Assembly: GCA_008704415.1 (NCBI GenBank) | Contig: VXIS01000156.1 | Coordinates: forward strand, 1 to 64,000 | DNA length: 64,000 nt | DNA from: Sphaerosporella brunnea | Taxonomy: Eukaryota > Ascomycota > Pezizomycetes > Pezizales > Pyronemataceae | Direction of reading: 5' to 3' | Part shown: piece by piece, positions 1-64,000 of the stretch | Layout of the letters: each line of letters starts with the position of its first letter | How positions within the stretch are numbered: position 1 is the stretch's first letter | Translations under genes and position numbers: made by a program | The notes under the pieces: model-generated | What the model was told of the DNA's origin: nothing | Database searches by the model: none | Seen by the model: only the letters and a program-made list of their open reading frames with translations

Positions 1-346
1 TGGGCGACAAACGACCGAAGCTTATCGCGGGTGCCGTCGAACATAGGCGCGTCCGGGAGCTTGTCACCTTGTGCTTCATGGTTCTCCGGTGCCGGCTGGC
101 CCAGGAGGCGGGTGATGATTTCTCGTTGACGGACCAGTTCTTGCTCGGCAGCGTCAGCTCGAGCGGTTTCTTCGGCCAAGGTAAGGTCGTTGTCCGTGGG
201 TGCAGGTGTATAGTCAGGGGTGCTGAGAACTTCGGTGCAGATTCTGTGGATATAGTCGAGAGGGTCGTTTTTTTAAGATCGGTGAGAGCGCTGGCAGCCA
301 CGAGGCGTGCCCAGAGGTCGTCGGAGATAGCTTTGTATATCGGCAT
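1..346 (-). pseudogene. gag N-terminal fragment, frameshifted
   Basis: The reading frame starts at the ATG at 346-344, equivalent to the gag start of element A at 7830. Compared with A, the T-run near 271-278 has lost a base, which shifts the frame about 23 codons into the protein. The fragment continues off the left edge. It is a dead copy, and no function is expected from it. Confidence 0.8.
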
Positions 347-411
347 GGTGTGTCGAGGTCGGGAGCAGGAGCAGGAGCTACGTAGGTTGGAGATAGTTCG
401 ACAGAACGTAC

Positions 412-692
412 TATACCGGGACAGGCACGGGGAAATGTCCAAGGTATGTAGCTTTTGAGGCAAGGACCGGAGGCAGGAGGACAAGGACAAGAGGCAGAAG
501 AAGACGAGACAAGACAAGGTGGTTCAAGGTTACTAGGTTCGCTAGTATACAAGACGTTCTGTAAAGAAGAAAAGAAGAAAAGAAACAACAACAAGTGAAA
601 CCTCGCCATTTATGCTTTCCCGTCATGTGACCGCGCGTCACGTGACACCCTAACCCTAGTGCCGAGCCGCCACTTACCCTTGAGCCGTGACA
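412..692 (-). repeat. LTR of family 1 (281 bp)
   Basis: It aligns end to end with the LTRs at 2650-2930 and 7896-8176 and has the same length of 281 bp. The inner TG terminus is mutated to TA at 412-413, while the outer CA end is intact. Confidence 0.85.
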
Positions 693-1068
693 GAAACGGG
701 CGAAGCGTAGGAATGAAACGGGCGACGCATAACAAGTAGTGCCAGACTGAACGCATGTATAATTGTATATTCTATATTCTATGTATTTCCACGCAATTCT
801 GAGATGCCTATGGCTATGCCCGCTGCATGGTTTGGTCGTCACTACATGGTTTGGTCGTGATTGTTGCGGTCGGACGGCGGTGATGGTCGCTGTCGAGCGG
901 CGGTCGAAAAATTCTATCATTGAGCCTAGTGACTATTATTCAGCTGGCTGACACTCACTTGTGAGTGCCCCTGGGAGCGAGCCTGCGAGCGATCGGGGGT
1001 GGTGGTAACCACCTTGGCACAAGCACGGAAAGTGTTCGTTTCCATTTCATGAATTATTTTTTGGGCTA
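693..1068. other. Region upstream of the micro-exon gene, no gene recognised
   Basis: I see no protein family or RNA gene here. The stretch lies between the LTR end and the first proposed coding exon. It would hold the promoter and any upstream exons of the micro-exon gene. In the frame used by that gene there is a stop (TAA) at 1006-1008, so the first usable ATG after it is at 1069. A good donor (GTGAGT at 961) leaves room for an additional 5' exon. Confidence 0.4.
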
Positions 1069-4000
1069 ATGACTAAGATGCACTGCATGACTAGGCACGC
1101 CTTTCGGTGACCCTATCATGACCCTTTGATGCGCAAATAACTAACCCGAGCCTTATGGCTTGATCCGACAGCCGGTGAGTCTCTGTTCCCGCGGTCAGTC
1201 TCGCTGTTGCTAACGAGAGCCTTGTGGCTTGATCCGACAGCAAGTGAGTCCTTGTTCCCGCGATCAGTCTCGCTGTTGCTAACGAGAGCCTTGTGGCTTG
1301 ATCCGACAGCGGGTAAGTGTCTGTTCTCGCGTTCAGCCTTGCTGTTGCTAATGAGAGCCCGATGTCTTGATCCGACAGCTAGTGAGTCACTGTTCCCTCG
1401 GTCAACCTTGCTGTTGCTAACGAGAGCCCGAATTCGACACCATGTGAGTCTCTGTTCCCGCGATCAGCCTTGCTGTTGCTGACGAGAGTCCGATGGCTTA
1501 ATTTGACAGCCGGTGAGTCTCTGTTCCCACAGTCAGCCTTGCAGTTGCTAACGAGAGCCCAAATTCCACAGCATGTGAGTCTCTGTTCCTGCGGTCAGCC
1601 TTGCCGTTGCTAACAAGAGCCCGAATTCGACAGCATGTGAGTCTCTGTTCCCGTGGTCAGCCTTGCTGTTGCTGACGAGAGCTTGATGGCTTAATTCGAC
1701 AGCCGGTGAGTCTTTATTCCCGCGGTCAGCCTTACGGTTGCTAACGAGAACCTTGTGGCTTGATCTGACAGCTCGTCAGTGTCTGTTCCCACGGTCAGCC
1801 TTGCTGTTGCTAATGAGAGTCCGATGTCTTAATCCGACAGCTAGTGAGTCTCTGTTCCCTCGGTCAACCTTGCATTTGCTAACTAGAGCCCGAATTTGAC
1901 AGCCTGTGAGTTAGTGATGGGTACGACCCAACCTCAACCGAGGTTGAAGTCGTCGACCCAGGTCGGAATTCGCAAATTGTTCGCGACCTGGAGGGGATTA
2001 AACTTTAAGGGTCCGGCGCAGCCTGAGCGCGCGCGCCGGGAGTGCTCTATCTGCATATCATAATATTCTCCTCATTATTTTCCTCGTCGTCAGTTTTCCT
2101 CGTCGTTAGTTTTCCTCGTCGTCAGTTTTCCTCGTCGTCAGCGCCCTCAGGCTCGTCCCCGTTGTCCCCATCATCCCCATCGTTCCCACCATCTTCCAGC
2201 AGATAGTGCTTCACTAAAAACTCGCTTTCCTTACCTTGTTCTCGAGACTGCTCAAACTGCTTCTTCTCCTCCGTGATCTCGGGCAAGCCCAGCCAGTAGC
2301 AAAGGCACATAATTGGATCCGCAGTTTCGGGAGCCAGCCGGTTCCGCTTTTTGGAGATCAAATCACCTGCCTTGGAGAAGACCCGCTCACTAAGTACCAA
2401 ATAAGAGAGTTAGCCTGAGTTGAGAGTCCGAGCGCCCTATATGATAGAGTAGACGTACCTGGGAACGGAGGATCAGGGGATCGCAGCGTTGTCCCGCAAA
2501 ACCTTCGCGAGGTAGGGGTACTCGAGTTTATGGATATCCCACCATGCAATAATATCCTTTGTCATAGCAGCTGATGGGGTGTCTAGGTGTAACGGAGAGG
2601 GTTGGGAACAGGCTGGAGGGGCCCAAGGTACTCGCGTACAGAGGGTTATTGTAATGGGACAGGCGCGAGGAAACGTCCAACGTATGTAGCTTTTGAGGCA
2701 AGGACCGGAGGCAGGAGGACAAGGACAATCGGCAGAAGAAGATGAGACAAGACAAGGTGGTTCAAGGTTACTAGGTTCGCTAGTATACAAGACTTTCTGT
2801 AAAGAAGAGAAGGAGAAAAGAAACAAAAACAAGTGAAACCTCGCTATTTATGCTTTCCCATCACATGACCGCGCGTCACGTGACACCCTAACCCTAGCGC
2901 CGAGCCACCCCTTAACCTTGAGCCGTGACCGTATCCCCCTCTTATGGCTGAGCTCCGACGAAGCTTCAGCTGTCATCTGGGAGTGGTCCGGGCTTGTGTG
3001 GGTACAATTCGTGGAAGCGGTCGATAGCTTCAAGGCCATTGATTCCTTCCGCCGCCTCCCATTCCGGTGGGTCGTAGCCGTTCCACTTTACCAGATATTT
3101 GAGGCGGCCCCTTACCAAGTGGTAATCCAGAATGGCATCGACGGACCATTCTTTTTCGCCATCGACAACAACAGGGAGAAGGGGTGGAATGATCTGTCCA
3201 GGGAGCGGGTCGGAAGATGCCGGGTTTAGGAGCGAGACCGGAAAGGTGCGATGGTTCTTCATGGTGTTGGGGATGTCCAATTCATAGGCATGGGTACCGA
3301 CGGCTCGAACCACCCAGTAAGGGCCCAGGTGCTTGATTTCGAGTTTCCTAGATCGTCGTTCCGTGCGCAAGTTCCTAGAGTCCAGCCAGACGAGGTCGTT
3401 CTCTTTGAACACAGGGGCGGGGGCTCGGGACCGATTGGCGGCTTCAGTATATCTGGCTTGGGCGTACTTCATCTCGGCTTGTAGAACGTCGTGAATGTGT
3501 GACATCCGCTCGGCCACCAGCTGCGCGTCAACCTGTTCAGGGTTGTCGGTCCGAATGTCTAGCTCAAAGGAGCACTTAGGGTTACGGCCATAGACGGCGA
3601 AGAAGGGAGACAGTGACGTAGTCTCGGAAGCCTGGTTATTGGCTGCGAATTCGGCCAGGGGGAGATACTTCTTCCAATCGTCCTGCAGGTATGATACGTA
3701 GGCGCGGAGATACTGCTCCGTGACGGCATTGATCCGTTCTGTCTGACCATCGGTCTGCGGGTGGAAGGCGGTGCTTGGAGCAGTCTCAATCTCAAGACAG
3801 GAAGCAAGGTGTTTCCAGAAGTGAGCAACGAACTGGGGGCCTCGGTCGGAGATGAGAACGTCGGAGAGGCCATGGTGCTTGAAGAGGTTGTCAATAAATA
3901 GCTGAGTGAATCCTTCCGCGTCGATGGTTGTAAGACAGAGGATCAGGTGGCGTTGATTTGTTAGTCAACAAATTACTGTGCAGATTGCGTCGTCGCCTTC

Positions 4001-7000
4001 CGAGACAGGAAGTCCAGTGACAAAGTCGACGGAGACACTTTGCCAAGGATGGTGTGGGACAGGAAGAGGCTTCAGAGCCCCGAACGGTGCGTGTCTTGTT
4101 GCTTTCATCCGTCGGCAGGTATGACAATTGCGTACGAATCTCTCAACGTGGTGTCGCATACTTGTCCAGTAGTAGCGTCGGGATAGGAGTTCCAAGGTCT
4201 TTGCACATCCCGGGTGTCCCATGGTTGGAGGGTCGTGGTGGTCCTGAATGAGTCGGAGCCGAAGGGGGGCGTGATCTGGGACGTAGAAGCATCCGTGGTA
4301 CATTAACCTCCCTTGGTGCTCAGAGCAGTCGGCAAGTGAAATGTCTTTGGAGATTTGGGTGCCTTTTGCCAGCATCTCCAGGACTCGTTGCGGGAAATGA
4401 TCCGCTTCGTACCCTTTGTCAAACAGGGTTTCCAGGGAGGACGGTCCGGTGCTGGGTGGGTTTTCCGCCATCAAACGTAGATTGTCGGGCAGGTTCTGCA
4501 GTTTGGGGACTGCCTGTTGGTTGGCCAAAAGTCGTTCATCCCCCTCTTTAGGGAGGTCTCCAGACCTCCTAGTGAGGGCGTCGGGTTTCCCACCAGCGAC
4601 ACCGGGTCGATAGACTATCTTGAAGTTGAAGCGAGACAGGAATTCGGACCAGCGGGCCTGGCCACGGTTGAGCAGTTTCGTTGTCATGAAATATTCCAGG
4701 TTCTTGCGATCGGTGAGAACCTGGACGGGGAACGCGGAGCCTTCAAGGTGGGGACGCCATTCCTCGAAGCATCGAACGATAGCCATCAACTCCTTGTTGT
4801 AGATCTCATAGTTGCATTCGGCAGGGGAGTGTTTCTTGGAAAAGAAGGCGACGGGGTGGAGGGTTCCCTCATCGTCATACTGGGAGAGGACACCGGCTGA
4901 GACGTAGTCTGATGCATCGGTTTCGACAACAACTTCACGATCATAGTCGAAGTGTCGGAGAATCGGGGCGGTTGTAAAAGCCTTTTTGAGGGTATCGAAC
5001 GCATTTTCCTGCACGGTACCCCACACAAACGGCACGGGTTGGCCATTGTCTTTCTTGGTCAGCGAGGTGAGTGGGGCAACCACCTTTGAATAGTCGCGAA
5101 TGAACCGGCGATAGAAGTTCGCAAATCCTAAGAATTCCTGAATGTCCTTGAGGTTGGATGGTGGTTCCCATCCCATGATTGTTTGGACTTTGCTGGGGTC
5201 CATCTTGATGCGGTTGCGTCCGACCAGTAAGCCCAGGTACTTGACCTCCATCTGATAGAACTTGCATTTCTCCGGCTTGAGGTGGAGCCCAGCTTTGCTG
5301 AGAGCATCGAGGATCTGCTTGATATGCTCGCGGTGTTCTTCGATGGTCTCTGAATAGATCAAGATGTCGTCGAGGTAGGCCGTACAAAAGCAGTCGAGGA
5401 ACGGTCGAAGTACGTCGTTGATGAAGGCTTGGAAGTTGGCAGGGGCATTTGTGAGTCCGAAAGGTATGACCAGGGATTCGAAAAGCCTGTAGCGGGTTCT
5501 GAAGGCGGTCTTCCATTCTTCCCCTTCAGCCATGCGGACCAGGTTGTAGGCTCCTCGGATGTCTAACGTCGTGAAGTATTTTGCCTTGGAGAGCTGCATC
5601 AGTGTCTCCTGGATCAGAGGTAACGGGTACCTGTTCTTGATAGTTCCTTTGTTCAGGCCTCGGTAGTCAACACACAGCCGTAGAGACCCGTCTGCTTTCT
5701 TAACAAACAGGATGGGCGACGCGGCTGGCGAGGACGAGCGGCGGATAAATCCCTTTTCCAAGTTTTCTTCGAGCCAGGCCTTGAGGGCTTCCAGCTCCTT
5801 TCGGGAGAGGGAATACAGAGGGCCAAATGGGGGAACGAAGCCCTCTCTCAAAGGAATCTTAAGGTCATATGGTCGATGCGGCGGTAGTCTATTTGCAATT
5901 GCCTCCTTGAACAAAGGGAGATAGCCGTGGAATTCGGCGGGGACAATTTTGCGTAGGTCGTTGTCGTCTTCGGCGTACTTCTTTTCAAGGGCCCTATTCA
6001 TTTGGTACAGGGATATAGAATAGACGGCTAAGTGCTTTTTCTTGGCCAATCGGCAAAAGGAGGAGGCTTTTCGTGAGGCGATGTGGAGTTTTGCTGGCGC
6101 TGCTGTGATGGGTTCCCGAAAGACCTCTGGAGGTTCTTCGCTAAGGGCTGAGACGGTTGTTGGTACGGGGTTGCAGTGAGTCAGGCAGTATTGTGATCCG
6201 AAGGTGAGAGTCCGAGAGCTGAATCGGATCGCGACGTCGTGGAGCTGGAGCCAGGGGATTCCGAGTACAATGGGGTAGTGTCCTAATTTGGTGACAAACA
6301 TGGGGAGTTGTTCTTGGTGATCTTGGATGGTACATTGGGCGACGGACAGATGAGTGATGTCACCGGAAGAGATTGGACGGCCGTCGATTACTTCGAGGGC
6401 ACGGGGTTTTCTTAAGGAGCGTAAGGGGAGTTGGTGATGGCGAGCGAAGTCTTCGTCCACAAAGGATATGCCAGTTGCGCCACAATCGATCAGCGCATGA
6501 GTACGAACAGTTTTTTTGCTGAATGACAGAGTGCAAGAAACAATAAGGTGCTTTCCTTCCAGTACTGTTTCCTCCACAAATGTGTCCGTAACTCCAAGAG
6601 CTGTCAATCCTAAGCTAGACAAAGACAACAAGATGGGGTGACCAGCAGCATAGCCATCAATGTACGGCTGGTCTAGGCGTTTCCCGACTGGTTGTCGGTC
6701 GGGAGGGGAGTGAGCCTGGTAGTCGTAGTGGTGGCGGCGGCTCGGAGGTGGGCCGGCTTATTGGTGCAGGTCGCAGCCAAGTGCCCGTGGCCACCGCAGT
6801 AGAGACAGCGACCCTCGGCAAGCCGGGCAGCTCGTTCCTGGGGTGTGATCTTGCGGCGATTGGCGGAAAGGTCCATGGGTGTAGGTACGGGCTGCGTAGT
6901 GTCAGGTGGAGGCTGGGGGGCCGAAGTGGGGGCGAAGGTTCCTTGAGGCGTGCAGGGTCGTTGTGGAGTAGTGACCGGATGGTGACTGGCGTTGCGGGGG

Positions 7001-10000
7001 GCTGAAGACGAAGTGCTAGACCGGAGTTTGCGGAGGTGCTCGACGGCACGCATTTGGGAGTCGAGACGTTGGCACAGGTTGACAAAGTCGTTAAGGTTGG
7101 TAGGATTCGGGGTGCCGATGAGCTTCTCGAGGATTTCGATTGAGAGTCCATGCCGGAGGGCATCCATGGTGGCACGTTGATCCCAATCCAAATCGGAGAC
7201 CAGCCTGGAGAACTCGGCGTAGTATAGCGAGAATTCCATGTTGCGTTGTCGAAGGGTTTGGAGCTTGTGACGAGCTGTGGCGGCGCGGTCCGGGTCACCC
7301 AAGGCAGTCTGGAGGACGCTGATGACGTCTTCAACATCGTTGAGTCCTGTAATCCTGCCATTATCGTGAATGTAGGGGAGGAGTTGTTCCATCGCACGGC
7401 CTTCGCATCGGTTGATGGCATAGGACAACCGTAGCTGGGGGGTTGGGAAACGTGTGGTGTCTGCGAACAGCTTGAGACGGAGCTGGGCGACAAACGACCG
7501 AAGCTTATCGTGGGTGCCGTCGAACATAGGCGCGTCCGGGAGCTTGTCACCTCGTGCTCCATGGTTCTCCGGTGCCGGCTGGCCCAGGAGGCGGGTGATG
7601 ATTTCTCGTTGACAGACCAGTTCTTGCTCGGCAGCGTCAGCTTGAGCGGTTTCTTCGGGCAAGGTAAGGTCGTCGTCCGTGGGTGCAGGTGTATAGTCAG
7701 GGGTGCTGAGGACTTCGGTGCAGATTCTGTGGATATAGTCGAGAGGGTCGTTGTTTTCAAGATCGGTGAGAGCGCTGGCAGCCACGAGGCGTGCCCAGAG
7801 GTCGTCGGAGATAGCTTTGTATATCGGCATGGTGTGTCGAGGTCGAGAGCAGGAGCAGGAGCTACGTAGGTTGGAGATAGTTCGACAGGACGTACTGTAA
7901 TGGGACAGGCGCGAGGAAACGTCCAAGGTACGTAGCTTTCAAGGCAAGGACCGGAGGCAGGAGGACAAGGACAAGAGGCAGAAGAAGACGAGACAAGACA
8001 AGGTGGTTCAAGGTTACTAGGTTCGCTAGTATACAAGACGTTCTGTAAAGAAGAAAAGAAGAAAAGAAACAACAACAAGTGAAACCTCGCCATTTATGCT
8101 TTCCCGTCACGTGACCGCGCGTCACGTGACACCCTAACCCTAGCGCCGAGCCACCCCTTAACCTTGAGCAGTGACAGTTATTGGACAGGTTCAGAAATGA
8201 GGGGCCGTGACAGGATCCGGAGACAGGACGAGAGGCGCGACGAGCACGGTCGGAATTCAGATTGGAACGAAGGTACACAGATTGACATACGAAGGTTCAG
8301 TAAAGAGGAAAGGAAAACGAACAACAAAGAGGAAGTGAAGGCCCATTATAGCACTCACGTAATTGTGGTGCGCCGCGCCACGTGGTAGCCGAACATAACC
8401 TCGGCTCGGAGCCATCCCAGCGAGCCTCCCTACAGAGCCTCATTACGACACCACAAACAACCCCTACTTCCAAACCTCACCACGTGACAACCATCCATGG
8501 GTGGGTAAATCTGAGAACAGCAAATGAATCAACATCCTTTGAAGTCTTAGATCTGAGAACTTCAGCCGATTCCATGGAGAGTAAAAGCCGGTAGCTTAGT
8601 CTGAAAACTCCTTCCAAAGTTGCGTCGTGACACCAGCTCGGGGCGAGACAGCGAGTATAGGGGGCTAAAGGGGGGTTCAAACCCCTCCTTGAACGGTATC
8701 TTGTGGTCGTAGGGCCAGTGGGGAGGTAGGTGATTGGCTACCGCTTTCGAAAAGAGGGGTAGAAACTCGTAGTATTGCTGAGGGACCAGTGACTTTAGGT
8801 CCCCCTCGTCGATCACCTTACGCTCCAACGCCTTGTTGATTTCATACAGCGATAGGGAGAAAAGCTGGAGCTGGCCGTATCGCTGTTTCTTGTTTTTGAC
8901 CAGACGTTGGAAGGAGGTGGCCGACACTATTGCAATGTCTAGGGACTGAGTAGGGAGAGTCATCCCTTTGACGCTTGTCGGCTTCAGTGTTGTCCTGTGG
9001 GCGACGCAGCGAGGGGAGTCGAAGGAGACGTCGTTTGAGGCAAAGCGGATTGACACTCCATGGTGCCACATCCAAGGGATGCCCAAGATCAGAGGGTAGT
9101 GGCCGAGCTTGGTGACGAAGGCAGGCAACGTCTCATGGTGACCGCCGATCGACATCCCCACCTTGACAATGTGGGTGATGTCTCCGGACGAGATGGGTCT
9201 ACCGTCTATAACCTCGAGGGCGCGAGGAACGCGTAGTGCATACTGGGGAAAATGATGTTGGAGAGCAAATTCTTCGTCGATGAAAGCAAAACCAGTGGCT
9301 CCTCAGTCAATCAGTGCGTGGGTTTGGGTCTTGTTATCACTATCGGAGAGGGAACACGTAACTACGAGATGGTTTCCATCCATTGATTCCTCCTCCACAC
9401 TTTGATTTGAGAGAGTTACCAAAGATAAGGAAACGCAGCCTGGCCTGCAGGCCGGAGAGCCGTGACAACAAGGAAAAGACGAAGAAGATTCTGGACGTCC
9501 CATGGCGGTGCCAACCTTGCGGCATGGGACAACTAGTTTTCCGACGGTTGGGTGTCGGAGGTGGGGATAAGTTTTTCCGGGGGCTGAGCAGTAGGGGTAG
9601 CCGTGGCTACCACCGACGCCTTGGCAGCACGGACACGCCAAGCCTCAGCAGCCAGCCGGCGAGGGCAATCGAGGCTGGAGTGGTGATTCGATCCACAGTA
9701 GGTACACTGCCCCTTTGCCATTCTCTCCTCCCGGATCCTCTGGCGCTCGGCCTCACGCCGGGCAGCTGAGAGCTCCATTGGGGCCGGGCTATAGTTTCCA
9801 CTGTTCGAGTTGGTGGAATAGTTTCCCGTGGTTGCAGGGGCAGTGACAGTGGATGAGGATGGCGCATGGCGGTGAGGGGTGCTTTAATGGTTGGTGGTAG
9901 TGACGGTGGGGCGAGACAATGATGGCTTACGTGCCTCTGCTCGGGCACGGATTCGATTGTCCACGTGCTTGCAAAGGTAAACAAAGGCTGCCAGAGTGTC

Positions 10001-13000
10001 ATCGGAGGCTGCTCGGTGCAGGAGGGCGTCCTTCATCTCTTCCGACAAGCCTTCACAAAGTTGTTCTTTCTGGGCGACTTCGTCCCAGTTAAGATCTCCC
10101 ATGAGGCGGTGGAAGTCAGCCAGATAGCTGAAAAAATGGCAGGTTTTTTGACGGAGACAGCAAATTTCACGGGCAGCAGTTCGAGAGCGGTCGGGGTCGT
10201 CATAGGCCTGTCGGAGGATGGTCAACAGATCATTGAGGGAGGCCAGGGTGATATCTCCGGTGTCTTCATCGGCATACGAGCGCAGCTGGTTCAGAGCTGC
10301 TCCTGACAGGCGGTTGAAGGCGTACCGGAGACGGGCTTGTTTGATTGGGTAACGGGTTGGCTGGGCAGCAAGCTTGTTGCGGAGCTGTAAGATCCAGGTC
10401 CTCAGCTCTTCGGGCTTGGTGCCGTCAAAGGTAGGGGCGTCGGGAAAGCCACCCAACTGGGTGCCTCCTTCGAGGTGGTCACGGGTCTAGGCGGCAGCGA
10501 TCGTCAGGACCTGATTCAGTTGAGTGGTCAGGTCCCAGAGCCGCTGCTGGGCAGCAGCAAGGCCGGTGCGAGTGGCATGACGCTCGAGATGGGCCGTTTG
10601 GAGCTCAGCACGGGTCTCTTCCAGCTCCTCCTCCAAGTTGGGCGGAGCTTCGCAGGCTATTAGTCGTTGTGCCATGTGGGCGAAATTAATCAGACGTTGG
10701 TTGCGCTCCTCCTGCGGGAAGCCTTCCAGAGGTGCCTGAGCACCAGTTTCGATGGCTGCCCAGAGATCAGAGGGAATCTGAAGATCTCGGTGGGTAGCCA
10801 TGGTGATGCAGGGGGGGTGGCGATGTGGTAGACAGAGCGAGTAAGTCAGGCTTTGGTGGACTGAACCTCGTGTAACGGAGAGGGTCGGGAACAGGCTGGA
10901 GGGGCCTAAGGTACTCGCGTACAGAGGGTTATTGAACAGGTTCAGGAACGAGGGGCCGTGACAGGACCCGAAGGCAGGATGAGAGGCGCGACGCGCACGG
11001 TCAGGACTCAAATTGGAACGAAGGTACTCAGATTGACATACGAAGGTTCAGTAAAGAGGAAAGGAAAACAAACAACAAAGCGGAAGCGAAGGCCCCTTAT
11101 AGCAATCATGTGATCGCGGTGCGCCGCGCCACGTGGTAGCCGAACAAAACCTCAGCTCAGAGCCATCCCACCGAGCCTCCCTACAGAGCCTCATCACGAC
11201 ACTACAAACAACCCCCACTTCCAAACCTCACCACGTGACAACCATCCACAGGGGGGTAAATTTGAGAACAGCAAATGAATCAACATCCTTTGAAGTCTTA
11301 GATCTGAGAGTTTCAGCCGATTCCATAGAGAGTAAAAGTCGGTAGCTTAGTCTGAAAACTCCATCCAAACTTGCGCCGTGACACGAGGTAGCACTGCAAC
11401 TCAACTCTCCATTGCTGCTCCTTGCCGCGCCCACTACCAGTGGGTGCTGCTTGCGCTGGTTCCTGAGACCCGAAGATTGAAAGATCCTCAGGATCCAGGG
11501 TTTTTTTGGGTTGGCTGTTGGAGATGGAGTCTGACTGTAAGGAGGTGAGGTGCTGGGTCTTGTCTGATGGATAATACTCTCTCAGCACCCGTTCGAGGGA
11601 ATTGCGCGCGGCTTGAAGATCGCAAGGCCTTCATCCTTGTCTCTCCAGTGTGATCAACTTCAGGCGAGGATCCAGGATCGTTGAGATGCGCTGTGCAGTG
11701 AATGAATCCGTTCTGTCTCGATAGTTATTCAGTTTGTCCAACGCTGCCTCGCAAGCCTCCCAAGCTGTGTCATTATGATCCTTACCCCCCGGCTCAAACT
11801 TATTTTGCTGATTACGTAGTCGGTTGGAGATTTTCCAGTACGCTGGCAGTTGCTGGCTCAGTGTAGGGTAGCGCTCCCCCGAAATATCCTCTGTCGGCTT
11901 GCTGAAAACGGCCAGAATGGTGTTCAGCTTTTCCAACCACGCCCAATCAAAGTCATCTAGCATGAGGTTAAGATTGAAAAGCTTAGACTTGCTGCGGTAC
12001 ATGCGATCGACCGCGGGGCGAACGTCAAGCAAACGCTGAATAAGTAGATGAGTGCTGTTCCACCGAGTGCACACGTTGAGGAGCAACTTCAGCTGCTTCA
12101 ATCCTTTAACCCTCTCAAACTCCGCCAGCGCCTCCCCAAGAATATTGGATTTGCGGGTTTTGGCGACAATCTTTCGAGCAACATGCAGGATCACCGCAAC
12201 TGCAGCCTGTTCATTGTAGGTGTCCGCTCGGCTGATATCTGGCTCCGCGGTATTGTCTTTCGACAACTTGTCCTCGTTGACCGCTTCCTTGTCGACGTTG
12301 AGGACGGTCAGGATTTCCTGGGCGGCAAGATTGAGTATGTGAGCGAAACACCCAACAAAACAATCTTGAACGGTAAACTTCCCCCAGCGCTCATCCGTTT
12401 GAAGGGCGGTAGCCATCGCCTTGTTGATAGACGCATTGTCGGAGGTGATCGAGCGTATATGGCCAGTTATTCCGAACTCTTCAGTTACAGCGATGAGGAT
12501 GGCGGCCTGACGCTCGGCGTTGTGACTGGCAGGCAATGGGCGGAACGCCAGCAAAAGGCTACGGAGCGTCGATGGCTTCCCGCGGCAGATTCTCTCGACA
12601 AAATAACCTGTAACCGCGAGGTAGTTCTGCTGCGAGCAGGACGTCCAGCCATCCAAAGTCAAGCTGACCCTCCCACCGTTCTTAATGTGCCGCTGTAGCA
12701 CAAGCTTAACCTCCTCCTGCTTTTTCTTTCGCAATTTGACCATTTCCCGCCCTAGGGTCCGCCGAGAAATGAGAAAGGGACGTATGTAACGGAGAGGGTC
12801 GGGAACAGGCTGGAGGGGCCCAAGATACTCGCGTACAGAGGGTTATCGAACAGGTTCAGGAACGAGGGGCCGGGACAGGATCCGGAGGCAGGACGAGAGG
12901 CGCGACGCGCACGGTCAAGGTTCAGATTGGAACGAAGGTACTCAGATTGACATACGAAGGTTCAGTAAAGAGGAAAGGGAAACAAACAACAAAGCGGAAG

Positions 13001-16000
13001 CGAAGGCCCCTTATAGCAATCACGTGACTGCGGTGCGCCGCGCCACGTGGTAGCCGAACATAACCTCGGCTCGGAGCCACTCCACCGAGCCTCCCTACAG
13101 AGCATCATCACGACACCACAGACAACCCCCCACTTCCGAACCTCACCACGTGACAACCATCCACGGGGGGGGAAAAATCTGAGAACAGCAAATGAATCAG
13201 CATCCTTTGAAGCCTTAGATCTGAGAGTTCTAGCCGATTCCATCGAGAGTAAAAGCCGGTAGCTTAGTCGGAAAACTCCATCCAAACTCGCGTCGTGACA
13301 GTATCCCCCTCCTACGGCTGAGCTCCGGCGAAGCTCATTCATCTTCCGGCAGAGGCCCCGGCTTGTCCGAATAGGCCTTGTGGAAGCGATCGATAGCTTC
13401 CAGACCATTGACCATCTCGGCTGGTTCCCACTTCGGCCGATCGTAGCCGGTCCACTTGACCAAATACTGGAGCTTACGCCACCGTCCATGCAGTCGGGAG
13501 TCCAATATCCGATCGACGAACCACTCCTGCTCGCCCTCAATCTCCACCGGGGGTGGTGGGTCCTGTCGTTGTCCCGGATAAAGATCATCGGGTGCCGGTT
13601 CCAGGAGGGAGACGTGAAAGACTGGGTGGACATACATATCCTCATGGAGGCGGAGGCGGTAGGCGTATGCCGAGACCTTCTCGGTAACCTCAACCGGGCC
13701 GTGACGCTTATTGTCCAGCTTACTGGCTGGACGCCGAGTCTTCCAATTCTGGGCATCAAGCCAGACCTTGTCTCCAACCTGATAATCAGGAGCCAGTATG
13801 CGGTGCTCGTCGGCGTTGTCCTGATATCTCATCTGGGCCCGTAAGAGTTCCGTACGAAAGTGCGAGTGGATCTCCGATAGCGTCCTGGCAGTAGTTAAGG
13901 CTCTGCGGTCATCAACGTTGTTGGGGGCTGCAGGAGACAGATCAAACTGGTAACGAGGATCGAAGCCCTTGTTGGCAAAGAACGGTGATGAACCATGAGC
14001 TTCTGATGCCTGGTTGTTGGTTGCGAACTCGGCCAGCGGCAGCCAGTCGGCCCAGTCATCCTGGAGGTAGTTGACGTAGGCCCGAAGATACTGCTCCATA
14101 ACCGCATTGATCCTTTTGGTCTGTCCATCAGTCTGCGGGTGGAAGGCCGTTGAGAGGCGACGTTCGATTCCAAGCCTTCCACAGAGATGTTCCCAAAAGT
14201 CCGATGCAAACTGTGGTCCACGGTCCGAGACTATGGTGAGTGGTAAGCCGTGAAGGCGGAATACGTGCTGGATGAAGAGGTCAGCTAGTCCTGCTGCGTC
14301 AACATTGGTCCGGCAAGGGATCAGATGTCGCTCCTTCGTAAGGCGGTCAACCACAACCCAAATCGCATTACAGCCTTGTGACCATGGGAGTCCGGTGACA
14401 AAGTCCATTGATATGTCCTGCCAGGGGCGTTCTGGGATCGGGAGGGGTCGCAGGATCCCGTAGGGTGCATGACGGCCTGTTCGGGAGCGTTGGCAGACGT
14501 GGCAGTTACGGACATACCGTTCCACATCCTACCGCATCTTTGGCCAGTGGTAGGTTCGACAAAGCAACTCAAGAGTTTTGGATCTTCCTGGGTGGCCAGC
14601 GACGGGGGCATCGTGGTGTTGTTGCATCAGATGCAGCCGGAGGGGCTCGTATTCGGGCACGTAAAGCTTACCCCTATAGGTGAGACGATCTCCTTCTTGG
14701 GCGCATTCTGCCAACGTGATCCGGCGGCTATGGCGGACTCCGTCTTGCAACATCCGAAGGACCTGAGACGGAAACGGGTCCGCATCGTAAGCTTCTTGGA
14801 ACAGGCGGGCAAGTGTCACTGCTTCGTCTCCTAGGGGTGGTGGAGGCTGTGCCGGCGGGCCATCGGCCAGGAGGTGGACGATCTGGTGGGGCTTTATGAC
14901 GATGGAAAAATTTTCAGTCGTGCGCTCATCCCCCTCCTTAGGCAGATCTCCTGATCTGCGAGTTAGTGAGTCCGGCTTCCCACCAGACTTTCCAGGACGG
15001 TAGACGATCTTGAAGTTGAATTGCGACAGGAACTGAGACCAACGGGCTTGACGTCGATTCATGAGCTTGGTGGTCGTAAAATACTCCAAGTTCTTGTGAT
15101 CGGTGAGCACCTGGATTGGATTTTCCACGGATTGGAGTTCCGGTCGCCATTCCTCAAAAGCCCGGACGATAGCCATCAACTCCTTGTCGTAGATCTCGTA
15201 GTTGCATTCTGCAGGGGAATGCTTCTTAGAGAAGTACGCAACAGGGTGGAGGATGCCGTCGTCGTTCGTACTGTGATAGGATGCCAGCGGAGACATAGTC
15301 GGAGGCGTCTGTTTCCACGATGACGTCATGGTCGTGGTCAAAGCGACGGAGGACTGGGGCGGTGGTGAAGCACGTCTTGAGGTTGTCAAAGGCTTCCTGT
15401 TCGGTCTTGGTCCATTGGAATGGCACGTCCTTTTGGGTCAAACGGGTGAGTGGTCGTACCACCTGCGAGTAGGAACGTATGAATCGGCGGTAGAAGTTGG
15501 CAAATCCAAGGAAGGCTCTGACATCCTTCAGCTTCTCCGGGGTCGGCCAAGCCTTCACTGCCTCCACCTTGTCTGGGTCCATCCGTATGCCGTCAATGCC
15601 GATGATCAGCCCAAGATACTTAACCTCCCGTTGGTGAAACTCGCATTTCTCCGGCTTGAGGTGGAGCCCGGCTTCTGAAAGCCGACGGAGGACCTGTCGG
15701 ATGTGGTCTTGGTGCTCTTCCAGGGTGTCCGAATAGATCAAGATGTCATCCAAGTAGGCAGAGGCAAAGCGGTCCAGAAACGGTGAGAGAGTATCGTTGA
15801 TAAACCGTTGGAAGTCAGCAGGAGCGTTGGTAAGACCGAATGGCATCACCAGGGATTCGAATAGTCCATATCGGGTCATGAAGGCCGTTTTCCATTCCTC
15901 ACCCTCTGCCATTCGGATCAGGTTGTAGGCTCCGCGGACGTCCAACTTGCTAAACCAGCGAGCCTTGGAGAGCCTCATCAGTGTCTCTCGTACCAACGGG

Positions 16001-19000
16001 AGCGGATACCTGTTCTTGATCGTTCCTTCGTTGAGACCTCGGTAGTCAACCACCAGGCGTAAGGATCCATCCCCCTTCTTGACGAAGAGGATTGGGGCGC
16101 CGGCGGGTGAAGAGGAGGCCCTGATGAACCCCTTCGATAGGTTTTCCTCCAACCAGGTCTTCAGGGCTTCCAGCTCGGGGCGAGACAGCGAGTATAGGGG
16201 GCCAAAGGGGGGTTCAAACCCCTCCTTGAACGGTATCTTGTGGTCGTACGGGCGGTGAGGGGGCAGGTGGTTGGCTACGGCTTCCGAGAAGAGGGGTAGG
16301 AACTCATGATATTGCTGAGGGACCAGTGACTTTAGATCCCCTTCGTTAATGGTTTTCCGTTCCAACACCTTGTTGATTTCGTAGAGCGACAGGGAGAAAA
16401 GCTGGAGCCGACCGTATCGTTGCTTCTTGTTCCTGACGAGACGTTGGAAGGAGGTAGCGGAGACTATCGCAATGTCTAGGGGTCGAGCGGGGGGAGTTAC
16501 TCCTTTGACGCTTGCCGGTTTATGTGTTGTCCTGTGGGCGGCACACCTAGGGGAGTCAAAGGCAACGTCGTTGGAGGCAAAGCGGACAGATACTCCATGG
16601 TGCCTTAACCAGGGAATACCAAGAACAAGAGGGTAGTGGCCGAGTTTGGTAACGAAGGCGGGCAACGTTTCGTGGTGGCCGCCGATCGACATCCCCACTT
16701 TGACAATGTGGGTGATGTCTCCGGACGAGATGGGTCTACCGTCTATGACCTCGAGGGCGCGAGGAACGCGTAGTGCATACTGGGGAAAATGATGTTGGCG
16801 GGCAAATTCTTCGTCGATGAAGGCAAAACCAGTAGCTCCACAATCGATCAGTGCGTGGGTTTGAATCTTGTTATCACTATCGGAGAGGGAACACGTAACT
16901 ACGAGATGATTTCCATCCATTGATTCCTCTCCTACACCCTGATCCGAAAGAGCTACCGAAGATAAAGAAAGACAGCCCGGCCTGCGAGCCGGGGAACAAC
17001 AAGGAAACGACGAAGAAGAAGCGGGGCGTCCCATGGCGGTGCCAACCTTGCGGCATGGGACAACTAGTTTTCCGACGGCTGGACGTCGGGGGTAGCTGTG
17101 GCTACCAGTGATGCTTCGGCAGCGCGCACTCGACGGGCGTCGGCAGCCAGCCGGCGGGGGCAATCCAGGCGGAAGTGCTGGTCGGATCCACAGTAGGTGC
17201 ACTGTCCCTTCGCCATCCTCTCCTCGCGAATCCTCTGGCGCTCAGCCTCCCGCCGTGCGGCCGAAAGCTCCATTGGGGTTGGGCCGTAGTTCCCACTGTT
17301 GGAGTTGGTCGGGTGGTTACCTGTGGCAACAGGGGCAGCGGGTGTAGACGAGGTTGAGGGGCGGGGAGCGCTCCGAGGGTTGACGGTGACGGAAGGGCGA
17401 GAAGCCGAAGGGTTGGTGATGGGAGGGCGAGAGGCCGAAGGCTTACGCTCCTCTGCCCGGGCGCGAATCCGATTATCCACATCCTTGCAGAGGTTGACTG
17501 AAGGCTGCCAGGGTGTCATCGGAGGCTGCTCGGTGCAGGAGGGCGTCCTTCATCTCTTCCGACAAGCCTTCATAAAGTTGGTCTTTCTGGGCGATTTCGT
17601 CCCAGTTAAGGTCTCCCATGAGGCGGCGGAAGTCAGGCCAGATAGGTGGAGAAGGGCAGGTTTCGTTGACGGAGACGGCGAATTTCACGGGCAGCGGTTC
17701 GAGAGCGGTCGGGGTCGTCATAGGCTTGTCGGAGGATGGTCAACAGATCATTGAGGGAGGCCAGGGTGATATCTCCGGTGTCTTCATCGGCATACGAGCG
17801 CAGCTGGTTCAGAGCTGCTCCTGACAGGCGGTTGAAGGCGTACCGGAGACGGGCTTGTTCGGTTGGGTAACGGGTTGGCTGGGCAGCAAGCTTGTTGCGG
17901 AGCTGTAGGATCCAGGTCCTCAGCTCTTCGGGCTTGGTGCCGTCGAAGGTCGGGGCATCGGGGAAGCCACCCGACTGGGTGCCTCCTTCAGGGTGGTCAC
18001 GGATCTGGGCGGCGGCGATTGCTAGAACCTGATTTAGTTGAGCTGTGAGGTCCCTTGCCTGCTGCTGGGCAGCGGCCAGGCCGGTGCGGGCTGCATCGCG
18101 TTCGAGGAGGGCTGTCTGGAGCTCAGCACGCGTCTCCTCCAGCTCCACCTCCAGGTTGGGTGGGGGTTCGCAGGCCAAGAGTCGCTGTGCCATATGGGCG
18201 AAGTCGATCAAACGTTGATCGCGCTCTTCTGGGGGGAAGCCTTCTTTCGGGGGCGCCTGGGCGCCAGTTTCAATGGCTGCCCAGAGCTCCTGAGGGATTC
18301 GGAGGTCGTGGTAGGCGGCCATGGTGGAACGAGGGACGAGGTGACAGAACGAGTAGGTTGGGCTTTGGTCGACTGAACCTAGTGTAACGGAGAGGGTCGG
18401 GGACAGACTGGAGGGGCCCAAGGTACTCGCGTACAGAGAGTTATCGGACAGGTTCAAGAACGAGAGCAGGGACGAGATCCGGAGGCAGGACGAGAGGCGC
18501 GATGCGCACGGTCAGGATTCAGATTGGAACGAAGGTACTCAGATTGACATACGAAGGTTCAGTAAAGAGGAAAGGAAAACAACAACAAGGCGGAAGCGAA
18601 GGCCCCTTATAGCAATCACGTGACTGCGGTGCGCCGCGCCACGTGGTTGCCGAACATAACCTTGGCTCGGAGCCACTCCACCGAGCCTCCCTACAGAGCC
18701 TCATCACGACACCACAGACAACCCCCCACTTCCGAACCTCACCACGTGACAACCATCCACGGGGGGGGAAAAATCTGAGAACAGCAAATGAATCAGCATC
18801 CTTTGAAGCCTTAGATCTGAGAGTTCCAGCCGATTCCATCGAGAGTAAAAGCCGGTAGCTTAGTCGGAAAACTCCATCCAAACTCGCGCCGTGACAACGT
18901 ACAGAGGAGTCCAAATATTCGAGCAGTTCGTGAAACTGCGGGTTTTCGACCACGCTGGTTGTAATGTTGGCAGAAATGAAAAACTCTAAAAGAAGTCTTC

Positions 19001-22000
19001 GGAACTTCCGCAGACTAATCTTTGAGCCAGCCTGAACTTAAGTTAGCCTCCACCGCATGGCAAAAGTCACAGCTCCAGGATAAACCTACCTTTCTGTACT
19101 TCCAGCTCGGCACCTTTTCCACCACAAGACCGGCCTCATGCGCACTGCGCTTGCCCAAGCCTTGATACTGTTTGTTCGGATTTTCGGTCTCAGGAACACC
19201 TTCCAATTCACGCTTCTCTTCCGCTTCGTTCCAGGGCACGCCCGGATGCCTGTTCTTAACATGCTTATTCAAGAACGACGACGTTGTGTGGCCGGCATCC
19301 ATCTTCCAGTGTCCTTTTCCTGGTTTGAACTCGGACTCAGGCTCGGCGTGACACCAAGTACAGTACACGTCGTGGCGAACTGTACCTTTTCTCGACCGGG
19401 GGAGGTGTGGTGCCTCGAGGCGGAGTAGGACCTTATGCTGGTGGAGGTATCCCTTAAACTTCTTCGGCTTCGGAAATTGCGGAGTCAATATCAGTTTCTC
19501 TGGGAAGTGCTGGCACAAGGCATCATAATGCCCTGACAGCGTCTTGAAAAACGACGATCTCCTGGAATAGTCGAGCTGAAGTACGGCTTTGGCTGCGGAC
19601 ATTGTTGAAGACTGCTGATGTTTCACGGAAGGACTGATGTTTCACGGAAGGACTGTGAGCGGCCTCAGGCTTTTTTTATTCACACTCCGATTCATTTCAC
19701 AGTCACCATGATGAAATCTCGCGGACCGCAAAGCACTCGGGCTCGCACAGCGCTTGCACAGCGCTCGCACAGCACTTGCACAGCGCTCGCACAGCTTTTT
19801 TGCAGTCGCGACGGGCAGCGGTAACTTCGATGTGTTTTTGAGGTTGTGGAGCCTATCTACACGCCTCCGGGTGGCCCTTGTTTAACGTTTCGCACGGTGC
19901 CGCCCAGGTCGCGACTTGGTCGAGAATTAGACCTGTTTTTTCCGACCTGGTCGGGTCGAAAGTCGTCGAATCTGCGACCTAGGTCGAGATTGTGCCCATC
20001 ACTACTGTGAGTCTCTGTTCCTGCGGTCAATCTTGCTGTTGCTAACGAGAGCCCAAATTCGACAGCTTGTGAGTCTCTGTTCCCGTGGTCAGCCTTGCTG
20101 TTGCTGACAAGAGCTCGATGGCTTAATTCAACAGCCGGTGAGTCTCTGTTCCCGCGGTCAGCCTTGCTGTTGCTGACGAGAGTACGATGGCTTGATTTGA
20201 CAGCCGGTGAGTCTCTGTTTTCGCGATCAGCCTCGCTGTTGCTAACGAGAGCTCAATGGCTTGATCCGACAGCTAGTGAGTCTCTGTTCCCGCGGTTAGC
20301 CTTGCTGTTGCTAACGAGAGCCTTGTGGCTTGATCCGACAGCTAGTGAGTCTCTGTTCCCGCGATCAGCCTCGCTGTTGCTAACGAGAGCCTTGTGGCTT
20401 GATCCGACAGCCGGTGAGTCTCTGTTCCCGCGATCAGCCTTGCTGTTGCTAACGAGAGCTCAATGGCTTGATCCGACAGCCGGTGAGTCTCTTTCCCCGC
20501 GATCAGCCTCGCTGTTGCTAACGAGAGCTCAATGGCTTGATCCGACAGCACGTGAGTCTCTGTTCCCGCGGTTAGCCTTGCTGTTGCTAACGAGAGCCTT
20601 GTGGCTTGATCCGACAGCGGGTAAGTCTCTGTTCCCGCGGTCAGCCTTGCTATTCAACATCTAACGAGAGCCCGATGTCTTGATCCGACAGCTAGTGAGT
20701 CTTTGTTCCGGCGGTCAGCCTTGCTGTTGCTAATGAGAGCCTTGTGGCTTGATCCGACAGCCGGTGAGTCTCTTTCCCGCGGTCAGCCTTGCTGTTGCTA
20801 ATGAGAGATTAATGGCTTGATCCGACAGCTTGTGGGTCTCAGTTGCCGCGGTCAGCGTCGCTAACTTAATGGCTTGATCCGACAGCGAGTGAGTCGCTCT
20901 TCTCGCGGTCAGCCTTGCTGTTGCTAACGAGAGCCTTGTGGCTTGATCCGACAGCCGGTGAGTCTCTTTCCCGCGGTCAGCCTTGCTGTTCAACATCTAA
21001 CGAGAGCCCGATGTCTTGATCCGACAGCGCGTGAGTCTCTTTTCCCGCGGTCAGCCTTGCTGTTGCTAACGAGAGCTTTGTGACTTGATCTGACAGCGGG
21101 TGAGTCTCTTTTTCCGTGGTCAGCCTTGCTGTTCAACATCTAACGAGAAACCGATGGCTTGATCCGACAGCGAGTGAGTCTCTGTTCCCGCGATCAGTCT
21201 CGCTGTTGCTAACGAGAGTCTTGTGGCTTGATCCGACAGCCTGTGAGTCTCTGTTCCCGCGATCAGCGTCGCTGTTGCTAACGAGAGCCTAATGGCTTGA
21301 TCCGACAGCGAGTGAGTCTCTGTTCTCACTGTTAACGTTGCTGTTGCTCTGTAGCTAACGATTGCCTCATGGCTTGATCCAACAGCCTGTGAGTCTTTCC
21401 CACAATTCTGTTTTAATATCTTGCTAATTTTTCGGTCATCCAACAGTGAGTGAGTGGTGTCTGAAATTCTGTCGTATTTGTGATGATTAGATTTCTCTAA
21501 CTTACCGCTCGGTCATTCTAATGCAGAAAGTAAGTGATCCATGTCACTCGCTCCGCCGTTGGGGTTCCCTGCTAATAATGTGACCCGACGTGATTGTCTG
21601 ACAGGCTGTGAGATCTTCCATATTCTCGCATTTTCATTTCAGCACAATACTAAAAGCAGGGTGATGTGCTGTTTTATAGGAGGTTAGTCTCTTTGAACGT
21701 TTCCTTTAGTATCTTCCGGCTAACAGCAGTTCAACAATTGCGATATGTAGAAAGTTTGTTCTATCGTTCTCCCTTCTCATGTTGGGTCTCCTGCTAAAAT
21801 GAGTGCTATTCGTAATTGACAGAAAGTAAATTCCCCTCTTTTTCGTCTACTTGTCGTCGTCATTAACGTTTGTCACATAGCATGTGGGTTTGCGTCGGTT
21901 TGCCTGTTCGGGCCGTTGCTAACCTGGACGGGGAACGTACTCACACTTTAGCTGGTGGGTTCTTACACTCTATGCGCCTCGATGAATGCTAATCAGAAGC

Positions 22001-22213
22001 TGGGTCTTTCTTGTCCAGTTAGTACGTATTTTCACGAATGTAAATTCAGTCCAAGGGTTTTTAAGCTCACATGATGGCAGTCTCGAGAACCTCGAACGTG
22101 ATCTCAAAGCATCGATAGTGGACACCGTAACTGCGGCAGGACCGCAAGAATCTGGGTCTTTTGCGCAAGGTGACTTCAATGACGATGGTTTTGGCGTACC
22201 CGCAAGAAACTGA
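1069..22213 (+). CDS. Putative micro-exon gene: 41 exons of exactly 3 nt, one residue per exon
   Basis: No protein family is recognised. The proposed structure is exon 1 (1069-1106, donor GTGACC), then 41 three-base exons, then the terminal exon 22081-22213 ending in TGA. Exon starts are 1172, 1241, 1310, 1379, 1441, 1510, 1572, 1634, 1703, 1772, 1841, 1903, then 20066, 20135, 20204, 20273, 20342, 20411, 20480, 20549, 20618, 20692, 20761, 20829, 20886, 20955, 21028, 21097, 21171, 21240, 21309, 21386, 21447, 21527, 21605, 21680, 21751, 21823, 21881, 21952 and 22019. Exons sum to 294 nt, which is 97 residues plus stop, with every intron in phase 2 and no internal stop. The predicted middle part is Arg/Tyr-rich (starting RNGYIRIIRSYLFRRYY) and the C-terminus is acidic and Gly-rich. 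The introns are 54-77 nt with donor, branch and acceptor motifs, the same size class as other introns in the window. The exon at 1441 has a mutated acceptor (AC). One intron carries the 18-kb hAT insertion, so this copy may no longer be expressed. The start codon and any upstream exon are uncertain (1078 is an alternative ATG). All splicing is inferred, not observed. Confidence 0.55.
1107..1911 (+). repeat. Tandem intron-like array, left part (62/69-bp units)
   Basis: Units are spaced 69 or 62 bp apart. Each runs from a GTGAGT-type donor through a conserved middle and a branch-like GCTAAC/GCTGAC to an acceptor usually reading GACAG. Then comes a triplet C-N-N and the next donor. The 62-bp class lacks 7 bp near its 3' end. 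The middle of the unit is nearly identical between copies, while the two Ns differ. The first intron (1107-1171) matches the unit only in its 3' half. The array is cut at 1911 by the hAT element and resumes at 20005. Confidence 0.93.
2650..2930 (-). repeat. 3' LTR of element A
   Basis: The LTR is 281 bp, in the same orientation as the copy at 7896-8176. Its inner end is GTGACC where the other LTR has GTGACA. Confidence 0.9.
2966..6631 (-). pseudogene. Pol of element A (protease, RT, RNase H, integrase, chromo-like tail), one frame break
   Basis: The order read on the minus strand is as follows. Retropepsin is near 6495-6470 (LIDCGATG). Reverse transcriptase has LCVDYRGLNKGTI and the catalytic YLDDILIYS near 5380-5350. 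RNase H follows (VVETDASDYVSAGVLSQ). Integrase has a zinc-binding HHCC region (MGHPGCAKTLELL, CHTCRRMKATRHAPFG) and a DDE core. The C-terminus (YLVKWNGYDPPEWEAAE) resembles the chromodomain of chromoviruses. The first frame runs 6631-3965, and the integrase core continues in another frame from about 3950 to 2966, so there is one frameshift near 3960. Pol is in a separate frame downstream of Gag. Confidence 0.88.
6673..7830 (-). CDS. Gag of element A
   Basis: This is a 385-aa retrotransposon capsid/nucleocapsid protein. The start ATG at 7830-7828 (MPIYKAISDDLW) was chosen over the longer open frame, which runs into the LTR. The central part has the Ty3-type capsid signature (PDAPMFDGTHDKLRSFVAQL, then the motif around LYYAEFSRLVSDLDWD). 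The C-terminus carries a CCHC knuckle CLYCGGHGHLAATC followed by a Thr-rich tail. The frame is intact from start to stop. The protein would assemble the particle in which Pol copies the element RNA. Confidence 0.85.
   Translation of the reverse strand: MPIYKAISDDLWARLVAASALTDLENNDPLDYIHRICTEVLSTPDYTPAPTDDDLTLPEETAQADAAEQELVCQREIITRLLGQPAPENHGARGDKLPDAPMFDGTHDKLRSFVAQLRLKLFADTTRFPTPQLRLSYAINRCEGRAMEQLLPYIHDNGRITGLNDVEDVISVLQTALGDPDRAATARHKLQTLRQRNMEFSLYYAEFSRLVSDLDWDQRATMDALRHGLSIEILEKLIGTPNPTNLNDFVNLCQRLDSQMRAVEHLRKLRSSTSSSAPRNASHHPVTTPQRPCTPQGTFAPTSAPQPPPDTTQPVPTPMDLSANRRKITPQERAARLAEGRCLYCGGHGHLAATCTNKPAHLRAAATTTTTRLTPLPTDNQSGNA
7896..8176 (-). repeat. 5' LTR of element A
   Basis: The LTR is 281 bp with TG...CA ends on the plus strand. 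Gag starts 66 bp inside it. I could not identify a convincing tRNA primer-binding site next to it. Confidence 0.9.
8633..9641 (-). pseudogene. pol remnant of element B (protease and RT start)
   Basis: It contains the retropepsin region, but the catalytic motif DCGATG of the relatives is interrupted: the Cys codon is a TGA stop at about 9304. The remainder (9161-8633) matches the protease-RT linker of element C. It stops abruptly at the LTR, where C still has about 3 kb of RT, RNase H and integrase. It is therefore dead. Confidence 0.85.
9533..10801 (-). pseudogene. gag of element B, broken
   Basis: The start ATG is at 10801-10799 (MATHRDLQIPSDLW). The frame is closed by a TAG where element C has Gln (near 10488), continues at 10456-9884, and closes again. 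A CCHC zinc knuckle (CTYCGSNHHSSLDC) occurs near 9720-9680 in the segment ending at 9533. It corresponds to the nucleocapsid of Ty3-type Gag. Element C is its closest relative here. Confidence 0.85.
10871..11383 (-). repeat. 5' LTR of element B (513 bp)
   Basis: It aligns with the LTRs of element C (12785-13300 and 18383-18896) over its full length and has the same TG...CA ends. It is oriented as the upstream LTR because gag begins at 10801, just inside it. Confidence 0.9.
12785..13300 (-). repeat. 3' LTR of element C (516 bp)
   Basis: It starts TGTAACGG and ends GTGACA, directly after the integrase gene. It differs by small substitutions and indels from the partner at 18383-18896. Confidence 0.9.
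13335..17202 (-). pseudogene. pol of element C, one frameshift and one in-frame stop
   Basis: Retropepsin (LIDCGATGFAFIDEE) is near 16850. RT follows with LVVDYRGLNEGTI and YLDDILIYS near 15755-15730. RNase H has VVETDASDYVSAG, and integrase has GHPGRSKTLELL, CHVCQRSRTGRHAPYG and VSDRGPQFASDFW. A C-terminal chromo-like segment (YLVKWTGYDRPKWEPAE) follows. The frame shifts near 15270 and is interrupted by a single TAG (about 14527) where a Gln codon is likely, between WPKMR and DVERYVRNC. The catalytic motifs themselves are preserved. Confidence 0.88.
17064..18322 (-). pseudogene. gag of element C, two frameshifts
   Basis: The start ATG is at 18322-18320 (MAAYHDLRIPQELW). The capsid region (FPDAPTFDGTKPEELRTW) reads in frame to about 17637. 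It then continues in a second frame (RLMGDLNWDEIAQKDQLYEG) to about 17500 and in a third to the stop at 17064. The last part includes the CCHC knuckle CTYCGSDQHFRLDC. Element B retains the middle joints in frame, which shows that the shifts are mutations in C and not programmed. Confidence 0.85.
18383..18896 (-). repeat. 5' LTR of element C (514 bp)
   Basis: It has the same ends as the partner LTR. Gag begins at 18322, 61 bp inside the LTR. Confidence 0.9.
20005..21446 (+). repeat. Tandem intron-like array, right part
   Basis: This continues the left array. After removal of the hAT element and one copy of its target duplication, the split unit has the standard 62-bp spacing. It contains 20 triplets from 20066 to 21388, all beginning with C. 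Length variants keep the signals. The intron at 20832-20885 is only 54 nt but retains GCTAAC and GACAG. Three units carry a replaced block before the branch (CAACATCTAAC), and one has CTGTAGCTAAC. The last introns (ending at 21385 and 21446) are diverging from the consensus. Confidence 0.93.
21447..22080 (+). other. Nine single-copy introns with 3-nt exons, the non-repeat end of the micro-exon tract
   Basis: From 21450 onward the sequences no longer resemble the repeat, yet the same grammar persists. Donors are GTGAGT, GTAAGT, GTGAGA, GTTAGT, GTTTGT, GTAAAT, GTGGGT, GTGGGT and GTACGT. Branch-like motifs are CTAAC, GCTAAT, ACTAAA, GCTAAC, GCTAAA, TTAAC, GCTAAC, GCTAAT and GCTCAC. Each acceptor is followed by exactly 3 nt: TGA, AAA, GCT, GAG, AAA, AAA, CAT, CTG and TTA. 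Intron lengths are 77, 75, 72, 68, 69, 55, 68, 64 and 59 nt. This is the strongest argument that the tract is real spliced sequence and not a satellite with chance motifs. Confidence 0.7.
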
Positions 22214-22784
22214 CGCCTCTTCAGAAAGGACAGAGAGAGGAGCGGAAGAGGGAGGTGGGTGCAAAGTAGGAGATATGCAGGTTGAAAGGAAGAGGTTGAA
22301 GGAGGATGGAGAGACGGAGGAGGAAGGGAAGGAGGATCGAGAGACGGAGGAGGAAGGGAAGGACGAGTAGTAGTTTGGATACGTATGTGTTTGTCCGGAG
22401 AAAAGAGGATCTTGCTTCAAGATTGCATGACCAGTGTCGGCCCTGGAAATAGTGTCATTGGTTATTTTCTTTCTTTTTCTCCTTTACTTCTTGCTTGTAT
22501 TTCTCCATACATCCATCTATCCTTACACTACGGGCGGTAAAATGTGATGATTAAAACAAAAAAAAACAATCTGCAGTCTCGAGAGGGCCAATCTACGAAA
22601 CTGATATGTCGCGCCGTAAGAGTTCGATCTGGTCATGCAATGCAGCGCTCGCTGCCTTGCCAAATGGGCGGGCTATGCCTCTGATAGGCCAAGTGAGGAC
22701 TCGCAATGAGGCTTGAGAGCAGCCCTTTCAATGGTCGCGTTTCGCCCGGGAATTTTGAGAACTGATAACCTAAGTCTGTTATGT
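22214..22784. other. No gene seen downstream of the micro-exon gene
   Basis: It contains a purine-rich stretch with short repeated GGAGACGGAGGAGGAAGG-like blocks at 22309-22367 and A-runs near 22555. It probably includes the 3' UTR of the micro-exon gene. An extra intron (donor at 22183) is possible, but I cannot support it. Confidence 0.3.
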
Positions 22785-23170
22785 TAGACCACTAGTAAAC
22801 AGCCGTGTGGTGACCACACGGTGTGCAGTCATTAGTACTCTAGTACGTTGCAGTCAGGGCGTATGTGTGTGAAACACGGCGCAGTAAAGTAAAGAGAGGA
22901 GGTAGTGGGTTGGGGTTGAGGACGTCACACTTCACCGCTAGCACCCGCACGGATAAATACAATTCTATTCCAGTTCACAACTATCTACAAATCTAGGAGT
23001 GTGTACAGCAGCGTAGTCGCTCCGCAGTATCGTCGCTAAAGCTCCTCCACGGCTCCGGTCCGGGATGGTGGAGCTGTGCAGTCGCTTCGCTTCAAATTCC
23101 GACCGCCGGAAACTTAGGGTTGAGCCACCGGAAAACGCCACCGGAAAACGCCACACCATAGGTGTAGGGA
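22785..23170 (+). repeat. Dispersed repeat R, copy 1
   Basis: The segment shares its left part (GTGGTGACCACACGG through the GGGTTGGGGTTGAGG block) with 24008-24235. Its right part (CGCACGGATAAATACAA and the GCCACCGGAAAACGCCA block) is shared, inverted, with 27655-27925. Coding potential is not evident. It is probably a non-autonomous mobile element whose ends I could not define. Confidence 0.6.
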
Positions 23171-23239
23171 CACCTAACCCACAGCGATTTCCACTGGCTT
23201 TGGTCTCAAAAATTTTGCCATAGGTAAGTCGAGAGTCTA

Positions 23240-23440
23240 TTCTTCTTTGCGATGATGTCGTGTTTTGCGTTGCCGTATTTTTGGTGGGGCGTGTATGGGT
23301 TAGGGTTTTCAAGTGACTTAAAAATTCCCCGAGTAGATAAGAGAGGAGTTCAGATGCCTGGATATCCTCGGGCTTCATATTCCTAGCATTGAAATCACCA
23401 ATGGTGAGGATTTGAAACTCTGGGGGAAACAAACGCAACG
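23240..23440 (-). pseudogene. LINE-type endonuclease fragment
   Basis: A minus-strand frame reads LTIGDFNARN, the GDFNA signature of the endonuclease/exonuclease/phosphatase fold used by APE-type LINE endonucleases. It is followed by about 45 residues in a compatible style. It is truncated on both sides and merges into repeat R. I infer a dead fragment of a non-LTR retrotransposon. Confidence 0.45.
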
Positions 23441-24007
23441 GCCGACACTACAGCCAGGCTCCAAATCTGGAAGATGGAGAGAGAGCATGGATGACGACTG
23501 ATGAGCACATCGTGTTTCAAAGGCAGATGCATTGTTCGTACTCATCTTTTTTTTTTTTCGGCAATACATGCTCCCTGATCCCCGCTCCTCAGCTGACCGA
23601 TGCAAATGAGCGAAGCACTTTCTTCTTCTCCTCTCTACACCAAAACAAAGGACATAATAAAGGAAAGATCCATAAGCCATGATTTCCCCTAAATCCCCCA
23701 CTCCTGCCCCACCCCAGCCAAATTCAAGGCTGGTAGATTATTCTGCACCAGCTCACAACGGTTCTTCTACGTGTCGGTCTCACTCTGAACTGATTCGTAG
23801 CTGACTAGACCCAAGTTTGGCTAATATCAAGCGGATCACTAAAACACCTCCGTGCCCTCATTAGTACTACTGTTAGTGAATAAGAAGCGGAAACCTGCCC
23901 GCCTGATTATTCAGGATCAAAGCTGGAAGTGTTTGGCAGAGTTTACGGATACGTCTAAAATTCAAAATCTTCCCTTAATACATATTTCTTCGCCCTACAG
24001 TGGTATA
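23441..24007. other. No gene seen
   Basis: Only a short T-run (23549-23558) and AT-rich sequence are seen. There is no frame with a recognisable family. Confidence 0.3.
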
Positions 24008-24288
24008 TATACCCTGCTACTAGTCAACAGCGGGGTGGTGACCACACGGCGTGGAGCCATTAGTACAGCGCCACTTAATGTAAAGTCATATGTACGTTGC
24101 AGTCAGGCGTATGTGTGTGAAACACGGTGCAGTAAAGTAAAGAGAGGAGGCAGTGGGTTGGGGCTGAGGAGGCAGTGGGTTGGGGCTGAGGAGGCAGTGG
24201 GTTGGGGTTGAGGAGGCAGTGGGTTGGGGTTGAGCCTCCGGGAAACGCCACCGGTAAACGCCATGGGCAAACGCCACACCAACTGCAT
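24008..24288 (+). repeat. Dispersed repeat R, copy 2, with a 22-bp tandem repeat
   Basis: It matches copy 1 from GTGGTGACCACACGG onward. The purine-rich block is amplified here: about four near-identical 22-bp units (GAGGCAGTGGGTTGGGGYT plus 3 bp) lie between 24146 and 24235. Three short GGAAACGCCA-like blocks follow. Confidence 0.6.
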
Positions 24289-24411
24289 TATACCGCATAA
24301 ACTCGCGAACAAGAGACTGGGGCTAAGTCACTGCGCCATGTGGCAAAGTCACTAAGCCTACATGGCGCAGTGACTTTGTCCAGTCTCTTGTTCGCGAGTT
24401 TATGCGGTATA
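24289..24411. mobile_element. MITE with 32-bp inverted termini, TA-flanked
   Basis: 24289-24320 and 24380-24411 are perfect inverted repeats over the stretch from TATACCGCATAAACTCGC to AGAGACTGG. The outermost TA dinucleotides could be the target duplication, as in Tc1/mariner-type elements. The inner part is also partly palindromic and contains blocks AAGTCACTGCGCCATGTGGC that recur in the element at 37489-37607. Confidence 0.75.
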
Positions 24412-24509
24412 GGTATAGATATCTGCTTGCTGACTTGGTGGCAGACGGAACTTTGACTGCAACCACACCTGCGTGCGATGACAATGAGTCATTATAAATC
24501 CTCTATATC

Positions 24510-25369
24510 ATGCGGCTCGTGTATGGAAAAATCTTTCACCGCTATGCCAGCGAATGCCAGAGCTCAGATATGGCCACTAATTACGCAATCTCTCTCCTGA
24601 CCGCAATGAATGTATCATCTGCCGATGTTGTCCGCCATCTCCCTGGGCAGGAGCAATACCAGCCTCAGGGCTACGACACGGAGAATGAGAGCCACCTTTT
24701 TGTGGAGGTGAGGACAGCAGCTTGACTCTTCCTGCAGGAGCGCCGCATGGCCCAAAGGGCATATCTGCTTTGAAATACAGCGGGAAACCATTGCTATTTT
24801 TGGTGATGAATATGGGCTATCATGTATTCGCCAGGCAGCTGTTCAAAGCAAGGAGTCTTGACCCTCCGGCGGACGGCCTCGAGGATTGCTTGTCTGCAAA
24901 CAGTGTTGTATACCAACAGCGGAACGATGTACTTCAGCTTCTGCTGAAACAGGCGTTGTCCGCGGAAGCAGTCATTCAGGACTCCAGGCTACTGCCGCTC
25001 GCAGCTCCGCGTGGGCGCACCGCCATGGTGTGGCTCATGCTCGATAGCGCCGCCGAAATCAAGGCCAAGACGGCGAAGACTGGACGGAACTGCACCGGGC
25101 AGCATGGAACACGGCCTGACTGCACTGCACCCCGTAGCACAGAACGGACACGAAGCCACAGTCCAGCTGCTCCTCGACCACGGAGCCCAAACCGGCTAAG
25201 GACTGGTGCGGTTGAGTGGCAACGCACCTGGCAGCATTCACGGGGCATGAGGCCCCAGTCCAGCTGCCCAGGGCTCGTGAAGCCGTCTGCTAAGGCCCTT
25301 CGTGGCAGGAAAAATCGAAAAACAGGGATGTTGAGATCTGGTGGCGAATGTAAAATGCCCGTGAATTAA
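24510..25369 (+). pseudogene. Ankyrin-repeat gene relic
   Basis: One frame contains a classical ankyrin repeat (GLTALHPVAQNGHEATVQLL, then LDHGA) at about 25110-25190. A neighbouring frame gives related helix-rich sequence with VVYQQRNDVLQLLLKQA at 24908-24958. The frames change repeatedly and no complete gene can be built. Ankyrin repeats mediate protein binding. The original gene was probably a larger fungal ankyrin protein. Confidence 0.5.
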
Positions 25370-25461
25370 ATTACGCGTACATTTTATGCCCGCCGCACGC
25401 CTCCGAAACCGTCCGGCATGGTATCCATCACCCGCTGTATCTATTGCACTGTGATTTTATC

Positions 25462-25930
25462 CTATTCCTTCAAAATAGCGGCATTCATCTCCGCCTTCCC
25501 TCTAGGTCTGGGGTTTCGTTTGTTGATGTTGGTTTTAAGAATCGTCCAGATATTATCAATAGAGTTGAGGTCAGGAGAGGAAGGGGGCCAGTCAAATTTC
25601 GGCATGCGGTAGTAGTGCTGCCACTCCCGCGTGTGTCTGTCGCTGCTTGGCTCTCCCAATACCAGAAGGGCTAAAACACTGGGGCAAGCGTATGGTCGAT
25701 GTATGTCAGGGCAGAGATAGTTCACCAATTGTCACACTCCCATTCCATCCTAAAACCCCATCCCACACCATCACCGAATCCTTCTTGTTGAATAGCGGTG
25801 TCAAACAGTCATCCAACGACGCTGCGAGTAACGTACACCCCGCGCCAGCCAGACGTAACATTCGTCCGTCCAAATAATCTTTCTCCACTAGGAAGTCACC
25901 CAGGTGCGGTAGAGATCGGAGATCTGCCAT
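25462..25930 (-). pseudogene. Tc1/mariner transposase relic (C-terminal half)
   Basis: Two overlapping minus-strand frames carry the C-terminal signatures of Tc1-like transposases. VMVWDGVLGWNGSV lies in one (25930-25706), and MPKFDWPPSSPDLNSIDNIW, which includes a catalytic DDE-type Asp region, lies in the other (25728-25462). A frameshift near 25715 separates them and the N-terminal DNA-binding half is not recognisable. It is a possible autonomous source of the TA-flanked MITEs nearby, but this is inference. Confidence 0.7.
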
Positions 25931-27390
25931 CGTTTAGGCTTTTTCATGGAGCTGAGGTTCGGCATCTTGGGTGCAGAGCGACGAGTGAACCCTATGAGTA
26001 GCAGAGGGATCCGGCAAAGTTGCGGTGTTAAGCACTCCCCGGGTTCCCTTGTCGATACCCCAGCTCATCCAGCCAATCGACCGCAGTTCCTTGTCGATGG
26101 CGGCACATCGCCAAGCAATTGCCTGAATGGGGCTGTATGTTTACCTACTGCATAACACAACGCGCTAAAAAGTTGTGTTGCGGCAATCGCCGCTTTAGCC
26201 TGCACTCCCCCCTCCGTTGCTGTGGTTACAACACCACGACTTCTTTGCCGGATCCCTCTAATAGGAACGTCTCTTCAGTTTTCATCTTATCCTCAGGGAG
26301 CCACATCTGCTCGCCATGCATCGACTGCAAAGAAAAGATTCTCTCATCGCTGAATCACCATCGCCGTACGGTTAGTGTTGGGCACGAATGGGATTCCATT
26401 ATATGGCCGGGTTGCTAAAAAAGCGTATATTTCGGTGTTTGTCGCAAAATCTTTCGCGAATGATGAACTTAAGTGCACAGTGGCAGTTGTCCGCTCTGCC
26501 GGCAAGCCGAGAACGAGGGCGAAGACCAAGGCAGAGGCGGGGCGGGGGATTTCATCACCACGATGGCGCGGTTCGAACCTCGAGTGCGAGTGGGAAGTTG
26601 AAGTTGTTATTCGGAGCGGAATCTTTCGGTCGGAAAGGTAGCTAGAAAATTCCACGTTCGGGCCCAGGTGCTTTCAGCTCACGGTTTCACTGAGAACTCA
26701 GATTCAAAATTGCACTCGCTGGTAGATACATAGAGAAGGAGTCTATCTTTGTTGGCAGCCATTGCGTCCAGGGCGTCCGCACCGCAGCGACGCTGAAATT
26801 GAACGTGTAGAACGTATCAGAGGCAACAACAGCCTGCTCCTCCCAAAAATCTAAAAGAAAGAGACCCCAATACCGCCCCAGCGTACTCCCTCCACGATCT
26901 TCCGATTACCATATATCCCTCCCACTTCTAGCGCTCAGACAAGCTCTCAAACATCGTTGTGCCTTCCGACGCCGCTTCACAGAGCGCGTTTCTTCCCCAT
27001 CTACAACTACGATCCACCACAAGACATCGGCCCCCCTCGGGGGCACCGGAAGACTCCCAGGTACCCGTGATTGCACCGCAAAAAACGCAATGCCTAACTA
27101 CGGCCAACGGCGCCTAGGTGGAAATGCCAGCCAACGGCAACGATTGCGGAGGAAAAGGTCACCTCGCGTGCATGTCGAAGGTGCAATACGCCTACGGTGG
27201 TGAGGGTGCAATGGGTAGGCCATCATCCAATATGCCCGTTAGCTGTCGATGGCGGAAAGAAACTGCCGCCTCTGCCGCGCGGGCACCTGTTCGGATGGCT
27301 GCACACCACCACCACCGCTTCGGCCGCCGGGCAACTTTATCGATGGTGGTGGAAATTTAACAGCCTTTCGCTGTCACGACGGGTTTCGAA

Positions 27391-27392
<2 letters not shown>
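25931..27392. other. No gene recognised
   Basis: Several short frames exist on both strands, but none shows a family, convincing introns or consistent codon bias. I see no tRNA or 5S rRNA structure. Confidence 0.3.

Positions 27393-27421
<29 letters not shown>
27393..27421. repeat. Poly(T) run, 29 nt
   Basis: This is a homopolymer. A second T-run lies at about 27635-27652. Such runs often mark the 3' tails of retroposed sequences, but no donor element is identified here. Confidence 0.8.
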
Positions 27422-27654
27422 CAAAACCGACCTGTTGCCTGATGAGGCTAGGCTAACACGCAGAATACCTGAGACGCGATGGTGCTCGGCAAGTGCTGCC
27501 ATCTTTTTGGCATCCTTGCCGCGCTGAGTGGTGGAGGGCAGCCGGCCCATGGAAGTGTATTTCGGTGTGGTGAGGGCAACACCGACTTCTGAGTTCGAGC
27601 GAGGCCAGGACTTCTTTGAGTTTGAATTTTGAACCTTTTTTTTTTTTTTTTTTG

Positions 27655-27925
27655 CAAAGCCTGCCTAATATTATTATACCTATATAATGCAGTTTGTGTG
27701 GCGGTTTCCGGAGGCTCAAGCCGTGCACAGCTCTACGATTCTGGAGCGAAGCCGTGGACGACACTGCGGAGCGACTACGCTGCTGCTGCTGTACAACTGC
27801 TAGCTTTGTAGATAATTGTGGAACGGAATAGATATTTGTATTTATCGGTGCGGGTGCTAGCGGTGAAGCGAGACGGTCTTGCCTCCTCGACCCCAAGCGA
27901 CTCCTCTCTTTAGCGACCGTGACCA
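27655..27925 (-). repeat. Dispersed repeat R, copy 3 (inverted)
   Basis: The reverse complement matches copy 1: the blocks around TGGAACGGAATAGAT, the stretch GGTGCGGGTGCTAGCGGTGA, and GTGTGGCGGTTTCCGGAGG. It directly follows a T-run, so in the minus orientation it would end in an A-tail, as for a SINE-like retroposon. Confidence 0.6.
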
Positions 27926-28152
27926 GCAACGAGTCAGGACTCAGGAAGCACCACTTTGCGGCTTAGTAAGTGGAGCGAGGGATGCGGGAGCTGCGTCACA
28001 TCCGGTAGTATTCACTGCGCAAATCCCCCCACCCTGAGCAAACGACCGCAGTCCGTGCAGCCGGCACGAGCGAAATGCGAAATCTCCAACAATGCAGCAA
28101 GAAAAAAAAGAAGGAACAATCTAACCATATCGAGCGGAACAGGAAAACAATG

Positions 28153-28194
<42 letters not shown>
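28153..28194. repeat. Poly(A) run, 42 nt
   Basis: This is an uninterrupted homopolymer, either a retroposon tail or a slippage product. It produces spurious poly-Phe frames on the minus strand. Confidence 0.9.
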
Positions 28195-28196
<2 letters not shown>

Positions 28197-28276
28197 AAAA
28201 GAAAGTGCAGCCTTCCTCGTAACACCCCGACTCGACAATCTTCGCCGCGCAGCTTGGTGTGACGTTGAGCGCATCG

Positions 28277-31135
28277 CTAGCCACTCGCCGTTGTGCCGTA
28301 AATGGCCTGGTCGCGCATCGCGCACTCGCATCGCTTCCAGCCGGTGTACGGCGCCTTGGGCGGAACGAGAGCCTGCACTGAATAAGCTGCCGCGATGGAA
28401 GCGGGCACCAAGAAGACGCTCACCGGATCCTGGCCGTGAGCCTCCGTGAATGCCGTGCTGAGCCCGTCCGTTTTGAGGCCGTGGCGTTGCGCGAGCGTGA
28501 GCTTAAAAATTAAAAATACGGCGCGCGGTGGCTGCAACGAATCGTCGACCGTGAGTGAGTCGATAGCTGTCGTGGTTGTGCGGTCGGGGCGCAGAGCAGT
28601 GTTCTCGATCGCCAGCCAGCCGGGCTGGGCTGCGTTGGGCTGCTCCATGGGCTGTCGCTCGGGTAAGGAGAATGGACGTCGTTGTTGCTTCACTGGTTAT
28701 CACTCTGTGCCGATTCGCGACTTTTGCATGCAACGACGCAGCCCGGCTTTTGGGCCGGCTATTGAGAACACTGCCGCAGATAGGTTCTCGCCGGCGATTT
28801 GTTGAACGCGGGAGAGCCGACAGCTCTTGCTGCGTCGAGAAGGTTTGGCTACCTGGGTTGAGTTCCAGGTGAAGCTTCTTCTCCTCCGCAGTGTCAGTTT
28901 CGCCCGCTGATATGCAGACCAGCTCAGGACCTTTCTCAGCTACTCGTGCACCCGGCCTTCAAAGCCCCAGCCCAAGCCGCTCCGCATTTTTAACGATCCC
29001 GGGGGATTGCGGCAGAGTGTTCTGTCTTCGATTGAGGCGCGAGCTGCAGCGTTCATCCCGATCATACGGCCCAGGTAAGCGTTCATGACGCGTAGGGTGT
29101 ATTCGGGCGAGATGAATCGGTATCCTTTGTGGGGGACAGGATCGATCCGAATCAGCGAATGCGATTCCGCCAGGTCGAAGTGGTTCTCGACGTGTGCCGA
29201 CAAGCCGTGTCTCAAGAGCTCGATCGCCTTCGATTGAAGCTCGCCCAGAAGGGTCCGAACACGTATTCCCCGGGCATCGGAGCCACGCTTGGACGTCGCC
29301 TGAAGAGTGACGGCGTCTTCTTTCCAATATTCAGCGTTTTCGTCGGACAAAACCGCCTGGGAGTCGTCTTCCAAGTCTTCGGCGTTGCCATCTGCATCTG
29401 CCTCGGCGTCATCCTTGATGTCGGCGAGGCCGTCGCCTGTGTCTGAATCGTCGGAGGCCGATTCGCTGTCGTCTGTATTCCGAGCACCCATCAATGTATT
29501 GATGATTAGCCCGGGAATAGGCCCAAACATGGTGAAAAGGTTGTACATGGTGCGCAGATCCGACTTTTTCAAGAAACGCCTGTAGAGTATCAGTTGTCAG
29601 TCATCACGACCAAGGGTTCAAGTTACCCACCCGGTGCAGACCATCTCCTCCCACGACCAAAGAGCCATGTAAAGGGTTTCTGCTTGGTTGTGTTTCTCTA
29701 TGGCTTTCGTGTTGGCTGCGTTCGGCGAGGTGGCAATCAACAGGAACCAATCGTGTTCGTCGGTGCGGCGGGACAGGCCGATGGGCTTACGATCACAGAG
29801 CACCCAAATGCTGGAGTTGCAAGCTACCTCCTCCGTAAAGAATGGAACGAACCGGACTCCATGTTTGTCGAACAGGATGTGGCCGGCTTCGGATTCTGTC
29901 GCCGCATACTGGACGATTGTTGGCAGCGCATTCAACAGGCGTTCTACCAGTACGTAGCTGAGGAACCACGTTTTCCCGATCCCGGGGTTCCCCGAGATTA
30001 TGACCGCTTTGTCGTCGACTGGCCGGGAATTGTCAAGTATGACGCCACTACGAACGGTGCGCGTGCCGTCGGGGTTGGTGACGACCTCTGATCCGCGTTC
30101 CTTTGGACGGTGTTTCTCCCGAGCGTTGATATAGTTCCACGCCTCGACGTAAGCCTTGCGAACCAACATCGAATTCGTGAGACACGGCAAAACCCTCTTT
30201 GCAACCTCAACCCCGGTTACAGTCGAAATGTACTGATCGACGAGCGGGGTCAGGTCGAGGTGGGTACAGTTCACCTCCTCGGAGGTGTCTTCAACCCCAA
30301 ATCTGTGAACCCTAACCGTGCGAGTCTGGAATATGACCCCGCGGACATCGCCGTCCTTGCCCCAAAGCGTCGAATGGAGAATCTGCGCGTTGCAGAGATG
30401 ACGGCTGTACTCGCCGGGCATCGTGCAGGTCCTCTTCGGTTCGGGCTGCTCCATCTCGGGGGACGGGCCGCGGCTCTCTGTATCGCGTTTAGCCCGCTGG
30501 CCCGGAACACCGCCGCGGGATCCAAACACCCGCATGGGTTCGCGCGGAATGCGAAGCGTAGCCGGCGCGGGGTTCTCTGCTGGCAGCCCAGCCTCGGGCG
30601 GCGAAGCATCCCGGATGTCTTTCGCCCAGTAGCGGAGTTCGAGGCGGGCACCAAAGCTCGCCAGAGCCGGTCGATACGCGTCGAGCGTGGCGTCGGCGGC
30701 TCCCATCAGCACGAACAGCTCGCCGTCGATCTCAGCCTGCCTGAACTCCGCCCACGTCTGCGCGGGCCAGGCGGCGCGGGTGGCCAGGTACCGACACAGT
30801 TCGGCGGCGCTCCAGCGCCGGACGGTGTCGCGGTGGGGCAGAGGGCTGGCTGCGGACTCGGTCGCTGCGCTGCTGCCCCGGATCTCGTGCGCCCAGCAGA
30901 GGAGCCGATGGCTGGCACCCACGCTCAATCCCGCCGATGTGTACCCGCCGAATGTGGTGTCGCCGGATCCTAGACGTAGGAAGAGGTCGCCGCGGATGTC
31001 GGCCTGCTTGAACGCCTCCCAGGCCTGCGGTGACAACGTGGCAGGGCGGCTGCGGGCGTATTGGTAGAGCTCGGCTGCGCTCCATCTCTTGACGGTGGCG
31101 GCGGAAGGTATCGCGCTGATTGTGGAGCTGCTCAT
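28277..31135 (-). pseudogene. Tandem-SAM plus Crinkler/RHS-type P-loop ATPase gene, broken
   Basis: Exon 1 (29631-31135, ATG at 31135-31133) begins with two SAM-like domains (KRWSAAELYQYARS...LLCWAHEIRG and RRWSAAELCRYLAT...LRYWAKDIR). After a linker it carries a Walker A motif (IISGNPGIGKTWFL), as in the NTPase of Crinkler/retrotransposon-hot-spot proteins. A 51-nt intron (29580-29630) joins it to a second exon (GRFLKKSDLRTMYNLF) containing an Asp/Glu-rich stretch. Downstream, frames shift at least twice. A MITE (28597-28773) interrupts the C-terminal region, which has the family pattern around LTLAQRHGLKTDGL and SVFLVPASIAAAYSVQALV. In this family the C-terminus resembles a nuclease. Family members are known as nuclear or secreted effectors and in inter-organism conflict. 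Here the gene is probably dead, although exon 1 is intact for over 500 codons. Confidence 0.75.
28597..28773. mobile_element. MITE inserted in the Crinkler-like gene (termini CAGTGTTCTC)
   Basis: This is a 177-bp element with inverted ends CAGTGTTCTC...GAGAACACTG extending inward through a GCCGGCCCAAAAGCCGGGC-like block. The flanking 8 bp (GCGCAGAG and CCGCAGAT) agree at 6 of 8 positions, consistent with an old hAT-type target duplication. A related element lies at 37177-37386. Confidence 0.7.
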
Positions 31136-31513
31136 GCCGTTTGGAAAGAAAACGCTTCAAGGGTGGAGGGAAGGTATCCTTGTGGGTCGAGGGTAAGGAC
31201 GGAGTGGTGAAAAGGACAGAAGAGGGAGTGGTGGAAGACCATGAGGACGTTTTCTGAAGTTGTTTGCACACCGATGGGAGTTTAATTATGATTCCTTTCT
31301 TTTTTGCTTTTTTCCCCCTTGATTTAAGTTTCCATTCCTCGTCTCCAAATGTTAACCTTCGACTGTTTCCAGCTGCAGTACTTTCGCTAGACGACGCTGG
31401 AGAACTTCCATCTAAGACTGTAGGTTTTGGCGTACCGCATATACGCCACTAAGCTAGAAATTCCGCCAACAAAGTTTGCGATATTGAAACTAGTTACAAG
31501 GAAATATGACACC
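31136..31513. other. Upstream region of the Crinkler-like gene
   Basis: There is no separate gene. It presumably holds the 5' flank of the minus-strand gene starting at 31135. No defined promoter motif can be supported. Confidence 0.3.
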
Positions 31514-31796
31514 TACCGTATCTTCCCGGCTTGAAGCAGCCCGGGCCGGAGGGGTGGGGGTGGAAAGGTTGGGAACGCCGAGCGTGTTCTATTGGTTGGA
31601 TTAGACGTCGCGGTCACAATCTGAGTTTCGTCCACAACTTTAATGATGATCAAAAGGCACTGTAATGGTTCTGCTGCTGTAAATAAAAATTAGATACAGC
31701 ATCGCCCGCGCGCGAGTCTTTAGAAATTAACTTTTTGATAGCTTGGCAACACCCCCACCCCTCCGGCCCGCGCTGCTTCAAACCGGGAAGATACGG
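31514..31796. mobile_element. MITE with long inverted termini and a 9-bp target duplication
   Basis: The ends read TACCGTATCTTCCCGG and, inverted, CCGGGAAGATACGG, and continue for about 45 bp (TTGAAGCAGC, GGGCCGGAGGGGTGGGGGTG). The direct repeat TATGACACC occurs immediately outside both ends (31505-31513 and 31797-31805). A 9-bp duplication suggests a Mutator-like source, unlike the TA-flanked MITEs. There is no coding capacity. Confidence 0.8.
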
Positions 31797-31805
31797 TATG
31801 ACACC

Positions 31806-32693
31806 GATGCGTGTTTCCAAGAAGCACGTATCACTGCCGCTCAGGTTCTCAAGTACAGAAAGCTTCGCCTTCTCTGAAATTCCGGAATGCCGATGAATGA
31901 GGCTTTAGCACCCCAACCGGACGCGTGACAACAGCTTGAACATGCTTTTCTATTCCAAGAGCCAGCGCCGCATTGCTTCAGCGCCCACGACCCTAACTCC
32001 GGTGCTGTGTTCCTGCAGGAAGCAAGTGAATGGGTGTCCGCACACAGAGCTGGAGAGAGCGAGAACGCCACGGGCAGGTTTTTTCAATGCCCGCATATCG
32101 ATACCTAGTCCATTAGCGTGACCACACCCTCACCGCACCCGCTGCCGATTCTCTCGCCGGTTTGGGGCGATACGTAGACCTCTCGCCCACGATATGGGGG
32201 ATTACCTGCATCAACCAATCGACAAGTACCTATACTCCGCCATCCTGTTGTATGCTTTGCTGCTTCGGCGCGAGGGCATCAAGGCCCTGCGGAATACGTT
32301 ACATATGTGGACACGGATAATCATGTAACACGGTGCTATCCTTGTATGCCAGAATTGCTGAGGACAAACGACCGATAGTCTACCATCGATTGACGATCCG
32401 CTGTCAAGGTGGAGGTCCGTAGGTAGCAGCAATACTTTGGAGGCCGCACAGCCAGCCGAGTGTCGTGTGCAATCTCGCAGCCTCCAATGGAGGAAAGGAG
32501 GTGCATCAGTTAAATGCAGGCTCACTCAAGGGCAAGGAAGCTCCAAACTCTCCGCGCCATGGGTGATGTAGGAAGCTTTTCTGAGTCAGGAGAAGGTTTG
32601 TTTATTTTTGTTGTAAGCGACCGCACACCTGACCTGCCCACTAAGTATTGGCAACTGTAGCGAGTGATTTCTGGTGTACACGAGTGATTTCTA
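31806..32693. other. No gene recognised
   Basis: Short frames only. Nothing shows a domain, a tRNA fold or a repeat relationship within the window. Confidence 0.3.
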
Positions 32694-33242
32694 GTGAAGC
32701 GCCGCCGCAAGCCTTTTTTCCAGCCCGCGCTGCCTCGTCCACCCCTCGTCCACCATTGCCGGCGCCCCAATCGCCCCCTTCCGCTCGCTCTTTTCCCGCG
32801 AGCGGATACACATTTTATCACTCGATTCTCCTGCAATTGGACCCCCGAGGGCAGGTTACAGGATTCCGCCACCACAGGTTGGAGGATGGTCCTTCCTTAC
32901 CTTCCGCACGTACCCGCCACGTTTACCGCCACCACCTTCTGGCGACACCAAGCTCCTCGTTCTTTTGCCCCCGAGCACGGCCTTTTACAACATCCTCAAG
33001 GGGTCTCTTGCAACACCGGTGGCACGGCGAACACGGTGGCAGATCGCTACATCCCCAGCGACCGCTACCGCGACCGCAGCAGGAGTCCCCACTACCAGGA
33101 GCCTAGGTACAGGAGCCGTAAGCGCAGTCGCAGTCGGGACCGCCGCTTCGAGTTCTCAGATATCGCCGCAACGGGCCACCGGGAAAGAAGTCACCTCGGC
33201 CAATACGATCTCTGCTTTCGGGCATCTGCTCACCGGGACTGA
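32694..33242 (+). other. Open frame with an Arg/Ser-rich segment, possible gene fragment
   Basis: The 3' half of this frame reads ADRYIPSDRYRDRSRSPHYQ followed by further RS and RD dipeptides (about 33033-33150). Its third-position C bias suggests real coding. The text looks like the N-terminus of an RS-rich RNA-binding protein, but the expected ATG before ADRY is ACG GTG. The upstream half looks non-coding. It may be a pseudogene fragment or an exon of an unrecognised gene. Confidence 0.3.
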
Positions 33243-33279
33243 CCATACCTGCTGCGATCCGATAACCTCGCTGCGCTGA

Positions 33280-33447
33280 TGCCGCAGCCCACTGCTGAGT
33301 TCATGGGACTCTACTCACTTTGTTTGGGTGGTCCTCTCAATTCTGGGCTTCTTCGTCGGGTTCAATGTCCTCCACATTGCCTGGGGAAAGGCTGGTGTTC
33401 CGGCCGAGGCCGCTGCAGGCAAGGAGAAGGTGACAGTGCTTGAGTGA
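33280..33447 (+). other. Short open frame with one membrane segment, possible 3' exon
   Basis: The frame ends at TGA 33445-33447 and contains a clear hydrophobic helix (FVWVVLSILGFFVGFNVLHI) followed by an Ala/Lys-rich tail (AGVPAEAAAGKEK). It lacks its own ATG and may be the last exon of a small membrane protein. I cannot connect it confidently to an upstream exon or name it. Confidence 0.3.
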
Positions 33448-34798
33448 TTTCCAGGTATCGGACGTTTGGCTGGTTTGTTCTGTTCTCGTTGTTTTTCCCT
33501 TGGTGTGCTCGTTGCTTGTACCTGTTCCCCTTACAGCCATAAAAGAAAAGAAAAAAAAAAAGAAAAAAAAACACCCCCCCTTTCGTTTCTTCTTTCCTCC
33601 TTTTTCGCGCTTTCTTCCATTTTACATATATCTTTAATTTTTTTTTTAAATTTTTCTTTCATACAGTACCATAAGGCCCCTGTTTCTGTCGGCCGCAGGC
33701 GTTCTGGATTTACTTGAACGCGGTACTATTTCCGCATGATTGATAATTTTGCCGTCATATAAATAATTTATTGTCATAACTGCGCACTTCATCAAAGATC
33801 GTCCATCAATGGCATTCACATCAGCACGCTGTGTTTTTTTTTTTTTTCGTGTTCACTTTAACGCTGCTTTCCTATTGGTCATGTACCGGGTTCAACCAAC
33901 GCGAGATTTGACGTCAATCGGGTTAGGCTACAGCATATATGCAGGATATGTACAGCATTCTCCTCAACACGCACTGTTCTCAATTCGGTGTGATGTCAAT
34001 GCCGAGTGATATCTCCCTGCGGTGAAAAAAAAAAAAAGAAAAAAAAAAATCCAATGCAGTCCCTTCGTCCAACAACTCCTTTGGGTGACGGCCCTGCTGG
34101 CGGCAAAAGAAGGTGCGATATCGTACCCCATGAGTTTCTTGATTCATGAGTGGCTCCTGCACCCATTTTCCTTTTTTTTATCTCCGGCAGCGACCATCTG
34201 TGCCAAAAGCCTGCGTGGCTTGCACCAAAACCCCCGCTTTAAGCGTATCAGCTGGAGGTTAAGGAATGCCTGAACCTGAAGCAGCCATTTAATATCTGCT
34301 GCACCTTGGTTAATCGTGGGCCGAAGAGTTTTCGATTTTAAAATCCGCTTGAAATCTTGACTGGGTGGATCCACGATTAGCCCACGCTGTGTTTGAGCTT
34401 GAAGTCACAAACCCTAGCGCAAAATCACTTCTTTTGGTTTATCGGTCCTCTGATCAGAAGGTTTTCGGTGGCGCGGCCAGTCTGACTGTGCAATATTGAC
34501 CTTATCTCTAGACATGCCTGCTGGGAACGAGACCCTACTCTGCGCCCCCTACGCCTATCTTCAGCCGTTTCCTTAATCTAAAACCCGCAAATCGTCCCAT
34601 GATCAATGAGAATAATTTTCGCCATCTTGTAGCCGCGTTGTTTGATCAATTCAGACGGTTTCGCGCGACGAAGATTCTTTACTCACAAGAGCGCACTCGG
34701 GCCGTGCCGCTGCCGACGAAGACCCCACCAAAATAAATCGGGCGTCAACAGGGTAACTCCAAACTAGCGAAGGTCCAGGTTTAAAGTGCAGCGCACTA
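33448..34798. other. No gene recognised
   Basis: AT-rich sequence with several A/T runs (33547-33572, 33639-33650, 34025-34050). No supported features are seen. Confidence 0.3.
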
Positions 34799-35066
34799 CT
34801 CGCCAATTTCAAAAGTATTCGGACACTGGATTTTACCCGGCTTTCGACAGGGGGAGACACAACGTCACGAAAAAATCGTATTACTCAATTGTGGTCCAAA
34901 AAAAGTGAGTATGCTAAAAAAAAAAAAGAGGAACATGGAGAGAATCGAGTGTAGTAGATAGAAAGCGAAATTGTGCTAAAAAAAAAAAAAGCGGGAAACC
35001 ATCCTGAGATCACCCTGTCCAAAGCCGGGTAAAATCGAGTGTCCGAATACTTTTGAAATTGGCGAG
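34799..35066. mobile_element. MITE, TA-flanked, about 55-bp inverted termini
   Basis: The ends are CTCGCCAATTTCAAAAGTATT and its complement, and the pairing continues through TTTTACCCGGCTTTCGACAGG. TA dinucleotides flank both ends (34797-34798 and 35067-35068), as in Tc1/mariner insertions. The centre contains two A-runs. There is no coding capacity. Confidence 0.8.
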
Positions 35067-35068
35067 TA

Positions 35069-37176
35069 AACGCAGGCCCAGTCGCCATTTTAGTGTGCCA
35101 AGACGCCAAGATGGATGCTAAGGCGATCATGGACATGAGTATTGCCGCTAGCCAACTTCAGCAGTGAGCTCTTGAACCTTGTTTGACAGCTCCAGAGCGT
35201 GGCTGGGGCAGTGGACGAAGAGGTAGACCACGCGGATCCCGCGCAGAACGTGGCGGACGGCAAACTTCCTCAACGGGGCCCTCTGACCTCACCAATCATG
35301 GACGATGACTCGCTTGGCTCGGCGTCATGGGTGGCACCCCCAGAGCGCAGTAGAGGCCGCAGCCAGAGAGGGAGGCTAAGAGGGCCACGTCAGATACGTG
35401 TTGGGCGTCCAAAGGGCCCTCCAAACAGCCAAAATCCACCTCGATCACAGCAGGCGACTCGCCCGGCTCGGCACTTGCGCTCTCACAGTCTCTGATCGTC
35501 TGTTTGCGGGTGCACACGTGGGTTGACAAGCGGGGGATCAGGAAGCCTCTTCTGGTAAGCAGCCTGCAAATTGAATACTGTTTATAAAAATCACAATCAC
35601 AGAAATCACAGATGACGACTCGCATTTGAAAAGGCGGCAGCTGACGAGCCTGGGAGCAGAAGCAGTGTGAGGCTTGCAGAGAAAGCGGCGCGTCACGAAG
35701 CGCTTAGTGGGACTGAGGTCGGGGATGAGGATGGGCGATGGTATCGAATTTAAGTTTCGGTGGCAGAGGAGTTCTAGATTGGAGACCCGCGGAATACAGT
35801 AGTCTATACCGCACCAAACCCAAAGGCGCGCCAATATACGTCTTGGTGCGCGCGCTTACCATTTTAGAGGGGTGACACCTTCGACAACCGCATTAACCGC
35901 CGTGAAATGCCAAGCCTGCGCTTTGGCATACCGAAAACCCGCACGCTTCGGCTTCACGATGTTTTTGTGGTGTGTGTGTTCGCTCTACCAGGCGAAGTAG
36001 AGTGTACGGTTTCGATTCAACACCTCATGTGCATCCGCGATTCGCCTGCTACCACTCAGTATTAACCTCAGCCGATACTCGTCGGAATGAACGTTTAATG
36101 CTAGTTAGCAAGGCGGTAGCGCTTGCAGTGAGCTCCCCCATTGAGACGGAACGGAACTATATCGTGCAAAGCGTGCGAGTGATATGATCGACTCAAGTCC
36201 GCAACCCGTAACAGGGGCCCGCTCTGTGGGTAGGCAGAGGCACCACCACACTTGACTGCCGGTAACTTGGACTCCTCCGGCGCACCGATATGGTCTTGAT
36301 GGTCGTGCGGGGTAATAGTTTTAGGCGAAGGCGTTCCATATCGAACGTTAGAAGCGGGCGTGCATACGGGCGGAGGAATGCACATGGCTGTGGGCAGGTC
36401 GGGGAGGGAGTACGTCAAGTCGATATAGGGATTACTTTCACTGGAGGGTTGGAGGAGGCCTTGGGTTTTCGATTCACTCTTTCACATTCCTCTTTCCTTT
36501 GTCGCTTTTCTTTAGAAGGGCTTGCAGGCACCAGCAGTAGGCTTAGTCCTAAGGTGTAGCACAGTCTCTTCTCTTCCATATGTCATGGCCGCAAGCGGCC
36601 GAATAGATCGATGTTCTATGCAAAAAACAACCATCTATACGTGCTGTATAGAGCCAATGACTAGAGGACCCCCTGTCTACAGCATCGGTCTATTTGGCGC
36701 CGATAGAACGCCAGCAATCAGGTCGAAACTTCAAACCTGGCGGATAGGGGCTTGTTCTATTCGGTCACAGTGGAGCGACGGGAAGCCACTCACTGTAAGC
36801 ATATTTTGTGGAGTTATGATTTCTGTTACCGCCGGTATTTTGGGGGGGGCGGGGGTGGGGGTGGGGGATATAGTCTCCCTATCGTGCAAAGAGTACGTCT
36901 ATCACGCGATAAAATTAACGTGTCATATTGCATGACTTGTACGGGTGAGTCGCGGATTGCGTGAGGGTAGCCTAATGCGTGCGTGGACACAACGTCTTTA
37001 AAGCCTTCATTCAAGCCCCCCGACGCTTTCCGATAGAGTCACTGAAGTCTGCCAAACGCCCCAACCATGCGTGAACTATTCAAATAATGAGCCAAAACTG
37101 CCTCAACGACGTTCATGGTAAGGAGCAGGGTGAGGCGAGAGATGGCGGGACAGGCAGGGGAGGGGAAGACTGAGCA
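35069..37176. other. No gene recognised; contains a G-rich tract
   Basis: No protein family is visible. A run of G-blocks at 36841-36868 (GGGGGGG, GGGGG, GGGGG, GGGGG separated by one or two bases) could form a G-quadruplex on the plus strand. Confidence 0.35.
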
Positions 37177-37386
37177 CAGTGTTCCTAATAGCCAGCCCGC
37201 CCGTCGGGCTGATCGAAAAGACGGGTGGGCTTTTTGGGCTGCAGCCCACGTCGGGCTGGCTGGCGGGCTTCCAGCGGATGCAGGGATCATGAGCTGTGGG
37301 GAATGGAGCAACAGCTACACAGAAACACTCTTGGAGTCCGTCCACCCGCACAGCCGGGCTTTTTGGGCCGGCTATTAGGAACACTG
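37177..37386. mobile_element. MITE with termini CAGTGTTCCTAATAGCC
   Basis: Inverted ends at 37177 onward and 37386 backward (CAGTGTTCCTAATAGCC, then a G/C-rich GGGCTTTTTGGGCC-type block). It belongs to the same family as the element in the Crinkler-like gene (28597-28773). The flanking octamers do not match, so the duplication is lost or an end is rearranged. Confidence 0.65.
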
Positions 37387-37488
37387 CGCTACGGCATACC
37401 GAGCTTATTGGGAGACTTCGCGCAAGGATCTGGAAGGGCTTAGAAGTCAGAACCCGTGTCTGAAAGGGTCCCCCCATTCCCGTTGGGC

Positions 37489-37607
37489 TACCGTATTATC
37501 TCGGTACTAAGGCAATGTGGCAAAGTCACTGCGCTCTGTGGGGAAGTCACTCAGCCTCCTGGCAAAGTCACTTAGCCACATTGCCTTGTTACCGGGATAA
37601 TACGGTA
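37489..37607. mobile_element. MITE with termini TACCGTATTATC, TA-flanked
   Basis: The inverted ends TACCGTATTATC continue inward (AAGGCAATGTGGC against GCCACATTGCCTT). The internal motif GTGGCAAAGTCACTGCGC is shared with the MITE at 24289-24411, although the outer termini of the two differ. Confidence 0.75.
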
Positions 37608-38429
37608 GTTTTCGAAAGTAAAGCGATCGCTGCCTTCACACCACCACCGGTCGAGGGTGACGTCACGGCCGATGTTTTACGGCTATTCGGAACGACCACC
37701 GTCCCAATCACTTGCGCGACCCAGATTTTTGGACGTCTAGAAGTCTGAATAGACCCCCCCCCCTTCGTTTCGTCTGGAACGCCGATTTTCCGGAAAAATA
37801 AGGTTTTCAAAGCTTCCAGCTCCTTCAAACGGCTGCGGGAAGCCTTCCATTATTATGTGGTTGCCACAGGCAACAACCACCCGCACCCTGAGCGGCGAGG
37901 ATTATCACCACAGCCAAACAACACAACACAGCAACTCCGTCGCTTCGGCTTCACCAGCTGTTCCTCAGCCAGTAGGCATTCAGGGAGCAGGCAGCGCCCA
38001 CCCACGCATGTGCAAACTTTCGGAATGTTAAGATTTACCGAACAATACTGGAAACTGATAGGAAGAAGTGGGAGTCTCGTTGCCACTGATTTGAACGACA
38101 CAATGTTTCGGAATCTGTTCGAGTAGCCAGGCCGTCTTGTTTATTGATAAACACTCTGCTCTCCGTGATAGATGTGCGACGTCCACCACCATGAGACGTT
38201 GACGTCGTGGAAGTGGTGGCGTATTGCAGCACAGCACTGTATGCGTTGCTAAAACTGTTGGAAAACCTTTGGTAACGGGCTCAAAACGGCTGGACGGTTC
38301 CAACCATCGGGCAACGCTTGAAAAATGCACTGAAATCGTTTTTGAACCCCCTCGCCCCCCTCCCCCGCCACTCCGGCTTTTGCAACAGCAGATGTCGTAT
38401 TTTTTGTAGCGAAAGGCTGGCTTTTCGGT
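37608..38429. other. No gene recognised
   Basis: No conserved frame, RNA gene or repeat is seen in this stretch. Confidence 0.3.
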
Positions 38430-38606
38430 AGGGCGCACCCTCCATAAATAAAAAAACTTACAGCCTACTAGCCTTCCAGTGCCGGCAATCGAAAAACGCA
38501 TTATCCTTTTACCTTCCCTCCGTTTCGTGAGATCAGCGGGCAGCCCTTCTCGAAAAGAGTACTTCCTCCGAGTCCTTCGAGTCATCATGTGTCACTCATG
38601 AGTAAC
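38430..38606 (+). repeat. Dispersed repeat S, copy 1
   Basis: About 180 bp from GGGCGCACCCTCCAT to TGTGTCACTCAT are repeated in inverted orientation at 46686-46862 with high similarity, for example CGAAAAACGCATTATCC and TACCTTCCCTCCGTTTC. The repeat has no terminal inverted repeats and no coding capacity. Confidence 0.8.
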
Positions 38607-38704
38607 TCCTCGCGGAAATTCTCAAATTTTGCATAAAGCGCTCCGCCATTCGTTCCAAAAAAAATACGGTACCATAGAGAGACATGTGCTTTTTTCATGT
38701 GAAG

Positions 38705-39563
38705 TCATCCAACTTTTACACTGTCAGCAGGCAAAATGGCTGTTCCACCTCCGACTTCCGCAGTAACTACAAACATACCCGTCCTAGCCACCCCTCTCAA
38801 ATCAGTCCGGGCATGAAGCGGGGTAGTGTTGTTGCTCTGTGAGCCTGAGTCTGTGTCTTCTTCTTCATCACTATCAGGCACTACATAGCTGATGGCCGCT
38901 TCAATACCAGTTTTCAAGCGTGTGAGAGGGTAGGAGGGAGAAAGCTCGAATGAGCCTTATCCGTGAGTGCTTGCAACCGCCCTTCGGAGCGTGAGGGAGG
39001 TGTGGTGGTAGGTTGTAGTATGTGGAGGACGTCGTTCCCAGCATTTTGCTTTTACCAGCACCTCGATCGAGGAGCAGCTAAGCCACGGCCTCGCGCCCGT
39101 GCACCGACGCCACTACTCGTTGGCGGTCGAGACGTTGGCGCCCTCGTCGATGAGCAGCCGGGAAATATCCAGGTCTCCAAAAATGCACGCCTGGCGAAGT
39201 AACCTGTTTAAGCAGGCCTTTCCAACATCGGGGTTTGACGGGAATACGAACTTGAACATCCGACTGAGCCCAAACAGGCTGACCGTGGAAAACAGGGTTG
39301 TCGTCTTGTTGCTGCCAAAAAGCGTCGGTGTGGTAGTTGGTTGTAACACAGCACGTGCGGTGATATTTGAGCCATTCCTGGTAGTTAGTCCGTGATATGA
39401 ATGTATCCCAGAGACCAATCAAGATTTGACAGCTCTTTACGTCTTCAACGAGGGAGGTGTCATGGCCAAACACCGCCGAGTACAATAGGTAACGATCACT
39501 GTAGCCCCCTTCTTCGGTTTGAAGCTTGGTGTCATAATCAATCCAAGATGCCGGCGTGCACAA
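38705..39563 (-). pseudogene. Ankyrin-like gene relic
   Basis: A minus-strand frame contains LLRQACIFGDLDISRLLIDE and then GANVSTANEW, a good ankyrin repeat, at about 39105-39200. It is preceded by a non-repeat region (ILIGLWDTFISRTNYQEWL) in an overlapping frame. Frames are interrupted and no start-to-stop model holds. It is probably the decayed remains of a fungal ankyrin protein. Confidence 0.45.
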
Positions 39564-39878
39564 CGACGAAAGGCAGACCGCGATTCCGGAATTAGAATCG
39601 ACCTTAGGCAGTTTTGTCTATATGTATTCGTTGACGGAAAGATTTGCAAACCGGAAAACGTTCAAACGTTTGTCCAAAACGAGGAGGTTTTGGTGATTCT
39701 GCCGTTGAAATATGCGTCGATGGCTCGCTGGTTCCTCGTGAATGAAGGTCAGCCTTCTTCTTCTTGTTTGGTGATTTCGATCGTCCAGGTTTGAAGCAAG
39801 CGAAGAATCGATTTAGTTTCCTGGACTTCTTGTTTGAAATGTTCAGGATTTTGCTGGTATTCTGTTCCGCTGGTAAAG
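39564..39878. other. No gene recognised
   Basis: It contains a short Lys-rich minus-strand frame (KPGRSKSPNKKKK) of unknown meaning. Nothing else is supported. Confidence 0.25.
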
Positions 39879-40290
39879 TGGAGAACATCCCATAACTCTA
39901 TCGGGGTCGGATACGAAATTTTGCACGCTCTGGATTGGGGTATCCACGTCTGCGCGTTGGATCGTTGGATCCGGCGGATAGATAGGGGGGGGGTCCCCCT
40001 CCTATCTAACGATTTCTTCCACAGCGGCCAGTTACAAGCAGGAAGACCGCCGGGCGTGCGCTAAATTTCCCGGCGCCGTGCCGGTTCACGGCCAAGTTGC
40101 AAAACCCCCGCTACCGGCGGCCTGCCTGATGGGCATCTTCCTTGTCACTTGCGGCCCACCAAGAGCTCAAAGCGTTAGAAGCCGTAGGATTATCGGTCAA
40201 TCTCACGGGAAGCCACCCCTTCTATTGAGCTTCTATCCCGAAATTCCCCACTTTGTATCCGACCCCGATAGAGTTATGGGAAGTTCTCCA
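39879..40290. mobile_element. Inverted-repeat element, about 412 bp
   Basis: The ends TGGAGAACATCCCATAACTC and the complement of CATAACTC-type sequence at 40253-40290 pair over about 35 bp (through TATCGGGGTCGGATAC). No clear target duplication is visible. Its internal sequence has no transposase, so I class it as a MITE-like element. Confidence 0.6.
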
Positions 40291-41096
40291 GTAGATAGAT
40301 CGCCGTTTGAGCCGAGCCGTCGCGATTCGATTGGGCTGTTGGAATCCGGCTCGGATGCCAGTTGATAGCTGAGGAGAATAACTGGGGAGTGCCGGACGAG
40401 GGTGTAGAGAAGTGGGGTTGCTTGAGTGCGCCTCATTCAGTTGAATGTGTTCGCGGCAGAGCGAACACAGCGGCTCCACGTTTTTGGCGCGGTGAGTTCT
40501 GCATGGTTATCTCTCCGCCGCATGTTGCTCCACCTCAATCAAAATGCTACGGTTGGTAGTATACAAACACATGGAGGGTAGTCGTTTGCCAGACTGCTTC
40601 TGTGGCGATGTGCTGAATTGCGCGGTCTACGACTAGGAATCCCTTCTCAGAGGTTAATGTCGCACAGGGGCAGTGGTGGAGCTCTGATTGATTTATAGGG
40701 TTGTGGAGCTGCAGAGCGAAGAATAAGGGCAGCAATACCTCCCACGAAGAAGTAACTACTTCTGGACTTTTGGCCATGGGGCTATCAATCTGGGTGGGCA
40801 CATGCACAGATGACGATGTTGCGCGAAGAATCCGATGTTTTGAAACCAGTCCCTTGAAGGCCTTAAAAGAAACAGACCCGTCGCCCTCTTGCATAGGCAT
40901 CGTGGTAAGTCAGCTGGTGATGTATCGGGTAGTGAGGTAGTTTGTAGTAAAATTTTTGTAATATACACCCCCGAGGGCATCCGCGCCGTACGAAATTTCA
41001 AATCGGCGGACATTGTAGCACTCTGCTCTCTAACTCTTGCGGTCCAGAATGTACAAACTAAGGACGTCCACGTTCAATATAAACCCACCATCCAAC
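40291..41096. other. No gene recognised; 3' flank of CYP505
   Basis: No coding region is supported. The segment adjoins the stop codon of the minus-strand P450 gene at 41097. Confidence 0.3.
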
Positions 41097-44000
41097 TTAA
41101 TCAAAAACATCAGTTGCAAAGCGCTCATTCCTCAGCGCCGCGAACCACTCCTCTACCAGCTCTTCCGTCTTTTCCTTGCCCAGTTCCTTCGCCTTATTCC
41201 TATACAGTTCCTTGCACACCTCAGCGACGGCTTCCCCGACCTTCGCACCACCGCACACAAAGACCTTTGCGCCGCTCTCCCACGCTTCGTGCAACTCATC
41301 CTTTTCCCTTCTCATACGGTCCTGGACATACCGGCACCCAAGGGACGCCTCCGGTTCACGCGAAAAGGCATATCGCAATTCGACCGCGCCTTGCTTCTCC
41401 CAGTGGTCGAATTCATCGGCGTAAAGCCTATCTCTGTCGTGGTAACGACATCCCACGAAAAGGAGAGCTTTGGCCAGCTTTCGTCCGGCGGCGATCTGCA
41501 CAGCACGCTCCTGTACAAAGCCGCGGAACGGCGCGAGGCCGGTACCCGCACATATCATCACGATGGGGGTAGTCTCGGGGTTCAAGGGTAGGTGGAACGG
41601 CTTTGCCGAAGCTCGCACAGATACTTGCAGGATATCGCCTGGCTCGAGAGAGGCGAGGTACGATGTTGCCACGCCGAGGTGGCGACGAGGCGCTCCGGAA
41701 CGCGCATCGCCTTCCACACGGGAGTAGGTAAGCGTGCATGTTTCTGGGTTTTGGAGGGGTGAGGAGGACATCGAATATTGACGCACCCGCATTGGGGGGA
41801 GCATTGCCAGAAAGTCACCGATCGGTACGTTAAGCTTAGGGTAACGCTCCAAGAGATCCAGAGGTGAAGTACGTTTTGCCGTGATCTCGTCCTGGAATTT
41901 TTCGGCAGCCAATGCTTCAAGTTCGGCCTTAACCGCGTGATCTTCGCCAGCGGCGGCGGCTAGAGCAAGGACGTTCTTTTTGGTAGCAGGCTGCGAGAGT
42001 TCAACGTAAGCATCGAGTACAGCCCGCGCCGAGATATCGCAGTTGGTCGGCAGTGAGGTGGGCGCGTTCGAAGAAATCTTGAGTTGTGCATCCCAAGGAA
42101 GCTGGAACCGCTTCATGGCTCTCTTCACATCCTCCTTTGGGTTGACGGGTAGGACTGCGAGATAATCCCCGGCTCGGTACGGCATGTCACTTGGCAGCTC
42201 GATTTCGATGTGGTGCTTCTCCTTTTCGCCGCCGGTAGTTAGGACACCGACCGATTTGACCCGCGCATTGCGGACATCTATACGCAGGTTCGAAGACCGA
42301 GTTTGCGAAGATATTTCGACCGTTACAACACTGGAGGATGCATCAATTGTGCCGCCCCCTCCGAAGCGCTCCGTGACCGCAGGCCAAAACATGCCGTCCT
42401 CCCAGCTGTCAAATTCAGTAAACATGTCGCCGGTCGAAGCGTCCGCCAGGCCTCTCTTTACGATCCGGTGGCCTCCGCGAGCTTCCAAAAGGTCATCAAC
42501 CAGGTTCGGGATGCGCTGGAAGGTGGTTCGCCAGTCTTTGTGACCACAGCCAAACACCGCAAAGTTAGTTCCTGAGACTTCATCCCCCGATAGAGACTGT
42601 AGCCACTCGACAAAATGCGCCGCATTGTCGGGAGGTTGACCCTCGTAGGAGGCTGTAATGATGACAACGGGGCGGTCCTTTGATAGCTTCTCTGTTGCCG
42701 AGTCCAGTGGGGCTACGGATGCATCGAAGCCGTGTGCTACAGCATTGGTCGAAAGCCGCTGAGCCAGAGTTTCACAAGTGCCGGTATTGGATCCGTAGAA
42801 AATGGACATCTGTTTTCTAGGTTTCTTCTCTCCGCCGGATTCCGCCTTGCTGACCGATTGCTTTGTCTTGACGCTACCATGATCTCCAGCAGCCAGTGCT
42901 TTTTCCAGATGGATTGGATCCACACCATCTCGGAGCGTAGCTCGCATATAAAAGTCCTTCGGTTTGATAGTAAGCGTCTGCTTGATCTGCAACCGGTAGT
43001 TTGGATCGTCGAGCTGGAAGTTGAAATTCTGCAACAACAGCGCCGTGACCAAAATTGCTTCCTGCCATGCAAATGGCCGGCCGATACAGCCTCGCATCCC
43101 GTTTCCAAACGGTTTCCACGCGGCGCTAGGAAGTTTCTCGAAGTTTTCGTCAAGCATCTAAGTTCTAGATAAGCGTCGATATCTCACAAAGCATGGGTTG
43201 GCTCACTCTTTCCGGCCTGAACTCCTCTGCATCGTCGCCATATACCTTGGGGTCGCGATGAATTTTCGGAAGTACAGCGTGGATTGGCTGGCCTTTTTCC
43301 AGCGCATACTTTCCATTTCCGATGGTGACCGGGTCTTCGTTGAGATCGGGGTGAGGGGACACCGCAAAAATCGACGCGGTAGGGTTGAGTCGAAGCGTTT
43401 CGCGTAGAACAGCTGCGATGTACTTCAACTTGGGTATGTGCTCTACCGTGATTGGGCCCTTTCCGCACACTTCGTCCACCTCCTGTTGCGCTGCGCGATA
43501 CGCCGAGGAGTTTCGCAGTAGGCCGTAGAAAGCAAACGACAGCATGCCGGATGTGGTTTCGTGACCCGCAATGAGGAACGTGATCCTTTCACAGCGTAAG
43601 CACAGGGGCTTCCGGATCATGAAGAGGTTACTCACATGTTTGCAATGATAAGGTCATCACTGAGCCCCTCCCCTGTCTTAGGGTCACGTCCGTTTATCAT
43701 CGCATTCAGTAAATCCTTCTTGTCACTCGGTTTCTCCCTCCTTGCCTTAATGACGCCGGCGGCGACATCTTTCATCAACTTGATATCAGCATCATATTTC
43801 ATATTAGTGCCACGCAGGAACAAGCCTGCGATCTTGGGGCGATTAGCCCTCTTCCCCGATTCTACGAGAAAGTCGACCATCGCGTCAACAAACTCGTGCA
43901 TTTCGCTCTGGTAGAATGAATTGAACCGATAATCCATGGTACACAGCGCCAGCGTATCCAGCGTAAGCCTCGTGAAGTCGTCGGTGGCGAGAATCCGGTT

Positions 44001-44545
44001 TTGGGGCCCATATCGAGCCCATTTCATGACCAGCTGCGATGCGATGTCATGCATATCTGGAGATATATATAGTCAGTCCCATCCACCCTTCGGGGGTAAT
44101 CAGCAAGCGGACCATCGAACATCTCCCGAATTGCCATTGGCCCGAAAGCCGGCATCAATATGCGATGGGCAATGGCCCATTCGTGTTCTCCATGGTGTGC
44201 TGTAAACAACCCTGCACCAGTACCCGCTCGAAGCTCCACCAGCGAGCCTGATACGACTTTGCGGAAGCGCGACTCGTCGCATACTTCTTCCAGTAGCTCA
44301 ACAGAATTTATGAACACCCGCCTTATCCCTCCACCCAGCTGCAGGGAATATATAGGACCGTATGTGTCGGCCAGGCGTAGAAATGTTGTCAGTGGGGTGT
44401 CGCGGTCGAGCTCGGCTAGGTTGCCAACAAGCGGTAGGCCGGGTGGACAGGGGGGTGGGAGCGGGGTAGATGCCTTGGCCGGCGGCGGGGTATCATCGTC
44501 AGTTTCAAGGCGGGCAAGGGCGGCGGCCAGATTGGATATTGACAT
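41097..44545 (-). CDS. CYP505-type self-sufficient cytochrome P450 / NADPH-P450 reductase fusion
   Basis: This is a fatty-acid hydroxylase of the P450foxy/P450-BM3 type, with a heme domain and its own diflavin reductase in one chain. Family members use NADPH and O2 for subterminal hydroxylation. Four exons are predicted: 44113-44545, 43636-44056, 43207-43585 and 41097-43157, with introns of 56, 50 and 49 nt. They encode 1097 residues, as expected for the family. The P450 part shows PPGLPLVGN, the I-helix AGHETTSG (about residue 290), ETLR, and the heme loop FGNGMRGCIG with its Cys near residue 435. The FMN domain follows (IFYGSNTGTCETLAQRL), then the FAD domain (RQYSMSSSP) and NADPH-binding motifs (CAGTGLAPFRGF, VFVCGGAKVGE). 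All key residues are present and no break is seen. There is no N-terminal membrane anchor, consistent with a soluble enzyme. The start is the ATG at 44545. Confidence 0.93.
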
Positions 44546-46685
44546 CGTTGTCCTCGGAAGTGTTCGTCGATGTGGGAATGCAGTTTCTCTGAGATCAAGA
44601 TGGATGGCGAGCGGAATATTGATTTGCTCAGGCGGCGGGATTATTATGGATTATATAGTTCCGACACCTCCAGCTACACAGAAACGTCATTGCTGTCTCC
44701 AAATTGCAGCTTGCTCCGCCTCGGCGAGTCGCAGTTGCAGCTCATCGACGCATCATGCGGATGCGGAGTTTTGCAGACGCCAGCGATCCGTGCATCATAT
44801 GACGAGTGATGTCCGATGCCGAGGCCGAGGCAGTGTGCCTGCATCCAAGCGGTCTAGACGTCTCAAGCGGAGGATGGATTGCCCGGTTTGAGACATCTAC
44901 AACCCTCCAAAAACGCCGGCTCCTCGCATCGGAGAAACTCGATGCTGGTCACTTTAAGTAATTTAACTATTGGGCGCCGAGGGTTCGGCCACAGGTGGGT
45001 CTACCGTTCGGAGAGTTGCGGCCATCCCATCCGCTAGCGCGCAGCCCTAGTTATTTTTGTATTAGATATGTATATCGCGAGTTAAGGTCACATGGTGTTT
45101 TGTTCCAGAGGGATACATACCACCACCAAGCATGATGAGGCCAGTTGACTGAAATCTGCTGTCCTCGTGTAGTTACTCGCACAACACACCTGATTCCAGA
45201 TTAACGCAATCACTGTAGGTACCCACCCATATTTTCCGCATCCGGCACGAAAATGATGACGCTTTATTCTAGAATAATTCTTCTCGCCCTTCTAACGACC
45301 GGAAGCTTTTCTAAACCCCTGCTGCATATAGTACCTAGATAAGCGAAACCTCCACGTGTCTGGGAGTGGATGGATTTAGGCCCCGCCTTTACTCGACGAT
45401 TTTTTAAGTATCCTGATGCTGGCCTGGGTTAGGGTTTCTTGGGCATCCGGATAGTAGTGATGTCCACGACTTGAGCCCGTTCGAACAGCTTCGAACGTCC
45501 GGCAGTTCGAACCCTTATTATATGTGGGTGGTATAAAGTAGCCGACCAGTTCGGGCACCAGTTCGTCAAATTACCAGTGACATGCAGCGCCGAGGGGCCG
45601 GGAAATCTCCGGCCCGTCCTGAAAACGTATTCTCGCCTGCCTATCATGGATTGTCACTCAGTTCGCGAACTGGTTCGAACGGCGTCGTGAACATCGCTAC
45701 CCGCCTTGACATGATCAACCTAGGCTTCCTCACGGGCAACGCAAATAAAGACTCCGGATTCAAATGTTCCCTTAGGCCTTAGGCCTACTGTACGCAGTCG
45801 CGGTGATGGGAACGGTTCCATCATTCTCGATCACTCGAGCTAATTTACGGACTCAAACGAACATTATAATACCATACATTTTAATACCTTTTTGAAATCA
45901 ATACCGAGCTTGAGGCAAAACTACACTGAAAAAAGTGTTATGCCGAGACTGAGTGACCTCATGAATCGCGCTTTTTTTTGGCTTTTCTCAACGTCCGGGC
46001 TCCCACCGACGCTCACGACTCCCGCCGCCGCTCCCGCCCTAAATTGAGTCCAATGCCATCTCCACAAACTCGTCTTACAATCCATCAGTTCCTCTTCAAC
46101 GTCGACCAATTGTTATTCTTCGACTTGGTCCCAGCTGCTTGGGTGGCGGAAGGAGCGTGCGTTCTAGAATGCCTAGGTTTATATACATGGATGTAGGTAG
46201 CTTGTCAGCTCGCTCTGCTGTGAGGCTAGGTATTCCCCTTTTTATCATGAATGAGGTTTCTGGTGGAAAATGAACGCTCCGAAGGAACAGAGTTTGAAAG
46301 TGTGCGAAGAAGCCTGACCGTTGTGCGAAGGGTGCAAGTTCCCACACAGGACTTTGACGGCTGCGGTATTTGACATGCTGGCTACGAGCTGCCTCCGGGT
46401 TTGTGCAGTGGCACTTTCTCCTGGATGCCGAGCTTCTTGATGGTGAGGCCGCCGCCGCCGGCGCATCAAACAAAGTTTTACACCTCCCTCAAGCGCTGTA
46501 ATCTATAGGGTAAGTTTACCTAAACTTATATTGCGTGCCAGAAAGCTACCTAATCGAACCATCTTTATCGACCCTAAGCTAATTTGAACGAACTTGCTCT
46601 CCACTTCGACTTTTCTCTCTTTTGTGTACCTTATTTTTTTTTGGAATGAAAGGCGGAGCGCCTTATGCAGCGAGGGTTAGGGGAT
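44546..46685. other. Intergenic, no gene recognised
   Basis: It contains the 5' flank of CYP505 on its left. I see no domain-bearing frame, RNA gene or clear element. A stretch at 45480-45690 is rich in GTTCGAAC-like palindromic hexamers, which is not interpretable further. Confidence 0.3.
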
Positions 46686-46862
46686 GAGTTAGGTATGAGT
46701 GACACATGATGACTCGGAGGAAGTAGTCTTTTCGAGGAGAAAGGGCTGCCGGTTGATGTCAGGAAACGGAGGGAAGGTAAAAGGATAATGCGTTTTTCGA
46801 TTGCCGGGCACTGAAAGGCCAGTAGGCTGTAAAAAAAAATTTATTATGGAGGGTGCGCCCTG
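46686..46862 (-). repeat. Dispersed repeat S, copy 2 (inverted)
   Basis: It is the reverse complement of the repeat at 38430-38606. The two copies lie about 8 kb apart in opposite orientation. The A-run (46830-46839) replaces a T/A-mixed stretch of the other copy. Confidence 0.8.
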
Positions 46863-47089
46863 GTACAAATCGATTGCGACAAGTGGTGTCTGCTTTGAGA
46901 CGTGTTTTGATACGCGGTTGTATGTAACGCGTGTTCCCCTGCAGTCGCCATCACAACAGCTCCTCCTCCACTCCCTCCAACTCTCGCTGCTCCTCCTCCT
47001 AGCAAATCCTTCCCTCCGCACTCTCCACTACCATCGATAGCCTTTACCACAGCGGCTGACGCTAAATTACCAGCTGGAAATCCGCTCCA

Positions 47090-47539
47090 ATGCCCTCCCG
47101 ACCATCTACCACCGGCTCTACAGACGTTCTCATGCCCATTCAGCCGCTCCACATGGGACGTATTGCGGCCCGCCAGAAGACGCACGAATTTCGCGGTTAC
47201 CTCCTCCCCCGAGGTGTCAAGAGAATCTGGTTCTACACCACTGCTCCGGCGCAGAAGCTGCGGTACGTCGCGGACATCGGCAACGGTAAGAAGCCAGGAG
47301 AGATCGCGACCACCGACACCGGCCTGGGAAACAAGGAATTCAATGAGGGAAAAAAGAAGGCGGGCACGTACGGGTACGAGATTTTGAAGTTGTGGGAGGT
47401 CGGCAAAGGGACCAATGGGTTCACACTCGAAAGGCTGAAGGAAGAGGGATGGATCAAGGGCCCACCACAAAAGTATCAGTATGTGAAGGCGGAAATGTTG
47501 CGGGCGCTCGCCGGAGATGGCCTGAAGTCTGTATTCTGA
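47090..47539 (+). CDS. ASCH/PUA-like domain protein
   Basis: This is a single-exon, 149-aa protein. Residues 16-70 fit the start of the ASCH fold (PUA-related): PIQPLHMGRIAARQKTHEFR, then the strand VKRIWFYTTAP and RYVADIG. In the family the sequence K-T-x-E-F-R follows the first helix and the aromatic/small strand follows. ASCH domains are thought to bind RNA or nucleotides. The C-terminal 60 residues are Lys/Gly-rich with a YGYEILKLWEVG strand. The start is the ATG at 47090; an internal Met at 47132, directly before PIQP, is possible. The gene converges on the synthetase-like gene, whose stop is 173 bp downstream. Its cellular role is unknown. The family assignment is from pattern recognition only. 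Confidence 0.7.
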   Translation: MPSRPSTTGSTDVLMPIQPLHMGRIAARQKTHEFRGYLLPRGVKRIWFYTTAPAQKLRYVADIGNGKKPGEIATTDTGLGNKEFNEGKKKAGTYGYEILKLWEVGKGTNGFTLERLKEEGWIKGPPQKYQYVKAEMLRALAGDGLKSVF

Positions 47540-47712
47540 GGCATGGGGGTACTTTCGGGGTGAGAAATTCGGCGTTTTCTTTGTCGCTTTGTATCGCTGG
47601 TTTGCTAGCGAGGGAAACATCATGGCGTTTGAGACCGAGAATACCAAGTAGTGGGAATAACTTTGGTCGTTCAAGCGCTTCATTTGGAGGTACAGTTGCC
47701 CGATACATCTAG

Positions 47713-48996
47713 CTAAACTACGGAAGTTGAAATTCTCTGTAGAACGCCCATCAAAAAGACCAAAGCCACCACTGCCCAAAGATGGATGCCTGCCAAGGTG
47801 CTCCCAAACCACCGTGGCGAGTTCTTGGGCTCGCGCTCCGGTGCAAGGACCTCATTCCCTGACATTATCCTATGCAAATAGACCACACTATATGACCTGA
47901 AAAACGTCTCAGGCTTATCGATCCAATGCAAAACCTCATCAAACAGTCGGGAAATTGCTGAGCCCCGCCTAGCCATCAATCCCTCAAATGACAACATGTA
48001 GTCCATGTCCGTCCGGCGGAGGTATTCGTACGCGCCATGGCGCACATACAGAGATTTTGAAATCTTGGAACCTGCCCAATCGACGACGAGCGGCGCATAC
48101 ACGATCAACACAGCCTTAGGATCGGAGACGTGTCGCCACAACAGCTGTTCCTGGTAGAACCCCGCATAGTCTGCACCGGTGACTTGGATCCACGAAACCT
48201 TCGGGTCAGCGAGGAAGTACTCGGTTCGGATGAGGGTTCTCAGGGGTGTGTTAAACTCCAGCCGTTTCACATCCTCGTCAGCGTGGAGATCGACGGTGTA
48301 GGCGCCGTGGATGCCGCAGAAGAACGTGATCACTGTTCCGTCGTAGACAGTTCTCTGTCCCCACTTGTCCGCGCGCCCGCAGTCTTTCACGGGACATTGC
48401 GAGCGGATTCCAAACTTCCGTCCTGCCTCGGTCTCCGCACCGGTATCGAATGCTGGGCTCAGCGCATCGCGTTGGAGAACAACATCGCGGACGACTCCAA
48501 CCATCCGGCGGTCATCGAGAAGTTCATCCTGAGTCAGGACTTCATGCGGCACCTCAAAAGCGCTCGAAAGTTCATCGAGTAGTTGCGAAAACGGGGAAAT
48601 GTGAGTTCCGAATTCTCTGGTTGAGCGCAGGCTTTTCTGGTAGGTGACACCGTCAATCACCTCGCGCGCAGTTTCAAAGGTCGAAGGGGCGGTATCGACA
48701 AAATGCACGCACACAGAGACCGAAATCTCGTCGTCGTCGTCGTGGTTTTTGCCGGCCGAAAGATACTCCCGGAGCCGCCGTGCGATCGCGAAGGCTGTAG
48801 CGAAGGTCACGACCGTTCCGATGTGTGGACTACCATTTGGCTGGGTGCCGACACGAAGCTTGATCGTTTTCTGCTTACAATAGCTGGAGAGATATGGAAT
48901 GAAGCTGTCTCGGAAGACATAGGAAGCAGACCCGAGGGGATGGTGCACCAGGCCATCGTGGTGAGTCGTGTGTAGCTGAGAAAGTGGCTTTGGCAT
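47713..48996 (-). CDS. Class I aminoacyl-tRNA-synthetase-like protein (lysyl type) with C-terminal membrane segment
   Basis: This is a 427-aa single-exon protein. Residues about 47-62 (VGTQPNGSPHIGTVVTF) contain the HIGH-type motif of class I synthetases. Residues about 304-312 (GSKISKSLY) match KMSKS. Between them lies a zinc-ribbon-like CPVKDCGRADKWGQ...CGIHG and the segment VTGADYAGFYQEQLLW. This arrangement is closest to class I lysyl-tRNA synthetases (archaeal/bacterial type). The protein lacks the usual C-terminal anticodon-binding domain. Instead it ends in a hydrophobic helix (LAGIHLWAVVALVFLMGVLQ). Eukaryotic cytosolic LysRS is class II, so this is not the housekeeping enzyme. It may be a paralogue with another aminoacylation or nucleotidyl-transfer role anchored to a membrane. 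No frame break is seen. The start is the ATG at 48996. Confidence 0.75.
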   Translation of the reverse strand: MPKPLSQLHTTHHDGLVHHPLGSASYVFRDSFIPYLSSYCKQKTIKLRVGTQPNGSPHIGTVVTFATAFAIARRLREYLSAGKNHDDDDEISVSVCVHFVDTAPSTFETAREVIDGVTYQKSLRSTREFGTHISPFSQLLDELSSAFEVPHEVLTQDELLDDRRMVGVVRDVVLQRDALSPAFDTGAETEAGRKFGIRSQCPVKDCGRADKWGQRTVYDGTVITFFCGIHGAYTVDLHADEDVKRLEFNTPLRTLIRTEYFLADPKVSWIQVTGADYAGFYQEQLLWRHVSDPKAVLIVYAPLVVDWAGSKISKSLYVRHGAYEYLRRTDMDYMLSFEGLMARRGSAISRLFDEVLHWIDKPETFFRSYSVVYLHRIMSGNEVLAPEREPKNSPRWFGSTLAGIHLWAVVALVFLMGVLQRISTSVV

Positions 48997-50412
48997 TTGA
49001 AAGGCTGAGAGAGTGGACTATGGTGAATGTCGCCAGATCGAGCGGGGTAGCAATGGAGGGCGGCTTTTGCAGCTGCGACCCCCATTTTCTATATTTGTCC
49101 CGGTGAATACGTGGGAAGCAGAGGCTCAACCTTCAGTGTTACACTTCTCATGTATCTCCAACTGCTGAATTCGTCGCCGGTGGCAGATTGTTTGGGTGAC
49201 ACAAACGCGGGGGTAAAGTAGGTCGAGTGCTTGTCTGTGCTGCTGCAAGGAGGCCGAGGACGGCTATAAGTTGCACTGCCTTTGAGGGTGTATCTTTATC
49301 GACTACGAATCGCATTGTGAAGGAAGGCACTTACCGTAGGTATTTATTCGCCCACACAAGCAGTGTATTCAAGACACAGCGATAATCTCCACACAACCAA
49401 GCAACTCTTTCCTGGATGTGTACAGTGCACTTTTGAGCTCTACAACCCATGAGGTTGACCCACTTCTCAACCTTCAAAGTTGTCCGCAACGGACAAACTT
49501 AACATCGTGCTTTTAAACCCCTTGAATTATATGAACACCGCAAAAGGTTACCTGGGCAAGCTGCAGAAATGCCTGTGACTCCGAGTCAGGAGCCGGATCC
49601 GCCATCTTTATTCAGTGCAGCAGTCCTCCCCACCGTGGAAGCTTAGCCTATATAGAGTGGGAAAAGGCGTGGAGAGGGTCTGAAGTAAGACCGGTTCTAA
49701 GAATAATGTCGTATGGAACGAGTATCATCACGCGAGTGACAAGATGAGATTGGAATCCTCGCCTTGAGCACTCAGGCCGGGGAGCTCATCCTCGAGGGAA
49801 CAATCCCTTTAGTAGGGCTGCTGGCTACGTAAGTAAGAACTGGGAACCTACATCCTTACATAGAACTCCAGGAAGGCATAGTCTTTACAGGATTTGCGAG
49901 CGCTCCTCGAGTGCGATTCGATGTATGCAAGCATAAAATATCACTCGAATCTAGTCCGATTCGGGTGTCCGCGACCATATGTCGTATCGAAACGCCAGCC
50001 CGTTGATCTTTGGGCTTCACGGTCATCTACTGACCTCGTACGGGATCGGAAGAAACTGTTCACGAAGAAGCTCTTGGGCTGTTTATTTTTACCTGTTTTT
50101 TTTGATGTTTCTTTGCCCACGCATTCTGATCTTTTACCGCACGGCTTTCTGAGTGGTGATTACGATTATGTGCCTAATCCCGCTAATTCCGGGTTTTTGA
50201 ATGGTATCTCGGTCAGCCGTCTCGGCCCGAACAGGGCGCCGATAAGCCCCCACTGTTTTTATACCCCGACAGTTTACCTCCGGAGAAGCTGTTTCCTGAG
50301 GAAGTACTTCTCATCATCGATAACTACTTTTCCGTACATACGTTGTGGGTACAACTTTGAGTGGTCCGGAGAAGCAAACTCTGACCTCGCTGCAGATCGT
50401 CTTTGCACCAGA
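48997..50412. other. Intergenic between divergent genes
   Basis: This 1.4-kb region separates the minus-strand synthetase-like gene from the plus-strand PEBP gene and presumably holds both promoters. An open frame runs into the PEBP gene from 49894, but its sequence before 50413 does not resemble the family. Confidence 0.35.
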
Positions 50413-51024
50413 ATGAACTACGTCCCAAGTTTTGTCGAATACGGCCTCGGAAGGCTTTTTCGCAACTTTCGCGGCCGCGATGACAAGCTCATCCAGAGAG
50501 GCTCCGCATTCGCCAATTGTCCCGAGCCATCCCTCACGCTCGAGTGCCCTGAGGTTGGGCCATCCGGCTCAAGCTTGAGCGTCAAGCACACAGCGTTCGG
50601 AGAGCAGCTTTTTCCGACGCTTCGATGGCCAGCTGTCACTCCCAACATCAAGGAGTACCTGCTCATAGTGGAGGACCCCGATGCTCCACTTCCGAATCCT
50701 ATTACTCACGGCCTGTTCTACTCCATTCCAGCAACCGCGACTGGGGTTACAGCCCAAGATATCGAGTTGGTGAAGGGCTCGGCGGTGCCTAACCTTCTGA
50801 AAGGTGGGTTTAAGTACAGTCCAAACCGGGGACACATCTACCGTGGGCCACGACCGCCCCGTGGCCATGGCCCGCATCGGTACTGGTTCACTTTAATCGG
50901 CATGAACGAAGCACTCGATGTGAAGAAGCTCAGTCCATTGGCAAAGAAGGAAGAGCTTCTTGTTGCGATTCAGGGCAAAGTTGTTGGTTGGGGATCGTGG
51001 ATCGGAGTTTTCGAGAATGAATGA
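50413..51024 (+). CDS. PEBP-family protein (phosphatidylethanolamine-binding / Raf-kinase-inhibitor-like)
   Basis: The protein has 203 residues with both PEBP signatures. The first is the ligand-pocket motif YLLIVEDPDAPLPNPITHG (residues about 80-98). The second is the segment YRGPRPPRGHGPHRYWFTL (about 140-160), which includes the conserved GHGPHRY. Members bind phospholipid head groups or act as kinase or protease inhibitors. In yeasts some inhibit carboxypeptidase Y. No signal peptide is visible. The ATG at 50413 gives a protein of the usual length. The longer open frame upstream lacks similarity and was not used. The gene is followed 337 bp later by the Zn2Cys6 regulator on the same strand. 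Confidence 0.88.
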   Translation: MNYVPSFVEYGLGRLFRNFRGRDDKLIQRGSAFANCPEPSLTLECPEVGPSGSSLSVKHTAFGEQLFPTLRWPAVTPNIKEYLLIVEDPDAPLPNPITHGLFYSIPATATGVTAQDIELVKGSAVPNLLKGGFKYSPNRGHIYRGPRPPRGHGPHRYWFTLIGMNEALDVKKLSPLAKKEELLVAIQGKVVGWGSWIGVFENE

Positions 51025-51361
51025 TGGCAAATATTGATTTTTTTTTGATTTATTTTCCTGTTTCTCTTTTATTCAGTTAGTTCATTGAAATCGGTTCTTC
51101 TCTGCGCACTGTATTCTATATCTGTCACGACAACCCTAACCACCAAACTATCTCCGCGTTTCTCCGTCTCGGAGTTAACTGAGCTATCAGCGCTTTTCGG
51201 GCCGAAAATAAATGGCGAAGAGAGCTCGTCCTCCTGCTGCTCAACTCAACTGCGCCCGCGGTTTCGCACCGACCAGTAACCTTCGGAAACCCCGCAGATA
51301 CCCCGCATACACCCCGCCGTGATAGCGATAATTAGACCGTGTGCAGGCCGAAGACTCCACA

Positions 51362-53708
51362 ATGCCGGACGGCCGCGCGAATGATGGTTCTGTGGCGACG
51401 GTAGATTCACGGACAGAGGCTAGAGAGCGTCGACCATCGAAGGAGCCCCATGTTAGGCGCGTAGCGTGTACGCAGTGTCGGCAATCAAAGGCGAGCAATG
51501 CGATGGCCTCGCTATCATGTCCTGGCACTGATTCATCGTGTCTTTTCCAGTTACGGTGTGACTCAGCCACCACTCCGTGTTCGCGGTGTGAACGGCTGGG
51601 CCTGACGTGTGAAAAAGATGCACGCTACAAGCGTGTCAGCAAGAAGAGGTCTTATCCCGCCTTGATTGCGCACTGGCCGAGCAGAGTCTGACGTCGATTG
51701 TTCGTATAGCAAAATCGATGACCTGGAGAAGCAAGTGCAGCACTTAAGGACAGTGATGGGTCAGGTCCAGTCGCCTCCTCCAAATGGCGTTCCGAGCGCA
51801 CTCACTCCGGTGAGCGACAGATCGCCGGCTCCGATATCCACCCCTCCGACCTTGCCCCCGCTTTCGGACGCAACTGCCTCTGCAGATGGCAGCAGGCTCG
51901 CAAGCGTTCCGTTCATCTTGGAAAACAATCCCATCGCCCGACCCGGGATTGAAAATACACCCATTAATCCAGGCCCCACCAGTCTGTCGGTGGTTGGGGG
52001 GGGAGTTGCTGTTCCAAGACATTCTCGGCCCGCCGCTCGCATGATTAGGGCTATCGACTCAACAGCTCTGGGCCTGGGGCAAATAGATTCCTTATTTCAG
52101 CTGTTGGTTCCATTTCGATATCTCTGGGCTGAAGGCTGACAATATCAGGTTTTTCGGGCATTATCATCCTTTTTTCCCCTTGTTGGATCCTTCGCAGTCA
52201 CCGGACCAATACTATGACATTTGCCCGCTTCTCTTCTGGACGATCATCAGTGTTGCTGCACGTCGATACAGCGAGGACCCGAAACTTCTAATGATCCTGT
52301 CTCGTTCAGTGACTAAGCTTGCTTGGGACACGATCTCTGCTCCACCGCTGCACATATGTGCGGTGCAAGCCCTTCTAGTTCAATGCATCTGGCCGTTCCC
52401 CTCGATGCGCATGAGAAGTGATGCATCGGCTTCTTTCACCAGCATCGCAATCAGCGCCGCCATGCATCTGGGACTGCATCGTCCAGCACACGCACATTGT
52501 TTTTGGCCCTCGTCGGATTCTGTTTTCGCTAGCGGGAACCGTCCGGACAGAACCAAGACTTGGGCAGCCTGCAATATAGTTGCTGAATAGTATGTGTGCG
52601 CCGTGCGTCGGAGCTGTTTTAGTCCATTGCTGAAGGCCGGATAGCACGATTATGAATTGCGGATATCCTTCGGCCATGTCGTGTTTCGATTGGAGCATTG
52701 ACCGCGCTTGCGAGACGGGGAATCCTTACAGCCTTCCAGACGACCTTCGCTTCCATCTTATCGTTCAAAGATTCTGTCATCGAATCACCAAAGCCATGTC
52801 AGGTAATGTGTCTCACCAATTAGGGCTCCCATCAGAGAACGAACGTTACATCTTGATCAACTTATTGGAAACCGAGATTGATTCTGCCGAGGGGCAGTTC
52901 CAACAGCGAATGACCTGTACGTTACCCGCAGGGATTGCTGATACCATGCAAGCTGATCAGAACATACATACAATTCAGTGATTGACGAAATTTACCTCTG
53001 GGCCACACGTCTATATCTTCGGCTTTTTTATTTCTTCGACTCATCACTAGCAGACCAAAGACGGGCGGGGGTCCTGAAAGCATATGCCGCTGCGGCAACG
53101 CTCATTTCCAAAGTGGTCTCTGCCGACGCCTCCGTTAACCTCCTCGCCTACAGCCCGATATTCATTCTTCGCATGCTGTGCACGGTGGGCAGTGTGCTAT
53201 TCAAAGTTCTCTCATCCAGCTTCTCGCAATTCGTGGACGCCAACACCGGGGCGGCGCTCTTCAATTCCACCATTTCAGCGATGCGCCAGTGCTCGGTGGC
53301 AGTAGACGATCTGGCCATGAGGGCTGCAAACATCCTGGAGCAGCTCTCGAAGACAACAGCCAAGACAGATGAAGAGCCGAGCTTGGTGATCCAAAGCCGT
53401 CTCGGGGCCAGTATCTTTTTCGACTGTTTGTGGCGGTTCAAAGAGAAAGAGGCGCACGCCAATTCGGCGGCCAATACTAATGTGAATCCCGCTGGTATAT
53501 ACGCCTCTGATCGCTACAACGTGCACATGCTCACTCCCGAGAAGGTACCGGCCCGATACCACAGCGAAATCCACACGGAGATGAGCAAATGGCGGAGGCG
53601 GCGCCGCAGCTCAGCCCGAATCCGATGGCAATGACTTGGGGATTCGATGACTTTGGCTTGCCTTGGCCCTTCGACGTTTCATCTATCATGGATAATGGTG
53701 TTAATTGA
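51362..53708 (+). CDS. Zn2Cys6 fungal transcription factor, seven exons
   Basis: The predicted exons are 51362-51490, 51551-51648, 51710-52102, 52149-52589, 52645-52916, 52979-53544 and 53610-53708. Introns are 60, 61, 46, 55, 62 and 65 nt, and the product is 665 aa. Splicing intron 1, which uses a GC donor, restores the zinc cluster C-x2-C-x6-C-x6-C-x2-C-x6-C (CTQCRQSK joined to LRCDSATTPCSRCERLGLTC). Intron 2 leads into a short coiled coil (SKIDDLEKQVQHLRTVM). Introns 3-5 restore the fungal regulatory-domain core (HYHPFFPLLDPSQSPDQYYD, WTIISVAARRY). The last exon gives an acidic, aromatic tail (TWGFDDFGLPWPFD) that could be an activation domain. The layout resembles Leu3/War1-like regulators. 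The target genes are unknown. It would act in the nucleus as a DNA-binding dimer. Confidence 0.88.
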
Positions 53709-53979
53709 GGCGGAATTCCATTTTCGAGCGTAACTAGTTATCTATGTTGCGGCAATTCCATGCGTTGTAATTGTTTTTTTTTTTTTTTTTTTCCGATGGT
53801 GTGTATGCGAGCGCTTCGGCGCCGAACCGGGCAAATTTTCGGCCGCGCGACTCGGGATCTGCAGGGGGAGACGGCGGAGACAGCGGGCCCATTAATTGCC
53901 ACACGCACCAGTAGAGACAGCAACACCTCACTTTGCCAGCAGCCGGGCCAGAGGTGTGATATCTAGTATTTGGGGTGTC

Positions 53980-54948
53980 GCGAACCTCGTCCCAAAGCCG
54001 GAGACCTCAACATTCACATCAACCACGGACCAGACTGCGGCCGTAACAGATTTCGCCACCGATATCAGTTGTATACGAGATGCGCGAAAGAATGGTCCAA
54101 GCGACAGCAGCTGCCAGTGTGATCCGAAAGAAACGTCCTTGGATGAGCAAACGAAAGCCTCCCGATCCAAAGCTCGACTTTACCCTGTACGATAAGACCG
54201 ACGATTAGTGCCTTGAGTACCTGCGATTTTTGAAAGCAGAGATCGTGCAGCTGAGCAAGCTGTTGAAGATTGATATATTTGGCCACAGCGAGGCTTGGCA
54301 GAGCCGTATCTTCAATGGCGTTTGCGGTCGCATCACTCGCAGATTCGCAAAGTTATGCTTCTGGGATCGGACTCGCCTGACGCCGCCAAGATTCCCAAAC
54401 AGAGGGCCCAAGTATACTACCAACTGATGTCCGGTCATGCGGTAACCAACGACTACCTACTCAAGCGAAAACGACGAGACTCCAATCGATGCGATTGGTG
54501 CAACGACGACACCCCGCAAACGAGAAGCCACCTTATGCTGCACTGCAGGAGGTGGAAGGAACAGCGCAAAGACTTCTTCAGAGGGTGGAGAGGATATGGG
54601 GACGGCGCAGACAAAAGAGAGTGAGGGATATTTTTTGTGATGACAGGATGACGGCGGTTGTGCTGAAATTCCTCAACGAAACTGAAATTGGCAGACGTAC
54701 GGGTTAAGTCCCTATTAAAGAGCTGACACCAATGATTTAGGGCGAGTTTAATGGTGTGGTTTGCTTTTCATGAATTTCCTTTGTATGGGGAGCCCCAACA
54801 GACGGGTAAAACCGTGGGGACAGGATACCAGGTTTCTTTTGTCCGTCATAGGCCTTTGGCCTCACTCCGATTCGCAAGATAGGAGGCACTTGGGCTAATG
54901 TCCTTGTGTACGATGTATGATTTAAAACAAAACAAAACAAAACAAAAC
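53980..54948 (+). mobile_element. LINE (non-LTR retrotransposon) 3' fragment
   Basis: A frame at 54295-54624 carries QRAQVYYQLMSGHAVTNDYL and the C-terminal CCHC finger CDWCNDDTPQTRSHLMLHC, typical of fungal LINE open reading frame 2 ends. The neighbouring frame (54600-54706) continues with MTAVVLKFLNETEIGRRTG and a stop, so there is a frameshift near 54600. The sequence ends in an (AAAAC)n tail at about 54923-54948, as expected for LINE 3' ends. The reverse transcriptase core is missing, and the copy is 5'-truncated and dead. Confidence 0.7.
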
Positions 54949-56510
54949 TCGCCTGACGCCTGTCGCCCTTCAACTCTATACCGACTTTACCGCTACAAAA
55001 GGAGAACCGTCAGGCCACATCTGGGGTTTTATCGATGGAACGTGCCGTCCAAGGTATCGACCCATGGCGGACCAAGAAGGATGATCTACAGCATTTAAGG
55101 AGAGGCATTATTTTAAATATCAAGCAATTGTAACGCCTGATGGGCTTATTTCGTCGATTTCAGGGCTGTGGGAAGGGCCTGCCACGGATTGGGCAATGTG
55201 GTAGGACTCCGGCATGCCGAGCATTGTTTCCGAACAGGCCCACAACCCGCGAGGCGAGCAGCTATACATCTACGGCGACGCCGGGAATTTCCTAGAAGAG
55301 GGAATCATTGGAGCATGTCGAGCAACGGGGGGCCATGTTTTGAGATGCTTTCAACATTGCTATTTCGAAGCAGCGGATGTGCTCCGAGTGGGGGTTTGGG
55401 AAAGTCACGCAGCGGTTACAGATTTTAGATCATACTGAAGCTACAGAGATTGGGCTTTCACCTGGCGTATTTGCATTTTCCAACAGCAAGCTATATCCCG
55501 TGCTTCAAAATATCCAAAATCTCTTCTGTGTTGCTCTCCAGACGACCCACTCGCTCCTCCAAATTCGGTCCCGCGCCCTGTTCTCCCTGAGCGGCCGCTC
55601 TCATGTCCTTCCCGCCGTTGAAAGAATAGTTCTTGAAAAATCTCCTCCGTCCCGGCAAGGTTATGAGTACAGAAGGCCGAGTGCTATCTCATGCAATCCC
55701 ACAAGCGACCGTCTGCCGGCTCTGGATAGCGGCCAACACTGCAGAAAAGCAGATCGACGTCACAGCCTACACGACATATCCAACCCCGACATCGCGCTCA
55801 CCATGCGACGATGCCATCCAAACCAGCATCAACCTCCCCATCAAAAGCCACTCACTCACTCGATGGATCCAGCCGCCCACACAATGGAGCAAGCCGTCGA
55901 GCTCCCGACACCACGGCCCCACAGCAGCTCGGTGGTGGCCCATTGTTCATTCCGGCCAGCGCAGACGTTGCAGCGTTCCTGGAGCGAAGTACTGCATAAA
56001 CGCATCGTTTTGAGCACCAGCTCCCCCCGCTCTTGTTCCTCCTGCGAGGCGCTCGCGCTCGAATATCCAACCACCATCAATTCGCGGCTGTCACTTAGCG
56101 CGCCAGAGACGGCAAGAAGGAGCGAACCACGAAACGACCGAGAGCGCCACTATCGCGACGGCGGGGGGAGATAATCAATCCGATTGCCGTTTCCTTGCCG
56201 CCGCCACAAGGAGGTAGATGCGCGGCCGGGATTTCCCAGGACGAGAAGCGACTCTGGAGAAGAAAAGTTTCAAGCCACACTGGATAGGCGCACGTGTTGG
56301 CAACCGGGTATCTCACCACGGCTGTGGAAGGGAATACGAATCATACTTCCTGTCTGTCGCAAGCGCACGGAGTCGGAGAGATGGTTGCCACACTTTTCGG
56401 GGCTTGCGTGGAGTTTACGGGAATGCCGACCAGTGCAAGCGATCGTGGTGGGCAGCGGCATTTTAGGCGATGCCGCTATCATAAAGATGGAAGTTAATCC
56501 GGTCGGTCGG
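54949..56510. other. No gene recognised
   Basis: Several overlapping frames occur, including a possible peptide EQAHNPRGEQLYIYGDAGNF at about 55223-55285. None shows a known family. I cannot decide whether any are coding. Confidence 0.3.
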
Positions 56511-56864
56511 TCATACGGATAGACAGGCCCTATCATCATCATCACCACCACGCAATTTAAGGCTTCCCAACTCAGGCCGACCACCGAACAGTTCATATAT
56601 CGCACTCAGTCCATCCCCACTGGCGGCTGCGCCCAGAATGCCCTCATCCACGGTCTCAAAGCCGGCCACATCTGCACAGCACTTGCGCCCCGCGATGCTG
56701 ACCGATGGGGACGCGACCGAGGGGAAGGTGCGCGCTGGGTGGGCAGTGGGAAGTGGGGTGATGTTTCCGGTGAAGCGGTAGGGTACACCATTTCCCGGAA
56801 GGATGCGGGACGCTGGATCTTCAAGGAGGTTGTTGATGGCCGCGGCGGTGAGTGGACGGGTCAC
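56511..56864 (-). other. Possible coding frame, unknown
   Basis: This is a 117-codon open frame (INNLLEDPASRILPGNGVPY and then Gly/Ala-rich text) without an ATG at its start. It could be an exon or chance. No family is recognised. Confidence 0.25.
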
Positions 56865-57260
56865 GGCGTCAATTGATTGATTGGGAACCCCTGTGATGGG
56901 TGGATTTCTGGGTTTTAGCGTTCTTAGCGTTTTTTTTTTTTTGGCGTACTGATGGAGGGAATTAGTGGTCGGGGAGAATTCAATGGGTTGTCGGATAATT
57001 CGAATTATAATTTCCTTTTCCTTTCATGAAAATACATGAATAATGATAAAGACTTTATCTACGACACGATGTTTTCGGTCCGGCCATAAACTGGCGGCTG
57101 AGAATACCAACCGCGAATTCAATCGGTGGCCGAGATTTACGGGTGGGTAACCTTTGGGGTTGAAACGAAAACCGCACAGTGCTCATCACTTGTGCGGAGT
57201 AAAGAGTAGAAGGGAACGCTGTGAAATACCCCAAACACCACCACCACCACCACCACCCAA
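56865..57260. other. No gene seen
   Basis: AT-rich spacer with a T-run at 56930-56941 and a CCACCA microsatellite at 57237-57257, next to the thioesterase stop codon. Confidence 0.3.
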
Positions 57261-58260
57261 CTATGAGCAGCGCTCAGTATCCGACGACGACGACGGCGAC
57301 GGCGACGGCGACAAGCCGCATTTCTCTTCCCAGAAGGCAGCCAAATCATCGATCTCCTCGGGAACCTGCCGCCAAAGCATCAGCGTGATCAGCGCGATAA
57401 CCAGTACACGTTTGCGGCTGTCGGAAAGAAAAGCAGCAGCAGCACACCTTGTACCAGTGGGGGAAATCGCGGTAGCGTTTCCACACGACCTCCATGCCGA
57501 GGGCCTTCAAGCCGCCATAGATTTCCCTTCCGACCAGATACTTGACCACCTCGTCCGCGTCACCGTGGCCCAGCCAAGTCGGCGTGCTCAACACCTGCGC
57601 GATGACCTCCTCCGGGAAGGGCGGTTGGCGCATGATCCGCTCCCTGAGCCTGCCGATGATCCCCGTGCGCTCCCTCAGCTTGACGGCCTCGTCCTCGTCC
57701 CACGCAGGCACATCGACGTCGCGGGCGCCATTGACCAGCGCGCCGACCGGCATGCCCTTGCCCGCGAGCGCGCGGCGGATCTCCCCCGCGAACGGCAGCC
57801 ACCCGCTCATGCCCATCATGCCGCCGAGGCGCCTGCCGCCGAGCAGCAGGGCCATCAGCGCCACGGCGCACCCCTGGCTGAGGCCGCCGAGCAGGATGCG
57901 CTCCTCGGCGACGCCGGCGGCGACCTCGGCGTCGACGAGCGCGTGCACGTGCTCGACCACCTCGCGTAGCCCGTCCAGCTGCTCGGGCGTGTACGACTTC
58001 GGCTCGGTGCCGGCGTTGAAGTCGAACCACTGGGCGATGTGGCGGTAGAACAGCGCCGAGAACGTGGGCGCCGGGGTGGGGAAGACCAGCTTCAGGCTCG
58101 CGTAGCGGCGGGAGCGGGTCAGGTCCGCCGTGAATGCGGGGCCGAATATCGACGCGCGGTCGCCCCGGCCGTGCAGGAATATCAGCGTGTAGGCGTGCTC
58201 GCCTCTGGGCGGGATGATGAGCGGTTCAAGGAACGCCGGGACAGGGCGGTGCGAGGTCAT
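57261..58260 (-). CDS. Acyl-protein-thioesterase / phospholipase-carboxylesterase family hydrolase
   Basis: This is an alpha/beta hydrolase of the APT1-like family, whose members remove acyl groups from proteins or lysophospholipids. Exon 1 (57448-58260) encodes residues 1-271, an 82-nt intron (57366-57447) follows, and exon 2 (57261-57365) encodes the last 34 residues. The oxyanion region is LIFLHGRGD, the nucleophile elbow GGLSQG (Ser128), the acid in GHGDADEVV (Asp234 or Asp236) and the histidine in DFPHWYK (His268). The intron is needed to reach the family ending VPEEIDDLAAFWEEK. The protein is 305 aa, longer than the usual 220-240, because of an extra loop after residue 180 and a Ser/Pro-rich tail (SPSPSPSSSS). 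There is no signal peptide. Confidence 0.88.
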
Positions 58261-58274
58261 GGTCGGTTCGGAAG

Positions 58275-58313
58275 TGCGGGGGGGGGGGAGGGGGCGGGGG
58301 AGGGGGCGGGGCT
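58275..58313 (+). other. G-rich tract immediately upstream of the hydrolase gene
   Basis: The plus strand has consecutive G-blocks (12 G, then four or five G, repeated) 15-53 bp upstream of the hydrolase ATG on the other strand. It could form a G-quadruplex in the promoter/5' UTR region on the non-coding strand. Effect unknown. Confidence 0.5.
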
Positions 58314-58791
58314 AATTTTTTGCGATGATAGCGGAAAACCGCAAACCCAGGCTCGCCCATGCGGACAGTGATTGGCCAGTTGTGAAGGTTAGGGTTGGCA
58401 CCGATTGCGTGTGCACACTGCATTGCATGTCTTTTGCCGGGCTGTTTTCCGGGGGAAACGTCCATAGGGATGTCCATTTGCTCCCCCCGTCCGGCGCTGG
58501 GTGGAATTCGCAAGTCGGACACTCGGCTTGTGGAAATGCCTCACTATGTATGTACCGATAGGTACCGATGCCGGACCCACTTCACATGGCCTGATCCATG
58601 ATCCTGTGCTCCCCGGATATTGACATGTCTCCGGAAATCTGTTCCGTGCGAAATTCAGGACCCTGAGCAAACGTGTAGTCTGCTGGCAACTGACATACCC
58701 TTCAACCGCGATGCCAAAACATCGTCCTCACGACCTTCTGGGACAAAATGCACCCAGCTAGCTCAAGGCAGGGCCACAAGAATGAATGCTC

Positions 58792-58865
58792 TGATCCGTG
58801 CAGGGGTCGAACCTGTGGCCTTGGCGTTATTCGCGCCACGCTCTAAACAACTGAGCTGATAGACC
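58792..58865 (-). pseudogene. tRNA-Ile pseudogene
   Basis: It aligns over its full 74 nt with the tRNA-Ile at 61986-62059. The anticodon arm still pairs (TGGCG/CGCCA) and the anticodon would be AAT, but the invariant T33 is G. The D-loop GG pair has become GT, and one pair each in the acceptor and T stems is lost. It is very unlikely to be functional. Confidence 0.85.
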
Positions 58866-59069
58866 ATTTCTGTTGAGAATCACAAGTATAGTTACTGTGG
58901 ATATGTTTGCAACCGTGATGCTCAGTTGTCCGAACAATGGCCACTTCCAGGTGTTGTTTGTTGCAGAGCAAATGCCTCCACAAAACAGCCACAATTAGCG
59001 GTTCAATCAAATTAGATACTGTACAATCTCACAACCCGCGAAACAGAATTCAAACGTACAATCTCCAGC
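58866..59069. other. Short spacer
   Basis: No feature is seen between the tRNA pseudogene and the 3' end of the coiled-coil gene. Confidence 0.3.
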
Positions 59070-61043
59070 CTATGCCCTCCCAGCCTGCCTCCAAAGCCAT
59101 TCCGCCACCTGCCTGCCCACCGTCCCGCGCTCGACTAGAGCACCAAGCCACCCGCCTAGCGTAGCAGCTCCGATCAATGCGCCACCCCACAGACCCCACT
59201 TGATAAGTGTATCTGTATCCGTCTCCGCAGGCTTGGTAATCTTCGTGAATTCCTGCACCTCTTCCTCGGCGTTCAAAATCTGCACCCTCTCGCCGGCAGT
59301 GGTCGTGTTCTGGAGCTCCAATACTTCGATCCGTGACGTCAATGTCACTATTGTCTGTTGCAAGTCCTCTATCGAAGTGTCTCGAATCTGGATTAACTGC
59401 CGCAGCTCTGCGATGGAGGCCTCTGGAATTGGAGCTTCGTACGAGACTGCATCTTCGCTGCTCAAAGCACCTTCGAGTAGCTGCGAAGTGGGCTCACCCT
59501 CTACGCCAGGCTTTTCTTCGCGAATACTCCGATACTTCTTCATGGTATCGCAGTCTTCCTGCCGATGGGCGAGCAGAACGTCATCCTTGGACACAGCAGG
59601 AGTCTCAGTGATCGGCTCCATCCCAAGATCCGTGCTGGTGCGTCGGGGCATTTTTGCGTGATGCCCCTCGGCTGGTTCGGTAGGGTGCCGCTTTGCTGGG
59701 TAATCAATGCTGTTCGACCGGACTTTTGCCGTTGGAACCGCCGGACCGGAGGTGAATTCGACGTGCGGCTGGGGTGGAAGGTTGATTGAATGCTTCTTCT
59801 CTTCATGAGCTCGCTCCTGATGCTGCCTGTCGCCGACGTTGGTGCCGATATCGCCGGATGTGAGTGCGTTGGGCTGGAGCTCATGTGTCTCTGCGTCGAC
59901 CGCGCTCTCATCCTGCGCAATTGCACGGGATAGTTCTTGGCCCTGGGGCCCCCTGAAGGCCTTATCTTCCACTTGCTCCTTCTCGGGTTCGGTCTTTATC
60001 AGTGCTTCGTGTTCGGCAGCCGTCTCGTTCGGTAGCGGAGGCAAGTCGGTACTCGGAAGGCTGACCTTCTCGTAAGACCCGCCCAGGTCTGTTGGAGAGT
60101 GGCCTTCCTCTGACTCGTCACCGCGAGGCGGTGGAGTCTTGCTGGCGACTTCGGCATAGCTGGGTTTTTCCGGGCCGACGGACGTCCTCTCGCCAACCTC
60201 CTGCGGCTTCGACATCCCCTGGGCAGTGTCTCCCTGTTTTTCCTGTTCGTCTTCTGTATGCTTTGAGCCTTTGAGAACCGTCCTAGGACGATCGGTAGTC
60301 CAAGGATGCCGTGCTCTCTCCGCCGCAATTTTATCCGCGTCGACCGAGATCTGCAGCCCGCTGAAGGTATAGCGTACTTGGGCGGGCGACAGCGAGCCTG
60401 CCTCCAGAGGAACCTTGGGAATGTGTAAAAGAGGATGGCTCTCGGCTACAGGTCTCTTGCTGAAAGAAAACGGATGACGCTGGTCTTCCACGGTCTCTTC
60501 ATCCACAGCATGCACAACAGCGGCTGCGGCGGCGGCGGCGGTGGCGTATTCAACTTCCACAGCGGCTTCAACTGGAGCTGGCGGTTCCTCCTCCCCTTCT
60601 TGCTCTGCCGGCGCCTCGGAAGGAGGCGAAAATTCTTCCTCTTTCTCGACCTTTGGGGCTACAATGCCTCGGTGCACTACGTGTGGACTTTCCTTTTCCA
60701 CCACTTCGTCGTAATCCACGGGAATATCGAGATCGATATCTTCGCTCCCCCCAGCTCCCGGTCGGCGTCCACTCAATTTCCTCGTAATGCCCTGCTCGAG
60801 CTCTTCGAGTCTCTGCGTGGCCGGCGAAGGATTGGGGGTATCCGGCGGACTGATCTCACCAGGCGAGGTGGGGGCGGACTCGGAGGGGGATCGAGTCGAG
60901 ACCGGAGTTCCCGAATTGTCTTGCGAGAGGGTGAAAAGATGTGTGGCGTGCGGTGGCAGATCCGCTGCTGCTGCTGCTGTTTCTGCTGCGACAGCGCTCT
61001 TTTTAGCCGCAGAGCGCTGCTTGGCTTTATTGCTTTTGCCCAT
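59070..61043 (-). CDS. Acidic low-complexity protein with coiled coil and C-terminal membrane segment
   Basis: The family is unknown. The ATG at 61043 (MGKSNKAKQRSAAKKSAVAA) was preferred over an upstream one at 61211, which adds a His-rich stretch with non-coding appearance. The product is 657 aa with no intron needed. It has a basic N-terminus, a long disordered Glu/Pro/Ser-rich middle, and a predicted coiled coil near residues 540-600 (LRQLIQIRDTSIEDLQQTIV). Close to the end lies a hydrophobic segment (LWGGALIGAATLGGWLGALV) with about 20 residues after it. The topology suggests a tail-anchored or single-pass membrane protein with a large cytosolic part. Function unknown. Confidence 0.65.
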   Translation of the reverse strand: MGKSNKAKQRSAAKKSAVAAETAAAAADLPPHATHLFTLSQDNSGTPVSTRSPSESAPTSPGEISPPDTPNPSPATQRLEELEQGITRKLSGRRPGAGGSEDIDLDIPVDYDEVVEKESPHVVHRGIVAPKVEKEEEFSPPSEAPAEQEGEEEPPAPVEAAVEVEYATAAAAAAAVVHAVDEETVEDQRHPFSFSKRPVAESHPLLHIPKVPLEAGSLSPAQVRYTFSGLQISVDADKIAAERARHPWTTDRPRTVLKGSKHTEDEQEKQGDTAQGMSKPQEVGERTSVGPEKPSYAEVASKTPPPRGDESEEGHSPTDLGGSYEKVSLPSTDLPPLPNETAAEHEALIKTEPEKEQVEDKAFRGPQGQELSRAIAQDESAVDAETHELQPNALTSGDIGTNVGDRQHQERAHEEKKHSINLPPQPHVEFTSGPAVPTAKVRSNSIDYPAKRHPTEPAEGHHAKMPRRTSTDLGMEPITETPAVSKDDVLLAHRQEDCDTMKKYRSIREEKPGVEGEPTSQLLEGALSSEDAVSYEAPIPEASIAELRQLIQIRDTSIEDLQQTIVTLTSRIEVLELQNTTTAGERVQILNAEEEVQEFTKITKPAETDTDTLIKWGLWGGALIGAATLGGWLGALVERGTVGRQVAEWLWRQAGRA

Positions 61044-61985
61044 GCCTTGCTTTTGGGGGGGCTGCAGATCGATATGGCTGGATCTTTGCGTGATGCCGGT
61101 TGCGAGCGGTTGGGATGTTGGTTGGCTGTCGCAGGCCGGGCGGTGGTGGGGGTCGTGGTGGGGGTGGTGGGCAGCGACGTGAGTGATGTTGCGTTGCGTC
61201 ATCGTGAACACGATGGAAGGGTGACGTCAACGGCAACAACAACAACAACCACCGATATCAATGACGGAGAACTCGCGGACCCGCAGCGAGCAGCCCCCAA
61301 AAGCAGAATTGAACTGCTTGGCTGATTCAGCTCCCCGGTGCTTATCGCCAAAGTGGGCACCATTCAAGCCAACACTCAGCCCCGATGTCAACGCACTGGT
61401 GCCCCAAGGCTACGTCCCTCGCCATAGGGATTCAAGCTGAGTACTTGCATAGGTCGCCAATAGGCTGTTCGTTATGTCGCGGACGGCGGGTTGGCCATGA
61501 ACCACAGACAGGGCAGGAATAGGAACGGAAGCATGGGGAGACGTGGGGCAGGCAGACCTGCAGAAACACCGTTCCACTCCCCACAAGTTGGTGCGACCGG
61601 ATGCGTAGTTAAGCTGCCGTCCTTGAAACGATCGACACCAGGAAAAAAAGCTGCAACGGTTTTTTGGTGCCTGGCGTGTCCTGGCGACCTGCCAATCACC
61701 CGTGGTGCTATTGGTGGTCTACCTAAGCTAAGCCGTGACGTCGAAATGGGGAATCCAAAAACCTGAACGCGCACTTATGGATCGTGTTCTGTCTTGGCTA
61801 TATCGGTAATTCGATGTCAGTTTATCTCAACTTGAACATGGGGCCTCAAACAACGTCCGTAGCCATTGACAGCGGAGGACGTTTCCATAGCGGCGGCCTC
61901 CAGTATGTAGCAAGTAGGGTCGTCCCCGCAATCGTCCCCGCAACAAAAAACATCTTCCCGTCGACTGAAGGTGCCAAAAGCAAAA
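61044..61985. other. Intergenic, no gene recognised
   Basis: This is the 5' flank of the coiled-coil gene. Short frames only, without family signals. Confidence 0.3.
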
Positions 61986-62059
61986 TGATCCATACAGGGG
62001 TCGAACCTGTGACCTTGGCGTTATTAGCACCACGCTCTAACCAACTGAGCTAATAGACC
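61986..62059 (-). tRNA. tRNA-Ile (anticodon AAT)
   Basis: A full 74-nt cloverleaf is read on the minus strand. The acceptor stem is GGTCTAT with ATGGATC and discriminator A. The D arm is GCTC/GAGC, the anticodon arm TGGTG-CTAATAA-CGCCA and the T arm ACAGG-TTCGACC-CCTGT. There is no intron. The anticodon AAT (inosine-modified in vivo) decodes ATT and ATC. The internal promoter boxes A (TTAGCTCAGTTGG) and B (GGTTCGACCCC) are present. Confidence 0.95.
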
Positions 62060-62727
62060 GTTTTCTGACAGGCCCGCCGTTTCACCATCCTTGCTACACG
62101 GCGTCATCCGCTGAGGTTCAGATGGCCGCAAATAGGTGGAAGCCCGGAGCAGGCGTGTAACGGAGAACATACTCCGACACGCCGCAAGCTGTAGCCCACG
62201 CCGGGCCATGCCTGCATGATGCAAACAAACAGTTCACGAGTGATAATTGGTGAAGTCAAGTCGTGAACCCAGACGGAATGCAGCGCATTTCCGCAAATTC
62301 CGAAATTCGAGTGATGGTGCACAGACACGTCACTGGAATATAGCTTTGGATGTACTCGAGGGTAGACTTTGAACACAGCGACAGTTGGCACGTCACGTCG
62401 GAGAGAAAGCCCGATATCAATTTCGGGTTGCGCCGGTTTCCTGCAAGTGAAACTCAGACTAGTTGCTGTCATGACCAGCGCACGCAGATCGATCATCATC
62501 CGTCCGTGCGTTATGCTGACATGATCCTGCATAACCGTGGGTGGTTCCGATCGCAATGCATACCGCTTGGACCCTGATTCAGGGAAACGCCAACCCTTGG
62601 TTACGCGCCGAGATAAATACCTGGCTGGTAATAGCACGCATCGCTATGCACGGTGTTGTGGCTCGATCATCGAGTGCATCCGTTCATCATTCCAAATCGC
62701 AAAAAAACAGGCTTATACACACATTAT
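62060..62727. other. Intergenic, no gene recognised
   Basis: It lies between the tRNA and the permease stop codon. No feature is supported. Confidence 0.3.
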
Positions 62728-64000
62728 TCATACATTTTCCCTCTCTTCTAGCGCCATCTTGCCGCCCTGGGGTCTCACATCCTCCTCCGGCTCAACGGCC
62801 GCCAAGTCTCTGTTCAAGTGCTCTGGGCCGATGAAAGTCAACAGAATAACATAGGCGAAGACGGCGCCCATGAAGAGCGCCATGACCTTTCCGTAGTCGT
62901 ACCGAGCACTGCCATTTAAAGGTGGCAGCGGGAATCTATCTCCGATCGTGGTCTCGATGGTAGAACTTGCAGAACTGACGAGATTTCCGAGCTGATACGA
63001 CGTGCCGACGACGAAAGTGCGCATGCTCGGTGGGGAAAGCTCCATCAGGTGAATCGGAATAACACCCCATGCGCCCTGAACCATAAATTGCGTGAAAAAG
63101 GCGGCAGCCATGATGCTGTCGCTGCGGACGTACGTGTACGGGTATACCAATGCGCCACCGAGGATGCAGGTAACAATGATGGTGAATCTACGACCGAGAG
63201 ATTGCGATACGTAGCCCACAGTCGTACCGCCGAGCATGGCGCCGAGATTCGCAACAACTTGGGTGATCGTGACCCTGTTGGTGGAAAAGCCCAACTGAGA
63301 CTGGAGGAGAGTAGGGTAAAGATCTTGTGAACCGTGGGACTATCTTTCATCAGCGCCGTCGTCCGTTTGTTGTTAGATATGATGAGATGGTTACCATGAA
63401 GTTGAATCCAGCCATCAGCAGCACGAGGTAGATGAGCGTCAACCAGTGCCTTCTCACCCCCACCTTGGCCTCCTTGATGAAGACATTAGCCACTCCCTCA
63501 GACTCTGCCTCCAAGCGCAGCGCCTGCCGGGCCTGGAAAGCGTCGGTCTCTGGGAGGAACAATCTCCAGAGGATGAAAAGTGCGGGCGGGCAGGCGCCGA
63601 ACCAGAATAGCGGTCTCCAACCATGGTGAGGATCGTGTGCGAGTGCGCGCGCAAACACGGCGGCAAGAAGGTATCCGAACGCATAGCCCTGCTGCAGCAT
63701 ACCGCTCAAAATTCCTCGTGCCTCCGGCGGCGCGTCTTCGAGGGCGGTAGCCGCGCAGTTCCCGTAGATACCTCCCATGGCAATCCCGAAAAAGGCGCGG
63801 ACAATAAGGAAGCTCTTGTAACTTTTTTCCTGGTCAGCTATCATTGGTAGTAAGGCGGATGGTGTGGGGGGCGTACTTGGTCACGAAACCGGTCAGCAGC
63901 TCGAAGATGATGAACAGGACGTTGTTGATGATGAAGGGCCATTTGCGGCCCCATTTGTCTGCGGCAATACCGAAGGTTATCGCACCGACACTTCGAAACA
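62728..64000 (-). CDS. Jen1-like carboxylate permease (MFS), 5' end outside the window
   Basis: This is a proton-coupled major-facilitator transporter of the lactate/pyruvate (Jen1) type in the plasma membrane. Exons in the window are 63885-64000 (partial), 63395-63829 and 62728-63339, with two 55-nt introns in phase 0. Removing the intron 63340-63394 joins NFM to SHGSQDLYPTLLQSQLGFS, which is the characteristic Jen1-family motif NxxSHxxQDxxPT. Other MFS features are AADKWGRKW (loop 2-3), RAFFGIAMGGIYGNCAATAL and GYVSQSLGRRFTIIV. Multiple hydrophobic helices run to the stop at 62728. The donor at 63884 (GTGACC) is weak, so that junction is less certain. The gene continues beyond position 64000. 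Confidence 0.87.

Follow-up and report, generated by a model that had tools for sequence, protein, structure and literature searches.

The window (the whole 64,000-nucleotide stretch of DNA that was analyzed) starts at base 1 of its contig and comes from Sphaerosporella brunnea, which is described as an ectomycorrhizal cup fungus sequenced with PacBio (PMC6908789). Direct parsing of positions 1107-22080 lays out 42 predicted introns and, between them, 41 exons of exactly 3 nt each, reproducing what an earlier note on this DNA had proposed. The array of introns and micro-exons is interrupted within intron 13 by a large transposon insertion and is followed by a longer coding exon that also belongs to a deposited gene model (Table 1). 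The published genome figures are 51.6 Mb and 872 contigs (PMC6908789) and differ from those of the assembly searched here (50.57 Mb, 640 contigs); the same paper lists SRP214822 and SRP215074 as the joint accessions of its genome and transcriptome data. The strain from which the window DNA derives is, by inference, Sb_GMNB300.

Table 1. Features of the predicted micro-exon gene and its insertion (positions in the window)
Feature	Position	Strand	Remarks
Proposed first coding exon	1069..1106	+	38 nt; MTKMHCMTRHAF + two bases; open frame; GT at 1107 opens the 65-nt intron 1
Array, left half	1107..1911	+	introns 1-12, micro-exons 1-12, start of intron 13; from parsing and alignment
Micro-exons 1-12 (first bases)	1172, 1241, 1310, 1379, 1441, 1510, 1572, 1634, 1703, 1772, 1841, 1903	+	3 nt each
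Insertion, hAT-like with nested Gypsy-type retrotransposons	1912..20004	.	18,093 bp; inside intron 13
Homogenized array, right half	20005..21388	+	rest of intron 13, introns 14-32, micro-exons 13-32
Micro-exons 13-32 (first bases)	20066, 20135, 20204, 20273, 20342, 20411, 20480, 20549, 20618, 20692, 20761, 20829, 20886, 20955, 21028, 21097, 21171, 21240, 21309, 21386	+	3 nt each
Dissimilar tail	21389..22080	+	introns 33-42, micro-exons 33-41; grammar kept; introns mostly unalignable with the unit consensus
Tail micro-exons	TGA 21447, AAA 21527, GCT 21605, GAG 21680, AAA 21751, AAA 21823, CAT 21881, CTG 21952, TTA 22019	+	
Large coding exon	22081..22169	+	LENLERDLKASIVDTVTAAGPQESGSFAQ; acceptor 22080 and frame as in FN846DRAFT_909324
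Probable intron 43	22170..22224	+	55 nt; needed for the deposited protein; CTGAC branch-like motif by eye
Probable last coding exon	22225..22370	+	charged, repeat-rich end; stop TAG at 22368-22370

Layout of the predicted gene

Joined to a 38-nt first exon and a 133-nt last exon, the micro-exons give a spliced model of 294 nt that encodes 97 codons and a stop, with no internal stop. All 41 micro-exons are flanked by phase-2 introns, and the split codons of the earlier note are thereby confirmed in the parse. The predicted introns are 54-77 nt long, intron 13 apart. The first exon is the least certain part of the model, having a weak donor (GTGACC), and a longer 5′ gene structure is possible; no signal peptide is obvious in it by eye. 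As every micro-exon measures 3 nt, the skipping of any of them keeps the frame, and the note's proposal that exons could be skipped without loss of the frame holds up well: in 20,000 trials in which a random half of all 41 was skipped, a premature stop appeared 4 times, and in another 20,000 limited to exons 1-32 it never appeared.

Read without splicing from the ATG, the frame stops after 13 codons, and the array, once the transposon is taken out, has 51-59 stops in each of its three forward frames. One unspliced forward frame is nevertheless open for 217 codons (20011-20661), which would suit an unspliced tandem-repeat protein with a 23-residue repeat (69 = 3 × 23). This explanation is scarcely credible and was rejected, given that the repeat is broken by units with a length not divisible by 3 (10/31 in the homogenized part), that stops abound in every forward frame, and that no relative of such a protein appeared at E 1 among 8000 candidates scored. 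In the tail, unit lengths are not multiples of 3 in 6 of 9 cases, and the exons remain constant at 3 nt throughout.

The 3′ end of the model requires one correction. The open frame of 97 codons in the earlier note stands, but its 133-nt last exon is probably cut short by intron 43, which starts within it; retention of this intron ends the frame at 22211-22213, as in the 97-codon model. The deposited 92-residue protein FN846DRAFT_909324 is reproduced exactly by splicing the window, with a start inside intron 41, a donor at 22026, an acceptor at 22080, and removal of intron 43. This deposited model backs the last acceptor only and no micro-exon. As it has that acceptor in common with the parse and includes a further intron, the end of the gene probably lies at 22370; a 30-nt tandem repeat is located at 22298-22363.

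The predicted product is a protein of ~131 residues, consisting of a variable Arg/Tyr-rich segment (Arg 10 and Tyr 5 of 32 residues), a constant part, and an acidic end, the last 48 residues having a net charge of -10. Searches of Pfam up to E 0.1 and of the PDB up to E 1 gave no match to it. The protein search that the earlier note had suggested as a check returned FN846DRAFT_909324 as the single match among 5.8 billion proteins; besides this deposited protein of the species itself, the protein collection yielded no homologue (1 candidate, and 18 candidates in another search). Searches of the S. brunnea genome with the large exon (22081..22169) and with the tail yielded no paralogue, each query finding its own site only. 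Helical patterns (heptad or amphipathic) continue from the tail-encoded peptide into the following exon no better than expected by chance (P 0.24).

The insertion in intron 13 is flanked by an 8-bp target duplication (CTGTGAGT) and has 10-bp perfect inverted ends, as expected of hAT ends. A hAT RNase-H-fold domain (PF14372) at 11631-12842 matches weakly, at 22.3 bits, below the Pfam cut-off of 27, and matches to Gypsy-type reverse transcriptase, integrase, and chromodomain also lie in the insertion. Two LTR-like pairs are 94.1% identical over 286 columns and 95.7% over 516 (Jukes-Cantor 0.062 and 0.044), implying that the insertion is not brand-new if the pairs arose in place. Without the insertion, intron 13 measures 59 nt. 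Good splicing of an 18-kb intron is not expected in a fungus, and the insertion has probably impaired the gene and may silence the allele in this strain. The splice signals are nearly perfect in both array halves despite the insertion, a state compatible with retained as well as with lost function.

Splice grammar and chance controls

The predicted introns have the features of U2-type introns at the sequence level, namely a GT donor, a CTAAC-like branch, and a YAG acceptor at the usual distance, while splicing itself is predicted. The earlier note had assigned a donor, a branch-like site, and an acceptor to every intron; this is correct for the GT donor (42/42) and nearly so for the other two. 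An AG acceptor is present in 41 of 42 introns, the sole exception being the ACAC in front of exon 5 (1441-1443), whose skipping would cost one codon and leave the frame intact. Branch-like motifs, for which a rather permissive list was used (CTAAC, CTGAC, CTAAT, also CTAAA and TTAAC), lie 14-29 nt upstream of the 3′ end in every intron except intron 42 (41/42). The donors are GTGAGT in 29 introns, GTAAGT in 3, GTGGGT in 3, and seven other hexamers once each; intron 11 has GTCAGT. In 40 of the 41 branch-bearing introns, the acceptor coincides with the first HAG that occurs 12 nt or more beyond the branch A, intron 5 being the exception. The donor G and T, the branch A, and the acceptor A all fall within the 18 of 66 intron sites that are unchanged among units (P 0.004, for sites hand-picked by the analyst, with the final G of the acceptor omitted because of exon 5).

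One permissive grammar (YAG, 3 nt, a donor with at least 2/4 of RAGT, a branch motif, intron length of 40-90 nt) was applied to all material. The longest unbroken chain of micro-exons is 29 in the right half and 9 in the tail (21389-22090) alone; the left half, interrupted at exon 5, yields no more than 7. The earlier note had named a shuffling test as a possible refutation of the tail grammar, and the tail passes it: among 3000 dinucleotide shuffles, the longest chain was 0 in 1755, 1 in 1219, 2 in 25, and 3 in 1. Across 200 kb of the S. brunnea genome, sampled as 20 stretches and scanned on both strands, the grammar matched at 230 sites; chains went no further than two micro-exons, and 3 of the sites closed a chain of that length. 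No chain longer than 1 occurred on either strand of the transposon or of the remaining window (22231-64000), or on the minus strand of the right half. The pattern is therefore real and far beyond chance. As to other genes of the window, one intron could be placed, that of a P450 gene (49 nt, GTGAGC...TTAG, without a CTRAY motif), which is too few for a comparison of intron grammar.

These controls bear on the simplest alternative, a plain minisatellite whose unit is intron-like by accident and is neither transcribed nor spliced. Introns 2-32 are indeed copies of a ~69-nt unit, and Tandem Repeats Finder reports the array as an ordinary 69-nt repeat. A minisatellite of this kind is nonetheless very improbable, since the grammar extends through all nine exons of the dissimilar tail, where shuffles never gave more than 3, exon length is fixed where intron length drifts, and the sites that change most are those of the exons.

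The tail is largely dissimilar in sequence, though the grammar persists. Its introns 33-42 are 55-77 nt long; compared with the unit consensus, splice sites excluded, they score z of -1.2 to 2.8, three of the ten lying at 2.3 to 2.8, so a faint kinship of a few of them with the unit is possible. Compared with one another in 45 pairs, the tail introns have a mean z of 0.42 and a maximum of 3.98. The tail may be the older part of the array. Of 20,000 permuted orders of the nine tail exons together with exon 32, 13,367 contained stops; by itself, then, an open frame in the tail would be expected by chance about one time in three.

Exon bases and intron bases in the homogenized units

In 31 aligned units, exon base 1 is C in every case, whereas exon bases 2 and 3 have pairwise diversities of 0.75 and 0.73, as if random. 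The most diverse intron site, position 52, reaches a diversity of 0.70 yet accounts for 7.3 changes only. On intron trees, the three exon bases require 0, 17, and 13 parsimony steps against a mean of 2.04 and a maximum of 7.3 for the 66 intron sites, counts that rest on a tree of units that may recombine; the trees were built without the tested columns, and left-out intron sites were put through the same test. A tree-free comparison gives the same picture: in 17 unit pairs with intron divergence below 5%, exon-base mismatch is 0, 0.82, and 0.53, and intron sites have a mean of 0.059 and a maximum of 0.39. In 39 pairs below 8%, the exon values are 0, 0.69, and 0.54, and the intron sites have a mean of 0.102 and a maximum of 0.51, exon base 3 thus lying barely above the fastest intron site at this limit. 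Two given sites would occupy the first two ranks among 69 by chance with a probability of 0.0004. Compared with shuffles, exon base 3 fits the tree slightly better (P 0.045) and base 2 does not (P 0.64); some inheritance between units remains at base 3.

As the introns are in phase 2, the fast exon bases 2 and 3 correspond to the first and second codon positions, and the frozen exon base 1 to the third. Fast first and second positions with a frozen third position are the reverse of ordinary coding DNA. With C fixed at the third position, all 16 possible codons are sense codons, because NNC is never a stop. Hypervariable first and second positions beside a fixed third-position C are, in the reading adopted here, the best evidence that the exons may be translated. 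This feature is absent from the earlier note.

The main rival of this reading also takes the locus to be a spliced micro-exon gene, with old codons kept by purifying selection; short gene conversion would have evened only the introns and the neighboring third-position base, and conversion exchanges that altered an amino acid would have been lost. It would produce the same contrast between exons and introns through homogenization confined to the introns, the intron-adjacent third-position C does behave as intron sequence, and the tail exons hold the frame and look old. Conversion tracts, however, would have to end repeatedly within 2 nt of every exon. Introns 17 and 21, identical over 66 nt, have flanking exons that both differ at bases 2 and 3, and the repeat periods of 131 and 193 nt in the left half, i.e., two and three units, suggest block duplication of neighboring units in which the exons were copied too. 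Purifying selection with conversion of the introns alone is accordingly judged unlikely, but it is the alternative to be taken most seriously.

The contrast also bears on the idea that the locus is a non-coding host transcript, in which the introns would be the product, as in snoRNA host genes, and the 3-nt exons mere leftovers. Tandem introns carrying small RNAs do exist, an example being SNHG14 (PMC11608373). In the S. brunnea array, by comparison, the fast sites are exon bases, precisely codon positions 1 and 2, and not introns, and the tail introns are mostly without common sequence. Region 700-22600 contains no Rfam family at gathering score, and five folded units gave z of -1.14 to -0.16; known RNA families and RNA structure in the array were rejected on these results. 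A host transcript is thus a distinctly improbable explanation.

Proposed origin and comparison with known systems

The locus is very probably a spliced gene, now or formerly. For the preferred reading, a spliced gene of one-codon exons that arose as an in-frame minisatellite of intron plus codon, with homogenized introns and codons under diversifying selection, the probability is put at roughly two in three. The earlier note had likewise favored a gene of one-codon exons; the grammar beyond chance upholds this, with the reservations that the acceptor of exon 5 is broken and that the 18-kb insertion, a transposon already mentioned in the note, may disable the allele. In the preferred reading, the center of a protein-coding gene would consist of an in-frame minisatellite of "intron plus one codon." The short introns would be recognized as units by ordinary U2-type intron-definition splicing and removed sequentially, since a 3-nt exon has no room for two spliceosomes at the same time, and every removal would add one codon to the mRNA. 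Each exon would supply the last base of one codon and the first two bases of the codon that follows. Whole codons would be gained or lost through unequal exchange among the ~69-nt units, which would leave the frame untouched and keep the introns alike. In the homogenized part, the third position is fixed as C, and diversifying selection would have made the first two positions diverge. As for the role of the protein, recognition of non-self or of a partner is a guess made by analogy with fungal NLR repeats.

More tentatively, the array may act as a natural codon library, in which one-codon exons with a fixed third-base C would keep the frame open under mutation, gain or loss of units, and nearly all exon skipping. 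Such a library, resembling a synthetic NNC library, could vary at three levels (mutation, array length, and splicing) while hardly risking the protein, and might possibly serve recognition between individuals or with partners; the codon-library reading as a whole is given less than even odds.

If spliced, the locus would contain the longest run of one-codon exons that is known to us. It would imply that a fungal spliceosome is able to process dozens of successive 3-nt exons, and would offer a direct test of how two spliceosomes cope with an exon on which neither has enough room. It would also illustrate a route by which a protein region could grow codon by codon out of an intron minisatellite, in which the introns provide an internal yardstick for reading selection on single codons. 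The smallest exons tend to escape gene finders and aligners (PMC8831610, PMC7821500), and therefore more such genes may hide in published genomes. A 2024 paper describes functional micro-exons as previously undescribed in filamentous fungi (PMC11121469). Among the matches listed from open-access PubMed Central papers, no title or abstract opening mentions a run of one-codon exons.

Several known systems resemble the locus in part. The micro-exon genes (MEGs) of Schistosoma share with it the presence of multiple very small exons. MEG exons are longer than one codon, whereas the S. brunnea locus has 41 successive one-codon exons, mostly in tandem-copied units and with hypervariable codons, and no members of a gene family were found in its own genome. 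In MEGs, many very small exons make up as much as 75% of the coding sequence, most of the genes encode a signal peptide, and protein variation by differential splicing is cited (PMC4015677). The predicted 3-nt exons of S. brunnea account for 123 of 294 coding nucleotides, or 123 of 396 with intron 43 removed. Inclusion of exons of similar size is documented elsewhere: a 1-nt exon in Arabidopsis APC11, for which intron definition and stepwise removal were proposed (PMC4674806), a 3-bp micro-exon in Drosophila homothorax (PMC7392893), three consecutive micro-exons of 3, 18, and 22 bp in human RPS24 (PMC11162997), and adjacent micro-exons of 5 and 12 nt in plants (PMC8831610). APC11, homothorax, and RPS24 indicate that the spliceosome can include exons of 1-3 nt, like the 3-nt exons predicted here, but they have one to three micro-exons and no tandem array, in contrast to 41 in a row.

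Repeats and multiplied introns provide further parallels. In the HNWD-type NLRs (HET-D, HET-R, and others, Podospora), the repeated element is a protein motif tens of residues long, whereas that of S. brunnea consists of 3 coding and ~66 intronic bases. Fungal NLR repeats are described as diversifying through concerted evolution and positive selection at few codons (PMC4986451). The predicted S. brunnea protein has neither a nucleotide-binding domain nor WD, ANK, or TPR repeats in the Pfam search up to E 0.1. In polyubiquitin and other genes with dual-specific splice sites, repeat boundaries serve as splice sites and splicing varies the number of repeats (PMC10809524); there, AGGT is used both ways and the unit is a whole ubiquitin, whereas in S. 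brunnea AG and GT lie one codon apart. Fungi also have multiplied, near-identical spliceosomal introns, namely introner-like elements and stwintrons (PMC4457414, PMC8469720, PMC9024468). Introner-like elements occur in unrelated genes, whereas the ~69-nt unit has at least 31 matches in the S. brunnea genome, all of those listed lying inside the array on one contig; a dispersed introner was rejected on this ground, as no near-identical copies in many unrelated genes appeared among the matches listed. Stwintrons are nested, whereas the introns of S. brunnea are successive. SNHG14 is reported to have dozens of tandem introns (29 and 48) within a single transcript (PMC11608373); its introns carry snoRNAs, unlike those of the S. 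brunnea array as judged by Rfam gathering scores. Each of these systems shares one trait with the S. brunnea locus, and the full combination, among the systems compared, is found in S. brunnea alone.

Transposon insertion in intron 13 and features nearby

The hAT-like element inserted in intron 13 of the proposed micro-exon gene has two or more chromodomain-bearing Gypsy-type elements nested within it, and a first-look search found no second copy of its left 162 bases elsewhere in the genome. The contig start (1-693) is 96.1% identical to 7484-8177 and is a further, partial copy of the nested Gypsy-type element. An AT-rich TATA-like stretch was spotted by eye at 755-790, about 280 nt 5' of the proposed ATG. 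A tandem repeat with a 30-nt unit (22298-22363) falls in the final exon of the deposited model and encodes an acidic repeat.

Features located in the window
Feature	Position	Strand	Remarks
hAT-like element	1912-20004		8-bp target duplication
LTR-like pair inside hAT-like element	2647-2932/7893-8178		
LTR-like pair inside hAT-like element	12785-13300/18383-18896		
Open frame	29618-31156	minus	GNPGIGKT P-loop (by eye); nSTAND3 match sub-threshold
P450-reductase fusion gene	41097-44650	minus	domain matches; earlier exons by eye

Other coding regions

In the P450-reductase fusion gene, the p450, flavodoxin, FAD and NAD domains are all in the frame 41097-43157, the exons preceding this frame were assigned by eye, and a single intron was located (43158-43206, 49 nt). 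The P-loop open frame, whose nSTAND3 match (E 0.0048) falls short of the threshold, possibly encodes a defence-type or Crinkler-like NTPase.
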